A program made the position numbers and the translations under genes. Shown here piece after piece: positions 1-64,000 of a stretch of DNA of 64,000 nt (position 1 is the first letter of the stretch; each line of letters begins with the position of its first letter). The stretch covers positions 11,546 through 75,545 of the forward strand of contig LS999832.1 of the NCBI GenBank assembly GCA_900537185.1, in the 5' to 3' direction. The notes beneath the pieces were generated by a model that was not told the DNA's origin, searched no databases, and saw only the letters and a list, made by a program, of their open reading frames with translations. This DNA is from Cytophagales bacterium Alg240-R148. Lineage in GTDB: Bacteria > Bacteroidota > Bacteroidia > Cytophagales > Cyclobacteriaceae.

Positions 1-1245
1 ATGGATGCGGGCAATGTGGGCACCATCATCGACGGAGTAGGAACAGCCGTTGGCAACCCTGTAGGCGTATTACCTGATTACAGCACAGACAACTCTGGAG
101 GCCCACAAGCCTATTTGAACTGGATTGTGATGAACGAAGACTTTGACCCGGCCTCAGTGGACGGTGGATTTGTAGCAGTAAACAGCACCGCGCTTGAAAC
201 AGGCATCGACAGTGCCCACCAAGAACTGAACGGACAAATCACCATAAGCCAACCCGGTTTTGTATACATCTGGCTGAGCAACGACGCCACCACCAACAAC
301 TACGAAGTCTATTTCGATGATTTCACCGTCACCCAGCAACACGGCCCAGTAGTACAAGCCGATGATTATTATCCTTTTGGCCTGACCTTTAACTCTTGGA
401 AAAGGGATGAGAGTAAGGAGAATAAAATGAATACTTTCCAAGACCAAGAAAGAACAGATGAACTAGATGTAGATTGGGTGCAGTTTAAGTGGAGAAACCA
501 TTATGCTGATATTGGCAGGTTCTTTAATGTAGATCCTTTAGCAAATGATTATGTTTATAATTCGCCTTATGCCTTTAGTGAGAACCATGTGACAGTACAT
601 GTAGAGCTAGAAGGGTTGGAGAAATTATCAATAAAGAGAAAGAAGAATGAAAATGGTACAATAACAACAACAGAACATGGTGCTGGTTTTGTTGAGACTA
701 CTCCAAATGGTTCAAGATTTTTTGGTCATAAAGGTTCGATTACACATGAAACTAATGTAAGTTCAGCAAAAGCAGGCGCTTCTGGTTTTTCAGCAGGTTA
801 TGAAGGAAGTGTTGGGGAGTCAGATATACATGGATCTGCTGACGCTTATGCAGCCAAAATTGAAGTAAAAGCAACTTTAGGTTCTGAAGAAAATAATGCT
901 CAAGTTAAAGCAAAGGGTACAGCATTAGAAGCAAAATTAAAAGGTGACGCCGGAGTATATACGGGTGAAAAAGGGAAATATGGAGGAGAGCTAGGGGGTG
1001 AAGAAGGAGCTTTTATTCTCGAAGGCGAAGCGGAATTTAGTTTTTCAATTGGAGGCTTGAAAATAGGTGTTACAATTGGCGGTTCTGCAGTGAGTGCTCA
1101 TGCTGGAATGAGAGGGGCTGCAGTGTATGATGAAAAGAAAAAAGAAGGAGAAGGTACTTTAATGGTTCATGCAGGATTAGGAGCAGGATTTAAATTAGGA
1201 TTTACAGTAACTAATGCTAAACAAGAAAATAATAAGAAAAAATGA
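1..1245 (+). CDS. RHS/YD-repeat protein, C-terminal part, with Gly/Ala-rich toxin-like tip (5' end outside window)
   Basis: The reading frame is already open at base 1, so this is the 3' part of a larger RHS-type gene; the first ATG is probably internal. Residues 1-115 align with the beta-rich region of the two downstream RHS modules but are clearly diverged from them. Residues about 116-209 hold the conserved RHS core end (ADDYYPFGLTFNSW, GRFFNVDPLANDY, then LEGLEK). After that boundary the protein changes character: residues 210-414 are rich in Gly, Ala, Lys and Glu with alternating polar/apolar beta-like stretches (for example FSIGGLKIGVTIGG) and no catalytic motif I recognise. In RHS proteins the tip after the core is normally a toxin. 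The stop overlaps the start of a four-helix membrane protein, the likely immunity partner, which hints at a membrane-directed tip. Function of the tip is unproven. Confidence 0.8.
   Translation: MDAGNVGTIIDGVGTAVGNPVGVLPDYSTDNSGGPQAYLNWIVMNEDFDPASVDGGFVAVNSTALETGIDSAHQELNGQITISQPGFVYIWLSNDATTNNYEVYFDDFTVTQQHGPVVQADDYYPFGLTFNSWKRDESKENKMNTFQDQERTDELDVDWVQFKWRNHYADIGRFFNVDPLANDYVYNSPYAFSENHVTVHVELEGLEKLSIKRKKNENGTITTTEHGAGFVETTPNGSRFFGHKGSITHETNVSSAKAGASGFSAGYEGSVGESDIHGSADAYAAKIEVKATLGSEENNAQVKAKGTALEAKLKGDAGVYTGEKGKYGGELGGEEGAFILEGEAEFSFSIGGLKIGVTIGGSAVSAHAGMRGAAVYDEKKKEGEGTLMVHAGLGAGFKLGFTVTNAKQENNKKK
340..630 (+). repeat. RHS core-end repeat, copy 1 (matches 5983-6268)
   Basis: About 290 bases coding for the RHS core end are nearly identical to 5983-6268, including the same residues from KENKMNTFQDQE to HVTVHVELEGLEK. 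The two genes diverge completely right after LEGLEK, which marks the junction between shared core and exchangeable tip. Confidence 0.85.
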
Positions 1246-1619
1246 TGGACTATTTTATTAATATAATATTTTTTGGGGTTCTTAACTTTTTGATGTATCA
1301 GTTTTTAACTAGGAAGCTAAAGTTGAATACAACTGTAGTTTTAGGGTTATTTGTTTTGCTTTTTCTTGTATTTATAGTGATACAAGTTGGTTTCATAGGA
1401 GGTATGCCTCAGAATAAGTTTTATTTATTGATATTGTTTAGTTGCTCTTTAATATTGTTTCATTTTGGTAGTGCAAGTGTGTTATGGATTTTATCTAAAA
1501 TCAATCCTAAAATTAAAGATCATTTTGTTTTGGTGTTATTTAATTTTCTTCGTTTTTATGTTGTTTATTTTTTAATTTATATTTTTCAAATTAGCTATAT
1601 CTTTATAGGGGATTATTGA
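1242..1619 (+). CDS. Small four-helix membrane protein, putative immunity protein of RHS module 1
   Basis: This 125-residue protein starts inside the stop of the RHS gene (ATGA overlap), so translation is probably coupled. It is almost entirely hydrophobic, with four predicted membrane helices (around residues 3-22, 29-50, 61-85 and 95-122) and short basic loops such as TRKLKLN and SKINPKIKDH. I recognise no family. Position directly behind a variable RHS tip is where the cognate immunity gene normally lies, and polytopic immunity proteins usually protect against toxins acting on the inner membrane; that inference is from context only. The gene is AT-rich compared with the core part of the RHS gene, as is typical for exchangeable tips and their immunity genes. 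Confidence 0.65.
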   Translation: MMDYFINIIFFGVLNFLMYQFLTRKLKLNTTVVLGLFVLLFLVFIVIQVGFIGGMPQNKFYLLILFSCSLILFHFGSASVLWILSKINPKIKDHFVLVLFNFLRFYVVYFLIYIFQISYIFIGDY

Positions 1620-1656
1620 ATTCTTCATTATCCCCTATCGTCCTCGTTTGTAACAG

Positions 1657-1716
1657 CCTGTCCCGAGAATAGGGAAGTATGTAATGAGATTAGCGCATCT
1701 CGATTCTCGGAACAGG
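1657..1716. repeat. Long imperfect inverted repeat in the spacer behind module 1
   Basis: CCTGTCCCGAGAAT (1657-1670) pairs with ATTCTCGGAACAGG (1703-1716) with one mismatch in 14 positions, around a loop of about 32 bases. It lies between the immunity gene and the terminator that ends module 1. The equivalent spacer before module 3 has a different imperfect hairpin at the same relative place. Possible 3' end structure or recombination-related palindrome. Confidence 0.5.
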
Positions 1717-1727
1717 TGCAGCGCTAT

Positions 1728-2970
1728 TGTATAAACAAACAAAGCAAGACCAGCTTTCCATACAGGGGAGCTGGTTTTTCATTGTGCTAGTTTTTGAATT
1801 TTGTTTTTTGTGATAAATGCATCGATGGTCTTTTTACACTTTCCACTCTTTAGCATGCACGATATACAACCAATACCATTTAAAAAGGACCTCTTTTGCT
1901 TATATTTACGATGCCAACGGCAATATGACCACCGACCACAACAAAGATATCGCCACCATCACGTACAACCATTTGAACTTGCCTACACAAGTAACCAAAA
2001 CAGATGGGCAGTACATCCAATATATTTACGATGCAGCAGGGATTAAATTGGCACAAGAAGTATACAATGCCAGTGCAGTATTTCAAAAGCGCACCGATTA
2101 TGCAGGGGAGTTTATTTATGAAACGACCCCATCAGTGCCGCGTGCCTTGCAATTTATCCAACACGAAGAAGGCCGCATCATGCCAGCCCGTTCCGAATAC
2201 CAATACCATTTAAAAGACCATTTGGGCAATGTAAGGCTGACGTTTACTACCAAGCCAGAGACCACAAGTTATTTGGCCACCATGGAAACTGAAAATGAGC
2301 AACAAGAAACCCAGGCAGAAGGATTCCAAATAACTGCTTCTGCCCGATGCAATGGCATAGAAGAATTGAACCACACACCAGCCGACCAAATAGGAACGGC
2401 AGGAGAAGTGCTTAGGTTAAATGCATCCCGCGAGGTTGCAGCAGGTTTATCGAAATCATTGCAAGTACAAGCAGGCGACAACCTTAGTTTAAAAGTATAT
2501 GCCAAATACGCCGATTTACGAAACAACCAGTCCAATGTAGGAACTGCTTTATTGTCTTTGTTGGCATCAGGCGCTTATACCACACAGGTATTGGAAAACG
2601 GCATGGTAGAGCTATTTGATGGGGCAGGTACTTCTATGGGAGTCATGGGCTCCAACAGCACCCCAGCAGGTGATGTGCCAGCCGCCTATTTGAACTATAC
2701 TTTGTTTGATGAAGACATGGTGCCAATACCTGGTGCAGCAGGTTTCCAGCAAATAAGCAAGGCGGCATTGATTGATCCATTAACAGGGCTCAACCAGCCC
2801 CACGAAGAATTAACCTTGGTAGTGCCTGAAATTACGCAAGCAGGTTATATCAACATTTGGGTAAGCCATGACGGCACCCAAAACTACGATATTTATTTCG
2901 ACGACCTGAGCATAGACCACCAACACGGCCCAGTGGTACAAGCCGATGATTATTATCCTTTTGGGTTGAC
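1728..2970 (+). repeat. Long direct repeat, RHS module 2 leader and core (matches 4788-6028)
   Basis: About 1.2 kb, beginning in the noncoding leader with its terminator and running through the RHS core, is nearly identical to 4788-6028. The leaders carry small insertions and deletions that shift frame while the core does not, which shows the leader is not under coding selection. Such long direct repeats would support homologous exchange or deletion of modules. Confidence 0.85.
1749..1780 (+). terminator. Intrinsic terminator behind RHS module 1
   Basis: ACCAGCT (1749-1755) pairs with AGCTGGT (1769-1775), followed directly by a run of T. It separates module 1 and its immunity gene from module 2, so transcription of module 2 from upstream would be reduced. 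Confidence 0.75.
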
Positions 2971-3844
2971 ATTTAATAGTTGGAAGAGGGCAGGGATGTT
3001 GAAGAATGACTTTTTGTATAATGGGAAGGAAATGCAGGATGAGTTGGATTTGGAGTGGTTTGCATTTGGAGCTAGGTATCATGACGCTGCTCTAGGGAGG
3101 TTTTTTAATATAGATCCCAAAGCGGAAACGTATTCATTTCAATCCCCTTTCGCGTATGGCGCAAATAACCCTATTAAGTATATAGAAGTAAATGGAGAAG
3201 GGCCTGGAGATGTAGTTGTTAAGCGTCGTACAAGGTTTAACAAACCTGATAAAAATGGAAATTATAACATTAAAACAATTCACGATCTTGGACATACCGG
3301 AGTGGCTGGTTTTAAAAAGAATACGGAAACAGGAAAAACGGAAGTAGTTTTAGATATAGCATATAATAATAGGTTTGTTGATGGTCCATTCAAAACAAAT
3401 AACCCTAATTCAAGATTAAATAAGGATAATCCAGGTCTGTTTGATGAGGTTCAAGCTCATGAAGAAGGGCATGCAGATCAGTATGAAGATGTATTAAAAA
3501 ACGATGACACTTTCAGTTATGGCGACTATAAAGGGAGTATAGTTGAGGTATTTGATAATGCTTTATCAGATATTCAATCTAATCATCAGGGCATGATGGA
3601 CAACGCTAAATCTGAGGGCGAAGCGAACGATATTAAAAAGAGCTTCGCCAATTCCGTATCGACCCTAGTTGGATCTTTAAGTAATCAAACCTATAACAAA
3701 GTTCAAGGTAAATATAATGGAAAAACTAATACCGAAAATGATGCGAACAGAAGAGCGACAAGTAAATTGAGAAGCAACGGGAAAAGCATAAACTATATAA
3801 ATAACAACAAGAAAATAATGTATGATGGGAAACCACTTGAATAA
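1817..3844 (+). CDS. Orphan RHS-core module 2 with HExxH metallopeptidase-like tip
   Basis: The frame encodes YD-repeat segments (AYIYDANGNMTTD, YIYDAAGIKLAQE), the YQYHLKDHLGNVRLTF motif, a beta-rich middle and the RHS core end (GRFFNIDPKAETY), then a variable tip from about residue 460. The tip contains HEEGH at residues 548-552, a zincin-type HExxH motif, inside QAHEEGHADQYEDV, with acidic residues downstream that could complete the metal site. A peptidase toxin is therefore plausible. The N-terminus has no signal peptide and none of the long N-terminal part of full RHS proteins; an in-frame stop lies directly before the ATG at 1817, and that ATG is not conserved in module 3. It is best read as an orphan tip that may be silent until recombined into a full-length RHS gene. 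Its immunity gene overlaps its 3' end. Confidence 0.75.
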   Translation: MHRWSFYTFHSLACTIYNQYHLKRTSFAYIYDANGNMTTDHNKDIATITYNHLNLPTQVTKTDGQYIQYIYDAAGIKLAQEVYNASAVFQKRTDYAGEFIYETTPSVPRALQFIQHEEGRIMPARSEYQYHLKDHLGNVRLTFTTKPETTSYLATMETENEQQETQAEGFQITASARCNGIEELNHTPADQIGTAGEVLRLNASREVAAGLSKSLQVQAGDNLSLKVYAKYADLRNNQSNVGTALLSLLASGAYTTQVLENGMVELFDGAGTSMGVMGSNSTPAGDVPAAYLNYTLFDEDMVPIPGAAGFQQISKAALIDPLTGLNQPHEELTLVVPEITQAGYINIWVSHDGTQNYDIYFDDLSIDHQHGPVVQADDYYPFGLTFNSWKRAGMLKNDFLYNGKEMQDELDLEWFAFGARYHDAALGRFFNIDPKAETYSFQSPFAYGANNPIKYIEVNGEGPGDVVVKRRTRFNKPDKNGNYNIKTIHDLGHTGVAGFKKNTETGKTEVVLDIAYNNRFVDGPFKTNNPNSRLNKDNPGLFDEVQAHEEGHADQYEDVLKNDDTFSYGDYKGSIVEVFDNALSDIQSNHQGMMDNAKSEGEANDIKKSFANSVSTLVGSLSNQTYNKVQGKYNGKTNTENDANRRATSKLRSNGKSINYINNNKKIMYDGKPLE

Positions 3845-4289
3845 TTATACGCTGATTCTAATGATCACCTCATTTTTACTGGTGAAGTGTACACCTAAAG
3901 AAACAAAAAAGGAGATTAACTATGAACTAGACTCCATTTGGGAAAAAGATAGTGCAACTGGAGACTTAACTTACTTCCCTTTTGAAAGACAATTTGAAGA
4001 AATAGTCGAAAACCACCTTGAGAAAGTTGACAAATTGGGAGAAACGAAATTTTTGTATAACACTCAATTAGACACTCTGTACAGATGGTATAATAGTGCA
4101 TATCGTCCAACAAAATCAGTAAGAGCGGCAATAATCAGCAAAATAAATAATGTTGATTACTTAAAAGATCTATTGCATGACGACGATTTTATTAGGGTTT
4201 GGGAAAAGGCAAAACAGGACTCAGCTAATTTAAAGACTAATGTTGAAATGATAACAGCAAGACTGAATAAGTTAGAATCAGAACTTTAA
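3822..4289 (+). CDS. Small lipoprotein, putative immunity protein of RHS module 2
   Basis: The gene overlaps the end of the RHS module by 23 bases. The product (155 residues) starts with a short hydrophobic stretch ending in a lipobox-like LLVKC (Cys about residue 23), followed by a charged, helix-rich domain (ELDSIWEKDS, FEEIVENHLEKVDK) with no family I recognise. A lipoprotein would sit in the periplasm, suiting protection against a toxin met outside the cytoplasm. The immunity role rests on position only. ATG at 3825 or the Met before ITSFLL are alternative starts. Confidence 0.6.
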   Translation: MMGNHLNNYTLILMITSFLLVKCTPKETKKEINYELDSIWEKDSATGDLTYFPFERQFEEIVENHLEKVDKLGETKFLYNTQLDTLYRWYNSAYRPTKSVRAAIISKINNVDYLKDLLHDDDFIRVWEKAKQDSANLKTNVEMITARLNKLESEL

Positions 4290-4360
4290 TTTTTTGTTAA
4301 ACAACCCTCAGTTAGAAGGACAAACTCACCGGCTCTACGACCCGTTTTAACAAATTACTG

Positions 4361-4663
4361 GTGATTATAAATGCAGTATTGGCATTGTTCGGAATTAGTG
4401 TGTTATACTTTGTTTCTCTGTTTTGGATGGGTAGTAAAGAAGAATATGAAGAATTGGTCAATAACTCGTATTGGTCATTCTTTGCTAACAGATTACTTTT
4501 CAATATTCTGGTAGTACTTGTAATTATTGTGCTTGTAGGTGCAATTAACTGGTTGATTCAGAAGGTTACAAAAGTTAATATGAGAGTTAAAAGAATATTG
4601 ACCATCGATTTTTTAATATTTACTATTTGCTCGATTGTCTTTATTGCTATACAGTTGTCTTAA
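4361..4663 (+). CDS. Small three-helix membrane protein, possibly a 5'-truncated orphan immunity gene
   Basis: The 100-residue product has three predicted membrane helices (about residues 2-22, 43-66 and 77-98) and a GTG start. The frame stays open upstream to a stop at 4313-4315 and reads like protein (KDKLTGSTTRFNKLLV), so either the true start is a non-standard codon upstream or the 5' end has been lost by recombination. It lies behind the lipoprotein of module 2, where second or orphan immunity genes often persist after their toxin has been exchanged. No family is recognised. The DNA is AT-rich like the other immunity genes. Confidence 0.45.
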   Translation: MIINAVLALFGISVLYFVSLFWMGSKEEYEELVNNSYWSFFANRLLFNILVVLVIIVLVGAINWLIQKVTKVNMRVKRILTIDFLIFTICSIVFIAIQLS

Positions 4664-4787
4664 CAAGAAGTAATTAAGAAAGGAAACAAAAGCCCTTGCA
4701 GAGATGTGGACTTTTTACTTATAAGCCACTCTGGTTTTAGCATCTCCCTTGCAGTGAGGGCCTTTGAGATTTGCGCATGTTGAGCTC

Positions 4788-6028
4788 TTGTACAAACAAA
4801 CAAAGTAAGACCAACTTGCCATACAGGGGAGCTGGTTTTTTATTGTGCTAGTTGTTGATTTTTCTTATTGGTTATAAAAGCATCGATGGGTTTTTTACAC
4901 TTTTCTCTTTTGCATGCACGATATGCAACCAATACCATTTAAAAGGGACCTCTTTTGCTTATATTTATGATGCCAACGGCAATATGACAACCGACCACAA
5001 CAAAGATATCGCCACCATCACGTACAACCACTTGAACTTACCAGCGCAGGTGACTAAAACCGATGGGCAGTACATACAATATATTTACGATGCAGCGGGC
5101 ATTAAATTGGCACAAGAAGTATACAATGCCAGTGCAGTATTACAAAAGCGCACAGACTATGTAGGCGAGTTTATTTATGAAACAACACAAACGGTTCCAA
5201 GGGCTTTGCAGTTCATCCAACACGAAGAAGGTCGCATCATGCCAGACCGTTCTGAATACCAATACCATTTAAAAGACCATTTGGGCAATGTAAGGCTGAC
5301 GTTTACTACCAAGCCAGAGACCACAAGTTATTTGGCCACCATGGAAACTGAAAATGAGCAAGAAGAAACCCAGGCAGAAGGTTTCCAAATAACCGCTTCT
5401 GCCCGATACAATGGCATAGAAGAATTGAACCACACACCAGCCGGTGAAATAGGCACTGCCGGGGAAGTATTGCGATTGAATGGTTTTAGAAAGGTGTTCA
5501 AAGGATTGTCCAATGATTTACAAGTACAAGCAGGCGACAACATTCAACTAAAAGTATATGCCAAATACGCCGATTTACGAAACAACCAGTCCAATGTAGG
5601 AACGGCCTTGTTGTCGCTTATGGCGTCAGGCGCTTATACCACACAGGTATTGGAAAACGGCATGGTAGAGTTGTTTGATGGGGCAGGTACTTCCATGGGG
5701 GTTCTGGGTTCCAACAGCACCCCAGCAGGTGATGTGCCAATGGCTTATTTGAACTATACTTTATTCGATGAAGACATGGTGCCAATCCCTGATGCAGGCG
5801 GTTTTCAGCAAATAAGCAAGGCGGCATTGATTGATCCATTGACAGGGCTCAACCAGCCCCACGAAGAAATAACTTTGCATGTTCCAGAAATAACACAAGC
5901 CGGTTATATCTACATTTGGGTAAGCCATGACGGCACCCAAAACTACGATATTTATTTCGACGACCTGAGCATAGACCACCAACACGGCCCAGTAGTACAA
6001 GCCGATGATTATTATCCTTTTGGGTTGA
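4788..6028 (+). repeat. Long direct repeat, RHS module 3 leader and core (matches 1728-2970)
   Basis: Second copy of the 1.2 kb leader plus core repeat. Differences are scattered substitutions, with one cluster around 5485-5530 (residues GFRKVFKGLSNDL against ASREVAAGLSKSL), as if that patch was exchanged separately. Confidence 0.85.
4809..4842 (+). terminator. Intrinsic terminator between RHS modules 2 and 3
   Basis: ACCAACT (4809-4815) pairs, with one mismatch, with AGCTGGT (4829-4835), followed by a run of T. It is the copy of the terminator at 1749-1780 and stands at the same place in the repeated leader. Confidence 0.6.
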
Positions 6029-6888
6029 GTTTTAATGAATGGAAAAAAGATGGAAGTAAGGAGAATAAAATGAATACTTTCCAAGACCAAGAAAAAACAG
6101 ATGAATTGGATGTAGATTGGGTGCAATTCAAATGGAGAAACCATTATGCCGATATTGGCAGGTTCTTTAATGTGGATCCTTTAGCAAATGATTATGTTTA
6201 TAATTCGCCTTATGCCTTTAGTGAGAACCATGTGACAGTACATGTAGAGTTAGAAGGGTTGGAGAAGGTATCGATAGTATCAATAGGGGCAGATGTGGAG
6301 TATCGTGGTAAAAGAATAGCAAATAAAGTAAGTGGCTCTTCTCATACAAATATTAGTTCTACTGATAATGCAGCTGAACGAGTAGTAAATACCTTAAAGT
6401 CAGAAAGTGCAAGTGATCCAAAGGGTATTGGGTTTTTGGGAATCTTTTCACATGGAGTTGCTGATAAAGTATTTGGGAAAGGAGGCTATTTTAATGGAAT
6501 GACTACTGCTGATGTTGAAGATGTGTCAAGTGGGGTTACTTCGGGAGAAATTAAATTTGCAGACGGTGCTGTGATTTACTTAGGAGGCTGTAACGCCGGT
6601 ACTGACTGGAGTGGGAATGGTTCTTTTGCCCAAGAACTTGCCGAAGCAACTGGTGCCTTGGTAGTGGCTGCTGATAATGATCAAGTAGGTCTTAAAGATG
6701 AATCAAATGGCAATATGGTTTATACGACAGCTTATCCTGCGGAAAATGAATTTAATGTTTATAAGGCAGGACAATCTCCTGTTGGTATTGGTCCAACAGT
6801 CGATGTTAATGTGCTAATGAATGCTGCCGAAAGGCGCACATCGGAAACACCTAAAAAGATTGAGCCAATAAAAGATGTTGAATTATGA
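4852..6888 (+). CDS. Orphan RHS-core module 3 with clan CD (caspase-like) peptidase tip
   Basis: The core (YD repeats, YQYHLKDHLGNVRL, beta-rich middle) matches module 2, but the core end (residues about 380-470, to LEGLEK) matches module 1, so the gene is a mosaic. The tip, residues about 471-678, carries a His-Cys pair typical of clan CD cysteine peptidases: FSHG with His534 and YLGGCNAG with Cys580, each after a hydrophobic strand, then FAQELAEATGALVVAADND, as in caspase/CHAT-type folds. This makes a cysteine protease toxin plausible. The open frame begins at a TTG in the noncoding leader; no ATG, promoter or signal peptide is evident, so this is again probably an orphan tip. Start uncertain. 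The following lipoprotein gene overlaps the stop by four bases. Confidence 0.75.
   Translation: MLIFLIGYKSIDGFFTLFSFACTICNQYHLKGTSFAYIYDANGNMTTDHNKDIATITYNHLNLPAQVTKTDGQYIQYIYDAAGIKLAQEVYNASAVLQKRTDYVGEFIYETTQTVPRALQFIQHEEGRIMPDRSEYQYHLKDHLGNVRLTFTTKPETTSYLATMETENEQEETQAEGFQITASARYNGIEELNHTPAGEIGTAGEVLRLNGFRKVFKGLSNDLQVQAGDNIQLKVYAKYADLRNNQSNVGTALLSLMASGAYTTQVLENGMVELFDGAGTSMGVLGSNSTPAGDVPMAYLNYTLFDEDMVPIPDAGGFQQISKAALIDPLTGLNQPHEEITLHVPEITQAGYIYIWVSHDGTQNYDIYFDDLSIDHQHGPVVQADDYYPFGLSFNEWKKDGSKENKMNTFQDQEKTDELDVDWVQFKWRNHYADIGRFFNVDPLANDYVYNSPYAFSENHVTVHVELEGLEKVSIVSIGADVEYRGKRIANKVSGSSHTNISSTDNAAERVVNTLKSESASDPKGIGFLGIFSHGVADKVFGKGGYFNGMTTADVEDVSSGVTSGEIKFADGAVIYLGGCNAGTDWSGNGSFAQELAEATGALVVAADNDQVGLKDESNGNMVYTTAYPAENEFNVYKAGQSPVGIGPTVDVNVLMNAAERRTSETPKKIEPIKDVEL
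5983..6268 (+). repeat. RHS core-end repeat, copy 2 (matches 340-630)
   Basis: Nearly identical to the core end of module 1, while everything before it in module 3 matches module 2. The switch of similarity near 6030 is direct evidence that module 3 arose by recombination between module 1-like and module 2-like sequences. Confidence 0.85.
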
Positions 6889-7496
6889 AAACTAGACTAT
6901 TAATATTATCAACAATCCTGATTAGTTGTAGTACCTCAATGCGAGAGGACAACAATGATAAAAAAGAAATCATTTCAGAATCAAAAAGTACAGAGGAGAA
7001 AGTGACTGAGAGTTATGACAAGCCCACAGATTTGGTAAAAACAGACCATTGTTTGAATTTACTGAATAATGTGAATAGAGCAAAAATCAAAGAACTTACA
7101 GGAAAGTTCACAACTAGCACAATATTGAGCAGTGAAGAAAGAAAGGACTATTCAATTAGTAGTGATACAGGAACAGTTGGTTTATATAATTTATTCTATG
7201 TGAATAACAATGATATAATAATGCTTGGAGAACTTGTTGTCTATACGGAAAGTGATCCAACTTCTTGGAAAATGTTTGAAGAAAACGAGCAGATATTATC
7301 AATTGAGTTAATGTCTCCAGGCTACGATATTGACGATATTATTAAAATAGGAGCTAAAATTGACATAATACTTGATAAATATAGAGCCATCAAGAAATTT
7401 TCAACTGATTTATATACGTTCGAAGATGATTGTGAAAGCTTAGTCATAAAGACTCGCAACGAAATTGTTTTAAGTATTAAAGTAAGCATGAAATAA
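6885..7496 (+). CDS. Lipoprotein, putative immunity protein of RHS module 3
   Basis: The ATG overlaps the stop of the RHS module (ATGA). The 203-residue product has a short lipoprotein signal ending in LISCS (Cys15), then a Lys/Glu/Ser-rich linker to about residue 45 and a mixed alpha/beta domain (LNLLNNVNRAKIKELTGKF, GTVGLYNLFYVNNND) ending at IVLSIKVSMK. No family recognised. As the partner of a tip that looks like a cysteine peptidase, it may act as an inhibitor at the membrane, but this is inferred from position. Confidence 0.6.
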   Translation: MKTRLLILSTILISCSTSMREDNNDKKEIISESKSTEEKVTESYDKPTDLVKTDHCLNLLNNVNRAKIKELTGKFTTSTILSSEERKDYSISSDTGTVGLYNLFYVNNNDIIMLGELVVYTESDPTSWKMFEENEQILSIELMSPGYDIDDIIKIGAKIDIILDKYRAIKKFSTDLYTFEDDCESLVIKTRNEIVLSIKVSMK

Positions 7497-8131
7497 TAAG
7501 ATTACAGCTATCCAAAGCTTACAATCTAAATTTGTACCTAACTGCTTTAATACTTGGACCAGTTTCCAGCTAAAAACGGAAACAAATGATCACAATGACC
7601 CAATATCCGACCTCTTTTAAATGGCGTCAAGAAAATACGGCTAAGTTTTGACGGTATTGAAATCCAGATGTTTGAGCAGGAATGGCAGCATACTAATTCT
7701 TGAAAAATAGAGAGATTTAAAAAAAAGTAAATTTACCCAGCGCAGGCCAGACAAAACAGCGGGCTAAGCGAAGGCCAAGCGGGAAGAAGCTTTGTTTTGT
7801 CTTGATTTTTTGTTTCGTTTTGTATCAAGACAAAATGAAAGGCTGGTACTGGGCCACCCCAGGAAAATCACAACCCCAAATAAAAGAAAACCCGTTACTA
7901 ATTAATCGTGCCAAAAAAATGTAACTAAAAACTATGACTCCCTCCACCAAAAAATCGAACCAATAAACGAAACTAAAATCATGTAACATTTATCCGATCC
8001 TATAGAAAGAAGATAAATAAGATAGTTTTAACCACCCCCAACTACGCTAAACATACTACCTTCATCTCCTTTTTTTTAAAATAAAACTCTAAAACTACTA
8101 GCAATAAAACCTACCTTAGCAAAACCAGAAA
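7497..8131. other. Gene-free interval with one structured repeat copy
   Basis: No gene is supported in these 635 bases. The centre holds repeat copy R1 (7598-7895). The right end (7900-8131) is A/C-rich and resembles the degenerate tandem tract that follows other copies (CCAAAAAATCGAACCAA-like). No clear promoter for the following hutD-like gene was found. Confidence 0.7.
7598..7895 (+). repeat. Structured intergenic repeat, copy R1
   Basis: It begins with the family head (ATCCGACCTCTTTTAAATGG) and contains GAAATCCAG but has lost the matching right arm. Instead it shares a block with R4 (CGCAGGCCAGACAAAACAGC onward). It ends with a hairpin whose arms are TTTCGTTTTG (7813-7822) and CAAAATGAAA (7831-7840), then the family tail CTGGGCCACCCCAG and CAAATAAAAGAAA. 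Confidence 0.75.
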
Positions 8132-8728
8132 ATGAAAATAAAAACATTCAACCCAGCTCATTTTAAAACTACCCAATGGGAGGGAGGCAGCACTACAGAA
8201 CTATTCATCTGGCCACAAAATGCTCAGTTTTCAGAAAGAAAATTTGATTTCCGTTTGAGTTTGGCAACAGTAGAAAGAGCGGCATCTGAATTTACACCCT
8301 TGCTCGGTATCCACAGACAATTAATGGTACTTAAAGGGGCTCAAGATTTGACCCACCAAGATCAGCACAGCAAAGACTTAAAACCATTGGATGTCGATCA
8401 ATTTGAAGGAGGCTGGACAACCAGCGCCAAAGGCACTGCTGTCAACTTTAATGTAATGACCATGGGCGAGGTACAAAGCCATTTGTATGGAATGGAACTT
8501 CCTGCCCATCAACTCAAAAACATACAACCAACTTTAGCGGCTACTTGTATGGCCCTATATGTGGCAGAAGGCAAGGTGCAATTAAGAGCAAACGGAATAG
8601 AGTACATGCTAGAGCAAGGAGTCCTAGCCATCGCCCAAGCTCCATCAATTACCAACATCACAATAATTCCAGATTTACCAAGCGAACTGGCCATTACCGA
8701 AATTAAATTAAAGCAAGTTTCTGTTTGA
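8132..8728 (+). CDS. HutD/Ves family protein
   Basis: The 198-residue product matches the HutD/Ves cupin-like family in length and in its hallmark pattern: WEGGSTTELFIWP near residue 17, FDFRLSLATVE around residues 37-47, a GIHRQLMVLKG segment and a late FNVMTMG. HutD proteins are often linked to histidine utilisation, with an unclear role in regulating it, and Ves to cold response in E. coli; no hut genes occur here, so the function in this genome is open. It stands alone between two repeat-filled gaps with no operon partner. The start ATG follows an A-rich stretch without a clear ribosome binding site, normal for this phylum. Confidence 0.75.
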   Translation: MKIKTFNPAHFKTTQWEGGSTTELFIWPQNAQFSERKFDFRLSLATVERAASEFTPLLGIHRQLMVLKGAQDLTHQDQHSKDLKPLDVDQFEGGWTTSAKGTAVNFNVMTMGEVQSHLYGMELPAHQLKNIQPTLAATCMALYVAEGKVQLRANGIEYMLEQGVLAIAQAPSITNITIIPDLPSELAITEIKLKQVSV

Positions 8729-8819
8729 GTGGATTCATTTTCTTTTCACATCACTTCAATGCCGCCCTATAGTTTTAATTAATCCTTATTTCCAATTTAA
8801 TTAGCCCACGGCTTGCCTC

Positions 8820-8922
8820 AAGTTTTTTGTTTGGATTTTATATTTCATATACTTAGCTTCTTTTTCTCGGTTATGTTATATAAATCTAGTATCAATAATC
8901 ATCTATTTTCTTTTTCTTTGTC
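8820..8922 (+). repeat. Direct repeat C, copy 1
   Basis: About 100 AT-rich bases from AAGTTTTTTGTTTGGATTTT to the TTTTTCTTTG end, matched at 12190-12292 with about two differences. The two copies flank the BASS transporter and S10 peptidase genes in the same orientation. Confidence 0.85.
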
Positions 8923-8929
8923 TTTCATT

Positions 8930-8974
8930 TTTGGATGCATTTTTTTCTATTTTGATTAATTCAGGGTAGTATGG
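8930..8974 (+). repeat. Short direct repeat, copy 1 (matches 12524-12568)
   Basis: About 45 bases including TTTTGGATGCATTTTTTTC and CAGGGTAGTAT occur again at 12524-12568 with one difference. It is part of the same mosaic as repeats B and C. Confidence 0.75.
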
Positions 8975-9048
8975 TTTTTCTATAATATTATGCTCTTCTT
9001 TTTTCTCGCCTTTCATTTTTCCCTGTTGAAAAACGAAACAAAAAAACA

Positions 9049-9165
9049 TTTCCAATTTAATTAGCTCGCGGCTTGCCCCGTGGCATCCCACGCTCAAAAG
9101 CCAGCCCCGGCAGCAACACGGCCATCCTCGCTCAGGCCTCCAGAAATTGAAAATCAACCCGCTAT
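9049..9165 (+). repeat. Repeat B, 5'-truncated copy
   Basis: From TTTCCAATTTAATTAGCTCG to the CAGAAATTGAAAATCAACCC end it matches the right two thirds of the B repeats at 12293, 12607 and 13827. The left third with the CAATTGG/CCAATTG palindrome is missing. Confidence 0.75.
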
Positions 9166-9215
9166 TAAAACATTGATTTTAAATACATCGAATATAGACC
9201 GAAAGCAATCAACCC

Positions 9216-9500
9216 TCAATCCGACCTCTTTAAAATGGCGTTAAAAAAATAAGCCAAAGTCATAACGATCCCGAAATTCAGCTGTTTGAGCAGCGCTGGC
9301 CCTATGCAAGAGGGCGAGTTCCTGAATTTCTAGATTGCATCGAGGCTGATTTTTAGTCATTTCAAAGCAGTCTTGAATTTTTTGTTACTTTTCTTTTCAA
9401 GAAAAAAAGTAAGACAAGCTCCTGGGCCACCCCAGAAAAAAGGCAACCACAAATAAAAGAAAACTCTCCCCTAAAAAATCGAACCAAAGAAACGAAACCA
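9216..9500 (+). repeat. Structured intergenic repeat, copy R2
   Basis: Has the GAAATTCAG (9273-9281) and CTGAATTTC (9322-9330) stem, the outer TTTAAAATGG and TCATTTCAAAG arms, a second hairpin with TTACTTTT (9385-9392) and AAAAGTAA (9405-9412), and the family tail CTGGGCCACCCCAG. It ends just before the transporter gene. Confidence 0.8.
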
Positions 9501-9514
9501 AAACGAACAAAACA

Positions 9515-10369
9515 CTAACCCTTCACCACTCTAACCCCATATGCAATAACCACCCCTCCGGTTAAAAACATAATCAAACTATAAACCGCAGGAGCAATCG
9601 CATAATTATCATTCATTAAAATACCGGTAGCTATCGCCATGGCCATGGTGCCATTTTGAATGCCCGATTCGATCGAAATGGTAATCGATTGGGACAAACT
9701 TAACCTTGCCAAACGGGCTGTTGCATACCCTACAGCCATGGAACCCGCATTGAGTGCCAAGGCCATCCATCCTGCTTGTTGCAGAAACGGGATCAAATCT
9801 TCTTTTTTCTTGATCACCAAACCTACTATAACTAAAAACAACACCGCAGCCGATGCTATTTTGACGGGTTTGTTCATGCGGTTGGCAAAAACTGGGTGGT
9901 AGGCTCGGATGGTCATTCCAGTAGCAATAGGAATTATCACGATGGCAAATATTTGCGCAATGGTTTGGAGTTTGTTGAGCTCAATCATTTCATTGGCCTC
10001 CAAAAAATACTGCAGCGAAAAGTCCACTACAAAAGGAATGGTTAAAATGGTAATCAGGCTGTTCGCAGTGGTCAAAGAAACTGACAAACCTGCATCGCCT
10101 TTGGCCAAAAAAGAAATTAAATTGGAAGTCGCCCCACCAGGGCAAGCTGCCAACAACATCAAACCAATAGCAATGTCCGTTTGTACTTCAAAAATTGCAA
10201 TTAATACAAATGCAATAATGGGAAGCAAAATTATTTGATTGATCAAACCCACTACCATGGCTTTGGGTTGCTGGAAAAGACGTGTAAAATCCCTTCTGAC
10301 AAGGGATAAACCCATTCCGAACATAATTATAGCCAATGCCGCAGCAAGAATGATGGTTCCTATTTCCAT
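9515..10369 (-). CDS. Bile acid:sodium symporter (BASS) family transporter
   Basis: The 284-residue protein is hydrophobic throughout with about nine to ten membrane helices. It carries the BASS signature AACPGGATSNLISFLAKGD at about residues 94-112, GLMLLAA before it, and a second Gly/Pro-rich crossing around VIIPIATGM. Family members move bile acids or other organic anions (pyruvate, pantothenate and others) with sodium; in a bacterium of this type bile acid is unlikely as the natural substrate and the real one cannot be read from sequence. The gene runs toward repeat R2 and is downstream of the S10 peptidase on the same strand, separated by a strong terminator, so it is probably transcribed on its own. 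Confidence 0.85.
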   Translation of the reverse strand: MEIGTIILAAALAIIMFGMGLSLVRRDFTRLFQQPKAMVVGLINQIILLPIIAFVLIAIFEVQTDIAIGLMLLAACPGGATSNLISFLAKGDAGLSVSLTTANSLITILTIPFVVDFSLQYFLEANEMIELNKLQTIAQIFAIVIIPIATGMTIRAYHPVFANRMNKPVKIASAAVLFLVIVGLVIKKKEDLIPFLQQAGWMALALNAGSMAVGYATARLARLSLSQSITISIESGIQNGTMAMAIATGILMNDNYAIAPAVYSLIMFLTGGVVIAYGVRVVKG

Positions 10370-10507
10370 AGTAGTTGATTGGTTGTACGTTTCAATCTAA
10401 TAAGCACGTAGGACTTTATAAAGAATAAACTTTGATTTATTTGTTAATATTTTTGTGGAAAGTAGTTAAAACCCAGAGTTTTATAGGTCAATTGTAGCAG
10501 GGGATTT

Positions 10508-10544
10508 AAAAAAACTATCCTCCAGTGTTTTGTGAGGATAGTTT
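10508..10544 (-). terminator. Terminator of the S10 peptidase gene
   Basis: AAACTATCCTC (10512-10522) and GAGGATAGTTT (10534-10544) form a perfect 11-bp stem; read on the minus strand the stem is followed by a run of seven T. It lies 17 bases behind the peptidase stop codon. Confidence 0.85.
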
Positions 10545-10560
10545 AATAAGTAAATGGTTT

Positions 10561-12081
10561 TTATTTGGATGTTTGGTCAATAAAAGCATCCACATCCTTT
10601 TTAAATTTCTCCATAGAAGGAAGGTGGGTGTACATCATGTGACCTGCTTCGTAGTACTTCATAATAATATTCTTTTTTAAGTCAGGAGTTAATCCCATGT
10701 GGTTAATAGAATGTTCCACTCCATAAAAGACGGTAGCCAAATCATAGTAACCGTTTAAAATTAGTATTTTAAGATTGGGGTTCCTTTTCATGGCAGCCGT
10801 CATGTCGGGCAACGTACTAATTACGGCTTGTGCGTTCCAAATAACATTGCCTTGGTGTTTCCAGTCCCACTTAAACCCTTTTCTGGAACCAGCACTGGTG
10901 GTGTAAGTTAAGTCGGCGCGCACATTTAAATCATTGTACAAGTAATCTTTAAAAGCGGCAATGTAGGGTGGAGATATGGCATCACTTTGAGGGTCGGTAA
11001 AAGAAAACTGAGAAAGCAAATCTTCATTTTGCCCAACAAAACGGCTATCCAAACGGCCAACTGTCAGACCTTTGTCTCGAAGCAACTCTTGAAAGTATTC
11101 GTCTGCAGTTACGCGCAAGTCGGCTTTTAACCAGAAAGTTTGGCTGAGCCCCGAGTAATCCGCTAGTTTTTGCGCCATTGCCTCTTTTTCTTGGGGCGTA
11201 AGCTGGTCTCCTTTGAGCAGTGCTAGGGCGTATTCGTTTTCGGTAAATTTTCGAACCCCCTCTAAAAACTCTTCTAAAGAAGCCCCTTTGTTTTTGACTT
11301 TGTTGTGGTACCAAGCCGTGGAGGCATAAGCAGGGAAGTGTATCAGATAAGAAACATCATTGCCAGGGCCAAACAACAAATGTTGGAGGTCAAACACAGC
11401 AGAAACCATTATAACGCCATTCATGGCAATGCCCTTGTCTTGTAAGTGTTTTACTAGGGCCGCATTTCTAAAAGTCCCATAACTTTCTCCAAGCAAGTAT
11501 TTTGGAGCGTTCATTTTATTGCTTCGGATCAAAAATTGCTCAATGAACAAACCAATGCTCTTTACATCCTGGTCCACACCCCAAAAATCTTCCCATTTGG
11601 CTTCTCCTACTGGCTTGCTAAATCCCACTCCAACCGGGTCTATCATTACCAAATCTGCTTTGTCTAAAATAGAAAATTCGTTATTGACTACTTGGTAGGG
11701 CGCTGGTTGGGTATAATCTGGGTCATTGATGGCAATGCGTTTGGGCCCCAGTACTCCAAAATGCAACCAGAAAGAAGCCGAGAGCGGCCCGCCATTAAAA
11801 GCAAATACTATGGGTCTGCTGTTTTTTTGACCTATTTTGGTCTCCGGTTTTTTGTAATGTGTAAAACCAAACAAAGCAATGGGTTTGTCGTTTGCATCTC
11901 GAAGTACAACCGTACCGGTTTCCGCATCTAAATTAATCGTTTTGCCCCCTATGGTTACTGTTTGTTTGGAATGAAAAGTTTCTCCTCTAATCTTTTCTGG
12001 ATTCGTTTTTATTTCTTTTTCCTGTGCGTAAATGCCCATGGTGCACAAAGCAAGGAGCATGGCAATGAGTGTGTTTTTCAT
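10561..12081 (-). CDS. Secreted S10 family serine carboxypeptidase-like protein
   Basis: The 506-residue product has a signal peptide (cleavage after residue about 19, IYAQ) and the S10 fold. The catalytic triad is readable: Ser200 in GESYG, Asp447 in NGYYDLATVF, His481 in AGHMMYTH. The oxyanion-hole segment, NGGPGSSS in most S10 enzymes, is NGGPLSAS here, a Gly-to-Leu change that may alter activity. The downstream part (VIMVSAVFDLQHL) fits bacterial S10 relatives. It is expected in the periplasm and to remove C-terminal residues from peptides. It is flanked by direct repeat C copies together with the BASS gene and ends at a strong terminator. Confidence 0.85.
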   Translation of the reverse strand: MKNTLIAMLLALCTMGIYAQEKEIKTNPEKIRGETFHSKQTVTIGGKTINLDAETGTVVLRDANDKPIALFGFTHYKKPETKIGQKNSRPIVFAFNGGPLSASFWLHFGVLGPKRIAINDPDYTQPAPYQVVNNEFSILDKADLVMIDPVGVGFSKPVGEAKWEDFWGVDQDVKSIGLFIEQFLIRSNKMNAPKYLLGESYGTFRNAALVKHLQDKGIAMNGVIMVSAVFDLQHLLFGPGNDVSYLIHFPAYASTAWYHNKVKNKGASLEEFLEGVRKFTENEYALALLKGDQLTPQEKEAMAQKLADYSGLSQTFWLKADLRVTADEYFQELLRDKGLTVGRLDSRFVGQNEDLLSQFSFTDPQSDAISPPYIAAFKDYLYNDLNVRADLTYTTSAGSRKGFKWDWKHQGNVIWNAQAVISTLPDMTAAMKRNPNLKILILNGYYDLATVFYGVEHSINHMGLTPDLKKNIIMKYYEAGHMMYTHLPSMEKFKKDVDAFIDQTSK

Positions 12082-12189
12082 TTCAATAGGTTTTGGTTAA
12101 GAGGATGTAGGTTATCTTTTGTGGAATATACTAAATCTGGTTTGATTAAGTTGGGCCATTTCCAATTTTATTAGCCGACGGCCAACCCC

Positions 12190-12292
12190 AAGTTTTTTGT
12201 TTGGATTTTATATTTCATATACTTAGCTTCTTTTTCTCGGTTATGTTATATGAATCTAGCATCAATAATCATCTATTTTCTTTTTCTTTGTT
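12190..12292 (+). repeat. Direct repeat C, copy 2
   Basis: Matches 8820-8922 with about two substitutions. It is joined on its right directly to a B repeat, unlike copy 1, which suggests that B inserted or recombined at this edge. Confidence 0.85.
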
Positions 12293-12495
12293 TTTTGCAT
12301 CCCACAAGCTCGCCCAATTGGCACCGCCAATTGTCGTGGATGTACAAAAACGAAACCAGTGTTGGATAGGACCATTTCCAATTTAATTAGCCCTCGGCCA
12401 ACCCCATGGCATCCCACGCTCAAAAGCCAGCTCCGCCTGCAACACGGCCGTCTTCCCTCAAGCCTCCAGAAATTGAAAATCAGCCCGCAGTTTAA
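12293..12495 (+). repeat. Repeat B, full copy 1
   Basis: About 200 bases. The left part holds CAATTGG (12315-12321) and CCAATTG (12327-12333), a perfect small palindrome; then ACGAAACCAGTGTTGGATAG, TTTCCAATTTAATTAGCCC and a GC-richer end to CAGCCCGCAGTTTAA. Same order in copies at 12607 and 13827. Confidence 0.85.
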
Positions 12496-12523
12496 CTTTT
12501 ATTGATGTTTATGTTTCATAGTT

Positions 12524-12568
12524 TTTGGATGCATTTTTTTCTATTTTGATTAATGCAGGGTAGTATTG
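12524..12568 (+). repeat. Short direct repeat, copy 2 (matches 8930-8974)
   Basis: Shares TTTTGGATGCATTTTTTTC and the CAGGGTAGTAT end with 8930-8974. It links the two B copies on either side. Confidence 0.75.
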
Positions 12569-12606
12569 ATTTATTTATAAATTTGTTTTCCTTCTTCTTT
12601 GTCTTT

Positions 12607-12807
12607 TGCATCCCACAAGCTCGCCCAATTGGCACCGCCAATTGTCGTGGATGCCCAAAAACGAAACCAGTGTTGGATAGGACCATTTCCAATTTAATTA
12701 GCCCTCGGCCAACCCCATGGCATCCCACGCTCAAAAGCCAGCCCCGGCAGCAACACGCCATCCTCGCTCAGGCCTCCAGAAATTGAAAACCAGCCCGCAG
12801 TTTAATA
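12607..12807 (+). repeat. Repeat B, full copy 2
   Basis: Nearly identical to 12293-12495, with palindrome arms at 12627-12633 and 12639-12645. It is followed by the stretch CTCCATAGTTGAGAATCAAT that also joins the third B copy to R6. Confidence 0.85.
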
Positions 12808-12837
12808 AAATATTTGAAATAGAAACTCCATAGTTGA

Positions 12838-13102
12838 GAATCAATCCAATATCCGACCTCTTTTAAATGGCGTCAAGAAAATACGGCTAAGATTTAACGG
12901 TATTGAAATCCAGATGTTTGACCAGGGCAAGCCTTGCGTATGGGCGGGAGTTCCTGGATTTCCACATCGCAACAAGCCGTATTTTTAACCATTTAAAAGC
13001 AGTCTTGATTTTTTGCTTTGGTTTTTGATCAAGCAAAAAGCAAAAACGAGTCCCTGGGCCACCCCAGAAAAAAGACAACCACAAATAAAAGAAACCCACA
13101 AC
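12838..13102 (+). repeat. Structured intergenic repeat, copy R3 (best-formed stem)
   Basis: Three nested perfect stems are visible: CTTTTAAATGG (12860-12870) with CCATTTAAAAG (12989-12999); AAAATACGGCT (12878-12888) with AGCCGTATTTT (12975-12985); GAAATCCAG (12905-12913) with CTGGATTTC (12954-12962). A second hairpin follows, TTTTGCTTT (13011-13019) with AAAGCAAAA (13037-13045), then the CTGGGCCACCCCAG tail. Confidence 0.9.
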
Positions 13103-13279
13103 TAAAAAGTCGAACCAATAATTGAAACTAAAAACAATCAACCCCACCAAAAAATCGAACCAAAAATCGAAACTAAAAACAATCAACCCCACCAAATAAT
13201 CGAACCAAAAAACGAAACTAAAACAACCAACTCCACCAAAAAATCGAACCAAAAAAACGAAACTAAAAGCAATCAACCC
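13103..13279 (+). repeat. Tandem repeat, about 45-bp unit
   Basis: About three and a half imperfect copies of a purine/C-rich unit of 44-46 bases of the form CAATCAACCCCACCAAAAAA, TCGAACCAAAAA, CGAAACTAAAA. Shorter stretches of the same unit follow R4 (about 13616-13705), R6 (about 14322-14420) and R7 (about 14672-14757). Confidence 0.8.
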
Positions 13280-13620
13280 TCAATCCGACCTCTTTTAAAT
13301 GGCGTCAAGAAAATTCGGCTAAGTTTTGACGGAATTGGAATCCAGATGTTTGAGTAGAATAGGTAGTATACTAATTCTTAATTAGTAGAGAGATTTTAAA
13401 AAAAGTAAATTTACCTAGCGCAGGCCAGACAAAACAGCGGGCCAAGCGAAGGCCTAGCGGGAAGAAGCTTTGTTTTGTAGTCTTGGGCATCCCTGCAATC
13501 CTCGCCCAATTGGCACCGCCAATTGTCGTGTTTCGTTTTTGTTCAAGCAAAAAGCAAAAAGCAAAAACGAGTCCCTGGGCCACCCCAGAAAAAAGACAAC
13601 CACAAATAAAAGAAAGCCCT
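13280..13620 (+). repeat. Structured intergenic repeat, copy R4, carrying an inserted palindrome
   Basis: Starts with the family head, then shares with R1 the block CAGGCCAGACAAAACAGCGG. Its second hairpin is interrupted by part of repeat B (GGGCATCCCTGCAATCCTCG to AATTGTCGTG, about 13487-13530) including the palindrome CAATTGG (13507-13513) and CCAATTG (13519-13525). The tail CTGGGCCACCCCAG is intact. Confidence 0.8.
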
Positions 13621-13705
13621 CCACCAAAAAATCGAACCAAAAAACGAAACTAAAAACAATCAACCCCACCAAATAATCGAACCAAAAAAACGAAACTAAA
13701 AGCAA

Positions 13706-13826
13706 TCAACCCTCAATCCGACCTCTTTTAAATGGCGTTTAAAAAATAAGCCCAGGTCATAACGATCCCGAAATTCAGCTGTTTGAGCAGCGCTGGCCCT
13801 GCGCAGGGGTGCGAGTTCCTGAATTT
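13706..13826 (+). repeat. Structured intergenic repeat, copy R5, cut by repeat B
   Basis: The left half matches R7 up to the inner stem; the right arm is broken inside CTGAATTT where repeat B begins. The CCCTGCGCAGGG palindrome is present in the loop. Confidence 0.8.
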
Positions 13827-14036
13827 TCTCGCCTTTTGCATCCCACAAGCTCGCCCAATTGGCACCGCCAATTGTCGTGGATGTACAAAAACGAAACCAG
13901 TGTTGGATAGGACCATTTCCAATTTAATTAGCCCTCGGTCAACCCCATGGCATCCCACGCTCAAAAGCCAGCCCCACCTGCAACACGGCCATCCTCCCTC
14001 AAGCCGCCTAAAATTGAAAACCAGCCCGCCATCTAA
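13827..14036 (+). repeat. Repeat B, full copy 3, sitting inside R5
   Basis: Palindrome arms at 13856-13862 and 13868-13874; otherwise as copies 1 and 2. Its left edge replaces the right half of R5, which shows that B or a segment containing it moved into an existing structured repeat. Confidence 0.8.
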
Positions 14037-14075
14037 TCCAATATTTGAAATAAAAACTCCATAGTTGAGAATCAA

Positions 14076-14345
14076 TCCAATATCCGACCTCTTTTAAATG
14101 GCGTCAAGAAAATTCGGCTAAGTTTTGACGGGATTGAAATCCAGATGTTTGACCAGGGCAAGCCTTGCGTATGGGCGGGAGTTCCTGGATTTCCACATCG
14201 CAACAAGCCGTATTTTTAGCCATTTAAAAGCAGTCTTGATTTTTTGCTTTGGTTTTTGATCAAGCAAAAAGCAAAAACGAGTCCCTGGGCCACCCCAGAA
14301 AAAAGACAACCCCAAATAAAAGAAAACCCGCCACTAATAAATCGA
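14076..14345 (+). repeat. Structured intergenic repeat, copy R6
   Basis: Nearly identical to R3 in the inner GAAATCCAG/CTGGATTTC stem, the outer stem and the second hairpin; the middle stem has a TTCGGC left arm against GCCGTATTTT, weakened by one base. Confidence 0.85.
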
Positions 14346-14419
14346 ACAAAAAAAACGAAACTAAAAACAATCAACCCCACCAAAAAATCGAACCAAAAAT
14401 CGAAACTAAAAACAATCAA

Positions 14420-14700
14420 CCCTCAATCCGACCTCTTTTAAATGGCGTTTAAAAAATAAGCCCAGGTCATAACGATCCCGAAATTCAGCTGTTTGAGCAG
14501 CGCTGGCCCTGCGCAGGGGTGCGAGTTCCTGAATTTCCATTGTGAAACGAGGCTGATTTTTAGCCATTTAAAAGTAGTCTTGATTTTTTTTGTTACTTTA
14601 TTTGCATCAAGGCAAAAAAGTAAGACAAGTCCCTGGGCCACCCCAGAAAAAAGACAACCACAAATAAAAGAAACCCACAACTAAAAAGTCGAACCAAAAA
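14420..14700 (+). repeat. Structured intergenic repeat, copy R7
   Basis: Outer stem CTTTTAAATGG (14435-14445) with CCATTTAAAAG (14564-14574); inner stem GAAATTCAG (14480-14488) with CTGAATTTC (14529-14537); loop contains CCCTGCGCAGGG; second hairpin TTACTTT (14593-14599) with AAAGTAA (14617-14623). Together with R3 it gives compensating changes in two stems. Confidence 0.9.
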
Positions 14701-14757
14701 AACGAAACTAAAAACAACCAACTCCACCAAAAAATCGAACCAAAAAAAACCAAAAAA

Positions 14758-15720
14758 CTAAATATTCACTTCTGCAAACCCCACTGCCTTCTGTTCCGAC
14801 CAATAATCTGGAGAAGTAAAATTGGGAAAACCACAATGCCCTCCTGCTTTAGGAGTAAGCAAATGGAACAACTTATTAGAACTTTTATAAGTAAAACTTT
14901 CTTCTGATAAAAAACTGTCATTTCGAGCATTGATCATCAAAAGAGGTACTTTAATGCTGTCAATAAAGTGGATACTGCTATTTTGGGTGTAATAGTCTTC
15001 CGCGTCTTGGAACCCATGGATAACAGAAGTGAAATGTTCGTCAAACATTCTTATGCCATCTATTTTTTTGAGCAGATTCAAATCAAAGCTACCGGGTAAT
15101 GCAGCTTCCTTGCGCAACACCTTAGATTTCAAACTTTTTAAAAAACGCCTGCTGTAAAGGTAATTGCTGGGTCTTGCAATGGCATCACAAGATCCGCTAA
15201 GGTTTATTGGAACTGAAATGGCAATGCCCGCTTTTAATTGCGCTGGTTTTGTTGTGGTTTCACCTAAGTATTTGGTGGCAAGGTTGCCTCCGAGGCTGAA
15301 CCCAACTAAAACCATGTGTTCAAACTGATTGCTCGCTGCGGCATGTTGCATCACAACGTCCAAATCATAGGTTGCACCACTGTGGTAAAATATTTTTTTT
15401 CTATTCAATTCTTCTCCGCAACTTCTAAAATTCCATAGTAAAACAGAATACCCTTGGTTGTAAAAAGCCTTGGCCATGCCTTTCATATACGGCCTTCGGC
15501 TGCTGCCTTCTAAGCCATGGCAGACCACCGCCAGCTTTTTGGAACCGTGGTTAAGGACCCAATCAAGGTCTAGAAAATCACCATCTGGGGTGTCAATTCT
15601 TTCTGTTTTAAACTCCAAGCCCTCTACTTTTCTGAACAAAGCCGGGTAAATGGTTTGTGCATAATGGCTACCAAAAAAAAATGGAGGGTTATAGTCATCA
15701 ATCAATTGCATCATGATCAA
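14758..15720 (-). CDS. YheT-type alpha/beta hydrolase
   Basis: The 320-residue protein follows the YheT family: the early YNPPFFFGSHYAQTIYP segment, oxyanion segment HGLEGSS near residue 65, NFRSCGEELNR, the nucleophile elbow GFSLGGN with Ser142, an acidic residue in NARNDSF and the late GGHCGF with the catalytic His. The family has esterase-like activity with poorly known natural substrates and is cytoplasmic. Two further Met codons lie within the first four residues (MIMMQ), so the start is uncertain by a few codons. The stop lies at the edge of the repeat island and no terminator was seen. Confidence 0.85.
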   Translation of the reverse strand: MIMMQLIDDYNPPFFFGSHYAQTIYPALFRKVEGLEFKTERIDTPDGDFLDLDWVLNHGSKKLAVVCHGLEGSSRRPYMKGMAKAFYNQGYSVLLWNFRSCGEELNRKKIFYHSGATYDLDVVMQHAAASNQFEHMVLVGFSLGGNLATKYLGETTTKPAQLKAGIAISVPINLSGSCDAIARPSNYLYSRRFLKSLKSKVLRKEAALPGSFDLNLLKKIDGIRMFDEHFTSVIHGFQDAEDYYTQNSSIHFIDSIKVPLLMINARNDSFLSEESFTYKSSNKLFHLLTPKAGGHCGFPNFTSPDYWSEQKAVGFAEVNI

Positions 15721-15922
15721 AAATATAAAATCTTTTTGATTATACTCGATTGTGCAAACAAAGGATGTATTGGTTCTTAGTTAGGGATGGAAATATCGCC
15801 TCTATTCGGTAAAAAACCCGTTTAAAATTAAATAGAACATAGAGGGAACAAAAAATAATAGAATCCGTCTAATTCATTGATAACTAACTTTTAACCCCAT
15901 TTTCACCCACCATATTGGGTGA

Positions 15923-15942
15923 TATTCAATTTTTTTTGAATA
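15923..15942. promoter_or_regulatory. Inverted repeat upstream of the TonB-dependent receptor, possible operator
   Basis: TATTCAA (15923-15929) and TTGAATA (15936-15942) form a perfect 7-bp inverted repeat with a T-rich centre, about 60 bases before the start codon. It could bind a regulator of the receptor operon. No regulator gene is adjacent. Confidence 0.35.
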
Positions 15943-16004
15943 GGATAGAAACCTTTGCGTTTGGCTTCTGTCTATTCATTAAACTTAAAACAATAAACGA
16001 AACA

Positions 16005-18356
16005 ATGCGACAACTATTTTTAACACTTTCATTTTTGTCTTTGCTCTTGACGGCTTCGGGGCAAGATAAATTTACCCTCAGTGGGTATGTGAAAGATGCT
16101 TCTACAGGAGAGGAACTCATCGGGGTAACCGTTTGGGTAGACGAGATCAAGAATGGAACCACCACAAATTTTTATGGATTTTATTCTGTAACCCTTCCAG
16201 CGGGTGACTATACTTTGAACTATAGTTATGTTGGATACAAATCCATTCAAAAAACGGTAACATTATCGGCCAATACAGAATTTAACATTGATCTTCCTTC
16301 GGAGGCTTTGGAAATTGATGGGGTTGTAATTACCGACAAACCAATTGATGCCAATGTAACGGATATCAAAATGAGCCGAAATGAGCTGAATGTAGAACAA
16401 GTAAAAAAACTACCAGCTTTGTTCGGAGAACCAGATATAATTAAAACGGTCCAGATGTTGCCCGGTGTAATAACTGCTGGAGAAGGAACTTCTTCCTTTT
16501 TTGTAAGAGGTGGTAGTGCCGATCAGAATCTAATTTTGATTGACGAGGCGCCAGTATACGATCCTTCGCATTTGTTTGGACTGTTTTCTGTTTTTAATGC
16601 AGATGTTATTAAGGATTCTGAAATATACAGAGGAGGGATCCCGGCCCGATACGGTGGCAGGTTGTCTTCCATATTGGATGTAAGAACCAAGGATGGCAAC
16701 AATAAGAAATTTGGAGGGTCTGCTGCCATTGGAACTTTGGCTAGTAAAATCATGCTAGAAGGGCCTATCAAGAAAAATGAGAGCTCTTACATTGTTTCTG
16801 CAAGAAGGTCGTATGCTGATTTATTCTTAAAAATGTCAGGAAACAAAAACACCGTATATTTTTATGATGTGAATGCAAAAGTAAACTGGAAATTCAATAA
16901 CAACAACCGCTTGTATGCTGCTTTTTATAAAGGGCGAGACGATTTTAGTTTGGATGGAACATTTGGGTTTGACTGGGGCAATACTACCGGAACCTTGCGC
17001 TGGAACCATTTGTTCAGCGATAAGTTGTTTTCCAACACCTCGTTAATAGCTTCCAACTTTGATTACATTACTAAGTTTGATGATGCAGCACAAGGGTTTA
17101 TTTGGAATGCCAATATGAAAGAATACAGTTTCAAACAAGATTTTAACTACTACATGAACCCGATGAATGAATTGCAATTCGGGTACCACCTGACCTACAG
17201 AAAAATTGCCCCGGGCAAGATAGCACCGAGCCAAGAAGGCACTATCTTTAAAGACACCGAGCTTGCCAAATTGTATTCTTTAGAACACAGTTTGTATTTG
17301 AGCAACCAGCAAACGGTTACAGACAAATTGTCTTTTGAATATGGATTGAGGGTTTCTATTTTTCAAAATGTTGGTAAACAAGACGTTTTTGTTTACGAAG
17401 ACCCCTACGACAATATCAACATAAAAAGAACAGATACGCTCAGTTATGGAAAGCTTGAAAACATCAAGACTTTTGTAAACTGGGAACCTCGTTTCTCTGC
17501 GCGTTTGATGGTCAGTCCAAAAAGTTCTATCAAAGCTTCTTATAACAGAATGGTACAAAATGTCCATTTAATAAGCAGTGGAACAGTGCCCTTGCCGTTT
17601 AATACTTGGCAACCAAGTGGCCCATACTTGAAACCACAAATAGCCGACCAATATGCCATGGGGTATTTTAGAAATTTCAAAGACAACACCTACGAGGTGT
17701 CGGTAGAAGGGTATTACAAAGACATGCAAGACGTAACAGATTTTGCTGACAACGCAGAGATCTTTTTTAATGACGATTTATCAACAGAATTCCGACAAGG
17801 AAAATCCTGGTCTTATGGTGCAGAATTTATGGCACAGAAAGTGAAGGGAGATGTAACTGGTTTTGTTTCTTATACTTATTCCAAGACACAAAGAGAAATT
17901 CCAGGAGTTAATAGAGGAGAGGCATTTAATGCCAATTACGACAGAAGGCATGTTTTTAATGCTGTTGGAACCTATGAAATGAATGATAAATGGACTTTTG
18001 GAGCCAGCTTTACTTATACTTCGGGAAGGCCAACGACCATTCCTTCTGGTCGCTATGAATTTGGGTCTAACTACAACATAGATTTGATTACCGAACGAAA
18101 TGCCTATGTACTGCCAACATTCCACCGTTTGGACTTATCGGCTACCCTCAACCCAAGAGTTAAAAAGGATAGAAATTGGAGAGGCCAATGGGTGTTTTCA
18201 ATTTACAATGCCTACAACCGTTCCAATCCATTCACAGTTTATACCAGAACAGTCCAAAACGATAAAGGAGAGGTCATAGACCCTAATAAAAAGGAGGCCA
18301 GAATGGTTTATTTATTCCCAATTCTTCCTTCTATAACCTACAAAATTAAATTTTAA
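16005..18356 (+). CDS. TonB-dependent outer-membrane receptor with carboxypeptidase-like N-terminal domain
   Basis: I place the start at 16005, giving 783 residues, because the signal peptide (MRQLFLTLSFLSLLLTASGQ) begins there; the frame is open 30 codons further but that part is not signal-like. After the signal come a carboxypeptidase-regulatory-like beta sandwich (about 20-110: FTLSGYVKDASTGEELIGV), the plug (about 130-230: SFFVRGGSADQNLILIDEAPVYDP) and a long beta barrel ending in aromatic IKF. It lacks the STN domain and the usual SusC plug box, so it is an ordinary TonB receptor or a peptide/metal-type one. It is followed after four bases by a DUF4249 lipoprotein, a frequent partner in Bacteroidota, so the two probably form one operon importing an unknown ligand. 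Confidence 0.85.
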   Translation: MRQLFLTLSFLSLLLTASGQDKFTLSGYVKDASTGEELIGVTVWVDEIKNGTTTNFYGFYSVTLPAGDYTLNYSYVGYKSIQKTVTLSANTEFNIDLPSEALEIDGVVITDKPIDANVTDIKMSRNELNVEQVKKLPALFGEPDIIKTVQMLPGVITAGEGTSSFFVRGGSADQNLILIDEAPVYDPSHLFGLFSVFNADVIKDSEIYRGGIPARYGGRLSSILDVRTKDGNNKKFGGSAAIGTLASKIMLEGPIKKNESSYIVSARRSYADLFLKMSGNKNTVYFYDVNAKVNWKFNNNNRLYAAFYKGRDDFSLDGTFGFDWGNTTGTLRWNHLFSDKLFSNTSLIASNFDYITKFDDAAQGFIWNANMKEYSFKQDFNYYMNPMNELQFGYHLTYRKIAPGKIAPSQEGTIFKDTELAKLYSLEHSLYLSNQQTVTDKLSFEYGLRVSIFQNVGKQDVFVYEDPYDNINIKRTDTLSYGKLENIKTFVNWEPRFSARLMVSPKSSIKASYNRMVQNVHLISSGTVPLPFNTWQPSGPYLKPQIADQYAMGYFRNFKDNTYEVSVEGYYKDMQDVTDFADNAEIFFNDDLSTEFRQGKSWSYGAEFMAQKVKGDVTGFVSYTYSKTQREIPGVNRGEAFNANYDRRHVFNAVGTYEMNDKWTFGASFTYTSGRPTTIPSGRYEFGSNYNIDLITERNAYVLPTFHRLDLSATLNPRVKKDRNWRGQWVFSIYNAYNRSNPFTVYTRTVQNDKGEVIDPNKKEARMVYLFPILPSITYKIKF

Positions 18357-18360
18357 TCCA

Positions 18361-19194
18361 ATGAAAAAGCTACTATATACATTATTCGCGTTGGCTCTTG
18401 TGATCACGGCATGTGAAAAGACCATCGTTTTGGATCAAATGCAAACAGAACCTCAATTTGTGATTGAAGGGCTGGTAGTCAATGTAGATTCCACACAGTA
18501 TGTAAAAATATCTAAATCTGTTGATTTTTATGCCGAAGGCACAACGCCACGAGTAACCAACGCAACCGTAACTGTAAAAGACAGTGAAGGCAATGTGTTC
18601 AACTACGTGCACAATCCATGGGGTGTTTCAGTATACGATGGGGTGTATGCATCTGAAGTGACGTATGAAGGGATTGTTGGTAGAAGGTACAATCTTACTG
18701 TGGAGGTAGATGGCGAAACCTTTACTGCATCAGACGATTTGTACCGCGTAACGCCAATCGACAGTTTGGTGCAGGAGTACGACCCGGAAATTGACGAAGA
18801 AGACCACCCAGAAAGGAAGTATTTGGTGAAAATGTATGCCAAAGAACCACAAGAAACAAAAGATTACTACCTGTTTAAATTCTATAGAAATGGAGAGGAA
18901 GTGAACAGCGATGGTGGCGAATTTTACTACGCCAATGACGATGCCATTGCCGAGAACATCAATGGAATTGAGGCGCCCGGTTATTATGCACCGGACGATA
19001 CAGTAACCATGGAAATTTTGTCTCTATCTAGACTGGGCTATTTATTTTATAACGATGCCAATTTACTGATTAACAGCGATGGTGGTATGTTCAGTCCTCC
19101 TCCAGCCAACCCAAGAAGCAATATAGAGGGTGGCGCCGCTGGGTTTTTTCAGACCAGTGCAATTGACACGGAGAAAATAGTGATCAAAAAATAA
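18361..19194 (+). CDS. DUF4249 family lipoprotein
   Basis: The 277-residue product starts with a lipoprotein signal (VITAC, Cys18). The body fits DUF4249: an early EPQFVIEGLVVN, an Ig-like strand pattern VTNATVTVKDSEGNVF, and YNLTVEVDGETFTASD, with further beta-rich sequence to the end. DUF4249 genes typically follow a TonB-dependent receptor, as here, and the protein is probably a surface or periplasmic partner of that receptor. Biochemical role unknown. The operon ends at the strong terminator at 19221. Confidence 0.8.
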   Translation: MKKLLYTLFALALVITACEKTIVLDQMQTEPQFVIEGLVVNVDSTQYVKISKSVDFYAEGTTPRVTNATVTVKDSEGNVFNYVHNPWGVSVYDGVYASEVTYEGIVGRRYNLTVEVDGETFTASDDLYRVTPIDSLVQEYDPEIDEEDHPERKYLVKMYAKEPQETKDYYLFKFYRNGEEVNSDGGEFYYANDDAIAENINGIEAPGYYAPDDTVTMEILSLSRLGYLFYNDANLLINSDGGMFSPPPANPRSNIEGGAAGFFQTSAIDTEKIVIKK

Positions 19195-19220
19195 TAAACT
19201 TGAGTTTTAAATAGGAAGAG

Positions 19221-19257
19221 AAGTCCTTCGGCCCTTGTGGGTTGGAGGGCTTTTTTA
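19221..19257 (+). terminator. Terminator of the receptor/DUF4249 operon
   Basis: AAGTCCTTCGGCCC (19221-19234) pairs fully, allowing G-U, with GGGTTGGAGGGCTT (19239-19252) around a TTGT loop and is followed by a T run. Confidence 0.85.
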
Positions 19258-19340
19258 TTTTAAAGGCTATTTTTTGCAAGGACAATTCAGTTTGAAAACC
19301 TACAATTTGTTATATTGCTGCTTCTTAAACCAACGAGCCT

Positions 19341-20057
19341 ATGAAATTAAAAACCCTCTTGTTCTCCGCATTGTTGTCTGCGTGTACAACAGCCCAAATA
19401 AATTCTACCTTGGGTACCGTCAATGATGCTTTAAATGAATCGGCAACCCCTACTACTTCAGAAGTAACAGGAGGTCTAAAACAAGCTTTGGAAGTTGGTA
19501 TCAAAAACAGCGCGCAATTGGCATCTGCATTGGATGGGTATTACAAAAATCCCAAAATTAAAATTCCTTTTCCGCCAGAAGTAAAAGAAGTGGAGACCAA
19601 ACTAAGACAAATCGGGCTTGGCAAAGAAGTAGATAAATTTGTGGTTACGTTAAACCGCGGTGCGGAAAACGCAGCCAACAAATCAGTCCCAATTTTCGTA
19701 AATGCCATTACTTCCATGTCCATCAACGATGCTTGGGGCATATTAAAAGGAGAAGATTTGGCAGCGACCAATTATTTAAAAAAAGCTACTTATGCACAAT
19801 TACAAGCAGAATTTAAACCTGTAATGAAACAATCCTTGGACCAAGTGAATGCTACCAAATATTATGGCGACCTTGTTTCGAACTATAATAAAATTCCTTT
19901 CGTTAAAAAAGTCAACCCCAACCTAGATGATTACGCCACCGAAAAGGCAATTGATGGTTTGTTTTATTTGGTAGGAGAGGAAGAGAAAAAAATACGCAAA
20001 GACCCAATGAAACGAACCACAGAATTATTGAAAAAGGTATTTGCACAGCAAGATTAG
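19341..20057 (+). CDS. DUF4197 family lipoprotein
   Basis: The 238-residue protein has a short lipoprotein signal (LLSACTT) and then the DUF4197 pattern: GLKQALEVGIKNSAQL, YYKNPKIKIPFPPEVK, FVVTLNRGAENAANK, SINDAWGILKGEDLAATNYL, and the C-terminal DYATEKAIDGLFYLVGEEEK. The family is all-helical, of unknown function, and predicted in the periplasm. It lies 23 bases before paaN on the same strand and may share its transcript, but no functional link is known. Confidence 0.85.
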   Translation: MKLKTLLFSALLSACTTAQINSTLGTVNDALNESATPTTSEVTGGLKQALEVGIKNSAQLASALDGYYKNPKIKIPFPPEVKEVETKLRQIGLGKEVDKFVVTLNRGAENAANKSVPIFVNAITSMSINDAWGILKGEDLAATNYLKKATYAQLQAEFKPVMKQSLDQVNATKYYGDLVSNYNKIPFVKKVNPNLDDYATEKAIDGLFYLVGEEEKKIRKDPMKRTTELLKKVFAQQD

Positions 20058-20080
20058 TATACATTATAACCCTTACATAC

Positions 20081-21748
20081 ATGAGTTTTTTTGAAAAACA
20101 TGAAACCCTTATAAAAAAGGCAGTTAATGCCTTACACGAACGCACTTTTTATGCTCAATACCCAGAGCATCCCTCACCAAAAATATATGGCGAAACTGCC
20201 GATGTTGACGGTAGAAAAGCTTTTCAATCTTTGGTTGGAAAACCTTATGAAGCATTGAACCAAACGCCAACAGATGGTTGGATAGGAGTGGAGGAATCCC
20301 CATACATGCAGGATCCACTGAACATTACCTATCCCAATATTAATGTAGAAACATTAATAAACCGTTCGGAAAAAGCCTTTCATGAATGGAGAAAAGTACA
20401 CTACAAAGAGCGCGCTGCGATTCTCGTAGAGTCCTTGGAAAGAGTAAAACAAAAATTCTTTGAAATCGCCTATGCTACCATGCATACCACAGGGCAGGGG
20501 TATATGATGGCCTTTCAGGCTTCAGGCCCTCATGCCGCTGATAGAGCTTTGGAAGCAATTGCCGCTGGTTTTGAAGAAATGAGCCGATATCCAGAGTCAA
20601 CTGTTTGGGACAAGCCCATGGGCAAATTCAATATCCAACTAGACAAAAGCTGGAGGCCAGTACCTAAAGGAGTAGCCTTGGTTATAGGGTGTTCTACCTT
20701 CCCTACTTGGAATTCAGTTCCTGGTTTGTATGCTAGTTTGGTAACCGGAAATAGCGCCATTATGAAACCACATCCTGGAGCCGTGTTGCCTATTGCAATG
20801 GTAGTGGCTGAGATAAGAAACGTTTTGGCTGAAAGTGGTATCGACCCAGAAGTATGTCAATTGGCGGTAGATACCTTTGATAAAACCAATACAAAAGAAT
20901 TGGCAACCCATAAAAAAGTTAAAGTGATTGACTTTACTGGTAATTCAGAATTTGGAACTTATTTAGAAGGTTTGCCAGGAAAAACAGTGTTTACTGAGAA
21001 AACTGGAGTGAATTCTGTTGTTTTAGATTCTGTTGCGAACGTAGACAAAGTGGCCGCTAACTTGGCTTTTTCCGTAGCATTGTATTCTGGTCAAATGTGT
21101 ACCGCACCACAGAATTTTTATATTCCGGAATCTGGTATTAGTACACCCGACGGTCAAGTATCTGTTGAAGAATTTGAAGAGAAATTTATAGAACAAATAA
21201 ATGGATTGGTGGACAACCCTAAGGCAGGACCATTTGTACTGGGCACCATCCAAAATAAAAACACAGTCAATAGAATCGCAGAAGCTGAAAAACTTCCTGG
21301 TAAATTGTTGTTGAAATCACGCAGTATTGAAAACCCAATGTTCAACAATGCGCGGGTGGCAACCCCTGCTGTTTTAGAAATGGAAAGCAAAGACAAAGAA
21401 CAATTTTCTAAGGAATTGTTTGGTCCTGTAGCACTAATTATCAAAACAAAAGACACCAAGGAATCGGTAGCATTGGCCCAGGAAATGGCCGAAGCATACG
21501 GTGCTTTGTCTTGTGGGGCATATACTACAAATGCCGATACAAAAGAATTTATTGCAGATCAAATGTCTTTGGCGGCCACACCGGTGAGTTTTAATTTAAC
21601 TGGTGGTATTTACTTGAACCAACATGCTGGTTTTTCTGACTTCCATGTAACTGGTGGCAACCCTGCTGGAAATGCATCTTTTACCAACCCGGACTATGTC
21701 AATAGAAGGTTCACATGGGTAGGTTTTAGAGAGCCTGTAAGCAAATAA
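20081..21748 (+). CDS. paaN: PaaN-type aldehyde dehydrogenase
   Basis: The 555-residue length and N-terminal extension (FFEKHETLIKKAVNALHERT) match PaaN rather than ordinary aldehyde dehydrogenases. The nucleotide-binding part is around residues 190-260 (GVALVIGCSTFPTWNSVPG), a TEKTGVNSVV segment follows near 305, and Cys340 in QMCTAPQNF is the probable catalytic cysteine. PaaN proteins are annotated with phenylacetate degradation, oxidising an aldehyde intermediate to an acid with NAD(P). No other paa gene lies in the window, so the substrate here may differ. The gene ends at a bidirectional terminator. Confidence 0.85.
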   Translation: MSFFEKHETLIKKAVNALHERTFYAQYPEHPSPKIYGETADVDGRKAFQSLVGKPYEALNQTPTDGWIGVEESPYMQDPLNITYPNINVETLINRSEKAFHEWRKVHYKERAAILVESLERVKQKFFEIAYATMHTTGQGYMMAFQASGPHAADRALEAIAAGFEEMSRYPESTVWDKPMGKFNIQLDKSWRPVPKGVALVIGCSTFPTWNSVPGLYASLVTGNSAIMKPHPGAVLPIAMVVAEIRNVLAESGIDPEVCQLAVDTFDKTNTKELATHKKVKVIDFTGNSEFGTYLEGLPGKTVFTEKTGVNSVVLDSVANVDKVAANLAFSVALYSGQMCTAPQNFYIPESGISTPDGQVSVEEFEEKFIEQINGLVDNPKAGPFVLGTIQNKNTVNRIAEAEKLPGKLLLKSRSIENPMFNNARVATPAVLEMESKDKEQFSKELFGPVALIIKTKDTKESVALAQEMAEAYGALSCGAYTTNADTKEFIADQMSLAATPVSFNLTGGIYLNQHAGFSDFHVTGGNPAGNASFTNPDYVNRRFTWVGFREPVSK

Positions 21749-21753
21749 TTGAA

Positions 21754-21788
21754 AAAAAAGGAGCCCAGTTACTAGGCTCCTTTTTTAT
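21754..21788. terminator. Bidirectional terminator between paaN and the convergent gene
   Basis: GGAGCC (21760-21765) and GGCTCC (21775-21780) pair, flanked by A and T runs on both sides, so it can stop transcription from paaN on the plus strand and from 21792-22460 on the minus strand. Confidence 0.85.
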
Positions 21789-21791
21789 GTT

Positions 21792-22460
21792 TTAATTTCC
21801 GAATTTATTTCTTCTGGCTTTTATAATTTTGGAATAAGACTTCAGGCCAGCGTAAAGGCTTCCAATCCAATAGTTTCTAACCCCAAAGCCCTTGGGCTTT
21901 CCTTCTACTACATCGGTCATTAGCACATCCTTGGTCTTGGTATCAAAGTATACAATAGAGTATACCCCAATCAATAATTGCTTACTAAACATTTCTGGAA
22001 TGATAATAAGACCAATTGGATTTTTATCCGATTCGGTATTGTATCCTTTTAAGACCTCTGCAGCCTTACTTTTGGAAATATGGCCTGGTATATTCTCTGA
22101 AATACAATTGGCTCCTTCGAATGTGCTTTTTAAGTCTTCTAGGTTCTTGGTATTAGATTGCTCTAAATTGATGGAGTACCTCTTGAACCCCAAAAACTTG
22201 GATAAATCGTACTTTTTTCTTTCAATTTGCATCATATTGTTCCAAGCAGGGAAATAAGTATCGCGCATCTTGTCGCAAATGGGTGTACCCTCCGCATCGT
22301 AAAAACCATCTTTGTGGACCAATTGAAGTGCTGAGAAATCAAGTCCATAAAATGTGACATCCTGAGCATCCAACACTTTGTTGATTGAATTTTGCGCTTG
22401 GAGCATAGAGTGGAGGCCAAAAAAAATTAAAAAGCAGATCAAACTATTTTTCTTGTTCAT
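21792..22460 (-). CDS. Exported protein of unknown function
   Basis: I start at 22460 because a signal peptide (MNKKNSLICFLIFFGLHSML, cleavage near QAQ) begins there; the 35 upstream codons look non-coding. The mature part of about 200 residues has no family I can name. It mixes alpha and beta segments, including DVTFYGLDFSALQLVH, a basic PAWNNMMQIERKKYD and a hydrophobic GLIIIPEMF with SIVYFDTKTKDVLMTD. It is likely periplasmic. It is convergent with paaN and divergent from the amidinotransferase operon. Confidence 0.65.
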   Translation of the reverse strand: MNKKNSLICFLIFFGLHSMLQAQNSINKVLDAQDVTFYGLDFSALQLVHKDGFYDAEGTPICDKMRDTYFPAWNNMMQIERKKYDLSKFLGFKRYSINLEQSNTKNLEDLKSTFEGANCISENIPGHISKSKAAEVLKGYNTESDKNPIGLIIIPEMFSKQLLIGVYSIVYFDTKTKDVLMTDVVEGKPKGFGVRNYWIGSLYAGLKSYSKIIKARRNKFGN

Positions 22461-22585
22461 TTTACTTTTGGTTTGTATAATTGACTGGTTTATAAGGTAT
22501 TGATGGAATAAAAGTACACAATTGATTTTTAATATAAAAAATGAATAACAACCTTTTAATGGCATGGTTATTTTTGTTGGCTCCT

Positions 22586-22618
22586 ATTGGGTTAATACCA
22601 AGCGTATAACTAACTTTG
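22586..22618 (+). promoter_or_regulatory. Bacteroidota-type promoter of the amidinotransferase-argS-menA operon
   Basis: ATTGG at 22586-22590 is a plausible -33 element and TAACTTTG at 22611-22618 fits the -7 consensus TAnnTTTG, with about 20 bases between them. The start codon at 22643 lies 25 bases downstream. A TTG at 22616 would be inside the -7 box and so cannot be the real start. Confidence 0.55.
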
Positions 22619-22642
22619 TCGGCTGGAATTGATTCCCTGGTT

Positions 22643-23560
22643 ATGATAGATATTTTTGTAAACAACGAGACAGCCCATTTAGAAACAGTTGTATTGGGTA
22701 TCCCGGATAAAATGGGCGGTGTTCCTAATTTGGAAATGACCTACGACCCAAAATCTAGGGAGCATATCATCGCAGGTACTTTTCCAACGGAGTGGGCTAT
22801 AAAGTCAGAAATGGACGACTTTGAAGCTGTTTTGCTGAAACATGGGGTGAAAGTATGGAGACCATCGGTATTGGATGGTGTCAATCAAATTTTTGCCCGG
22901 GATATAGGTATGGTGGTCGAAGATAAATTTATAGTACCCAATATCATAGAAAAAAGAGGCAAGGAAGTGGAAGGAATAGAACATATTATTGCGGAGATCC
23001 CTTCTCAACAAGTAGTTAAGGCTGACACAGGAGTAAGGTTAGAAGGTGGAGATGTTATGCCTTGGGGTAAACAACTATTTGTTGGTTATTCTAAAGAACC
23101 GGACTTTTCTAATTTTGAAGTGGCAAGGACCAATGAAGCAGCACTCTCTTTTCTACAAAGGCAATTTCCGAACAAAGAGGTAATCGGGTTTGAATTGCAG
23201 AAGTCCGACAACCAGCCCAAAGAAAATGCTTTGCATTTGGATTGTTGTTTTCAGCCAATTGGCAAAGACATGGCTTTGTTGTACGCGGGTGGATTCAAAA
23301 ACAAAGAAGGATATGAGTTTTTGGTTAATTATTTTGGTGCTGACAAAGTAATTGACATTACCCAAGAAGAAATGTACTACATGGGTTCCAACGTGTTTTC
23401 TATTAACGAAAACATCATTGTTTCGGAAATAGGATTTTCACGGATTAACAGTGTTTTAAGAGAAAAAGGGTTTACAGTAGAGACCATCAAATACAGCGAA
23501 ACAGCTAAGATGGAAGGGCTTTTGCGTTGTTCTACTTTGCCTTTAAAAAGAAGGAAATAA
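22643..23560 (+). CDS. Amidinotransferase / arginine deiminase superfamily hydrolase
   Basis: About 305 residues with the guanidino-modifying pentein fold. Visible active-site pieces are the acidic substrate-binding motif FARDIG, RLEGGDVMPWG, the catalytic His in ALHLDCCFQP and the nucleophile Cys296 in LLRCSTLPLKR at the C-terminus. The family acts on arginine, methylated arginines or glycine-arginine pairs; the sequence does not tell deiminase, dimethylargininase or amidinotransferase apart. A second pentein (CtlX) starts one base behind the stop, then argS and menA follow, so this is the first gene of a four-gene operon with an arginine theme. Confidence 0.8.
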   Translation: MIDIFVNNETAHLETVVLGIPDKMGGVPNLEMTYDPKSREHIIAGTFPTEWAIKSEMDDFEAVLLKHGVKVWRPSVLDGVNQIFARDIGMVVEDKFIVPNIIEKRGKEVEGIEHIIAEIPSQQVVKADTGVRLEGGDVMPWGKQLFVGYSKEPDFSNFEVARTNEAALSFLQRQFPNKEVIGFELQKSDNQPKENALHLDCCFQPIGKDMALLYAGGFKNKEGYEFLVNYFGADKVIDITQEEMYYMGSNVFSINENIIVSEIGFSRINSVLREKGFTVETIKYSETAKMEGLLRCSTLPLKRRK

Positions 23561-23561
23561 A

Positions 23562-24491
23562 ATGCAAACAACAGATACATTAATGATGGTGCGGCCGGTT
23601 AAGTTTCGATTCAATGAACAAACCGCTGTTAACAATTACTACCAACAACAAATTGAAGGGCTTACTTCGGATCAAATTAACCAAAGAGCAACCCAAGAAT
23701 TTGATGGTTTTGTAGAGAAGTTAAGGAACCATGGTGTGGATGTAGTGGTGGTAGACGATACCCTTGAACCCGATACGCCAGACTCTATTTTTCCGAATAA
23801 TTGGATTTCATTCCATCAAAACGCAGGAATAGGTTTGTATCCAATGTATGCCGAAAATAGAAGGTTGGAAAGAAGAAAAGACTTGATAGACCAAATGGCC
23901 GTTGATTTTGAAGTGCAGGCCGTTCACGACTTGTCGGTATATGAAAAAAAAGACCTTTTTTTAGAAGGAACTGGGAGCATGGTGTTGGATAGAAGCAATA
24001 AAATTGCCTATGCAGCACTGAGCCTTAGAACGAACGAAGAGGTTCTGGATGCCTTTTGCAGTACTTTTGATTATCAAAAGGTAACGTTTGTAGCCAACCA
24101 AACGGTGGAGGGGAAAAGGCTTCCAATTTACCACACCAATGTTATGATGTGTGTAGCAGACCAATACGCCATATTGTGCACAGACAGCATAGATGACCCG
24201 GAAGAAAAGAAAGCGGTGTTGGCTTCTTTGCGTAATACGGAGCACGAAGTTATAACCATATCCGAAGAACAAAAACATCATTTTGCCGGAAATATGCTGC
24301 AAGTTAACAATAAAGATGGCGACAGATTTCTAGTAATGTCCCAAGCGGCCAAAGATTCGTTGAACCAAGAACAAGTAAATAAAATTGTGCAGTACAATCC
24401 CATTATAAGCAGCTCCCTTGCAACGATTGAAGCCTTGGGTGGAGGCAGTGCGCGGTGTATGATGGCGGAAGTTTTCCTTCCTAAAAAATAA
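23562..24491 (+). CDS. ctlX: CtlX-like citrulline/arginine pentein hydrolase
   Basis: The 309-residue product has the arrangement of CtlX and related arginine deiminase-like enzymes: an early MMVRPVKFRFNEQTAVNNYY, FPNNWISFHQ, LEGTGSMVLDR, the catalytic His in IYHTNVMM and nucleophile Cys299 in GGSARCMMAEVF. CtlX in other bacteria is a citrulline-utilisation enzyme; the assignment here is by family resemblance. It starts one base behind the other pentein, so translation is probably coupled and the two may act on successive or related substrates. argS follows after 26 bases. Confidence 0.75.
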   Translation: MQTTDTLMMVRPVKFRFNEQTAVNNYYQQQIEGLTSDQINQRATQEFDGFVEKLRNHGVDVVVVDDTLEPDTPDSIFPNNWISFHQNAGIGLYPMYAENRRLERRKDLIDQMAVDFEVQAVHDLSVYEKKDLFLEGTGSMVLDRSNKIAYAALSLRTNEEVLDAFCSTFDYQKVTFVANQTVEGKRLPIYHTNVMMCVADQYAILCTDSIDDPEEKKAVLASLRNTEHEVITISEEQKHHFAGNMLQVNNKDGDRFLVMSQAAKDSLNQEQVNKIVQYNPIISSSLATIEALGGGSARCMMAEVFLPKK

Positions 24492-24517
24492 ATTTATAAA
24501 GAAGATAAGTAAATACC

Positions 24518-26311
24518 ATGAATATAAAGGCTGAAATAGCGGCGAGCATTGCAAGTGCTTTTAAAGAATTGTTTGACGCAGAGTTGGGCCAGGAGGCCAT
24601 TGTGTTACAACCCACCAGAAAGGATTTTGCTGGATCGCACACTTTTGTGTGTTTTCCATTTTTAAAACAAAGTAAAAAGGGACCCGAGCAAACTGGGGCA
24701 GCTTTAGGGGAATTTGTGAAAAATGAAGTAGAAGCAGTTGCCAACTACAACGTAGTGAAAGGTTTTTTAAATTTTGAACTGAGCGATGCAGTATGGATAG
24801 AGCAGTTCAATGCCACTTGCGCCAATAGTAATTTCGGTCAATTGCCTGTATCTGGTAAGGAAATAATGGTGGAATATTCTTCTCCTAATACCAATAAGCC
24901 CCTTCATTTAGGGCATTTGAGGAATAACTTCTTAGGGTACTCTGTTGCAGAGATATTGAAGGCCAATGGACACAAGGTAAGCAAAGTACAGATCATCAAC
25001 GATCGGGGCGTGCATATTTGCAAGTCTATGCTGGCTTGGCAAAAGTTTGGTGCTGGCCAAACGCCGGCATCCTCTGGTAAAAAAGGAGATAAATTGGTAG
25101 GCGACTACTATGTGAAATTTGATCAAGAGTACAAGAAAGAAATAGAACAATTGGTGGCCGACGGGGTGGACCCAGAGCAGGCCAAAAAAGAGGCGCCTTT
25201 GATACAAGAAGTCCAGACCATGCTGAAATTGTGGGAAGACCGGGATGAGGCGGTAGTGTCGTTGTGGAAAAAAATGAATGGTTGGGTGTACGAAGGTTTT
25301 GATGCAACCTACAAACGAATGGGAGTGGATTTTGACAAGCTTTATTACGAGTCAGATACTTATTTATTAGGCAAAGACGAGGTGAGTAAAGGAATTGACA
25401 AAGGGGTGTTTTTCAAAAAAGAAGATGGCTCTGTTTGGGTGGATCTTACAGGTGATGGGCTGGATGAAAAATTGTTGTTAAGAGGAGATGGTACGTCTCT
25501 GTATATGACACAAGACATCGGAACTGCTATTTTGAGGTTTAGAGATTGCCCAGCACTCTCACAACAAATATACACAGTTGGAAATGAGCAAGAATACCAT
25601 TTTAAAGTCCTGTTTTTAATTTTGGATAAGTTGGGTTTTGAGTGGGCAAAAGAATGTTACCACCTTTCTTATGGCATGGTAGACTTGCCAAGTGGCAAAA
25701 TGAAATCTAGGGAAGGAACGGTTGTGGACGCAGATGATTTGATGCAAGAGGTGCACGAAGCAGCCAAAGAAAGAACCGAAGAGCTAGGTAAAATTGATGG
25801 GTTTTCGGAGCAGGAAGCAAATGACCTGTATGAAACCATCGGATTGGCAGCATTAAAGTATTATTTGTTAAAAGTGGACCCAAGAAAAAGAATGATGTTT
25901 GACCCCAATGAATCGGTTGAGCTGCATGGAAATACGGGACCTTTTATTCAGTATGTACATGCTCGGACATCGGCTGTAGTTAGAAAGGCTACAGAATTGG
26001 GACTGTTTGAATCCATAGAATCTGGTACGGGGGTCGCAGATTTGCAACCAATAGAACAAGCCCTGATTCAACAAATTGTAGGCTACGAGGATAAATTAAA
26101 AGAAGCAGCAAAAGAGTATTCTCCAGCCATTATTGCGCAATTCTCGTACGAATTGGCCAAAGAATACAATAAATTTTATTCGGAAGTAAGCATATTCAAT
26201 GAGCCAGACCAAGAAAAATTAAAATTTAGAGTGTTGCTTTCAGCGGTGGTGGGTAAAACATTAAAGAAATCTATGGCCTTATTAGGTGCTAATTGTCCGG
26301 ATAGAATGTAA
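24518..26311 (+). CDS. argS: Arginyl-tRNA synthetase
   Basis: The 597-residue length is typical. The class I signature appears as PLHLGHLRNNFLG around residue 127, the catalytic lysine loop as GKMKSREGTVVDADDL, and the C-terminal anticodon-binding helical domain follows (GPFIQYVHARTSAV, then FSYELAKEYNKFYS). The N-terminal tRNA-recognition domain is present (residues 1-110). It charges tRNA-Arg with arginine in the cytoplasm. Its position behind two arginine-modifying enzymes is notable because they would compete for or respond to the same amino acid. menA follows after three bases. Confidence 0.95.
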   Translation: MNIKAEIAASIASAFKELFDAELGQEAIVLQPTRKDFAGSHTFVCFPFLKQSKKGPEQTGAALGEFVKNEVEAVANYNVVKGFLNFELSDAVWIEQFNATCANSNFGQLPVSGKEIMVEYSSPNTNKPLHLGHLRNNFLGYSVAEILKANGHKVSKVQIINDRGVHICKSMLAWQKFGAGQTPASSGKKGDKLVGDYYVKFDQEYKKEIEQLVADGVDPEQAKKEAPLIQEVQTMLKLWEDRDEAVVSLWKKMNGWVYEGFDATYKRMGVDFDKLYYESDTYLLGKDEVSKGIDKGVFFKKEDGSVWVDLTGDGLDEKLLLRGDGTSLYMTQDIGTAILRFRDCPALSQQIYTVGNEQEYHFKVLFLILDKLGFEWAKECYHLSYGMVDLPSGKMKSREGTVVDADDLMQEVHEAAKERTEELGKIDGFSEQEANDLYETIGLAALKYYLLKVDPRKRMMFDPNESVELHGNTGPFIQYVHARTSAVVRKATELGLFESIESGTGVADLQPIEQALIQQIVGYEDKLKEAAKEYSPAIIAQFSYELAKEYNKFYSEVSIFNEPDQEKLKFRVLLSAVVGKTLKKSMALLGANCPDRM

Positions 26312-26314
26312 ATT

Positions 26315-27220
26315 ATGAAAGAAGGGAAGATAAAAATTTGGATGGAAGCCTTTAGGTTAAGAACCTTACCCTTGGCTTTGTCTTGTATAGGTATGGGTGG
26401 CTTTTTGGCTGCCAATAACCATGTTTTTCGCTTGGATGTTTTAGTGTTGTGCATGTTAACCACCATTTTTCTACAAGTCTTGTCCAACCTGGCTAATGAT
26501 TATGGCGACACAGTAAATGGTGCAGATTCAAAAGAAAGAAAAGGGCCATCGCGTTCTGTTCAAATGGGCAAGATTACCATGAACCAAATGAAAACCGCCA
26601 TTGTATTGTTTGTTGTGCTTTGTTTGGCTTCTGGGGTATCGCTTTTGTATTTGACCTTGGGTTTTAATTTATCTTCTTTTTTCTTTTTTTTAATATTGGG
26701 TGTGCTTTCAATTTTGGCTGCAATTACTTATACCATGGGCAAAAGACCATATGGTTATGCCGGATTAGGAGATTTTTCGGTGGTGTTATTTTTTGGAGTC
26801 GTTGGGGTGATGGGTACCTATTATTTGTTTGCCGAAGAAGTCAATGGATTGTACCTACTACCAGCATTGAGCTGTGGGTTTTTTGCTACAGCCGTTTTAA
26901 ACGTCAACAACATTAGAGATATTGAGTCCGACCAATTGGCAGGTAAGTTTTCAATTCCGGTAAGAATCGGTCGTAAAAATGCGATAAGATACCATTGGTT
27001 TTTAATTGGAGGAGGTATTTTTGCTGCATTGCTATTTACCGTGTTGACTCTGCAGTCTTATGCTCAATTCTTGTTCTTAATTTCTGTTCCGCTTTTGGTA
27101 AAAAATGGTATGGCGGTTCAGAGCAAAGCAGAGCCAGACGAGCTCGATCCCTACCTCAAACAAATGGCCCTAAGTACTTTGATTTTTGTGCTGACTTTTG
27201 GTATTGGCTTGTTAATTTAA
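26315..27220 (+). CDS. menA: 1,4-dihydroxy-2-naphthoate octaprenyltransferase
   Basis: The 301-residue protein is a UbiA-type prenyltransferase with eight or nine membrane helices. The first Asp-rich motif is NLANDYGDTVNGAD near residue 54, the second is NNIRDIESDQLAGK near residue 195, and the N-terminal WMEAFRLRTLPLALS is typical of MenA. It joins dihydroxynaphthoate to a polyprenyl chain in menaquinone synthesis in the inner membrane. It is the last gene of the operon and ends convergently, overlapping the cyclase gene by four bases. No other men gene is in the window. Confidence 0.9.
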   Translation: MKEGKIKIWMEAFRLRTLPLALSCIGMGGFLAANNHVFRLDVLVLCMLTTIFLQVLSNLANDYGDTVNGADSKERKGPSRSVQMGKITMNQMKTAIVLFVVLCLASGVSLLYLTLGFNLSSFFFFLILGVLSILAAITYTMGKRPYGYAGLGDFSVVLFFGVVGVMGTYYLFAEEVNGLYLLPALSCGFFATAVLNVNNIRDIESDQLAGKFSIPVRIGRKNAIRYHWFLIGGGIFAALLFTVLTLQSYAQFLFLISVPLLVKNGMAVQSKAEPDELDPYLKQMALSTLIFVLTFGIGLLI

Positions 27221-28323
27221 ACTGGTAAAGCAGAATAAATTTTTAAAGGTGCCGCTTTCCCTTTTAAGGTAATGTTGTCTATTTCGTGAAATTCAAAATT
27301 TTTAAAAGCAGCAGCTTTTTCGTAGAAACTTTGGGTAATAAGAATTGGCTGGTCGTATTCGTTGCACAGGTGTTGTACGCGCGAAGCGGTGTTAATGGCA
27401 TCACCATGGTACGCCAATTCGCGCCTGGTATACCCCACCTCTGCAATGGTGATAACCCCTAAATTAATGCCGGCTTTGAATTCAGGGAAAAAGCCATATT
27501 TGGACTCAAACCAAGTCTTTTTCTTCAATAATCTTTTTTCAAAATCAAAAAACAATGCCATTGGGTGGTTTATTTTATTGGAGTTTGGAACGTTCCATGT
27601 GAGCACCACTTCATCCCCGATGTATTGGTAAATTTCCGCATCAAATTTTTCAACGGATAAGTTGAGTATAAAGAAACACTCTTGAAGCAAGGAACTAATT
27701 TTGAGGTGTCCTAGTTTTTCGGCATAGTGGGTAGAAGACTTTAGATCGATGAACATAAAAATCTTTTCATGGGCCTGTGGGTAGTAGTATTTTCCGAGAA
27801 CCAGGTTGATGAGGTGGCGAAGCCCAAATTTGTAGTTGACCTCTATTAAGAAGTTGATGAACAACACAAAGGCAATAACCGACCCGCCAATCACAACTAT
27901 GAGCATTGCAGGCACTTGCGTTTTCGAAAAGTCTTCAATTAAATCTTTATAAACATGTTCGTATTGCGTCATTAAGATGGCATAAATTACCAGAGAAACG
28001 ATGCCCATAGCCAATACATACATGCCAGTTTTAAGGATGGTCATTTTTAAAAATGACATTTGTTTGCGCCGTATTTGCTCAACAATTAAAAAAATGAAAA
28101 AATGAAATATACCAAAAAATAGCCCAAATAAAAATGCTTCCAATAATTGGTAGTTGGATTGGTAATAGTGCGCTAACGAGCTGGTGTCTAGTGTGTACTG
28201 AAGTTCTGTAAGGGTAATAAAGTACTTTATATTGTATATAATGGTGACCGAGTACAAAAAAGAGAAAGCGGTCCACATAAAAATAAAAAAAGCCAAATAC
28301 CCTAATTTGGATTTTAAATTCAT
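27217..28323 (-). CDS. Membrane-bound class III adenylate/guanylate cyclase
   Basis: Residues 1-185 contain four membrane helices (starting about 10, 57, 95 and 140). Residues 190-368 form the cyclase homology domain: MFIDLKSSTHYAE with the first metal Asp, YQYIGDEVVLTW with the second, GINLGVITIAEVG, and the transition-state region AYHGDAINTASRVQ with Asn and Arg. Both metal aspartates and the Asn/Arg pair are kept, so it should be active and make cAMP or cGMP. It may sense a signal through its membrane part. The 3' end overlaps menA by four bases on the opposite strand. Confidence 0.9.
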   Translation of the reverse strand: MNLKSKLGYLAFFIFMWTAFSFLYSVTIIYNIKYFITLTELQYTLDTSSLAHYYQSNYQLLEAFLFGLFFGIFHFFIFLIVEQIRRKQMSFLKMTILKTGMYVLAMGIVSLVIYAILMTQYEHVYKDLIEDFSKTQVPAMLIVVIGGSVIAFVLFINFLIEVNYKFGLRHLINLVLGKYYYPQAHEKIFMFIDLKSSTHYAEKLGHLKISSLLQECFFILNLSVEKFDAEIYQYIGDEVVLTWNVPNSNKINHPMALFFDFEKRLLKKKTWFESKYGFFPEFKAGINLGVITIAEVGYTRRELAYHGDAINTASRVQHLCNEYDQPILITQSFYEKAAAFKNFEFHEIDNITLKGKAAPLKIYSALPV

Positions 28324-28416
28324 CTCCTTGTCAATTTAAAAGTAATTTAGAAGAAATTGCATTATTCTCTAAGAGCAAACGGATTTAATTGCGCCTTGTC
28401 TTATTTCTTTTCTAAA

Positions 28417-29421
28417 TTATCCTCCAATGGCCGACATGGATTCGGAAATTGGCCGGTTGCTGCCTCTGTCTTTTTCAGCGTCAAAGCCATTTTTATGCCT
28501 ATTTTGCGTGGACTCAATAATTACCTTTTGAATCTCCTTTTTGCTGGCGCCATTGGATAAAAGTTGTTTCAAACTAATGCCGCCATTGTCGTACAAACAG
28601 GTTTTTAACATGCCCTTTGCGGTTACCCTCAACCTATTGCAGCTGCCACAAAATGTTCTGCTCCAGGCAGGAATAATGCCTACACTGCCTTTGTATCCAG
28701 GTACTTGGTAATTCAAGGAAGTACTGTGCGGAGCATCCGTTAATTTTTGAATTGTAGGGTGTAGGACCTTAATTTCTTCCAGTATTTTTTTATAGGTCCA
28801 GTGGTTGTCGTTGTCAAACCTTCCAGAACCATTGAAGGGCATTTCTTCAATAAAGCGAAGGTTCAATAAGTTGTTTTTACTTAATTCAAGCAAAGAAGGT
28901 AAGTCATCCGTGTTTTTGCCATACATTAAAACCGCATTAATTTTAAGGTCGAATTCATTTTTAAGCAAAGCATCCAATGTTTCCATTACTTGAGGGAAAA
29001 CATTTTTTCGTGTAATGTCATAGAACCGCACAGGGTCCAGTGTGTCTAGGCTTAAATTGATGGACTTTATATTCAAGCGGATTAGGTCGTCAATATATTG
29101 GTGGGTTAAAACACCATTGGTTGTAATGGCTATTTTTTTGAGGCCTTTAATTTTACTGGCTTCTTCTAAGAAATAAACCATGTCCCGTTTTAAAAAGGGC
29201 TCCCCTCCAGTTATGCGTACTTTGTTTATCCCTATTTCGGATGCTGCCTCCAACAAAAAAAGCATTTCTTCATACGATAGAAGGTCTTTGCGGGGAGAAA
29301 ACTTCATGCCTTTTTCAGGCATGCAATAAAAGCAACGCAAATTGCATCGATCAGTTACAGCCAAACGCAGGTAGTTGATGGGCCTTCCAAAATTGTCCAA
29401 TATGGATGGGTTGCTAGTCAT
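28417..29421 (-). CDS. moaA: GTP 3',8-cyclase MoaA
   Basis: The 334-residue radical-SAM enzyme has the N-terminal cluster CNLRCFYCMPE (residues about 26-36), the C-terminal second cluster with CGSCNRLRVTAKGMLKTC and the Gly-Gly C-terminus (SAIGG) needed for activity. It makes the first cyclic intermediate of molybdenum cofactor from GTP. It is transcribed away from moaD-moaE, so the 140 bases between them should hold both promoters. Confidence 0.95.
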   Translation of the reverse strand: MTSNPSILDNFGRPINYLRLAVTDRCNLRCFYCMPEKGMKFSPRKDLLSYEEMLFLLEAASEIGINKVRITGGEPFLKRDMVYFLEEASKIKGLKKIAITTNGVLTHQYIDDLIRLNIKSINLSLDTLDPVRFYDITRKNVFPQVMETLDALLKNEFDLKINAVLMYGKNTDDLPSLLELSKNNLLNLRFIEEMPFNGSGRFDNDNHWTYKKILEEIKVLHPTIQKLTDAPHSTSLNYQVPGYKGSVGIIPAWSRTFCGSCNRLRVTAKGMLKTCLYDNGGISLKQLLSNGASKKEIQKVIIESTQNRHKNGFDAEKDRGSNRPISESMSAIGG

Positions 29422-29562
29422 GTACCAAATATACTAAGAGATGCAGTCAAAATCTAACAGTTTGTTAAGGTGAGGTGAGAAAAGGATATGATTTTTATCA
29501 TTGAACATTGATTTTAGGCCTTCAACCGTTTTTTACTAGCCAAAACATTATAAATTAGCACT

Positions 29563-29805
29563 ATGAAATTGGAGGTATTATTATTTGGGGTAGCTCGGGA
29601 TATTTTTAATAGCCCAACTGCCCAAATTGAGTTGGACTCTAGCAGCAATGTAGGCACCTTAAAATCACTTTTGGTGGCACAACATGCAAGTTTGAAGGCA
29701 TTAGCAGGGTTTGTGGTGGCCGTGAACCAAGAATATGCCACAGACGACCTCACTTTGAAAGAAGGAGATGAAGTAGCAATTATTCCACCTGTAAGCGGAG
29801 GATAA
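29563..29805 (+). CDS. moaD: Molybdopterin synthase small subunit MoaD
   Basis: The 80-residue ubiquitin-like protein ends in PPVSGG, the Gly-Gly tail that carries the thiocarboxylate sulfur. It begins KLEVLLFGVARDIF. With MoaE it converts precursor Z to molybdopterin. Two bases separate it from moaE, so the pair is co-transcribed. Confidence 0.95.
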   Translation: MKLEVLLFGVARDIFNSPTAQIELDSSSNVGTLKSLLVAQHASLKALAGFVVAVNQEYATDDLTLKEGDEVAIIPPVSGG

Positions 29806-29806
29806 T

Positions 29807-30217
29807 ATGATCGAGCTATCGAACCAGGTCTTGGACCTAGAAAAAGCCATAGACGCCGTCCAAGACGATCAAGGAGGTGCTATCAATGTTTTTGTGGGTA
29901 CAGTACGCAACAAAACAAAATCTAAAAAGGTGCTTAGGTTGGAATTTGAAGCTTACGAACCCATGGCTGTTAAAGAAATGCAAAAAATTCTTGACCAGGC
30001 AAATCAAAAGTGGCCCATATTAAGAGCAGTTTTGATGCATCGGGTTGGGGTGTTGGCAATTGGTGAAGTTCCTGTGATAATTGCAGTGGCAACTCCACAT
30101 AGAAAAGCTTCTTTTGAAGCGTGTGCCTATATTATTGATACCTTGAAAGAAACAGTGCCAATTTGGAAAAAGGAGATATTTGAAGATGGAGATGTTTGGG
30201 TAGCCGCCCACCCATAA
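29807..30217 (+). CDS. moaE: Molybdopterin synthase large subunit MoaE
   Basis: The 136-residue product shows the MoaE landmarks: NVFVGTVRNKTKSKKV near residue 27, LEFEAYEPMAVKEM, HRVGVLAIGEVPV, and the active-site Lys segment TVPIWKKEIFEDGDVW. It is the catalytic subunit that inserts two sulfurs supplied by MoaD. A weak hairpin (30236-30261) follows the gene. Confidence 0.95.
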   Translation: MIELSNQVLDLEKAIDAVQDDQGGAINVFVGTVRNKTKSKKVLRLEFEAYEPMAVKEMQKILDQANQKWPILRAVLMHRVGVLAIGEVPVIIAVATPHRKASFEACAYIIDTLKETVPIWKKEIFEDGDVWVAAHP

Positions 30218-30235
30218 ACGAATCTATTGGTTTAA

Positions 30236-30261
30236 TGGAAAGGCGATGGCTTCGCCCTTCC
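30236..30261. terminator. Hairpin behind moaE
   Basis: GGAAAGGCGA and TCGCCCTTCC pair with one mismatch around a short loop, between the convergent ends of moaE and the 47-residue gene. There is no long T run, so termination is uncertain. Confidence 0.4.
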
Positions 30262-30268
30262 CAATATA

Positions 30269-30412
30269 TTATCCAAATACTGCCGAAGATATTGCGGATA
30301 GACCCAATATTACGCCTACGGCAGCCATTAAACTTACTAGAACAATGATCGACAGGTCCCTGACGATGTGGTTTTCCTCCATGTTCTGAACGTGGTTGTG
30401 ATCGGTTTTCAT
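30269..30412 (-). CDS. 47-residue single-helix membrane protein in the molybdenum-cofactor cluster
   Basis: A complete small frame with ATG and stop codes for 47 residues. The first 20 are polar and His/Asn-rich (KTDHNHVQNMEENHIVRD); residues about 21-46 form one membrane helix with Gly and Ser (VSLMAAVGVILGLSAISSA). The clean polar-to-hydrophobic layout makes coding likely. It lies between moaE and the mobA fusion on the minus strand, about 325 bases downstream of mobA. No family is recognised; it might be a metal-binding or accessory peptide, judged only by its His-rich head. Confidence 0.5.
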   Translation of the reverse strand: MKTDHNHVQNMEENHIVRDLSIIVLVSLMAAVGVILGLSAISSAVFG

Positions 30413-30737
30413 ATTTTTGTGTTAATAGCCTAACATTAGATTAATTCAAGATAGCTATAAAAATCCCTAAAAAATCGACGATTAATTTTTAAAAAGGACT
30501 TGTACTTTTTTGGGAATTATTTAATTCTATCAAGAAGCGTTCCATAAAATACCTATTTTTTTATACCTTGAAATTGAAGGAGCTAAAAGATTTAACTTTA
30601 AGAAGTTAGGATGAAATGCTTAAAGCATTTGTTTGAAAGTCCCTTTGTGGGAATTTTGTTTTTATGGGAATGCGTGTAATTCTTATGAAAATTCAAGCGC
30701 AATTTTGCTCGAAATATATTCGTAAATCATTGAAACA
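30413..30737. other. Intergenic region behind mobA
   Basis: About 325 AT-rich bases without a gene. They contain a small palindrome AAATGCTTAAAGCATTT near 30614 and a hairpin AAAGTCCC/GGGAATTT near 30637-30654 that could end the mobA transcript. No promoter for the 47-residue gene was recognised. Confidence 0.4.
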
Positions 30738-31559
30738 TTACATGAGGTAGCAACCGTTGCTAAAATCATCCAAAAGAACACCATTGATGCTGACAATTTG
30801 GTCGAGGCGATAGGTATTGCCTTCTTTGGTTGTCATAAATTCCACACTTTCAGAGCTATAAAGGTCGGTTATGACACAGTTGGACAAGGTAGTGGTCTTA
30901 CTTTTTTCTATGATTTGTAAGGTGTTTGGTCTTTTTAATACAACAGCTTCTTCCAGAATGTCATAAAAGGTACAATTAACGGGTACATAACGTTCAGACA
31001 TGATATTGCTTATTTTTTGGTTGCTTTCCGGCGTATTAACATTTATTTGTCTTAAAGGGTTCAAATGTTTAATTACCGAAAAGGAGCTGTTATTTTTCAG
31101 AATAACCTGGCGCAAAGAGCCACCCCCTTCTGTTATGTAGGTACGAAGCAAGGGCAATAAGTTTTTGGAATACCACCCCAAGAGAGGGTCTGGTTTGTTT
31201 TGGTCGGAATCTATAAAACAACAGCCTAAAGTACCTTTGGTTTTGAGCAATCGCTTAAAATCTTCGGTATAAACCATTGGCATGTCAATGGGCATACACA
31301 ACCAATCAGAATTGTATTGGCTCATAGCCGAAAACAACCCATTTACAGGAGTAGGAGGTCCGGGTTGGTCCAGTACAACTGTCCCATAAGGTGCGTACAA
31401 TTCTGCCTCTTCTTTTTTGCAAGAAATGAATACAGCTTCGCAAAGATTTTCGAGAAGTTCAAGGCAACGCACAATTTGAGGGCGTCCTTGGTATTCCAAA
31501 AAAGCTTTGTTGCGGCCCATTCTGCTACTTTTGCCTCCTGTAAACAACAACCCTTTCAT
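30738..31559 (-). CDS. mobA: MobA nucleotidyltransferase fused to a Rof-like (Rho-binding) domain
   Basis: The start is set at 31559, where MKGLLFTGGKSSRMGRNKAF begins; it overlaps the moaC stop by one base (TGATG). Residues 1-186 are MobA, which transfers GMP to molybdopterin: GGKSSRMG nucleotide loop, LDQPGPPTPVNGL, CMPIDMPMV and the closing RQINVNTPE. Residues 187-273, beginning at an internal Met, do not belong to MobA. They read SERYVPVNCTFYDILEEAVV and TYRLDQIVSINGV, the pattern of Rof/YaeO, a small protein that blocks Rho. No stop separates the two parts, so they form one fusion unless the internal Met is also used as a start. Confidence 0.8.
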   Translation of the reverse strand: MKGLLFTGGKSSRMGRNKAFLEYQGRPQIVRCLELLENLCEAVFISCKKEEAELYAPYGTVVLDQPGPPTPVNGLFSAMSQYNSDWLCMPIDMPMVYTEDFKRLLKTKGTLGCCFIDSDQNKPDPLLGWYSKNLLPLLRTYITEGGGSLRQVILKNNSSFSVIKHLNPLRQINVNTPESNQKISNIMSERYVPVNCTFYDILEEAVVLKRPNTLQIIEKSKTTTLSNCVITDLYSSESVEFMTTKEGNTYRLDQIVSINGVLLDDFSNGCYLM

Positions 31560-32041
31560 CAGACGTTTAGGTAGTCGGATTTCCCTCCGGTTTTGGATAA
31601 CAATTTGATGTCTGTAACCACCATGTTTTGTGATAGTGCTTTGCACATATCATAAATCGTCATGGCTGCGGTACTGGCCCCTACGATGGCTTCCATTTCT
31701 ATTCCAGTTTTACCTGTTGTGCTTGTCGTGCAATGGATGTGTACCTTGTTTTTAACCAACTGAATATCAATTTTGCAATTCTCTAGTGGAATAGGATGGC
31801 AAAAGGGGATGGTTTCCCAAGTCTTTTTTGCACCCATAACGCCGGCGATAATGGCGGTGTGAAAAACGGAGCCTTTTTTTGTAACGATGTCGCCATTTTT
31901 AAATTGATTCAGCACTTCAATAGGCAGTACTACAATGGCTTGGGCTTCAGCCGTGCGCTTGGTTATGCTTTTTTCTGATACGTCCACCATGGTGGGCTGG
32001 CCGTCCTTATTTAAGTGGGTGAAATCCTTTTCTTTCGACAT
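31559..32041 (-). CDS. moaC: Cyclic pyranopterin monophosphate synthase MoaC
   Basis: The 160-residue protein has the MoaC landmarks: MVDVSEKSITKRTAEAQA, KGSVFHTAIIAGVMGAKKT, PFCHPIPLENCKID, and the C-terminal EAIVGASTAAMTIYDMCKA with the catalytic Lys region. It completes the MoaA reaction. It overlaps mobA by one base and is divergent from moeA, 41 bases away from the chosen moeA start. Confidence 0.95.
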   Translation of the reverse strand: MSKEKDFTHLNKDGQPTMVDVSEKSITKRTAEAQAIVVLPIEVLNQFKNGDIVTKKGSVFHTAIIAGVMGAKKTWETIPFCHPIPLENCKIDIQLVKNKVHIHCTTSTTGKTGIEMEAIVGASTAAMTIYDMCKALSQNMVVTDIKLLSKTGGKSDYLNV

Positions 32042-32082
32042 CTTAATCTATACTTTTGACTGGTAGTAAAGTTAATCAGCAT

Positions 32083-33285
32083 ATGATAAGTGTAAAAGAA
32101 GCAGAGGAAATTATTTTAAATAATTTAATACTATTACCAATTGAACAAGTGCATATAAAGGAGGCTTTGAATAGAGTGTTGGCCGAGGACGTGCTGGCCG
32201 ATCGGGATTTCCCGCCTTTTGATCGCGTTATGATGGATGGAATAGCCATACGACATGCTGATTGGGTTACTGGCCAACGGGCGTTTACTGTGTCAGCGGT
32301 AAATTTTGCAGGAATGGCTCCTGTCGACGCTATTCCTGTAGGTGCATGTGTAGAAGTAATGACGGGCAGTGTATTGCCATCCGAAGTGGATACAGTAATA
32401 CGGTACGAAGATGTATCCATACAAGATGGAGCAGCAACTATTGGTTTAGCAGAATTAGAACGAGGAGCCAATGTTCATCCAAGAGCAGCCGACAAGAAAG
32501 AAAAAGACTTATTACTTGCGAAAAATACAGTTATTTATGCTCCAGAACTTTCATTGCTTGCCACTGTAGGAAAATCGTTGGTGTCTGTGTATAAATTACC
32601 AAAAGTAAGCATAGTAAGTACTGGAGACGAATTGGTGGCGGTAAACGAGCAGCCATTGGAATACCAAATCAGGACGAGCAATGCCTATGCTATTCAAGCA
32701 AGGCTAAAAGAATGTTATCAAGTGGAGTCAGAAGTGTTTCACATTGACGACGATAAAACAGCTTTAACAAAGAAAATACAACAAATTGTTAGCGATAGTG
32801 ATGTGGTCATAATGAGTGGGGGAGTGAGCCGTGGTAAAAAAGACTATGTGCCAGAGGTTTTAGAGTCTTTAAATGTTGTAAAACACTTTCATAAGGTGAA
32901 GCAACGCCCAGGCAAACCTTTTTGGTTTGGAACATTGAAAAATAAAGTTTTTTTTGCCTTGCCTGGCAATCCAGTGTCTACTTTTCTCTGTCTCAATAAA
33001 TATGTTTTGCCTTGGTTGGATGCGTGTTTGCACCAAGCGCCAATGGACTTTACAGCCCAATTGGCAGAAAAGGTGGTTTTTGATAAGCCATTGACCAATT
33101 TTATGCAAGTAAGGGCTGCCATTGAGAACGCCACTTGTGTCGCCTACCCTGTAAAAGGGCAAGGTTCAGGTGATTTGGCAAATTTGGCGGAGGTCAATGC
33201 GTTTGTTGAGTTAGAAGAAGCACACAATGAATTTGAATCAGGGTCTATACTTCGGTTGATTCCCTTTAAAAAAATTGTTAACTAA
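32083..33285 (+). CDS. moeA: Molybdopterin molybdotransferase MoeA
   Basis: About 400 residues; the start at 32083 (MISVKEAEEIILNN) is preferred over the upstream TTG at 32056. Landmarks are the N-terminal ALNRVLAEDVLADRDFPPFD, RVMMDGIAIR, MTGSVLPSEVDTVIRYED, the MoCF-binding STGDELV, MSGGVSRGKKDYVPE, and the ALPGNPVSTF loop. It inserts molybdate into adenylylated molybdopterin. It follows moaC divergently and closes the molybdenum-cofactor cluster; no mogA/moaB was seen in the window. Confidence 0.9.
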   Translation: MISVKEAEEIILNNLILLPIEQVHIKEALNRVLAEDVLADRDFPPFDRVMMDGIAIRHADWVTGQRAFTVSAVNFAGMAPVDAIPVGACVEVMTGSVLPSEVDTVIRYEDVSIQDGAATIGLAELERGANVHPRAADKKEKDLLLAKNTVIYAPELSLLATVGKSLVSVYKLPKVSIVSTGDELVAVNEQPLEYQIRTSNAYAIQARLKECYQVESEVFHIDDDKTALTKKIQQIVSDSDVVIMSGGVSRGKKDYVPEVLESLNVVKHFHKVKQRPGKPFWFGTLKNKVFFALPGNPVSTFLCLNKYVLPWLDACLHQAPMDFTAQLAEKVVFDKPLTNFMQVRAAIENATCVAYPVKGQGSGDLANLAEVNAFVELEEAHNEFESGSILRLIPFKKIVN

Positions 33286-33303
33286 AGAAAGATTTTAACC
33301 AAA

Positions 33304-33338
33304 TTGGGATGAACTAACAAAGTATAATGTTATTTTTG
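33304..33338 (+). promoter_or_regulatory. Candidate promoter of ffh
   Basis: TATTTTTG at 33331-33338 fits the TAnnTTTG -7 element, 18 bases before the ffh start. A TTGG at 33304-33307 could be the -33 element, though the spacing of about 23 is slightly long. Confidence 0.4.
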
Positions 33339-33356
33339 CCAAAATTTTGATGTAGT

Positions 33357-34685
33357 ATGTTTGATAATCTTAATTATAAATTAGAGAAAGCTTTTAAGAA
33401 TCTTAAGGGCCAGGGGAGTATTAGTGAAATTAATGTTGCGTCTACCGTAAAAGAAATTAGACGGGCACTAATAGATGCGGATGTTAACTTCAAAGTGGCC
33501 AAAGACGTTACAGATAAAATTAAGAGCAGCGCATTGGGTAAAGATGTGTTGAATTCAGTTTCTCCGGGTCAATTACTGACTAAAATAGTTAGCGATGAGC
33601 TGACCATTTTAATGGGAGGTACCAACGAAGATATCAACATAGAAGGCAACCCAGCAGTTATCCTTATTTCCGGTTTACAAGGGTCTGGTAAAACAACTTT
33701 TACGGGGAAATTGGCCAATTACCTCAAAGGTCAAGGGAAACAAGTGCTTTTATCTGCTTGTGATATTTACAGGCCAGCTGCAATAGAGCAGTTGAAGACA
33801 CTAGGAGAGCAAGTTGGGGTAGAAGTTTATGCCGAGCCTGAGAATAAAAATGCAATTGAAATTGCTTCCAATGCAATCGAACATGCCAAATCCAATGGCA
33901 AATCTATAGTTATTGTGGATACAGCGGGCCGATTGGCAGTGGATGAAGAGATGATGAATGAAATTGAGGCGTTGAAAAACAAACTCAATCCTTCTGAAAC
34001 TTTGTTCGTCGTAGATTCTATGACAGGGCAAGATGCTGTGAATACCGCCAAGACTTTCAACGAACGATTGAATTTTGATGGGGTAGTCCTTACAAAATTG
34101 GATGGGGATACCCGTGGTGGTGCTGCTTTGTCGATTAGGACCGTAGTAGATAAACCAATCAAGTTTATCTCCCATGGAGAAAAAATGGAAGCCATCGATA
34201 AGTTTCACCCAGACAGGATGGCCAATCGAATATTGGGGATGGGAGATGTTGTTTCATTGGTTGAAAAAGCGCAAATGGCGTTTGATGAAGACGAAGCGAA
34301 ACGACTAAACCAGAAGATTAAGAAGAATCAATTTGATTTTAATGACTTCCTTTCTCAATTGCAGCAGATTAAAAAAATGGGTAATATCAAGGATATCATG
34401 GGCATGATACCTGGTATGGGCAAAGCCATGAAAGGGTTGGATGTGGATGATGATTCCTTCAAACCGATTGAAGCCATTATTCATTCTATGACCATCCAAG
34501 AACGGGAAAACCCAGATCTTATCAATGGAAGTAGAAGAAAGAGAATTGCAACCGGAAGTGGTACTTCGATTCAACAAGTGAACCAACTACTAAAGCAGTT
34601 TGGTGAAATGAAAAAGATGATGAAGACGATGAACAAACTAGGAGGTAAAAGAGGGATGTCCGCTCTTAACCCTTTTGGAAGATAG
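33357..34685 (+). CDS. ffh: Signal recognition particle protein Ffh
   Basis: The 442-residue GTPase shows the N domain (1-85), P-loop GLQGSGKTTFTGKLA near residue 105, the DIYRPAAIEQL and DTAGRLAVDEEM motifs, TKLDGDTRGGAALS, and the Met-rich M domain (about 300-442: MGNIKDIMGMIPGMGKAMKG) that binds 4.5S RNA and signal sequences. It targets nascent membrane proteins to the translocon. It appears to be a single-gene unit ending at a bidirectional terminator. Confidence 0.97.
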   Translation: MFDNLNYKLEKAFKNLKGQGSISEINVASTVKEIRRALIDADVNFKVAKDVTDKIKSSALGKDVLNSVSPGQLLTKIVSDELTILMGGTNEDINIEGNPAVILISGLQGSGKTTFTGKLANYLKGQGKQVLLSACDIYRPAAIEQLKTLGEQVGVEVYAEPENKNAIEIASNAIEHAKSNGKSIVIVDTAGRLAVDEEMMNEIEALKNKLNPSETLFVVDSMTGQDAVNTAKTFNERLNFDGVVLTKLDGDTRGGAALSIRTVVDKPIKFISHGEKMEAIDKFHPDRMANRILGMGDVVSLVEKAQMAFDEDEAKRLNQKIKKNQFDFNDFLSQLQQIKKMGNIKDIMGMIPGMGKAMKGLDVDDDSFKPIEAIIHSMTIQERENPDLINGSRRKRIATGSGTSIQQVNQLLKQFGEMKKMMKTMNKLGGKRGMSALNPFGR

Positions 34686-34722
34686 GAACGGTTAAGTTTC
34701 AATAAAGACAGTTTAAATATTG

Positions 34723-34754
34723 AAAAGGGGAGTCCTATGGGCTACCCTTTTTTT
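34723..34754. terminator. Bidirectional terminator between ffh and the M56 gene
   Basis: AAAAGGGGAGTCC (34723-34735) pairs with GGGCTACCCTTTT (34739-34751) with one mismatch; T runs lie at the end in both directions. Confidence 0.75.
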
Positions 34755-35988
34755 ATTCGGGCCGCATTCTAAAAGTGATGGGCAATATTAGTTTTTGTTT
34801 TACAGGGTTGCCTCGCAGCAGGCCAGGGTTCCATTTGGGCATGGATTTTAAAATTCTTTCGGCTTCTTTATCGCAACCAGATCCTATCCCTTTAATGGTT
34901 TTAATATCGGTAATAGTACCTGTTTGATCGATTACAAATTCTATGAAAACTTTGCCTTCGATGTTGTTGTCAATGGCTTCTTTTGGGTATTGAATTTTCT
35001 CCTTAAAGGTAGTGTAAAACTCCCGCATGCCCCCTTCAGGGCTTGCAGATTCTTCCACAATAGAATACACCTTGTCATCTTTTATAAAAGCGTCCTTTTC
35101 TTCTAATAGGGTTGCATCTATTTTTTTTCCATCATACGATTTTATAGAAAAAGCAGAGACGATAAACAACAATGAAAAGGTAAGGATGCTGATAACAGCT
35201 GGTTTTGCTGGTCCGGCTTGTTCTCCTTTTAACATAGAGATTCTCCTCAATAATTCTTTAGATTTGAACCTACTGATGGGCAGCCCGCTAAACTCAAGGG
35301 TTTGACAGGCTAAAAATGAAGTGTAACGCTTTCGACCTTCGCTTTCGGCAACACTATGGTCGGCCAAAAACTCATGGTTTTCAATTAGAGAAGATTTTAA
35401 TTTCCAAGCAAATGGGTTGAACCAAAATACAGAGGTATACAATTCTGCAAGAATTCTATCCAAACTGTGGTATTGATTGATATGGGCCCTTTCATGTTTT
35501 ACAATGAAATCTTTGTATTTGGTTTGGTTGTCTTGTTCATTCCAAATAATAAAAGACAAAAAAGACGAAGTATGTATGGCTTGTTCTGTTTTAATGATGG
35601 TAATGCCATCCTGGCTGGATTTTTGGCCGGCATAAATTATTAGTCCAATTTTAGTTAAATTAAATATAAGCATGCATGAAAAAAACAGCAAGCCTAAACC
35701 GTACAAAAACAGAAGGATGGTAATCAAATTAAGACCATCTGTGTCCGCTAGAGAGGATACGGCAAAACCTTGCAACATTTGTTCAGGCAATGTTTCTACA
35801 CCATTTACAAAAGAGGAAGTAAAGGATATATGAAAAAGTGGAAATACAAAAGAAGCAAATATGGAACCCAGTAGAAACCAGCGGTTGGTATTAAAACTAG
35901 CGTTTTTCCTTAAGAACAAAAAGAAAACCACATAACACACCATGCTGATGATACTGGCCTCAATAATATAGTTAATACCACTATTCAT
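34753..35988 (-). CDS. BlaR1-like M56 membrane metallopeptidase with C-terminal TonB domain
   Basis: The 411-residue protein has four or five membrane helices. The M56 zinc motif is HERAH at residues 165-169, followed by the third ligand region NHEFLADHSV. Residues about 315-411 form a TonB C-terminal domain (EGKVFIEFVIDQTGTITDI, PKWNPGLLRGNPVKQKLILP). The gene overlaps its BlaI-type repressor by eight bases. In BlaR1 systems the peptidase senses a signal and leads to repressor loss; a TonB tail is a Bacteroidota variant whose signal is unknown. No beta-lactamase gene is near, so resistance should not be assumed. Confidence 0.85.
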   Translation of the reverse strand: MNSGINYIIEASIISMVCYVVFFLFLRKNASFNTNRWFLLGSIFASFVFPLFHISFTSSFVNGVETLPEQMLQGFAVSSLADTDGLNLITILLFLYGLGLLFFSCMLIFNLTKIGLIIYAGQKSSQDGITIIKTEQAIHTSSFLSFIIWNEQDNQTKYKDFIVKHERAHINQYHSLDRILAELYTSVFWFNPFAWKLKSSLIENHEFLADHSVAESEGRKRYTSFLACQTLEFSGLPISRFKSKELLRRISMLKGEQAGPAKPAVISILTFSLLFIVSAFSIKSYDGKKIDATLLEEKDAFIKDDKVYSIVEESASPEGGMREFYTTFKEKIQYPKEAIDNNIEGKVFIEFVIDQTGTITDIKTIKGIGSGCDKEAERILKSMPKWNPGLLRGNPVKQKLILPITFRMRPE

Positions 35989-36373
35989 TCTTGTTGTCTT
36001 CTTTTAAATCATCTAATGTTGAAAGCAATTTGTCTATTTCATTGATGTTCATATCGTTCTTTTTAGTGAAAAAAGAAACCATATCTTTAAACGAGCCTTT
36101 GAAATAGTTTCGTATAAATTTTTTTAAATAAAAATCAGAATATTCTCCTTTTGATACAACAGGGAAGTATTGATGGGTTTTTCCATAAGCATTATAATGC
36201 ACAAACCCTTTTTTTTCCAAGATGCGCACAATGGTAGACACTGTGTTGTACGCAGGTTTTGGTTCAGGAAGGTTCTCAATAATTTCTTTTACAAACCCTT
36301 TTTCAATCTTCCATAAAATTTGCATGATTTCATCTTCAGCTTTGGTAAGCTCTTTTAATTCATCATTGCGCAT
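35981..36373 (-). CDS. BlaI/MecI-type winged-helix repressor
   Basis: The 130-residue product has the family's winged-helix start (LTKAEDEIMQILWKIEKGFV, PKPAYNTVSTIVRILEKKGF) and a C-terminal dimer domain rich in Phe and Lys. It would repress its own operon and be inactivated through the following M56 protein. The overlap of eight bases with that gene indicates coupled translation. The promoter should lie in the 119 bases before the gene. Confidence 0.9.
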   Translation of the reverse strand: MRNDELKELTKAEDEIMQILWKIEKGFVKEIIENLPEPKPAYNTVSTIVRILEKKGFVHYNAYGKTHQYFPVVSKGEYSDFYLKKFIRNYFKGSFKDMVSFFTKKNDMNINEIDKLLSTLDDLKEDNKNE

Positions 36374-36492
36374 GTTATATTTCTGTTAGTTTAAAGAGAA
36401 TCAATAGTTTAAAAGTACAATGCCGAAAATTTTCGATTCCTTTTTATATTTTCTGACCTACAATATAAGTATAGAGACACAAATTTCAAATA

Positions 36493-37143
36493 TTAACGAC
36501 TTGAAAAAGCAAACGAAATAATATTCGCGCCCATCTTTAATGCCTGTAATCGCACGCTAGGAGGGTCGTTGTGTACGGTTGGATCTTCCCATCCATTGCC
36601 CAAGTCCGATTCGTAAGAATAAAAACATACTAATTTGCCTTCGTAAATAAGGCCAAACCCTTGCGCAGGCTTGCCATCGTGTTCGTGTATTTTGGGTAGG
36701 CCATTGTTGAACTTGTATTTTTGATGGTAAATTGGGTGGTTGAAAGGCAGTTCAATGAATTCCAATTCTGGAAATACTTTTTTCATTTCAAGTCGAACAA
36801 ACTGATTCATTCCATAATTGTCGTCTATGTGCAAAAAACCACCACCAATAAGGTATTTTCGGAGGTTTTGAGCTTCTTCTGCCGTAAAAACCACGTTGCC
36901 GTGCCCAGTCATGTAAATGTAAGGGTATAAAAATAATTCTGGTCCCCCTACTTCTACTACCTGGTCTTCTTTGCTTATTCCCGTTTTTAGGTTGCTGTTG
37001 CAAAAATCAATTAGGTTGGGCAGGGCGGTTTTATTGGAATACCAATCCCCTCCTCCGTGGTACTTCAGTTTCGCTATTTTTAATTGCTGAGCAAAAGAAA
37101 ACTGAGCTGTTGTAAGCAGGAGGATCAATAAAATGCGCTTCAT
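36493..37143 (-). CDS. DUF4159 family exported protein
   Basis: The 216-residue product has a signal peptide (MKRILLILLLTTAQFSFAQ) and the DUF4159 pattern: KLKYHGGGDWYSNKTALPNL, PYIYMTGHGNVVFTAEEAQNL, LRKYLIGGGFLHIDDNYGMN, and a late SYESDLGNGWEDP. The fold resembles a glutamine-amidotransferase-like Rossmann domain with no clear catalytic residue. The role is unknown. It is transcribed alone. Confidence 0.85.
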   Translation of the reverse strand: MKRILLILLLTTAQFSFAQQLKIAKLKYHGGGDWYSNKTALPNLIDFCNSNLKTGISKEDQVVEVGGPELFLYPYIYMTGHGNVVFTAEEAQNLRKYLIGGGFLHIDDNYGMNQFVRLEMKKVFPELEFIELPFNHPIYHQKYKFNNGLPKIHEHDGKPAQGFGLIYEGKLVCFYSYESDLGNGWEDPTVHNDPPSVRLQALKMGANIISFAFSSR

Positions 37144-37305
37144 ATCTTAATGGTATAAAAATCAATATTACATTTTTTAACGGAAAAAAAATGCAACTGG
37201 TGCTTACTTTTTAACCTTTTGTAGAATTAATTTATTACAACAATAGACCAACGATTAAACTTGTGGTTCAATATTTGGTCTAATGAATAAAAAAACAAAC
37301 GGACT

Positions 37306-38130
37306 ATGAATACATCAAAAATTAAATTATTAAGTACACTGGTTATTTTTTTAAGTGTTTTAGGAGCTTGTCAAAATGACTTAAAGGAGTTGGGATCCGG
37401 TGATCTGTCTATGGTAGAGACAGAAGTGGCAATGGACGAAGCATTTGAAGAAGTGGATGATTTGGCATTTACAAGTATGGAATTGCAGGGAATTGATGGC
37501 GGTAGAATAGTTTCGGACGATCGGTTTTCGTGCCAAAATGTTTCGATTGTACACGACCCGGATAACAACAAACTAACAATCGATTTTGGTGACGGCTGTG
37601 AAGGTCCAAAAGGAAGAGTGCGAAAAGGGATTATGGAAATAGTATACCAAGGCAAACGATTTGTTCCTGGATCTGTTGTAACAACCAAACTAATTGATTT
37701 CTACTTGGATGATTTAAAAATTGAAGGTACCAGGGTGGTTACCAATGTGGCAACCTCTTTAGAAGACCACCCTTCCTTTAATGTGGTAATTACTGATGGA
37801 AAGGTTACTTGGCCCGATGGAGAGTTTGCTACAAGAAATGTGGACAGAACCAAAACTTGGATACGGGCAGCGAACCCAATCAACGATCAATTTGAGGTGA
37901 TAGGAAGTGCCAATGGCACCAATAAAGAAGGAGTTGCTTATACCTCTCAAATAATAGAAACCATCGTATTTAAAAGAAGTTGCCGTTCAGAAAATGTTTT
38001 TATTCCCGTGGCTGGAGAAAAAACAATTAGTACCGACAAAAGAACCATCTCCTTCGATTTTGGAAATGGGGCATGTGATAGACTGGTAACGGTATCCGTA
38101 AACGGTTTTACAAAAGAAGTTACATTTTAA
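37306..38130 (+). CDS. Lipoprotein of unknown function with duplicated beta motif
   Basis: The 274-residue product has a lipoprotein signal with LGACQN (Cys23). The body is beta-rich and appears built of related halves: an early NKLTIDFGDGCEGPKGRVRK and a late TISFDFGNGACDRLVTVSVNG share the IDFG-GC pattern and cysteines. Similar lipoproteins occur in Bacteroidota without a known role. It stands alone with a terminator 20 bases behind it. No family is assigned. Confidence 0.65.
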   Translation: MNTSKIKLLSTLVIFLSVLGACQNDLKELGSGDLSMVETEVAMDEAFEEVDDLAFTSMELQGIDGGRIVSDDRFSCQNVSIVHDPDNNKLTIDFGDGCEGPKGRVRKGIMEIVYQGKRFVPGSVVTTKLIDFYLDDLKIEGTRVVTNVATSLEDHPSFNVVITDGKVTWPDGEFATRNVDRTKTWIRAANPINDQFEVIGSANGTNKEGVAYTSQIIETIVFKRSCRSENVFIPVAGEKTISTDKRTISFDFGNGACDRLVTVSVNGFTKEVTF

Positions 38131-38150
38131 ATCTCAATAAAAACGTGACG

Positions 38151-38183
38151 AAGGTGTGGGCGCAAGTTTGCACCTTTTTTTTT
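38151..38183 (+). terminator. Terminator behind the 37306 lipoprotein gene
   Basis: AAGGTG (38151-38156) pairs with CACCTT (38171-38176), followed by a long T run. Confidence 0.75.
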
Positions 38184-38334
38184 GCTATTTTCTGCGAAAT
38201 TTTTGAAAATACAAGGGGATACAAGTGGCTTATTTTTTTGCTCACTTAGTGTGTAACTAAAAGCAAAGGCCCTTGGGCAAATTGTATTGTTGCTTGGAAT
38301 TTTTTATTTTATGGTTGAACCAAGCTTAACTGTT

Positions 38335-39123
38335 ATGCGCTATTTACTATTAACCTGTATTGTGCTCCCATTATTTTGCAATGGACAATCCGCACAAGAA
38401 AGACTAGAAACATCACCCAGACACCACGAATGGGTAGATATTACCTACAACAATAGAACTGTCAAAGCTTTTCTAGTGTTTCCAGAAGTTTCTAAGAATG
38501 TTCCTGTGGTGGTGGTGATTCATGAAAACAGAGGGCTCAATTTGTGGGCAAGATCCATGGCGGACCAAATAGCAGAGGCTGGTTATATTGCTTTGGCACC
38601 GGATATGCTCACGGGTGCTGGCCCAAATGGTGGTGGTACAGATTCTTTTGAAAATTCTGATGCAGCACGCACGGGTATTTACGGACTTACCAAAGAGCAA
38701 GTTGCTTCGGATTTGCAAGCTACAATTGCTTACGGGAAAAAAATTGCTGCTGGGAACAAAAAAGTGGTAGTGTTGGGGTTTTGTTGGGGAGGAAGTCAAA
38801 GTTTTAATGCGGCTACAAATAATTCGGAAATAGAGGCAGCTTTTGTTTGTTATGGCACAGGCCCAAAACAGGCTAAAGCCTATAAAAACATACAAGTTCC
38901 TGTTTATGGATTTTATGGAGGCAACGACAACCGTGTCAATGCAACCATAGAGCAAACTGAATCTTGGATGAAAGACCAGAACAAACAATACGAACCAGTG
39001 GTTTATCCTGGAGCTGGACATGGTTTTTTTAGGGCGGGTGAATCAGAAGATGCTTCAGAAGCTAATAAAAAAGCAAGGGAAGAAGGTTGGAAGCGCCTAA
39101 AAAGCCTGTTAGATGCTATATGA
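38335..39123 (+). CDS. Exported dienelactone hydrolase family protein
   Basis: The start at 38335 gives 262 residues and a signal peptide (MRYLLLTCIVLPLFCNGQS); the 16 upstream codons are not signal-like. Family landmarks: VVVVIHENRGLNLWARSMAD, ALAPDMLTGAGPNGG, the nucleophile Cys150 in GFCWGGS, Asp in YGGNDNRV, and His in GAGHGFFR. It keeps the Cys-His-Asp triad of dienelactone hydrolases, but the natural substrate of exported Bacteroidota members is not known. It is convergent with the sulfatase gene. Confidence 0.85.
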   Translation: MRYLLLTCIVLPLFCNGQSAQERLETSPRHHEWVDITYNNRTVKAFLVFPEVSKNVPVVVVIHENRGLNLWARSMADQIAEAGYIALAPDMLTGAGPNGGGTDSFENSDAARTGIYGLTKEQVASDLQATIAYGKKIAAGNKKVVVLGFCWGGSQSFNAATNNSEIEAAFVCYGTGPKQAKAYKNIQVPVYGFYGGNDNRVNATIEQTESWMKDQNKQYEPVVYPGAGHGFFRAGESEDASEANKKAREEGWKRLKSLLDAI

Positions 39124-39131
39124 TCCAAAAG

Positions 39132-39170
39132 AACCAGAGGAAGCCCAATGGCCTTCCCCTGGTTTTTTTT
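39132..39170. terminator. Terminator between the convergent hydrolase and sulfatase genes
   Basis: AACCAGAGGAAG (39132-39143) pairs with CTTCCCCTGGTT (39153-39164) with one mismatch; a run of eight T follows. The sulfatase stop codon falls at its right edge. Confidence 0.8.
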
Positions 39171-40632
39171 ATTTCAGTTCGTTGTATTCTGGATTGGTGC
39201 ATTGGTCTCCCCAAATGGAGTACATGAATTGCAACCCTTCAATTGATTCTCGGTTTTGCCCTTGGTCTTGGGTTGTTTGGATCCATTGGGTTAGTGCATT
39301 GCGGTGTTCCACCAATGCCTTTTGAAACGATGGATTTTGAGCTAAATTAATAGTTTCATGTGGGTCGTTGGCAAGATCGTACAATTCTTCAGCTGCTCTT
39401 TCTGCCTGCCAATGGGCAGCCTGAATGGTATCCAACTTTCCATCTTCAAAGTCTTTTCGGATTTTTTTAGTAATGTCCCATGCATCTCGGTAGTTGCCTT
39501 GCATGGCAGGTCGGTCTAATTTGAAATTCCGAATGTATTTGAACTGTTGGCTCCTAACCGAACGAATTCTGTCAATAGAAAAGTCGCAACGGTCTCTAAC
39601 CGAATATACATATTTTTTTGGTGTGTAATTCTTGGACAAAACAGCTTGCCCTTCGTAATAATCGGGCACTTGAATTCCAGCAAGATCCAAACTGCTCGCA
39701 CTTATGTCCAAACCACTTACCAGGTCGTCGAAGGTTTGCTGGTTGTCCAGAGGAACCAAAGAAGGTTGGCCAGAGGCATCAAAATAGGTGAGTAGTAGCG
39801 GCACTTTTATGCCACCTTCGTACAAAAATTGTTTGTGCCGCCACAAGCGCATGCCATGATCTGAAAAAAAGAATACATAGGTGTTTTGAAGCATCCCTGC
39901 TTTTTTAAGAGCTTCTAAAGATGCCCCTACTGCTTGGTCTGTTAATTCAATAGACTCTAAATAGGAAGCCCATTCTTGTTTCATATAGTCCGTTTCAGGG
40001 TAGTAAGGAGGCAATTGCATGGAGTCTGCAGGGATCTCTCTTAAAACCTTGTTTTTAAAATCTTTGCTGTAAATGTACTTGTTTCCGTACAGCTGAATTT
40101 GACCAAAATAAGGCTGCTGTACTTCGGACCAATTCATTGCGGTTCCAACCTTCCCATACATGCCATTGTCGCGATATGGGCCTTCGTACAAACTGTCGCG
40201 ATGGTATGCAAAGTTGTAGTCATCTTTGCCTTGGTTGAAAGTATAGTAACCATTTCTTTTAAAAATTTGCGGTAGGGTAGTAATGCTATCAGGAAGTGAA
40301 ATGGCCGATGTTTCCGTTCTGGAGCTGTGGTGGTTGTGGGTACCAAATGTGGTAGGCATAGCACCAGTAATGAGTGCCGACCTTACCGAGGAACATACAG
40401 GTGCAGGCATAAATACATTGTTAAACTGCATTCCATTTTTGGAAAGTGCATCAATGTGTGGCGTTCGAACAAGGGTATCACCGTAACAGCCGAGGTTAGG
40501 AGAAATATCTTCCACCAGCAACCATAAAATATTTGGTTTCGGAAGAGGAGGAGCCTCGTTTTTAATTTTGAAACAGCCATGGCACAAAAACATAATTAGA
40601 GCAGCACCGGCGATGGTTTTAAATGAATTCAT
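39169..40632 (-). CDS. Sulfatase (formylglycine-type) of the polysaccharide locus
   Basis: The 487-residue protein has a signal with a lipobox-like end (FLCHGC). The sulfatase signature is PVCSSVRSALITG with Cys80, which is turned into formylglycine in active enzymes; the usual Pro or Ala two residues after Cys is Ser here. Metal-site parts include the early LLVEDISPNLGCYGD and a late FFSDHGMRLWRHKQF. It would remove sulfate esters from a polysaccharide in the periplasm. Its gene overlaps the GH36-like gene by four bases. A maturase to make formylglycine is not in the window. Confidence 0.85.
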   Translation of the reverse strand: MNSFKTIAGAALIMFLCHGCFKIKNEAPPLPKPNILWLLVEDISPNLGCYGDTLVRTPHIDALSKNGMQFNNVFMPAPVCSSVRSALITGAMPTTFGTHNHHSSRTETSAISLPDSITTLPQIFKRNGYYTFNQGKDDYNFAYHRDSLYEGPYRDNGMYGKVGTAMNWSEVQQPYFGQIQLYGNKYIYSKDFKNKVLREIPADSMQLPPYYPETDYMKQEWASYLESIELTDQAVGASLEALKKAGMLQNTYVFFFSDHGMRLWRHKQFLYEGGIKVPLLLTYFDASGQPSLVPLDNQQTFDDLVSGLDISASSLDLAGIQVPDYYEGQAVLSKNYTPKKYVYSVRDRCDFSIDRIRSVRSQQFKYIRNFKLDRPAMQGNYRDAWDITKKIRKDFEDGKLDTIQAAHWQAERAAEELYDLANDPHETINLAQNPSFQKALVEHRNALTQWIQTTQDQGQNRESIEGLQFMYSIWGDQCTNPEYNELK

Positions 40633-42464
40633 AGTTGTATAGGGGTTAATTTTATTATTCCTGATGGCGGAACCTCTATGCTTCGAACTTCTGTTTTGAG
40701 GGTTGTTTGTTGTTCTTTAACAAGGGTTCCGGTACAATCGAATACCTGCATTTTGTACGGCTTTTCAAGGCCTTCAATAGCGAGTACCAATTGCTTTGAA
40801 TTGGTAGCATTAATGATGTCAAAGGCCTGTACTGTGTTGTCTAATGAAACAATTTGTTCATTGTAAACTGCGGTTATCACTTTGTTGTCTTTTTCGGCTT
40901 TTAAAATGGGGTAGTTCAGCAGTGGATTGCCAGGAGTGAAAGCCCCTTTTAAAAGAATATCGCTGTTTTTTACCCAATATTCAGTGTAGAATTGTACCAT
41001 TTTAAAATGGTCCGAAGGTATGTCATATAACCGCACAGACATCTGGGGTACAGCAAAAAGTACATTTAGAAATTGCAAAGCTGCTTGTTCTACTGGCTCG
41101 TTGTAATGCCACATCAACATGTCGGCATGAACATACGTATGCTGGCTTAATAATTTAAGGTCGGTGGTTTGGACTCTGTTAAGAAGGGCTACATTTGGGC
41201 AGTCGCTGGCCCGCATCATATTGCCGTACTGCAGCATGGAAGGTCCGGTGTAGGGCTGCCGGAATTCTACTAGAACCTCCGGATTGATTGCCCTTAATGC
41301 CAATAAAAGCGACTTCATTAGAACATCGGTAGCTTGGCTTACTGAGGCAATGTCCCGTCCATTTTCAGCAGTTAAAACGATGTTTTTATCTGCACGGAAA
41401 CGCCCAATGAAGTCTAGTTTGAAGCCATCTAAGTTCCATTTCTTAAGTGCCGAAGTGTAGGTTTGTATAATATGGGATCTAACTTCGGGGTATCTAGGGT
41501 CCATTATATAGGCACCTTGGCCATCCCAATACCGCAATACTTTGTCTTTCATTTTTAGGTAGGCCTTCGATTTTTCTCCTACAAAAGGAACCGCATACCA
41601 CAACATCACTTTCATATGCATTTTGTGGACCGAGTCGACCAATCTGCCTATGTCTTGGAGCCGCTCAGGCTCCCAGTCTCCAGTATAAGCATATCCTCTG
41701 TTGCCATCTAAGGTTTGCCATCCATCGTCAATAATAAGGGTTTTGTACCCCATTTTAGAAGCCAAGGAGCAAGTAGTAAGCAGTGCATCGGTTTGTAGGT
41801 TTTGGTGGTAGCTGTACCAAGTTGAATACACTGCATCCCCAGCACTTTTGGGTGCGGGTGCAGCAGGGAACTTACTTTGCCACCAATTGCCAACTCCTTG
41901 TAAGCTTTGTGCATAATGCAATGGCCGTTGGTCCAGCCTAAATTGGAACTCATAGGATGTTTTTGCTTCTGTGGCTTCTGTAAACAATTGCACTTCATTG
42001 TACACCTTGCCATTTTCTTCTTTTATGCTGGTACTGCAGATGACAAGGTCCCTAATTTCATCTACAGAAAAAGTCTGTTGGTTGATTTGATCATGGCCAA
42101 AAAGAGTGATTACTGGGGCATGGCGGGATATAACCGAACGCACCGTGGATGGACCCCAATTAGGGGCAATGGTTTTGTTTAGAAAAGCCTGTGTCGACCA
42201 ATAACCAGCAATGTTAGAAGATGGTAAAGACCATTTGATAGACAAAGGGCTTGGTACCTTTGCGGTAGTAGAAGTTAACTTTAGGGTGGCTAAACCCAAT
42301 TGTTCACTTGGTTCTTCGATGGTAATTTCTATTTCGAAATTGGCATCGGTTGTGACCAATTCAATAGTTTGGTTGTGGAGTTTAAATTGCTTTTGTGTCT
42401 GTGCTATTGCGGTGGTGGCCAAACACAGAAAGCTACAGATGAGCCAATAATATTTGTATTTCAT
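40629..42464 (-). CDS. Clan GH-D glycoside hydrolase, alpha-galactosidase-like
   Basis: The 611-residue protein has a signal peptide (cleavage after ATTAIAQ, residue about 21), a beta-rich N-terminal domain (to about 200) and a (beta/alpha)8 barrel. The barrel holds TLIIDDGWQ, GFKLDFIG with Asp351 as the probable nucleophile and MRASDCPN with Asp421 as the acid/base, the pattern of GH27/GH36 alpha-galactosidases. Close to GH36; the exact family was not tested. It is exported and adjacent to a sulfatase, so it may remove alpha-galactose from a sulfated glycan. It begins the two-gene minus-strand half of the locus. Confidence 0.8.
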   Translation of the reverse strand: MKYKYYWLICSFLCLATTAIAQTQKQFKLHNQTIELVTTDANFEIEITIEEPSEQLGLATLKLTSTTAKVPSPLSIKWSLPSSNIAGYWSTQAFLNKTIAPNWGPSTVRSVISRHAPVITLFGHDQINQQTFSVDEIRDLVICSTSIKEENGKVYNEVQLFTEATEAKTSYEFQFRLDQRPLHYAQSLQGVGNWWQSKFPAAPAPKSAGDAVYSTWYSYHQNLQTDALLTTCSLASKMGYKTLIIDDGWQTLDGNRGYAYTGDWEPERLQDIGRLVDSVHKMHMKVMLWYAVPFVGEKSKAYLKMKDKVLRYWDGQGAYIMDPRYPEVRSHIIQTYTSALKKWNLDGFKLDFIGRFRADKNIVLTAENGRDIASVSQATDVLMKSLLLALRAINPEVLVEFRQPYTGPSMLQYGNMMRASDCPNVALLNRVQTTDLKLLSQHTYVHADMLMWHYNEPVEQAALQFLNVLFAVPQMSVRLYDIPSDHFKMVQFYTEYWVKNSDILLKGAFTPGNPLLNYPILKAEKDNKVITAVYNEQIVSLDNTVQAFDIINATNSKQLVLAIEGLEKPYKMQVFDCTGTLVKEQQTTLKTEVRSIEVPPSGIIKLTPIQL

Positions 42465-42739
42465 TTTTATAGTGGTTTTGGCAGTAATGGATTGTTTTTT
42501 ATTGTCAGTAGATTATTAGAAGTAAGGCAACATAAGCCTACCCCTAAATGGTTGTTCAAAAAAAAATAAAAAAAATGAAGGTAAAAATTTCGAGCTTTTT
42601 GTCCTCTTTTAAATATCAAGACAAATCTTGGTACCACCTTATACTTTATTACCGATTTCCTGTATTATATTGATTTGTAACAACTTGAACTGATTATTCT
42701 AAAATCTTTTATAATATATTGACGCCAATTTTTAACAAC

Positions 42740-43321
42740 ATGGTTATAAACGAGCTTACCGAACAAGAACTCCTAGAGATGTTGCGCCAGCAGCAAGGCC
42801 ATGTTGCATTCAAAGCACTCTACAATCGATTTTGGGAGCAAATGTTTCGGCTGGCTTTGAAAAAATGTAAAAATGAACTGGCAGCAGAAGAAATTGTTCA
42901 GGAAGTATTTATTAGTTTATGGGAAAGGCGAAAGGTAGTTGAGATTGCAAATATACGGTCTTGGTTGCTGAATGCAGTTAAGTACAAAGTTATCAATTAC
43001 TTTAAGTCCCAAATCATACATGAAAAATATTTGCTTTACTTGAAGCACAATTATTCCGATAAAACATTTTCTACGGAGCAATTGGCTGTCATGAACGATT
43101 TGAAAAAAGCCATAGACAAAGGCATTGCCATGATGCCTGCTAAAACCCAAAGGGTGTTTACCTTGAGTAGACAGGAGCAGCTTTCCACTAAAGAAATTGC
43201 AGCCAAACTTGGAATCACAGAGAAAGCTGTGGAATACCATATAACCCAGTCCTTGCGCCATATGAGGCTTTACTTAAAAGATTATATGATTGCTGCGGCC
43301 TTAGCAGTAAATATTTTATAA
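42740..43321 (+). CDS. ECF RNA polymerase sigma factor of the FecI type
   Basis: The 193-residue protein (start at 42740, since the upstream TTG at 42719 is unlikely) has sigma region 2 (AFKALYNRFWEQMFRLALKK, EEIVQEVFISLWERR) and region 4 (PAKTQRVFTLSRQEQLSTKE, IAAKLGITEKAVEYHI). It would direct transcription of the following SusC/SusD genes when freed from its FecR anti-sigma partner. Confidence 0.9.
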   Translation: MVINELTEQELLEMLRQQQGHVAFKALYNRFWEQMFRLALKKCKNELAAEEIVQEVFISLWERRKVVEIANIRSWLLNAVKYKVINYFKSQIIHEKYLLYLKHNYSDKTFSTEQLAVMNDLKKAIDKGIAMMPAKTQRVFTLSRQEQLSTKEIAAKLGITEKAVEYHITQSLRHMRLYLKDYMIAAALAVNIL

Positions 43322-43379
43322 TTTTTTTTTAGGGGAAGCGTGCCCAAGGTTTACTTATAAAAAAACCAAAAGCACAAAA

Positions 43380-44399
43380 ATGAGTCAAGACGGATTTTAT
43401 AGCCTACTAAAAAAATACCAAAAGGGCAGATGTTCCGCAGAAGAACAAAAAATAGTGGAGCAATGGTACGAACAGCTGGGAGAACAAGAACCAATTGAAA
43501 CCATTGATCCAGAAAAAATTCAATTGATAGAGCGCCGCATTTGGAATCAAATTGAGTTAAAAACCACCACCAAACAGAACAACAAACGACTACTATGGCC
43601 ACGGTGGACGGCCGCCACCGCCGCAACAATTGGTTTGCTGCTGGTTCTGATTTGGGGCTTGAACCGAAGTGCCCAACCGGAAGCGCATTACTTTTCGTCT
43701 GAAAATGTGAGCAGCATAGAACAGTATGTTAACGATGGAACGAAGTTAAAAGAAATTAATTTACCCGATGGTTCTTTGGTGCAGTTGTATCCTGGAGCAA
43801 AAGTATCTGTTCCATCTAGTTTTCAGGGCAATAAACGGGAGGTGTTTTTAATTGGTACCGCTTTTTTTGATGTGCATAAAAATAAAAACAAACCATTTTT
43901 TGTATACAGTGATGCCTTGGTGACAGAGGTAGTAGGAACGAGTTTCACAGTAAAAGCGGACAAGGGATTAAACGAAGTGGAAGTAGCAACCGGAAAGGTA
44001 TATGTATCCAAAACTTTAAGCAAAAAAGTGCTAAGCAAAGGCAATCTTCCTGAAAATGAGAAAATAATGTTGACCCCCAATCAAAAAGTGGTTCTTGAAA
44101 ATTCAGGACAACTAAAGGCTGGAATTGTGCAGGAACCAAAAGTACTGGCCAACCAATCTTTTCCAACATCTGATTTCAACTACCAGGCCATTGGGTTGGC
44201 CGATATTTTCCAAGATTTGGAATTGCATTATGGAATAAAAATTGAAATAGGCGCGAATTTAATGGCGTGTTCTTTTACAGGTGACCTCAACCAGCAGGAC
44301 TTATTCAGTCAACTATCTCTTATATGCGAAACGATGGGGTTAACCTATCAAAAACAAGGAATTAAAATAATCGTTTCCGGACCAGGATGTGATAATTAA
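43380..44399 (+). CDS. FecR-family anti-sigma factor
   Basis: The 339-residue protein has a cytoplasmic N-terminal part with Trp and Glu-rich helices, one membrane helix around residues 75-95 (TAATAATIGLLLVLIWGLN) and a periplasmic FecR domain (INLPDGSLVQLYPGAKVSVP, FLIGTAFFDVHKNKNKPF). The C-terminal part (about 260-339: IFQDLELHYGIKIEIG) resembles the STN domain, which would contact the TonB receptor. It passes a signal from the occupied SusC protein to the sigma factor before it. Confidence 0.9.
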   Translation: MSQDGFYSLLKKYQKGRCSAEEQKIVEQWYEQLGEQEPIETIDPEKIQLIERRIWNQIELKTTTKQNNKRLLWPRWTAATAATIGLLLVLIWGLNRSAQPEAHYFSSENVSSIEQYVNDGTKLKEINLPDGSLVQLYPGAKVSVPSSFQGNKREVFLIGTAFFDVHKNKNKPFFVYSDALVTEVVGTSFTVKADKGLNEVEVATGKVYVSKTLSKKVLSKGNLPENEKIMLTPNQKVVLENSGQLKAGIVQEPKVLANQSFPTSDFNYQAIGLADIFQDLELHYGIKIEIGANLMACSFTGDLNQQDLFSQLSLICETMGLTYQKQGIKIIVSGPGCDN

Positions 44400-44478
44400 T
44401 GTACAACTATAAAACCAATATTATGAAAGAACTCTACCACATACCATAGTTGAAAGTTACGCCCATCTAAAACACAAA

Positions 44479-44523
44479 AACCGGCAATGTTGCAGCATCA
44501 CCGGTCTCGCTCCCCGAAGGGGA
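44479..44523 (+). promoter_or_regulatory. Hairpin leader before the SusC gene
   Basis: The 168 bases between FecR and SusC carry two hairpins: ACCGG (44480-44484) with CCGGT (44501-44505), and CCCC (44512-44515) with GGGG (44519-44522). The stretch has a higher GC content than its surroundings. Similar short hairpins precede other SusC genes and could act as a leader, a stability element or a pause. Confidence 0.45.
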
Positions 44524-44567
44524 AAGTGTTTTAAAATTCTCTTTACAAGAACAAAACTTTCAAATAT

Positions 44568-47500
44568 ATGAAAAAATATCGATTTGTTGCGCTAATAGCA
44601 ATAGCAATGAAACTAACCTTTATACAAATGATACTAGCCGTTACTTTTGGTTGTGCAGTTTATGCACACAACCTCGGTGCGCAAAATTTGGATACGCCAA
44701 TATCATTGAGAAGCCATGGAGAAAACTTAAGTCAGGTTTTAAATAGAATAGAGACGCTCACGGATGTGAAATTTGTTTACAGCCCAGATGTAGTGCCTGT
44801 AGAAGAACGGGTACATTTGAAAATCAAAAACTCTACTTTAGGAGCCGTATTGGAGGAACTTCTAGAACCACATAGCATTGATTTTAAAGTAAGCAGTGGA
44901 AGAATTATTTTGTATGAAAAACTGCCAAAAGAATTGGCGCATGCGCCGCTTACATTGCCGGTTTTAGAAATGCCAGATAGGGTAGTAACTGGAACCATTA
45001 CCGGACCGGATGGAATGGGCATTCCAGGGGCCAATATATTAATTAAGGGAACGGTTATTGGAACAGTTTCTGATGCAGATGGGGCTTTCACCCTGAATGT
45101 TCCAAGTGCCCATGAACAAGGCATTTTGAGCATTTCCTTTTTAGGGTACAAAACCCAAGAAGTAACATTAGGCAGCGTTTCCAACTTTTCTATTGTACTC
45201 GAAGAAGATGTTACTTCCCTCGAAGAAATTGTTGTAGTCGGGTATGGAACACAAAAGAAAAAAGAAGTTACAGGAGCAATTGCTACTGTAGATGGGGCTG
45301 AATTAATAGAGAAACCTATGTCCGATGCGCGGCTTGCGCTTCAAGGAGTGGCACCGGGGTTAACCATTGTAGATAGAGGCGGTGTGCCTGGTAGCGAAGA
45401 TCTCAGCATGCGCATCCGGGGTATTGCCTCGTTGGGAGCAGGGAGCGATCCTCTGGTACTAATAGACGGTGTACAGGCAAGTTTGTCTCAAGTAAACCCC
45501 AACGACATTGAAGATATTTCTGTTTTGAAAGATGCCGCCTCGTCGGCCATTTATGGTGCGAGGGCATCCAATGGCGTAATCCTTATTACAACAAAACGTG
45601 GAGCAGACAACAAACTTTCCCTCGGGTACCACGGATATGCTGGTTATCAAAAGGCAGCTACCTTACCCGAATTGGTTTCAGCTAAAGATTATTTGACTTT
45701 GGTCAATGAGGCTTTGGTTAACGCTGGCGGGCAACCAAAATATTCGGACGACTACATTGCCAACACGGTGAATGGAACAGATCCAATACAATATCCTTAT
45801 GTGAATTTATTTGAAGAATTATTCGATAAGGGTTTTGTTCAAAACCATTCCTTGAGCATGACTGGAGGAAATGAAACAATAAAAACCATGTTATCATTGA
45901 ATTACCTAGACCAAGAAGGGTTGTTGCCCAACACCAATACCAAAAAAATTGGACTTAGGTTAAACAATGACTACCGCATCAGCCCAAAAGTGGCAATTAG
46001 AAGCAATGTATACTTCAGCAACCGAGTTTCAGAAAGTCCGAACAGAATGTGGGAGGCCATAAGCGCCATGGTGGGTACTTCGCCTGCTACAGTGATGCGT
46101 TATCCCAACGGAGCTTACGGATTGAACAAAGACAACAATAGCGCCCTAGCTGGGTTGGAAGTTGGTGGTATGAATACCAATACAAGGGAAGAAATGAGTA
46201 TCAACCTGGGCTTGGATTACGAAATTATTTCCAATTTAATGCTGAAGGCGGACTATTCTTATATTCGGAAAAATTTTAGAAATAAGTCGTTTAAGGCTGC
46301 TTTTGATTTTATTGACCCTGCAGATGCTTCCAATATTGTGTATGCATGGAACCCAAATAAATTGGATGAAGGTCGATGGGAAGAAGGACAATGGAATTTT
46401 ACAACTTCCTTGGGGTATGGTGTGGACAAGAACGAACACCATATAAAAGTATTGGCCGGATTTGATGTGCTTGAAAATACGGCCTACAGCTTAAATGCCA
46501 GCAGGCAAAATATTTACAACCAGACTACACCAGAATTGAATCTAGGGGATGTGCAGTCCAAAGACAACGCTGGGTATACGCAAGATTGGGCGCTAATGTC
46601 CTTTTTTGGTAGGGCCAATTACAATTACAAGGGCCGGTACATGTTAGAAGCCAACTTTCGGTACGATGGGTCTTCCAGGTTTGCAGAAGGCAATAAATGG
46701 GGGGTGTTCCCTTCTTTTTCGGCTGGATGGGTAGCTAGTGATGAAAACTTTATGTCAGAAATTGGTTTTTTAGATGATCTTAAGTTTAGAGCCTCCTGGG
46801 GCCAGCTTGGGAATCAAAACATAGGCCTTTACAGTTTTTCTTCTACCATTTATCCTTCTTACTCCTATAGTTTTAACAACAACCAAGTAGATGGGTATTC
46901 TCAGCGCAACTATGCCAACCAGGATATTTCTTGGGAAACCTCGGAAATGACCAATTTTGGAGTAGACCTGGCTTTTTTTAAAGGCAAATTGTCGGCCAAT
47001 TTTGACTATTTCATCAAAGATACCAAAGACATGTTAATGGTGTTGCCTATTTCTTATTTGGTTGGTTTGGATCCTTCTGAAATAAACAGGGGTTCTATGA
47101 GAAATAAAGGATGGGAAGCTGCTCTGAACTACCGAAGTTCCATAGGGCAATTCAATTATAGCGTTGGTTTGAATATGGCCGATGTTCAAAACGAATTAAC
47201 AGATTTTGGAGGCAAAGAACCTGCTATCCAGGGATGGAACATCAACAAAGTTGGGGAAGCGGTAAATTCATTTTACGGATATAAATCAGCTGGTTTGTTT
47301 CAAACAGAAGAAGAGATTCTGAAACATGCCACCCAACCCAACCATGCACAGCTTAAACCAGGGGATATTAAATTAACGGATATCAATGAAGATGGCGTGG
47401 TTGACGATGCAGATAGGACTGTTATTGGAAGTGCGCTGCCGCGGTATACGTACGGAATAAATTTATCGGCTAGTTTTAAGAACTTCGATTTTTCGGCTTT

Positions 47501-47912
47501 CTTTCAAGGGGTATTAAAAGCAGAAAATTATTTTTATGGTGCACCCAATGAAGGGCCGGCATTTGAGATTTTCACCACCACAAGAGTGCTGGATCGGTGG
47601 ACCCCAGAAAACAAAGGGGCGTCGTTTCCTAGGTTAGAAGCTGCGTCCAACAAAAACAACTATTTATACAGTGACTTCTGGATACGGGACGCCTCTTATT
47701 TAAGATTGAAGAACATTCAATTGGGGTACACATTGCCAGAAACCATGATGGCCAAAGCTGGGATCCAATCTTTGCGGTTGTATTTGGGCGCTACCAATGT
47801 TTTTACAATTACAGATGTGGAGTCTGGGTTAGATCCGGAAACCTATGATGGGCGACCGAGTTATTACCCACCAGTAGCTACTTATTCATTTGGAATTCAG
47901 GCAAATTTTTAA
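44568..47912 (+). CDS. SusC/RagA-type TonB-linked outer-membrane protein with STN domain
   Basis: The 1114-residue protein has a signal (to about residue 38), an STN domain (about 45-125: LSQVLNRIETLTDVKFVYSP), a carboxypeptidase-regulatory-like domain (about 140-215: GTITGPDGMGIPGANILIKG), the plug with the SusC-type LEEIVVVGYGTQKKKEVTGA, and a beta barrel ending in SFGIQANF. The STN domain marks it as coupled to a FecR anti-sigma factor, consistent with the genes before it. It imports oligosaccharides with its SusD lid, encoded 13 bases downstream. Confidence 0.95.
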   Translation: MKKYRFVALIAIAMKLTFIQMILAVTFGCAVYAHNLGAQNLDTPISLRSHGENLSQVLNRIETLTDVKFVYSPDVVPVEERVHLKIKNSTLGAVLEELLEPHSIDFKVSSGRIILYEKLPKELAHAPLTLPVLEMPDRVVTGTITGPDGMGIPGANILIKGTVIGTVSDADGAFTLNVPSAHEQGILSISFLGYKTQEVTLGSVSNFSIVLEEDVTSLEEIVVVGYGTQKKKEVTGAIATVDGAELIEKPMSDARLALQGVAPGLTIVDRGGVPGSEDLSMRIRGIASLGAGSDPLVLIDGVQASLSQVNPNDIEDISVLKDAASSAIYGARASNGVILITTKRGADNKLSLGYHGYAGYQKAATLPELVSAKDYLTLVNEALVNAGGQPKYSDDYIANTVNGTDPIQYPYVNLFEELFDKGFVQNHSLSMTGGNETIKTMLSLNYLDQEGLLPNTNTKKIGLRLNNDYRISPKVAIRSNVYFSNRVSESPNRMWEAISAMVGTSPATVMRYPNGAYGLNKDNNSALAGLEVGGMNTNTREEMSINLGLDYEIISNLMLKADYSYIRKNFRNKSFKAAFDFIDPADASNIVYAWNPNKLDEGRWEEGQWNFTTSLGYGVDKNEHHIKVLAGFDVLENTAYSLNASRQNIYNQTTPELNLGDVQSKDNAGYTQDWALMSFFGRANYNYKGRYMLEANFRYDGSSRFAEGNKWGVFPSFSAGWVASDENFMSEIGFLDDLKFRASWGQLGNQNIGLYSFSSTIYPSYSYSFNNNQVDGYSQRNYANQDISWETSEMTNFGVDLAFFKGKLSANFDYFIKDTKDMLMVLPISYLVGLDPSEINRGSMRNKGWEAALNYRSSIGQFNYSVGLNMADVQNELTDFGGKEPAIQGWNINKVGEAVNSFYGYKSAGLFQTEEEILKHATQPNHAQLKPGDIKLTDINEDGVVDDADRTVIGSALPRYTYGINLSASFKNFDFSAFFQGVLKAENYFYGAPNEGPAFEIFTTTRVLDRWTPENKGASFPRLEAASNKNNYLYSDFWIRDASYLRLKNIQLGYTLPETMMAKAGIQSLRLYLGATNVFTITDVESGLDPETYDGRPSYYPPVATYSFGIQANF

Positions 47913-47925
47913 CCATTAAAAGGAA

Positions 47926-49584
47926 ATGAAGATGAAAAACATATTAATATTAGCACTGTTTTTAATGGTTATCTCAACCAGTTGTGAAGACTTTTTAAAC
48001 AGAAAACCGACCGACCGGCTGTCTACTGAATCTTTTTTTAAGAATAAAAAAGACTTAGAAGTTGCCCTAAATGCAGTGTACCACGAAATAGGGTTTAACT
48101 CCTGGAATAGAGATTACGGTAAAGGTACCGACATGTTGCGCATTGAAGCACTGACAGACAATGCATTGGACCACCATTCTTGGAACGCCGGATACCGATT
48201 GGCCGATGGAACCGCATCCACTGATGACGGTTATTCCACTTACCGCTGGAAACAAAGGTACCAGGGCATCCAAAGGGTCAACAGAATTTTTGAGTCTGTG
48301 GAGGGAATAACAGACATCGATCCTGCTTATAAAAAAAGGTTGCTGGCGGAAGCTGCTTTTTTAAGGGCCTATTTTTATTTTGACTTGGTTTATTTATTTG
48401 GAGATGTTCCTTTTCTAACCACCAGTATCAAACCTGAGGATGTAGAACCTATTGGAGACCAAGCAGCAGAACTTGCAAAGCGCACGGATAAAACTGAAAT
48501 ACTGGGTGCCTTGCTAACAGACTTACAGGCAATAGAGGATGCTTTGCCCATCCAGTATGAGGACCAAAATAAAGGGCGTGTAACAAGAGGAGCAGCTTAC
48601 TTTTTGAAGTCCAAGATCTATTTGTACCAGAAAAAATACGATGCCGCAGCAAAGGCTGCAAAAGATGTAATGGATTTAAATACATATGCACTATACCCAG
48701 CATATAAAAATTTGTTCACTTACGAAGGAATTGGAAACCAGGAAGTGATTTTTGACATTCAGGTGGTCCAAGACGTTGATTTAGGAGAGTTTTATACTCA
48801 AAATTTTGGGCCGAATTCAGTGGGCGGATGGAGTAGCTCTTGTCCACTACAATCGCTAGTCGATGCTTACGAATGTACCGATGGACTCTCCATAAATGAT
48901 TCTCCGTTGTTTGATCCGAATAATCCTTATGCAAATAGAGACCCAAGATTGGCGTATTCTATTTTGTTTCCTGGAACTGAATGGCGCGGTGGGGTTTACA
49001 ATTCAATACCGGGGGCAAGTTATCCTGGTGGTGTTATTGTTCCTGGAGATGATTTGACCGATGGCACAGCTGGAGATTGGAATAAGACAGCTACTGGTTA
49101 TAATTGGTTAAAATACATGTCCAATAAAGACGTAGACGAGTCCAATTATTGGGATGGGGGCGTACATTTTATTTTGATGCGGTATGCAGAAGTTTTACTT
49201 ACGTATGCTGAAGCAAAAATTGAAGCCAACCAAATTGATCCAACAGTACTTGATGCAATTAATGAGGTGCGAAGCCGAGGAGATGTAGGCATGCCAGCAA
49301 TTCCAATTGGTTTGTCTCAAGATGAACTAAGAGAGGTAGTTAGAAATGAAAGAAGGGTAGAGTTTGCTTTTGAAGGGATACGATTATTCGATATTAGAAG
49401 GTGGGAAATAGCAGAACATGTGATGCCGGGAGTGCCCAAAGGGCTTACCTACCAAGATGGAGGAGGAAATGCCGTTACATTTGAATGGTCAGAAAGAATT
49501 TTTAACGCCAACAAACACTATTGGTGGCCCATTCCACAATCTGAGATTGATGTAACTAAAATTGATCAAAACCCTAACTGGTAA
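47926..49584 (+). CDS. SusD/RagB-type glycan-binding lipoprotein
   Basis: The 552-residue protein has a lipoprotein signal ending in STSCEDFLNRKPTD and the all-helical SusD fold with TPR-like repeats, including AEAAFLRAYFYFDLVYLFGD, GAAYFLKSKIYLYQKKYDAA, and the closing RNERRVEFAFEGIRLFDIRR, HYWWPIPQSEID. It is the surface partner of the SusC protein. An 11-bp perfect hairpin separates it from the next gene, which may lower expression of the enzymes behind it. Confidence 0.95.
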   Translation: MKMKNILILALFLMVISTSCEDFLNRKPTDRLSTESFFKNKKDLEVALNAVYHEIGFNSWNRDYGKGTDMLRIEALTDNALDHHSWNAGYRLADGTASTDDGYSTYRWKQRYQGIQRVNRIFESVEGITDIDPAYKKRLLAEAAFLRAYFYFDLVYLFGDVPFLTTSIKPEDVEPIGDQAAELAKRTDKTEILGALLTDLQAIEDALPIQYEDQNKGRVTRGAAYFLKSKIYLYQKKYDAAAKAAKDVMDLNTYALYPAYKNLFTYEGIGNQEVIFDIQVVQDVDLGEFYTQNFGPNSVGGWSSSCPLQSLVDAYECTDGLSINDSPLFDPNNPYANRDPRLAYSILFPGTEWRGGVYNSIPGASYPGGVIVPGDDLTDGTAGDWNKTATGYNWLKYMSNKDVDESNYWDGGVHFILMRYAEVLLTYAEAKIEANQIDPTVLDAINEVRSRGDVGMPAIPIGLSQDELREVVRNERRVEFAFEGIRLFDIRRWEIAEHVMPGVPKGLTYQDGGGNAVTFEWSERIFNANKHYWWPIPQSEIDVTKIDQNPNW

Positions 49585-49603
49585 TTGATATAGGTTCAAA
49601 AAT

Positions 49604-49629
49604 GGAAAAGGCAGTTAGCTGCCTTTTCC
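49604..49629 (+). terminator. Perfect hairpin between the SusD gene and the hydrolase genes
   Basis: GGAAAAGGCAG (49604-49614) and CTGCCTTTTCC (49619-49629) form a perfect 11-bp stem with a TTAG loop. The T run lies inside the stem and a weaker TAATTTAT follows, so it may be a leaky terminator or mRNA-processing point. Being inside the upstream frame extension, it supports the downstream start at 49653. Confidence 0.65.
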
Positions 49630-49652
49630 TAATTTATAGTAAAAATGCAAAT

Positions 49653-51101
49653 ATGGCCAAATTGAAACACCTACTACTATTGGTGCAAGTCTCCGCTTTT
49701 ATGCTGTCTTGCTCCGTAAAAAGCACACCAGATAACCAGGCTTCCTCTCCAGAATCAAGTCCTTTAATGGCGCTTCGGTCCAATAAAGAATGGCTTAACA
49801 ATGGTTTTAAATGGGCCCAGTACCAAGCAAAAGCGTATGTGCAAGACGAAGCACCAGTAGGCAAATGGTATGAAGCAGGGCTTCCGGGTAGGGGGTCCTT
49901 TTGTATGCGCGATGTATCCCATCAAATTGTGGGAGCCCATTTTTTAGGGTTGGACAACCATACGACCAATATGCTTCAGAAATTTGCAGCGAATATTTCC
50001 GAATCAAGAGATTGGTGCAGTTACTGGGAAATAACAAGAGACAACAGGCCAACACCCGTAGATTATACCTCAGATGATGATTTTTGGTACAATTTACCCG
50101 CCAATTTTGATGTAATGCGGGCGTGCTTTCAAATGTATGTACTTACTGGAGAGGAAGTCTATATCCAAGACCCAGTTTTCCAGAAGTTTTACGCCATAAC
50201 TGTAAATGAATACGTCCGACAATGGGACTCCAATGCAGATGGTTTATTGGATAGCCCGAGTGAAAAAGGCAGGAGAGGGTTGGGCTCCTATTATGAAGAT
50301 GCCAAAGAACGCATTTTTACTGGTGCAGATTTGGTTGCTGCACAATATGCCGGGTATACTGCAATGTCTAGTATTTTAGAGGCTTCCGGAAAAGATGGAA
50401 TAAAATGGACGCAAAAAGCAGACAGCCTGGCCAATCGATTTGATCAGGAATGGTGGGATAGGGAACAAAATGCGTATTACCCATACTTAAAAGAAAATGG
50501 TGAAATGGCAAGTGGCCAAGTTATTGGTATTCAGATTTTGTCCGCTTATTTCGGTTTGATAAAGGAAGAGGCTAGGCTTCAGAGCACCTTGGATCTTATT
50601 AATAAAGGAGGTATGAATGTGGAAGAAAACAGTTACCTGGCCGATGTGTATTACCAATACGAAAGAGATGCATTGGGAACCATGAATTTAAAAGCCAACT
50701 TGGACCCTTTTTTAAACCGAAAAACGTACCCGGAGGTTTCTTTTGCTGCGGTAGGGAATGTTTTAAACGGTCTGTTGGGTATTCGACCTAATGCACCTGA
50801 AAATATTTTGGAAATAAAACCGAGGTTGAGCTATGGGGTGGAAGAAGTAGAACTGAATAACCTCGCCGTTTGGAACGCCTTGTTGGATGTCTATTTTTAT
50901 AAAAACACCACGATCACCATTAAGGTGAAAAAAGGTAGTTTCAAGTGGCAACCTGTGTTCAAAACGGAGGTGGATTTTCTATGGGTGAATGGAGTAAAGA
51001 CACCAACTTTTAAACGGGTGAATATTCGAGGTAAAACGGAATCGTATGTAACGCTTTGGGTAAAACAAACTGAAAAATACACGGTTTCTATGCACCAATA
51101 A
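49653..51101 (+). CDS. (alpha/alpha)6-type glycoside hydrolase-like lipoprotein
   Basis: The start at 49653 gives 482 residues and a lipoprotein signal (FMLSCS). The body resembles six-hairpin hydrolases: CMRDVSHQIVGAHFLGLD near residue 85, SRDWCSYWEITRDN, DFWYNLPANFDVMRACFQ, and EEWWDREQ-like DQEWWDREQNAYYPYL. The family is not assigned; Asp and Glu residues in the RD, DFWYN and YED segments are candidates for catalysis. The C-terminal 90 residues look like a beta-sandwich (ITIKVKKGSFKWQPVF). In this locus it should cut the same glycan as GH97 and the sulfatase. Confidence 0.7.
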   Translation: MAKLKHLLLLVQVSAFMLSCSVKSTPDNQASSPESSPLMALRSNKEWLNNGFKWAQYQAKAYVQDEAPVGKWYEAGLPGRGSFCMRDVSHQIVGAHFLGLDNHTTNMLQKFAANISESRDWCSYWEITRDNRPTPVDYTSDDDFWYNLPANFDVMRACFQMYVLTGEEVYIQDPVFQKFYAITVNEYVRQWDSNADGLLDSPSEKGRRGLGSYYEDAKERIFTGADLVAAQYAGYTAMSSILEASGKDGIKWTQKADSLANRFDQEWWDREQNAYYPYLKENGEMASGQVIGIQILSAYFGLIKEEARLQSTLDLINKGGMNVEENSYLADVYYQYERDALGTMNLKANLDPFLNRKTYPEVSFAAVGNVLNGLLGIRPNAPENILEIKPRLSYGVEEVELNNLAVWNALLDVYFYKNTTITIKVKKGSFKWQPVFKTEVDFLWVNGVKTPTFKRVNIRGKTESYVTLWVKQTEKYTVSMHQ

Positions 51102-51201
51102 CCCTATAGAACAAGGCGATGTTCTGGTTGGGTTGAACAATGGACTTTTTAATTGTACAGTCAAAAATACAGCAAACGGACTATGTCCATAAATTAAAGC
51201 T

Positions 51202-53151
51202 ATGAAAAAAATATTCCTTATTACTTACTTGCTCGTTTTAATCGGGCATGCACATGCCCAGCAATACCAGTTGCAATCTCCTAACAAGAAAATTAGCTGT
51301 TTGGTTTCTGCCCAAGAAGGTATTAGTTACCAGTTGTTGTATGAAAACAAGCCCATAATTAAAACTTCGCAAGTTTCAATTCAGCTAGAAGGCAAGGAAA
51401 TTGCGGAGGCTTTTAAAGTGAAAAAAGCAGACAGGCGAACTGTTAACGATGTTATTAGCCCCTTGGTACGTCAAAAAAACACAACTATTCAAAACCACTT
51501 CAATGAATTAAGATTGCAGTCTAAAGGGATAGCGATAGTGTTTAGACTGTACAACGATGGCCTGGCGTACCGCTGGGAAACAAATTTGAAACAAAAAGAA
51601 CTGGTTGTGCAACAGGAATTGGCTGAGTTTAATTTTGAGAACAACGTCAAGTTGTGGTTTCCGAAAGAAAAAAGCATGTATTCGCACCAAGAAAGAAAAT
51701 ACTTGGAGAGTCCCATTGAATCTGTAGAGCAGGAATCATTTGCTTCTACTCCTCTTCTTGCCGTAAACGACGCAGGGCTACATGTTCTAATTACAGAAGC
51801 CAATTTAAAGGACTACCCAGGTATGTTTTTAGAGAAAAACACCAAACACGGATTAAAAGGCAAGTGGGCACAGTACCCGGATCAAACAGAACAAACTAGC
51901 GATAGAGATGTGAAGGTGGTGTCGCGTACCAACTACCTGGCCAAAACACAAGGCCGCAGAACCTTTCCATGGCGGGTAGTGGTGCTTAGTGAAAAGGCAG
52001 GGGGCCTAGTAGAATCCGAGCTGGTATTTAAACTGGCTCCTCCACTTCAAATTAAAAATCCGGAGTGGATAAAACCAGGGAAAGTTGCTTGGGATTGGTG
52101 GAATGCTTTGAATTTAAAAGGGGTGGATTTCAAAGCTGGAGTGAATACCGCCACCTACAAACATTATATTGATTTTGCCGCAGTCAACAACATAGACTAC
52201 ATCATTTTGGACGAAGGCTGGTACCACCTAGATGATGTAATGAAAATTAAAAAGGAAGTAGACGTAGTGGGTATAATTGAATATGGAAAGCGTAAAAATG
52301 TTGGGGTAATCCTTTGGGTAACCTGGAAGGCCTTAGACGATCAACTCGATCTTGCCTTGGCCCAATTCCAATCGTGGGGTGTTAAGGGTATAAAAGTAGA
52401 TTTTATGCAACGAGACGACCAATGGATGGTGAATTATTATTGGAAGATTGCCAAAAAATCTGCTGAACATCAGTTGTTAGTCGACTTTCATGGTGCGTAC
52501 AAACCAACCGGGTTGAGAAGAGCCTACCCGAATGTAATTACAAGGGAAGGAGTTATGGGCTTGGAACACAATAAATGGTCGGCCAATGCAAGTCCAGACC
52601 ACAACCTGACCATACCCTTTATCCGAATGGTAGCCGGTCCGATCGACTATACACCGGGTGCGATGCTCAATGCTAATGAAAAAAATTTCAACCCCGTATT
52701 TGAAAGACCCATGAGCCAGGGTACCCGTTGCCATCAATTGGCGATGTATGTTGTGTATGAAAGTCCATTGCAGATGTTAGCCGATAGCCCTTCCCATTAT
52801 GAAAGGGAAAAAGAAAGCATGGCCTTCCTAAGTGCGGTGCCCACTGTTTGGGATGAGACCAAAGTGATGGAAGCCAAAGTAGGCGACTATATTTTGATGC
52901 GGAGAAAAAGAAAGGAAAATTGGTACGTTGCTGGTATGACGGACTGGAACGCCAGAGAAATGGAATTGGATTTTTCCTTTTTAGAATCCAATAAAAAGTA
53001 TGCGATCACAATTTGGAAAGATGGCCGCAATGCAGACAGAAATGCCAGTGATTTTGCTGTGGAAGAAATAGAAATAAATGCTGCTTCCGTAATGAAAATT
53101 AAACTGGCACCTGGTGGTGGATGGGTAGCAAAAATTGCACCATTGGATTAA
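51202..53151 (+). CDS. Glycoside hydrolase family 97 enzyme
   Basis: The 649-residue protein has a signal peptide (ending at AHAQQ) and the three-part GH97 layout: N-terminal beta sandwich (25-280), (beta/alpha)8 barrel (290-550: KVAWDWWNALNLKGVD, YIILDEGWYHLDDV) and C-terminal beta domain. The barrel holds GIKVDFMQRDD with Asp400 and the downstream ITREGVMGLEHNKW. An Asp at this place suggests the retaining, alpha-galactosidase-type branch of GH97 rather than the inverting SusB branch; that reading needs an alignment. It is the last gene of the polysaccharide locus and ends at a terminator. Confidence 0.9.
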   Translation: MKKIFLITYLLVLIGHAHAQQYQLQSPNKKISCLVSAQEGISYQLLYENKPIIKTSQVSIQLEGKEIAEAFKVKKADRRTVNDVISPLVRQKNTTIQNHFNELRLQSKGIAIVFRLYNDGLAYRWETNLKQKELVVQQELAEFNFENNVKLWFPKEKSMYSHQERKYLESPIESVEQESFASTPLLAVNDAGLHVLITEANLKDYPGMFLEKNTKHGLKGKWAQYPDQTEQTSDRDVKVVSRTNYLAKTQGRRTFPWRVVVLSEKAGGLVESELVFKLAPPLQIKNPEWIKPGKVAWDWWNALNLKGVDFKAGVNTATYKHYIDFAAVNNIDYIILDEGWYHLDDVMKIKKEVDVVGIIEYGKRKNVGVILWVTWKALDDQLDLALAQFQSWGVKGIKVDFMQRDDQWMVNYYWKIAKKSAEHQLLVDFHGAYKPTGLRRAYPNVITREGVMGLEHNKWSANASPDHNLTIPFIRMVAGPIDYTPGAMLNANEKNFNPVFERPMSQGTRCHQLAMYVVYESPLQMLADSPSHYEREKESMAFLSAVPTVWDETKVMEAKVGDYILMRRKRKENWYVAGMTDWNAREMELDFSFLESNKKYAITIWKDGRNADRNASDFAVEEIEINAASVMKIKLAPGGGWVAKIAPLD

Positions 53152-53192
53152 TTAGAAAGAACCCTCAAGGATGCGATTAAAATAGGTAGTAT

Positions 53193-53226
53193 GGACAGGT
53201 GCTTTTAAAGGGCCTGTCCTTTTTTT
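53193..53226 (+). terminator. Terminator of the polysaccharide locus
   Basis: GGACAGG (53193-53199) and CCTGTCC (53213-53219) form a 7-bp stem followed by seven T. Confidence 0.85.
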
Positions 53227-53329
53227 CTTCTTATTGAGAAAGAGAGAAGGAAGAATAAAATAAAGTCGACAAAATTACCTGCTTTGTATTAACTTAATTG
53301 TTTCATTTAACAATAAGTTATTTAAGAGC

Positions 53330-53917
53330 ATGTTTGGGCTATTTAAAAAGAAAGAACCAAAGGCAGCGGAAGAATACTGCGTTTATTACAACCAAATTGG
53401 TAAGTACAGGCAGTTGGTAAAAGAGCTTAAGAATCAGTTGGAACACCACCAAAAAGCTTTTGTTTTCTGTTTTTTTGATGATACAAGGACTGAAATGAAA
53501 AGGCTGCTGGAGTCGGCTGGTATTCCTTTTACAGAAGATATGGAAGGCCATAAAGACGCTGTGTTGTTATTGGACCAATTACAGGCCCTTCCAACTATAA
53601 ATTTTAATGGTGTCCCCTTGGTTTTACCAGAAATCCACCCGTTGAGAAGTTTTACCGAAAACGTACTATCGGCAGTTGGTCCTAGCAACGCCATGCTGTG
53701 TTTTACTTCTTTGGACAGCCCTTTTTTTAAAATTTTTGGCGACGGACGACTCATGCACTTGATGCAAAAGATGGGAGTGGAAGAAAACGAAAGAATCAGC
53801 CATACCATGATTGATAAATCCATTCAACGCGCTCAAAAAAAGACAGAGAGTAAAGTTTTTCAAGAAAAGCCAGCAACTTCGTTGGAGGCTTGGGTAGCAA
53901 TCAATTTAAATAAATAA
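53330..53917 (+). CDS. Stand-alone protein related to part of SecA
   Basis: The 195-residue protein has no signal peptide. Residues about 120-180 match the stretch that follows the second nucleotide-binding fold of SecA: FFKIFGDGRLMHLMQKMG, EENERISHTMIDKSIQRAQKK, with SecA's S-M-E-D-A-L-M-R-I-F segment aligning with TSLDSPFFKIF. The first 115 residues look like a worn version of SecA's second nucleotide-binding fold (KAFVFCFFDDTRTEMKRLLE) without P-loop or DEAD box. It cannot be an ATPase motor; it could bind SecA, SecY or substrate, or be a decayed fragment. No frame damage is seen, so it is probably expressed. It forms a single-gene unit. Confidence 0.6.
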   Translation: MFGLFKKKEPKAAEEYCVYYNQIGKYRQLVKELKNQLEHHQKAFVFCFFDDTRTEMKRLLESAGIPFTEDMEGHKDAVLLLDQLQALPTINFNGVPLVLPEIHPLRSFTENVLSAVGPSNAMLCFTSLDSPFFKIFGDGRLMHLMQKMGVEENERISHTMIDKSIQRAQKKTESKVFQEKPATSLEAWVAINLNK

Positions 53918-53936
53918 AGAACTAGACCAACTTTTT

Positions 53937-54290
53937 TTAATAGAAAATGGATTGGGTAGAACATTGTTTTATCTCTACTTCTTTGTCTTTTTGAGGGGAA
54001 GGATTTACCGAACACCGACTGCCAGAGCATGTTGTGACAACCAATATGGCATAAATATCGTGGGTGCCGGTAGGTAAATCAGAAGTTTTAGTTTCTCCAG
54101 CAGGTACGCTAATGTCTCCTATACCATTCCCAGATCTAGGAGGGGTGTCGATGTATACCTGAAGAGTTCCCTGAGTAAAGTTGTTGGTTACCTCCATTGT
54201 TCCAACGTTTTGTGTAGCACAAAGTGGGGATTCTTTTTCGCAAGCCAATGTTAAGAAAACGAGAATACTGAGTAGAATAAACGTCCGCAT
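53937..54290 (-). CDS. Small lipoprotein of unknown function
   Basis: About 117 residues, starting at the second Met (54290), with signal MRTFILLSILVFLTLACEK. The mature part is beta-rich, with VTNNFTQGTLQVYID, SVPAGETKTSDLPTGTHDIYA, and paired Cys (CATQNV, CSGSRCS, KQCS). It resembles small Bacteroidota beta-sandwich lipoproteins; no family name is supported. It is convergent with the SecA-related gene. Confidence 0.6.
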   Translation of the reverse strand: MRTFILLSILVFLTLACEKESPLCATQNVGTMEVTNNFTQGTLQVYIDTPPRSGNGIGDISVPAGETKTSDLPTGTHDIYAILVVTTCSGSRCSVNPSPQKDKEVEIKQCSTQSIFY

Positions 54291-54460
54291 GCACAAATTT
54301 ACAATAAAATTGTTGTTTTTTTGTGTTTTAAAGGCAGTATGTTGTAAAAATTTGTTTATTCATGGATTTGTTTGTTGGATATTTGTTGCATTAGGAGTTG
54401 GTTTCCAACCACTGAAGTACTTTTTCTAATTCTTAATTTGTTTTAGGTTTAACTTGGTAA

Positions 54461-57037
54461 TTACTCTCCTTTCAAGTGTGCCGTAGGATTGGAATTGGCT
54501 GCGGTAAAGGTTTGGCTCGCTACTGTAACAATGGCAATGGCCATTGCCGCGATACCAGATAAAATAAAATGATATAGCTGTAACTCAATTCTATAAGCAA
54601 ACTGTTGGAGCCACCCTTCTAACAGCCAATACCCTAAAGGAATGGCTTGTAATATTGAAACCAATACAGTTTTAGAAAAGCCATTGGAAAGCAACCATAC
54701 CAGGCTGGCCCTGTTGGCACCTAATACTTTTCTGATGGCTATTTCTTTGGTTTTTTGTTCTGCTGTAAAGGAGGCCAAACCAAACAACCCAAGACAAGAA
54801 ATAAGAATTGCCAAACCGGCAAAATAAGAAGAAAGCAAAGCAACTCTAGACTCCGATTGGTATTGGGCATTAAATTGTTGGTCCATCCATTCATATTCGA
54901 ATGGGAATTCTGGATTGTGCTGTTGCATGAATAACTTTATATTGGAGAGGGTACCTCCATAGTTTTCAGGTGCAACTTTTACCATGAAGTACTGGGTGTC
55001 TTCCAGGGCATGCCGAACAACCATGGGTGCCACTTTTGTGTGTAGGGTTTCTGCGTGAAAGTCTTCAATTACGCCTACAACGGTACAATCCTTTCCCCAT
55101 AAATTAATGGTAGACCCAACAGGGTCTACTAACCCCATTGTTTTTAGGGCGGTTTGGTTGATAATAAGTTCGTGGTTGGCCAAAGAAGAATCTGCAGAAA
55201 ATGTTCTGCCTTCCAACAGCCGAATACCCATGGTAGCAATAAAGTTTTTACTCACCGTAACATTAGAAAATCGAATCATGGTGTCCGGGTCTTTTCCGGG
55301 CCAAGTTACCCCAGTTGTATTAGGGCCACCATCCACCAACCTGTGGTGGGAAGTAGTAGCATCCACAACCCCTGGTAATGCTTTGAGCTGTTCTACGAAT
55401 TGATCGGTGTTTTTAGTGGCATTGCCTTCTTTAGGAAGCACTACAATTTGCTCTCTATTGTACCCCAAATTTTTATTTTGAATATAATCGAGCTGTTGAT
55501 GGACTACAATTACAGCAATAATTAAAAGAACTGACAAACAGAATTGAAAAATAACCAGTCCTTTTCTAGCCCAAATGGCCTTCCAGCCAATATGGTTCGA
55601 TTTGAGTGCTTCAGAAGGCTTAAAGTTACTCAAATACAATGCCGGGTAACTACCAGCCACCAAACCCGTAGCCAAAATACCCAACAACATAGCAGAAAAG
55701 GAGGTCCAGTTAAAATGAAACGCTAGTGTCTTGCCAGTTAAAACATTGAAGGAAGGAAGTAAAAGCAATACGATTAGCCAAGCGAGTAACATAGAAAAAA
55801 ATACTACCATGGTAGATTCAACAATATATTGGTAGATGAGTCCGGAGCGTCTGGCCCCAATGGTTTTGCGCACTGCAACTTCTTTTTTTCTGCGCATGGC
55901 CCTTGCAGTCGACAAGTTCATAAAGTTGATGCAGGCAATGATTAATAGGACTATGGCGACACTACCAAGTATTCTTATATATACAATTCTCCCTCCAGAT
56001 TGTATGCCCGCTTCGTAATTTTCATAAAGGTATTTATTGGCAAAGGGTACTATCTCGAGCAAACAATTACTGCCAGGTGCCTTTGATTCTAAAAAGCCTT
56101 TCAGTTTTTTATTGAGTGTGGTTGTGTTGCTGTTTGGCTGTGTTTTTATATAAGTAAAGGCATTGTAATTATTCCAGTGGGCACCTTCCCCAATAATTTC
56201 TGTATAGGCTTTGAAGTGCAATACAAAATCAAATTGATCCGTAGCGTTAGAAGGTAGGTCTTGGAATACACCAGATACAACAACTGGCTGTTCCAAATGG
56301 AGCAGTTGCCATTCCAATGATTTGCCTAGAGCGGCTTCCGTTGAGCCAAACAAGGAGGAGGCCAAAGATTCTGATAATACGATGCTATTGGGGTCTTTTA
56401 AAACCGATTGTGGGGTGCCGGCAATTAAAGGGTAGGAGAACATTTTAAAAAAATCTTCTGAAGCAAAATGACCTGTAGCTTTTTGGTGCAAGGCACTGTC
56501 TTTTAACATAAAGGCACCAAACCATTTCGGGTCTGTTCCGCCAACGGCAAGTTCAATCTCTGGAAAGGAAGTTTTAAGCGCTTCTGCCATGTGTATTGGT
56601 GTTTCATACATAGTCTGCACTTCGTTTTCATGTACTTGGTGGTTGATAACCCGGTACAGCGTTGTGCTGTGTTCATGAAAATTATCTTTTTGCAATTCAT
56701 CTCCAATCCACATGGCAATAAGCATTACGCTTACCAATCCTGCGGTGAGTCCTATGATATTGGTAATAAAACTGGTTTTAAACTTTTTGAAATTCCTTAA
56801 GGCTATTTTGATGTTGTGGGTTGTCATGTTGTGGTGCTTGGAGTGGCTGTTTTTTATGGCAAAAGGTCGGATGTAGTGCAGTACTTGTTTCCAATACATT
56901 AAATTGCACTTCCAGCGGGGGTGGAGGTGGTATTGGTGGAGGTAATACTCCTCTAAATCACCCATTACTTCTTCCAATAAATCCTCTTTTAAAAAAAGAG
57001 ATAGAAATTTTTGCGCTATAATTGGTGGCTGGTTCAT
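54461..57037 (-). CDS. ABC transporter permease of the MacB/FtsX type with permease prefix domain
   Basis: The start at 57037 (MNQPPIIAQKFLSLFLKEDL) gives 858 residues and overlaps the PadR stop by four bases. An N-terminal soluble prefix (about 1-70, EEVMGDLEEYYLHQYHLHP) precedes the first membrane helix (TSFITNIIGLTAGLVSVMLI) and a periplasmic MacB-type domain. FtsX-type modules then follow (ATGLVAGSYPALYLSNFKP, FTAEQKTKEIAIRKVLGANR), with a second periplasmic domain and three closing helices. Such proteins carry both FtsX halves and use a separate ATPase. No ATPase is adjacent. The PadR-like regulator before it and the coupled start suggest control by a small ligand. Confidence 0.85.
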   Translation of the reverse strand: MNQPPIIAQKFLSLFLKEDLLEEVMGDLEEYYLHQYHLHPRWKCNLMYWKQVLHYIRPFAIKNSHSKHHNMTTHNIKIALRNFKKFKTSFITNIIGLTAGLVSVMLIAMWIGDELQKDNFHEHSTTLYRVINHQVHENEVQTMYETPIHMAEALKTSFPEIELAVGGTDPKWFGAFMLKDSALHQKATGHFASEDFFKMFSYPLIAGTPQSVLKDPNSIVLSESLASSLFGSTEAALGKSLEWQLLHLEQPVVVSGVFQDLPSNATDQFDFVLHFKAYTEIIGEGAHWNNYNAFTYIKTQPNSNTTTLNKKLKGFLESKAPGSNCLLEIVPFANKYLYENYEAGIQSGGRIVYIRILGSVAIVLLIIACINFMNLSTARAMRRKKEVAVRKTIGARRSGLIYQYIVESTMVVFFSMLLAWLIVLLLLPSFNVLTGKTLAFHFNWTSFSAMLLGILATGLVAGSYPALYLSNFKPSEALKSNHIGWKAIWARKGLVIFQFCLSVLLIIAVIVVHQQLDYIQNKNLGYNREQIVVLPKEGNATKNTDQFVEQLKALPGVVDATTSHHRLVDGGPNTTGVTWPGKDPDTMIRFSNVTVSKNFIATMGIRLLEGRTFSADSSLANHELIINQTALKTMGLVDPVGSTINLWGKDCTVVGVIEDFHAETLHTKVAPMVVRHALEDTQYFMVKVAPENYGGTLSNIKLFMQQHNPEFPFEYEWMDQQFNAQYQSESRVALLSSYFAGLAILISCLGLFGLASFTAEQKTKEIAIRKVLGANRASLVWLLSNGFSKTVLVSILQAIPLGYWLLEGWLQQFAYRIELQLYHFILSGIAAMAIAIVTVASQTFTAANSNPTAHLKGE

Positions 57038-57369
57038 GGTGTGGACTCTGAAGAAAATGCTGGAAATTGGTTCCAAAGAGAGAGTTTTAGATTTCTGCTG
57101 TTTTCCAGTGCCTGTTGCCCGCTACCCGTAATTTTATATACGCGTTTGCGCCGGCCACCGCGCTGTGCCGAACCAGCTTGCATTGCAGAAGTTAAAAAAC
57201 CTTTTTCCTCTAGCCTACTTAAGGTGGAGTGAACGGCGCCTATTGAAACAGCACGCCCTGTTTGCAATTCAAATTCTTCTGCCATCCTAAATGCATAGGC
57301 GTCTAGGCCAAGTATGCCTGCAATAAGCAGTAAAGTTTCTTCAAAATCTCCAATTTTGGTTTCTTTCAT
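57034..57369 (-). CDS. PadR-family transcriptional regulator
   Basis: The 111-residue product has the PadR winged helix (FEETLLLIAGILGLDAYAFR, GAVHSTLSRLEEKGFLTSAM) and a short C-terminal part. It is the first gene of a pair with the ABC permease, which overlaps its stop, and probably represses that pair. PadR with a prefix-domain permease is a recurring Bacteroidota arrangement. Confidence 0.9.
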   Translation of the reverse strand: MKETKIGDFEETLLLIAGILGLDAYAFRMAEEFELQTGRAVSIGAVHSTLSRLEEKGFLTSAMQAGSAQRGGRRKRVYKITGSGQQALENSRNLKLSLWNQFPAFSSESTP

Positions 57370-57552
57370 TTTATTTGTTACTAGATTGTAGAGTAAATAT
57401 ACGCAGCTAATTTTTATTTGTTCTACATTTTAGTAAGTTTATTGATAAATCTTATCTTTTACCATTCTATTAGCCGAAAAAGAGCGTGTTCAACGTTTTA
57501 TTCACTTGGGTAGGCTGCGCAATTAGTCTTCTTTTTTTATTATTTTTGAAAT

Positions 57553-58395
57553 ATGAACGAAGTCTCTCTTTTAATATCCCCTTCAGAATTGCACAAAATA
57601 ATGTTTGATCCAGAATGTGTTGTTTTGGATGCAACGGTGCCCAACCCAGTAAATAAAGAAAAAGCTCCTGGGCCCAATAAAATAAATGGTGCTCGTTTTT
57701 TTGACTTAGACGGAGCTTTTAGTGACCTGAGCCAAAATTTACCCCATATGTTGTGTTCTGAAGACCAATTTACTGAATCAGCACAACAATTGGGGCTGAA
57801 CCAAAACAGCCAGGTAGTAGTGTACGACGACCATGGTGTGTTTTCCTCTCCTCGTGCGTGGTACATGTTAACCGCCATGGGACTCAAAAATGTCAGGGTT
57901 TTGAACGGTGGTTTGCCGGCATGGGAGGCAGCAGGCTATGCCGTTGAGCACAAGCAAGTGGCCATAAATTTATCTATTGGAAATTTTATAGCCAGCTACC
58001 AACAAAATAGTTTTATTAACGCGCAGCAAGTGTTGGACTCCGTCAAAGATGTGTCTTCCACTTTGCTCGATGCCCGTTCCAAACCTCGGTTTTATGCCGA
58101 AGCACCAGAACCTAGGCCAGGACTAAGAGGAGGGCACATTCCAAATTCTATATGTCTTCCATTTACACAATTGGTACACCAAGGCCACCTGCTTCCCAAA
58201 AAAGAGTTGGTAGCAATTTTAGAGACCTTAGTACCGAGTAAAAGCCAACATTTGCAATTGAGTTGTGGTTCTGGGTTAACCGCCTGTATTTTGGCTTTGG
58301 CAGCCAAAGAAGCTGGTTATAATTCGATAGCAGTGTACGATGGTTCTTGGAGTGAATGGGGGCAACCGTCAGAGCTTCCCGTAAGCACCAAGTAA
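57553..58395 (+). CDS. Two-domain sulfurtransferase (3-mercaptopyruvate/thiosulfate type)
   Basis: The 280-residue protein has two rhodanese domains. The first (about 10-125: VVLDATVPNPVNKEKAPGPN, NGARFFDLDGAFSD) is inactive. The second carries Cys238 in SCGSGLTAC, the active loop of mercaptopyruvate sulfurtransferases, followed by YDGSWSEWG. It moves a sulfur atom to cyanide, thioredoxin or another thiol. It is alone on the plus strand between minus-strand genes. Confidence 0.9.
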   Translation: MNEVSLLISPSELHKIMFDPECVVLDATVPNPVNKEKAPGPNKINGARFFDLDGAFSDLSQNLPHMLCSEDQFTESAQQLGLNQNSQVVVYDDHGVFSSPRAWYMLTAMGLKNVRVLNGGLPAWEAAGYAVEHKQVAINLSIGNFIASYQQNSFINAQQVLDSVKDVSSTLLDARSKPRFYAEAPEPRPGLRGGHIPNSICLPFTQLVHQGHLLPKKELVAILETLVPSKSQHLQLSCGSGLTACILALAAKEAGYNSIAVYDGSWSEWGQPSELPVSTK

Positions 58396-58406
58396 TTGTA
58401 TGGGAA

Positions 58407-59048
58407 TTAAATGCCGAATAACTTATGTTTTATAGCATACAAGACCATTCCTGTTCTGCTTTTTACATTTAACTTAATAAAAAGAGCTTCTCTATACCCG
58501 TCTATAGTTTTGGGGCTTAAATTCATTTTATCTGCAATTTCTTTGTAAGTCATTTCTGTACAAGCCAATTCCAAAAATTGCAATTCTCTTTGTTTGAGCT
58601 CATAGTCGTGCGTACTTTCTTTTACAAAGCTGTTCATTAAAGTGGCAGTTACTTTTTGGTTGTAGTATTGGCCTTTGTCAACCACATTATTGAGCGCATC
58701 CAAGAGTTCATCGGGCGAAATGTCTTTAAGTAAATAACTTTTGGCTCCTTCTTTTAGCATTTTTATTACCAAGTGGTCTTCATCCATCATAGACAAAGCG
58801 ATGACTTTGCTTTGGATTTTATTTTTGTTGAGCCATTGCAGCGTCTCCAGACCGTTCATTACAGGCATATTGATGTCTAATAATATGATATCGGCCGTGT
58901 GTTCTGGGTTGGTCTCCAGGTATTTAATTAATGCTGCACCATTGTTGGCCCTAAAAACCACTTCGTAGTTGGTGAAGTTATTGATCAGTGTTTCAAGGGC
59001 ACGTGCAAATAACAAATGATCGTCTACAATGATTACCTTATGTTGCAT
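58407..59048 (-). CDS. NarL/FixJ-type response regulator
   Basis: The 213-residue protein has a receiver domain (HKVIIVDDHLLFARALETL, LLDINMPVMNGLETL with phosphate-accepting Asp58, KSYLLKDISPDELLDA) and a LuxR-type helix-turn-helix (LKQRELQFLELACTEMTYKE, KMNLSPKTIDGYREALFIKL). It overlaps the kinase gene by 11 bases, so the two form a two-component system. The operon continues upstream into a membrane protein and an unknown protein. Confidence 0.95.
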   Translation of the reverse strand: MQHKVIIVDDHLLFARALETLINNFTNYEVVFRANNGAALIKYLETNPEHTADIILLDINMPVMNGLETLQWLNKNKIQSKVIALSMMDEDHLVIKMLKEGAKSYLLKDISPDELLDALNNVVDKGQYYNQKVTATLMNSFVKESTHDYELKQRELQFLELACTEMTYKEIADKMNLSPKTIDGYREALFIKLNVKSRTGMVLYAIKHKLFGI

Positions 59049-59811
59049 GTGTATTATCTTTGAATGGATACTCTAGGCGCAAACAAACACCGCTGCCAAA
59101 ACCGGATTGTAAATTAAAGGAAGCCCCTACGAGAGCCGCCCTACTTTCCATGTTGATCAAACCGGATCCCTTGTCTATGGTATCCGCATCAAAACCAATA
59201 CCATCATCAACAGCTTCTAATAACAAAGATTGTCCTGTGTAGTGCACGTTTACTTTTAAGTTTTCGGCCTTAGAATGTTTGATTACATTGGATAAAAATT
59301 CTTGTAAAATTCTAAACAAAATGATTTCGTCATTGAATTCGATGGGTGCAAATTTACCAGAGCAGTTAAAATGTGCTTTTAGAAACTTTAGGCGGTTGAA
59401 CCTTTCAGTTTCAATTTTCAAGGCCTCTGCAATACCTATGTTTTTAATGACTTCTTGGTTAAGCGTTTTAGAAAGGCTACGAATGTCTTGCATGGAGGTA
59501 CCTACTAGTTCATTTATCTCTTTAATGGAAGATAATTCCGGGTGGTCCTTTTCCAGCAAGTTCAAGTGTATTTTTGCAGTGGATAACAACTGCCCAACAT
59601 TGTCGTGCAGCTCCCATGATATATTGCGCAAACTTTGCTCTTTTATTTCGATTTGACTTTTTATCAATTCTGCTTCCATTTTTTCGGCATTGCGTATTTT
59701 ATCCGTTATAAAAGCATTTTTTTTGGTTTGAAATATGCTAAACAGAATTACCAACATAGAAATGATAATGAGCAATATGAAAGTGGTTAAAAATATTATT
59801 TCACTTTCCAT
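59038..59811 (-). CDS. Sensor histidine kinase of the HisKA_3 type
   Basis: The 257-residue protein has one membrane helix (residues 5-25), a short coiled-coil, the phosphate-accepting His69 in ISWELHDNVGQLLSTAKIHL, and a HATPase domain (LFRILQEFLSNVIKHSKAEN, LEAVDDGIGFDADTI, SGLINMESRAALVGAS). It has no periplasmic sensor domain. The adjoining polytopic membrane protein, overlapping by 11 bases, could supply sensing. Partner of the response regulator behind it. Confidence 0.9.
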   Translation of the reverse strand: MESEIIFLTTFILLIIISMLVILFSIFQTKKNAFITDKIRNAEKMEAELIKSQIEIKEQSLRNISWELHDNVGQLLSTAKIHLNLLEKDHPELSSIKEINELVGTSMQDIRSLSKTLNQEVIKNIGIAEALKIETERFNRLKFLKAHFNCSGKFAPIEFNDEIILFRILQEFLSNVIKHSKAENLKVNVHYTGQSLLLEAVDDGIGFDADTIDKGSGLINMESRAALVGASFNLQSGFGSGVCLRLEYPFKDNTHAT

Positions 59812-60463
59812 TGCCCGTTATTTCTCGATGGCTTTTGATAAACCCAATGGCAAAACTTAAATACATGAAGGCATTCAAAAAGAAAAACAACCAACAAATT
59901 ACATCCGAACCCAATAAGTCAGGCTTGAAATTAATGCTGTAAACAAACGGTAGTATACCCGTATTGAAAACTATAAGACCCAAGCTAATCCAAAATAATA
60001 AATTGTAACTGATGTTGATAATTTGTTCGGATTTTAAAAGATCCAAAAAAAACAAAAAAATGGATAGAATGAGCAATACAGCGCCTACCGTAAATGAAAA
60101 TGTGTGGAATGGCGTTGTAGAGTTGATTTGTTGCAACCATATTAAATTGTAAGCAACGGCTATGGCGTATACAACAAGAATGCAAAAAGAGATGGTCTTC
60201 AGACCTGGCCGTTTCATAAATTTATAATAGACCAATAAAAAAAAGAAATGTTGGGTCACGTTCAATAAATTATAGAGGTAATTGTTTTGAAACGTTATGC
60301 CATAGTAATGGCGCATGGCCCAAATGCTAAATTCCAAAAGCACCACGAGCCACAGAAGGGGCATCAAAAATTTTAAAAAGGTCGATTTGTATTTTGAATA
60401 GTGTACAGTCGCTAACAGCGCTGTACCTAACTCAAAATACTTTATAAGACCAAGGTATTCCAT
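59801..60463 (-). CDS. Polytopic membrane protein, possible sensor partner of the kinase
   Basis: The start at 60463 (MEYLGLIKYFELGTALLATV) gives 220 residues with about seven membrane helices and no known motif. It overlaps the kinase gene by 11 bases and lies two bases behind the 190-residue gene. The two-component kinase lacks a sensor domain, so this protein may sense a signal for it; that is inferred from position only. It is not similar to a known 7TM receptor family that I can name. Confidence 0.6.
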   Translation of the reverse strand: MEYLGLIKYFELGTALLATVHYSKYKSTFLKFLMPLLWLVVLLEFSIWAMRHYYGITFQNNYLYNLLNVTQHFFFLLVYYKFMKRPGLKTISFCILVVYAIAVAYNLIWLQQINSTTPFHTFSFTVGAVLLILSIFLFFLDLLKSEQIINISYNLLFWISLGLIVFNTGILPFVYSINFKPDLLGSDVICWLFFFLNAFMYLSFAIGFIKSHREITGNGK

Positions 60464-60465
60464 GT

Positions 60466-61038
60466 TTAAATTTCCCCACAATTTGGTTTGCACATTTCCG
60501 CCATGTTGCCAACAGAACTATCAGTTCCGTCTATATCCGTTCCAGCACCTGCACCCAAAGCCATTGATTTTTTCTTGTTTCTTCTGTTTTGAGTGAGGTA
60601 ACTATGAATGTCCATCGGAGTACCATCAGGGCCTATGTGCAAAGGGTCAAAAGCTACATGTTTTTTATGTTTTTCGTTGAAGTAGGTAGGTACAAAGAAA
60701 TAGGTTTGCTGCCCAGCTTTGTCTTTGTAAGGAGGTGTATTGGGGTAAGCGGCATAGTACATCCGTATACCAGATATTTGGTATCCATGTTTGGCTGCTT
60801 CTTGTTCTAAATAAGCAATATAGTTTTTATAAAAAGAGAACGAATGCCAGCCGTATCTGGCTTCTTCATCATGTTTTAGCTCTGATAATACTTTGTGTCT
60901 TTCGTTGTACTCATGGTACATGGCACGGGCCATTTCCAAAGTGATCGTTTCGTCGGGTTTTTTAGCAGTGGTACAAGTGCCATGTTTGGTGTTTTGGTAA
61001 TTAATTACCGCATTTTCTATGTTCACGTTGAACTCCAT
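60466..61038 (-). CDS. 190-residue protein of unknown function, first gene of the two-component cluster
   Basis: The protein has no signal or membrane helix. Residues 35-70 are helical (MARAMYHEYNERHKVLSELK), a central part reads SGIRMYYAAYPNTPPYKDKA, QQTYFFVPTY and HKKHVAFDPLHIGPDG, and the end is low-complexity GAGAGTDIDGTDSSVGN before MAEMCKPNCGEI with a C-x3-C pair. No family is recognised. Its gene is the first of four and closely spaced with the polytopic protein, so it is probably part of the same sensing unit. The Cys pair at the tail might bind metal or be oxidised. Confidence 0.6.
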   Translation of the reverse strand: MEFNVNIENAVINYQNTKHGTCTTAKKPDETITLEMARAMYHEYNERHKVLSELKHDEEARYGWHSFSFYKNYIAYLEQEAAKHGYQISGIRMYYAAYPNTPPYKDKAGQQTYFFVPTYFNEKHKKHVAFDPLHIGPDGTPMDIHSYLTQNRRNKKKSMALGAGAGTDIDGTDSSVGNMAEMCKPNCGEI

Positions 61039-61156
61039 AATTAGTTTATTTTAATCCGATAGCAATCTAAATAATATCAATCAATATTAAAAATAAACTA
61101 AAATATGTTATAATAATTATATATAATTTGGTATAATATTCCAACTCAGATAATAC

Positions 61157-61194
61157 CCTACTGCACTCAAAAGGAGTCATTTGGGTGCAGCAGG
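61157..61194 (-). terminator. Hairpin behind the propeller-protein gene
   Basis: CCTACTGCACTCAAA (61157-61171) pairs with TTTGGGTGCAGCAGG (61180-61194) with two weak positions. It lies directly behind the stop of the minus-strand gene; no T run follows, so it may be a stability element. Confidence 0.5.
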
Positions 61195-61201
61195 GGGAGG
61201 C

Positions 61202-63160
61202 TTAAAATTTATAAGAGTATATAGTTGTTCTATCTTTTCTTAAATAGACTTGTCCTGTAATGTCGTCTACAGCATATTTCGGGTCTTTTTCTTTACCCAA
61301 ACCAATACTGCCCATAATGGAACCATCGTTTTTACTAACTTTTAATAGTAAATTGTTTTTGTCCTGGTTCGAGAGAATAATTAAAAAATCACGGCCTTCT
61401 TGTGTAGCTTTGAACCTTGCATTGGCTTCTTGAAAGGAGGAGACTACAAAGTCCGATGCTGCATTGCCAAGATCTTCGTACATGTCTCCAAAACCTTCTA
61501 CCATGGCGCCTGCAACCGCATCTTCGCTTTTAACCTCTTGCTCTACCGATTTTAATTGGGCTGAGGCATAGTAGGCATTGGCTCCAATATATGCCGCTCG
61601 AATACCCTGTGCATACATCAATGCCCTTTTTAACCCAGATTCTCTAGGTGCTGGGTAGTATTCCCAAAATTTCAGATTTCCATCAAAATCAACCAATGCC
61701 ACGTTTTGATCGGAATTAATAAATATACCGTTTGCTCTTATTTCAATATCTTTGGGTACTTCTTTCCCTTCAAATTTTATTGGGCCTTTTGATAAGTTGC
61801 GGACGCTACCGGAGGCAATATCTATTGCTTTGATGGTTTTGTCTTTTAAATCAAAGGCGTAAATTTGCCCATCTTTTTCAGCTGTTAAGTTGGGTTGTGT
61901 ATTTATGGATTTTGGAAGTACCAGACTTCCAGAGTTGGTATTGAGTAGGTTGATCTCTTCTGTTGTGATGTAGACGATGCCCTTATTGGAAGGAATGGTG
62001 CCCACTACACGGCCCTTTATTTTTACTGGTTTATCGAAAGTCAATTGTCCTAATTTTGAATCCAAATAACTCAAGAAATTGTTTTGTCCGTTGCTAGTGA
62101 TTAATAAATACCCATTGTCTTGAGAAACATAATCGTACACCCCGCCTTTTACATTGATACCTTTGCCTTTTTTACCCCATTTGCCTTTAGAAGTGGTATA
62201 ATCGTACAAATTTATTTTTGATTTGCTGCCATTGTCGGGAAGCACTAAAATACCCCCATCGAGAAAAGTTACTTGGCCTAGCTTCCCCTTTGCTTTAAGA
62301 GGCTTGTCCCAAACAAGACTTCCATCTTTTAAATTGAAGGCATTGTACTGATTGGAATAGTTGACAACAGTAGAGGAGGAGGAGCTCATCGAAGATTGTT
62401 CTTCTGATTCTGAACCGATATAAAACACGTCTTTGCCTGCTGGCTGATAAAACCTTATATCAAATTCCATGTCTTCGGCAGCATTTTCAGCCATTTGTTT
62501 CATCAGTCCTCCAAATGCACCCATTTTTTCTACTTCAGCAACCTCCTTTGATGTGTCGTTTTTCCATTCAATATTGCCATTGGAAGTATTTATTTTGTAG
62601 ATTTTGAAAATTGTAACGAGGAGTATTTCAGTTTCAGATAGTTCATTTACCGCTATTATTTTTCCAAACTTCTCTTCAATATTCCATTGTATACTTCCGT
62701 CTGACATATCCACGAATATCATAAGCGGCTCTTTAGCACCAACCTTGATGCCATCCACTAAAATGCCATTGTTTCGGTAAAGAAAATGATAGGAATTAAT
62801 AGTAGCAATTCCGGCCTTTTTAGAATCAAATAAAATTGCACCATTATAGGGTTCTAATAAATAGATTCGGTCTCCTTTTTTAACTGAAATGAAAGGAGAG
62901 TTGGCCACCGCTTTGTAAGAAGATTGAGGAAGAGAAGCAAATTCTGCTTTGCTCCAAATGACCTGCCCAGTAGCAATATCTATACCCGACAGACCTGTAT
63001 CGGTGCAAACCACCAATTTACCCAGAGAAGTTACTTCTTGCCATAATACATTTCCTGAAGAGGCATGTTCCCAAACTTTATTACTTTGTCCAAAAAGAAA
63101 CAAAGAACAAAAGAGCACCATCTGCCCTGTGAGAATAATTTTTTTTGTAATAGTTGTCAT
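61202..63160 (-). CDS. Exported PQQ-like beta-propeller protein
   Basis: The 652-residue protein has a signal peptide (cleavage after about residue 25, LFLFGQ) and a row of propeller blades with W/GTQ-like motifs: GKLVVCTDTGLSGIDIATG, DGSIQWNIEEKFGKI, NTSNGNIEWKNDTS and KDGSLVWDKPLKAKGKL. Such repeats usually serve binding or scaffolding. Residues about 500-590 are a non-propeller insertion (ALMYAQGIRAAYIGANAYYA), partly helical. No catalytic motif is seen. It may be a periplasmic binding protein. Confidence 0.8.
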   Translation of the reverse strand: MTTITKKIILTGQMVLFCSLFLFGQSNKVWEHASSGNVLWQEVTSLGKLVVCTDTGLSGIDIATGQVIWSKAEFASLPQSSYKAVANSPFISVKKGDRIYLLEPYNGAILFDSKKAGIATINSYHFLYRNNGILVDGIKVGAKEPLMIFVDMSDGSIQWNIEEKFGKIIAVNELSETEILLVTIFKIYKINTSNGNIEWKNDTSKEVAEVEKMGAFGGLMKQMAENAAEDMEFDIRFYQPAGKDVFYIGSESEEQSSMSSSSSTVVNYSNQYNAFNLKDGSLVWDKPLKAKGKLGQVTFLDGGILVLPDNGSKSKINLYDYTTSKGKWGKKGKGINVKGGVYDYVSQDNGYLLITSNGQNNFLSYLDSKLGQLTFDKPVKIKGRVVGTIPSNKGIVYITTEEINLLNTNSGSLVLPKSINTQPNLTAEKDGQIYAFDLKDKTIKAIDIASGSVRNLSKGPIKFEGKEVPKDIEIRANGIFINSDQNVALVDFDGNLKFWEYYPAPRESGLKRALMYAQGIRAAYIGANAYYASAQLKSVEQEVKSEDAVAGAMVEGFGDMYEDLGNAASDFVVSSFQEANARFKATQEGRDFLIILSNQDKNNLLLKVSKNDGSIMGSIGLGKEKDPKYAVDDITGQVYLRKDRTTIYSYKF

Positions 63161-63353
63161 AAGAATTTGTTGTAATTATAAAGTATAAGAAGTTACGAAT
63201 AAAAGTTTGTTGGATTAAGAATATCGAGACTAAAATTAGGCATATGTTTTTAGTATTATTGAAAAAATGGTGCCAAGTTTTTTATAAAATAGACCAATGG
63301 CATAACAATTTGGGTTTGAAGCTCAAAACTGATATCTTCAATAAAAAAACAGG

Positions 63354-63848
63354 ATGAAAAAATTAACTCTTGCTCTGATTATTACTTTGTTTTGCTCTTG
63401 TTTGGTGCAAGCGCAGCAAATTCAATCTACTTATTATTTGATTCGCCATGCAGAGAAAATGCAAGACAGCGGAAGTGATCCAGATTTGACCGAAGAAGGA
63501 AAACAAAGAGCAGCAACTTGGGCTGAAGTTTTAAGCCAAGCCAATTTGGACATGGTATACAGTACGGATTATAAAAGAACAAAAAATACTGCTACCCCTT
63601 CCGCTCTGAAAAACGGGTTGGTAGTGACAATATACGACCCAAGAAATTTTGATATAGAAGCCTTTAAAAAAGAAACTATGGGCAAAACTGTTCTGGTGGT
63701 TGGGCATAGCAATACCATTCCTGCGTTGGCCAATGGTTTGATAGGGGATTCCAAATACAAAGACATAGACCACCACAACAACGCCAACCTGTATATCATT
63801 GATTACATCGGAGATTTGGTGCTCGATAAATTACTGCAGGTCGATTAG
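63354..63848 (+). CDS. Exported histidine phosphatase family protein
   Basis: The 164-residue product has a signal peptide (ending at LVQAQ) and the phosphoglycerate-mutase fold: His32 in YYLIRHAEKM as the phosphate-accepting residue, then LTEEGKQRAATWAEVL, YSTDYKRTKNTATPSA, and the second His in VVGHSNTIPALANGL. It is an extracytoplasmic phosphatase, substrate unknown. Its 3' end overlaps the next, minus-strand gene by 18 bases. Confidence 0.85.
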   Translation: MKKLTLALIITLFCSCLVQAQQIQSTYYLIRHAEKMQDSGSDPDLTEEGKQRAATWAEVLSQANLDMVYSTDYKRTKNTATPSALKNGLVVTIYDPRNFDIEAFKKETMGKTVLVVGHSNTIPALANGLIGDSKYKDIDHHNNANLYIIDYIGDLVLDKLLQVD

Positions 63849-64000
63849 TGGAAATTGCATGCCTTCAAAACCGACTTGATAACCTTGTTGCACCACCTCT
63901 CGGTATTGTTTGTTTTGTTTGGAAAGCAATGGGTTGCTGTGGTTGAAATGCACAAAAGTGATCTTGTTTTTGTCTTTTTTTGATAAACCTTTAAACTGTT
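63831..64000 (-). CDS. MBL-fold metallohydrolase, PqqB-like, C-terminal part (start outside window)
   Basis: The last 55 codons of a minus-strand gene are visible. They read FVHFNHSNPLLSKQNKQYRE and end YQVGFEGMQFPLIDLQ. The FNHSNPLL pattern and the closing GFEGM are typical of the C-terminus of PqqB and related MBL-fold hydrolases. The gene continues beyond base 64000. Its stop overlaps the end of the phosphatase gene. Confidence 0.65.
   Translation of the reverse strand, partial: QFKGLSKKDKNKITFVHFNHSNPLLSKQNKQYREVVQQGYQVGFEGMQFPLIDLQ

Follow-up and report, generated by a model that had tools for sequence, protein, structure and literature searches.

The seven repeats found in a 64,000-nt stretch of the Cytophagales bacterium Alg240-R148 genome (the window) are most probably copies of a non-autonomous mobile repeat whose fold is confined to one strand and under selection. 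They are one genome's version of a widespread repeat family absent from Rfam 15 and from the literature searched, in agreement with the initial annotation, which had named no known element of this kind. The window gave no match to Rfam 15 at the gathering threshold, and nothing came near a gathering score in the E-value mode, the best sub-threshold match (RAGATH-19, E = 0.48) being treated as chance, and the literature searched contained no matching description.

All seven copies (R1 to R7) were present on the + strand, with the feet at 7607, 9221, 12853, 13285, 13718, 14084 and 14428. R2 (9219..9435), R3 (12851..13067), R6 (14082..14298) and R7 (14426..14646) are complete, each with a full hairpin that is of class T in R2 and R7 and of class C in R3 and R6. 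The outer stem, CTTTTAAATGG/CCATTTAAAAG, extends over 9228-9367, 12860-12999, 14091-14230 and 14435-14574, respectively, and the 3' modules occupy 9369-9411 (with the compensated pair CTTGAA/TTCAAG), 13001-13043, 14232-14274 and 14576-14621. The stems named in the initial annotation (inner, outer and three differing second hairpins) were confirmed as written. The inner stem is GAAATCCAG/CTGGATTTC in R3 and R6 and GAAATTCAG/CTGAATTTC in R2 and R7; an extra middle stem, missed before, is AATACGGCT/AGCCGTATT versus AATAAGCC/GGCT.ATT.

The proposal that the element folds stood for the four complete copies (folding z-scores of -4.2 for R6, -3.9 for R7, -3.3 for R3 and -2.3 for R2) and did not extend in full to R1, R4 and R5, whose 3' halves are swapped. 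R1 (7605..7862, + strand, z-score +1.1) retains the 5' half of the hairpin, with another hairpin (GACAAAACA...TGTTTTGTC) in place of the 3' half, a 3' module with the loop ATCAAG at 7799-7840 and then CTGGGCCACCCCAG at 7849-7862. R4 (13283..13588, + strand) has only the 5' half, followed by an R1-like 3' replacement that is then broken by a CTCGCCCAATTGGCACCGCCAATTGTCGTG module. Both lack the 3' arms because their 3' half is a different sequence. R5 (13716..13838, + strand) comprises the 5' half and the inner stem; its sequence stops after CTGAATTT, and a module starting TCTCGCCTTTTGCATCCC replaces the outer 3' arm and the 3' module. With the 3' halves of R1 and R4 replaced and R5 broken off, full folding is therefore limited to four of the seven copies. 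An A-rich tail or spacer (AAAAAAGACAACCACAAATAAAAGAAACCC..., 14647..14757, + strand) follows most home-genome copies and in arrays abuts the next foot directly. No terminal inverted repeats were found by eye around the window copies, nor were the target-site duplications for which the initial annotation had proposed to look.

The blastn search with R6 as the query copy gave 79 matches in the home genome, and the 11-mer CTTTTAAATGG gave 100 exact matches versus 10 for the reversed pattern, so that the repetition exceeds chance. The copies are intergenic, without a fixed gene partner, and their arrays are mosaic. Paired changes within this genome, on which the initial annotation had based its argument for a preserved fold, are confined to three base pairs of hairpin 1 among 35 complete copies. 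These three pairs follow a two-class split and some chimeric copies break the pairing, so the home genome comes close to the outcome that the annotation itself had named as refuting, two old sequence classes. This result, together with the mosaic arrays, which imply that local copying errors are frequent, is what would be expected of a functionless fold, either one whose arms were corrected by template switching between the arms of the palindrome or one reflecting the divergence of two old classes.

Evidence from other genomes makes such an origin improbable. The same anatomy, built of unrelated stem letters, was found in Bacteroidota, Calditrichota, Melioribacteraceae and Desulfobacterota-named genomes. 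The core consists of a GRC/GYC foot (GGCCT or GACCT), an outer stem, the bulged motif GCGTTAAGAA/TTTAGC, a second stem whose loop is often capped TTTGA..GAG, and a 3' module of the form CTTGAT-T(n)-hairpin with the loop ATCAAG. Searched with a model restricted to the 3' module, 85 of the 198 genomes of the class sample (43 %) gave matches, and a complementary 5' arm with the full foot was present, out of sample, at 18 of 31 loci picked by this model, compared with 0 of 620 shuffled controls. Presence is bimodal, with zero copies or several to dozens per genome, and in some genomes the 3' modules form inverted pairs. The phage, plasmid and viral collections gave no match or one chance match.

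In the between-genome comparison each of the 15 variable stem pairs had changes in both partners, and the covariation score was 0.543 versus 0.142 ± 0.014 when shuffled and at most 0.185 when slid. The foot, both stems and the hairpin of the 3' module covary from one lineage to another, which argues against a functionless fold. The foot pairs were GGC/GCC in 25 cases, GAC/GTC in 11 and GGC/GTC in one, with none of the A-C type. CTTGAT/ATCAAG was found in 22 copies and CTTGAA/TTCAAG in nine, without a single mixed combination; the adjacent hairpin leaves little room for full pairing of CTTGAT with the ATCAAG loop, so this interaction may be an alternative to that hairpin rather than simultaneous with it. 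Across lineages, three bulged bases of GCGTTAAGAA (G, T and G) are conserved, as is the CT/CA mismatch beside the foot. Correction of one arm by the other would remove such mismatches, and these conserved unpaired bases disfavour a pure copying process. Covariation was thus limited to three pairs within the home genome but gave a strong signal between genomes, and the claim of a preserved folded form is supported, though not for the reason originally given.

The stems also differ between the strands. In a fixed register, among stems with at least six of eight Watson-Crick pairs, G-T wobbles numbered 22 and A-C mismatches two; in a free register with neutral scoring the counts were 33 and 18. 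Since G-T is far above A-C, it is one strand that is folded. This excess is no less compatible with RNA than with DNA, and variable stems around fixed unpaired bases, with a possible compensated pseudoknot, are typical of RNA. The core might accordingly be a structured RNA (a small RNA, a ribozyme or the RNA component of a mobile element) transcribed from the + strand of each copy, the DNA copies being its genes, although we consider this unlikely: every gene orientation is used, Rfam offers no match, the copies run to tens per genome in mobile-looking settings, and no conserved promoter-like sequence was seen by eye upstream of the foot across genera. Each of the three-base capping loops seen is GNA closed by C-G, and four-base loops are absent; loops of this type have very high stability in DNA.

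T-runs adjoin the hairpins and the copies are intergenic, which would fit a transcription terminator, attenuator or riboswitch acting in cis on neighbouring genes. Such a role is hardly credible, as the gene pairs around the copies are mixed (++ 27, -- 19, +- 18, -+ 12) with no consistent orientation, the T-run precedes the 3' hairpin instead of following it, and the copies were not seen to lie regularly behind stop codons or ahead of start codons. No neighbour gene or gene family recurs beside the copies between genera. Orientation linked to replication was also rejected, as the strand of the element in the home genome does not track GC skew, a result that also speaks against the mechanism proposed below.

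Mobility was demonstrated in Edaphocola, where the core is carried by a unit of approximately 475 nt that has terminal inverted repeats, is flanked by 9-nt target duplications and is present in about 40 dispersed copies. Inverted ends with direct repeats of at least 7 nt were found for 25 of 35 units versus 4.5 % in controls. In two Edaphocola species independent insertions lie beside one ancestral site and both reduce to the same empty site; in-place inversion at this locus (L111/L348) was rejected, as the target duplications differ. A further candidate empty site in E. aurantiacus (L147) also lacks a small ORF and was therefore excluded as proof. At least one genus has thus seen recent movement of the family. 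The ends of the Edaphocola unit fall outside the core, and the terminal repeats and target duplications pertain to this unit only. No autonomous parent, sought as an inward pair of exact ends 0.8-3 kb apart, was found in two Edaphocola genomes.

We propose that these are non-autonomous mobile DNA repeats built around a constant core that folds as a single strand. An enzyme or host factor provided in trans would recognise this fold in single-stranded DNA, for instance DNA laid open during replication, and each genome would amplify its own version. The home-genome arrays may then have grown and been rearranged through recombination between short modules that the copies share, which would have produced the mosaic R1, R4 and R5. 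This complete scheme, in which single-stranded DNA is the active form, falls slightly short of an even chance in our judgement. More tentatively, the repeats could form a phylum-spanning class of mobile elements defined by shape rather than sequence, with a strand-specific fold, fixed bulges, a 3' pseudoknot-like module, an undescribed enzyme and varied vehicles (inverted-repeat units, tandem arrays and single copies). Searches for Y1 proteins and comparison of neighbour genes revealed no mobilising partner enzyme. The family offers a covariation-supported target in the search for a protein recognising the fold and can account for many unannotated intergenic repeats in Bacteroidota, and stems that change pairwise around fixed unpaired bases make the question of DNA or RNA directly testable.

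Among known systems, the structured RNAs of Rfam 15 have similarly variable stems, conserved loops and covariation. Integron attC sites, like these repeats, are palindromes in which the shape is conserved and certain bases of one strand always stay unpaired, but the repeats form no cassette arrays, their motifs differ and by eye they do not resemble the attC core.

The REP/REPIN/BIME sequences and their TnpA_REP (RAYT) proteins are alike in several respects: the sequences occur in high copy number between genes, are palindromes recognised in single-stranded form, build mosaic arrays of modules and exist in species-specific versions. The repeats studied here are much longer (about 150-230 nt) and have a separate 3' module besides two stems that carry fixed bulges; they spread over several phyla and lack the GTAG/GTGG foot. 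The REP hairpin foot is a GT[AG]G tetranucleotide, absent from subclasses 2.6 and 3 (PMC6006769). REP-like behaviour, the inverted pairs of 3' modules in some genomes and the Y1 transposases of relatives would fit a RAYT/Y1 partner. Nevertheless, this reading is very improbable: Y1_Tnp (PF01797) and NF047646 had no matches in the home genome, with a positive E. coli control, nor was there a Y1 match in two other element-bearing genomes (G352 and G359; including Bacteroides luti), and the element lay within 1.5 kb of only one of about 60 fetched Y1 loci, in a genome rich in both. The requirement for such a partner is effectively refuted, Y1 being absent or not adjacent in the home genome, relatives and element-rich genomes.

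MITEs, such as BrickBuilt of Porphyromonas gingivalis (PMC4596501) and MITECca01 of Cardinium (PMC9769881), are likewise non-autonomous and intergenic, and the Edaphocola unit with its inverted ends and 9-nt duplications is MITE-like. MITE ends were not found at the window copies, and the repeats differ from MITEs in that their conserved part is an internal fold, carried in many genomes between unrelated ends.

The seven copies (R1-R7) of the intergenic hairpin element listed in the initial annotation were borne out in position, all on the + strand, with feet of the form TCCGACCTCTTT(T/A)AAATGGCG starting near 7605, 9219, 12851, 13283, 13716, 14082 and 14426. All are intergenic. R1 precedes a HutD-family gene (8132-8728), R2 is placed between that gene and a bile-acid-symporter-family gene (9515-10369, - strand), and R3-R7 occupy the interval bordered by a serine carboxypeptidase-like gene (10561-12081, - strand) and an alpha/beta hydrolase gene (14758-15720, - strand). 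Among them, only in R2, R3, R6 and R7 is the first hairpin present with both its arms. In R1 and R4 a common alternative 3' half is found, which forms a separate hairpin GACAAAACA...TGTTTTGTC, and R5 ends after CTGAATTT, followed by a different repeat. The complete copies, taken as single strands, fold better than shuffled sequences (z -4.2, -3.3, -3.9 and -2.3).

The element comprises, 5' to 3', a foot (GGC or GAC), a mismatched CT, the outer arm, GCGTTAAGAA, the second arm and a variable middle frequently ending in TTTGA-stem-GAG. It continues with second arm', TTTAGC, outer arm', CA and foot' (GCC or GTC), after which come TTGAT, a T-run and a hairpin with the loop ATCAAG. Pairing of GCGTTAAGAA with TTTAGC requires G, T and G to be bulged on the 5' strand. 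All capping loops of three bases have the sequence GNA, with GC/GC, AC/GT or CC/GG as the closing pairs.

A second inserted module with the hairpin CCAATTGGC-ACC-GCCAATTG was seen at 12309-12338, 12620-12649, 13501-13530 and 13850-13879 (loci L039, L042, L044 and L049); it stands in place of the 3' half in several element copies, with the junctions GTCTTG or TTTGC, and elsewhere in the home genome reads GATAGGC-ACC-GCCTATC, with both arms changed. The dispersed repeat of ~203 nt GCATCCCACAAGCTCGCC...CAGCCCGC (12293-12495, 12604-12806 and 13834-14036) is the leader 5' of many copies of the hairpin element, and a degenerate tandem repeat of ~45 nt, CAATCAACCCCACCAAAAAATCGAACCAAAAATCGAAACTAAAAA, lies between R3 and R4 (13078-13280). 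The region 1-7496 carries tandem RHS-repeat-core genes (1817-3844 and 4852-6888) with near-identical N-terminal parts, different C-termini and a small ORF after each, and looks like a polymorphic toxin/immunity array.

In the home genome (5.3 Mb, seven contigs) blastn with R6 gave 79 matches in ~20 clusters, with long match-free stretches, one of them being the initial 1.5 Mb of contig 1; a tandem array of the element is also present. When 35 complete hairpins of this genome were aligned, both sides were changed at three of the 30 base pairs, splitting two classes, CGGCT/ATCCAG.. and AAGCC/ATTCAG.., and pairing in the middle stem was broken in chimeras between them. The 3' module combines CTTGAT with the loop ATCAAG (n=22) or CTTGAA with TTCAAG (n=9), the CTTGAA form being found with several different hairpins; no mixed combinations occurred among the home-genome modules, the single odd row being coding sequence. 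Arrays would grow, and mosaic copies form, by recombination. In contigs C4, C5 and C7, which hold many element clusters, the sign of the GC skew switches several times, and it is constant in C1 and C2; oppositely oriented clusters may have promoted inversions.

In 59 relatives the search hits were confined to pieces of the 3' module; when the sequence upstream of these pieces was read, the complete anatomy was evident, its stem letters being unrelated. Each genome amplifies a private version of the element. A 3'-part pattern (TTTTAGC, gap, CAGYCTTGATTTTT) was found in at least 117 stretches of GTDB genomes, some chance matches included, and none of 296 genomes sampled from the phylum matched its reversed control. 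The matches listed include Edaphocola, Taibaiella, Chitinophaga, Terrimonas, Pedobacter, Sphingobacterium, Kaistella, Chryseobacterium, Cytophaga and Bacteroides luti, among others, as well as Melioribacteraceae, Calditrichota, KSB1 and Desulfobacterota-named assemblies. At E <= 0.001, with rough E-values, a search model built from the 3' part only (model R1, distinct from copy R1) matched 85 of 198 genomes of the class (58 of 121 genera) and 19 of the 58 genomes grouped with a Desulfobacterota-named assembly, the other 39 having none. Copies elsewhere are intergenic, in all gene orientations, and no common neighbour gene was found for them. In Kaistella antarctica (L185) seven pattern matches form a one-strand tandem array in ~4.3 kb, several ~355 nt apart, adjoining a dense GGTGATTGAGCCTGTCGAAATCACC repeat array. 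Inverted pairs of the 3' module, ~110 nt apart with 3' ends facing, were seen in several places (L418, genomes G545 and G546), a REPIN-like arrangement.

Covariation was assessed in 45 distinct sequences anchored on motifs only, which were left of 72 once near-identical sequences and a small number of badly registered rows had been removed. Paired cells reached 87.3 % vs 64.3 % in shuffled controls, and the covariation score was 0.543, vs 0.142 +/- 0.014 for shuffled sequences and no more than 0.185 with partners slid; here as in the tests below, p-values are approximate because the sequences are related. Both sides were changed at all 15 variable pairs. Taken alone, the three pairs that split two classes within the home genome are the very case that the initial annotation had named as refuting its claim. 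The arms were paired in 83.2 % of cells in all 72 sequences (50.5 % shuffled) and in 80.2 % without the home genome (49.9 % shuffled). The foot covaries as well (GGC/GCC 25, GAC/GTC 11, GGC/GTC 1, A-C type 0), and the 3' hairpin, with 54 distinct arm pairs, scored 0.671 vs 0.173 shuffled, its 100 % pairing being partly by construction since each sequence was cut at the end of pairing. At 31 parsable loci from both model R1 searches, an upstream outer arm (at least 8 of 10 matches) with a fully complementary foot was present in 18, vs 0 of 620 shuffled controls; together with the between-genome covariation, this upholds the proposed preservation of a folded form.

Among stems in which at least 6 of 8 pairs are Watson-Crick, 22 G-T mismatches were counted vs 2 A-C, therefore selection acts on the read strand: the fold is under strand-specific selection. 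The folded single strand of the core would be recognised in trans, most likely as DNA. That the core works as RNA is not our first choice: the excess of wobble pairs and the resemblance of the 3' module to a pseudoknot speak for it, but no conserved upstream promoter was seen and the copies have no fixed gene context.

Recent transposition is demonstrated in Edaphocola, where in two species the core lies inside a dispersed unit of ~475 nt with inverted-repeat ends ACTGACTATCCGC.. and ACTGAGTATCCGC... Direct repeats of at least 7 nt, mostly 8-9, flank 25 of 35 units, vs 4.5 % of mismatched flanks. At one orthologous spot both species carry the unit, in opposite orientations; removal of the unit and one duplication leaves an identical empty site, and the duplicated bases differ (TTGTATTT vs TTTTAATAT), therefore two separate insertions took place. 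Because the unit's ends are absent from other copies of the core, this unit is not the core's obligatory vehicle.

A Y1 (RAYT) transposase was excluded as a required partner. Core sequence strings gave no paper in the literature searched, and the closest published hint is the text mention, without sequence, of atypical structures beside Bacteroidetes TnpA_REP subclass 2.6 genes (PMC6006769). In the way it works the element resembles a REP or a MITE, but it failed the tests of REP membership and behaved as a MITE only in Edaphocola. It is filed with the non-autonomous palindromic repeats and is possibly categorically new.
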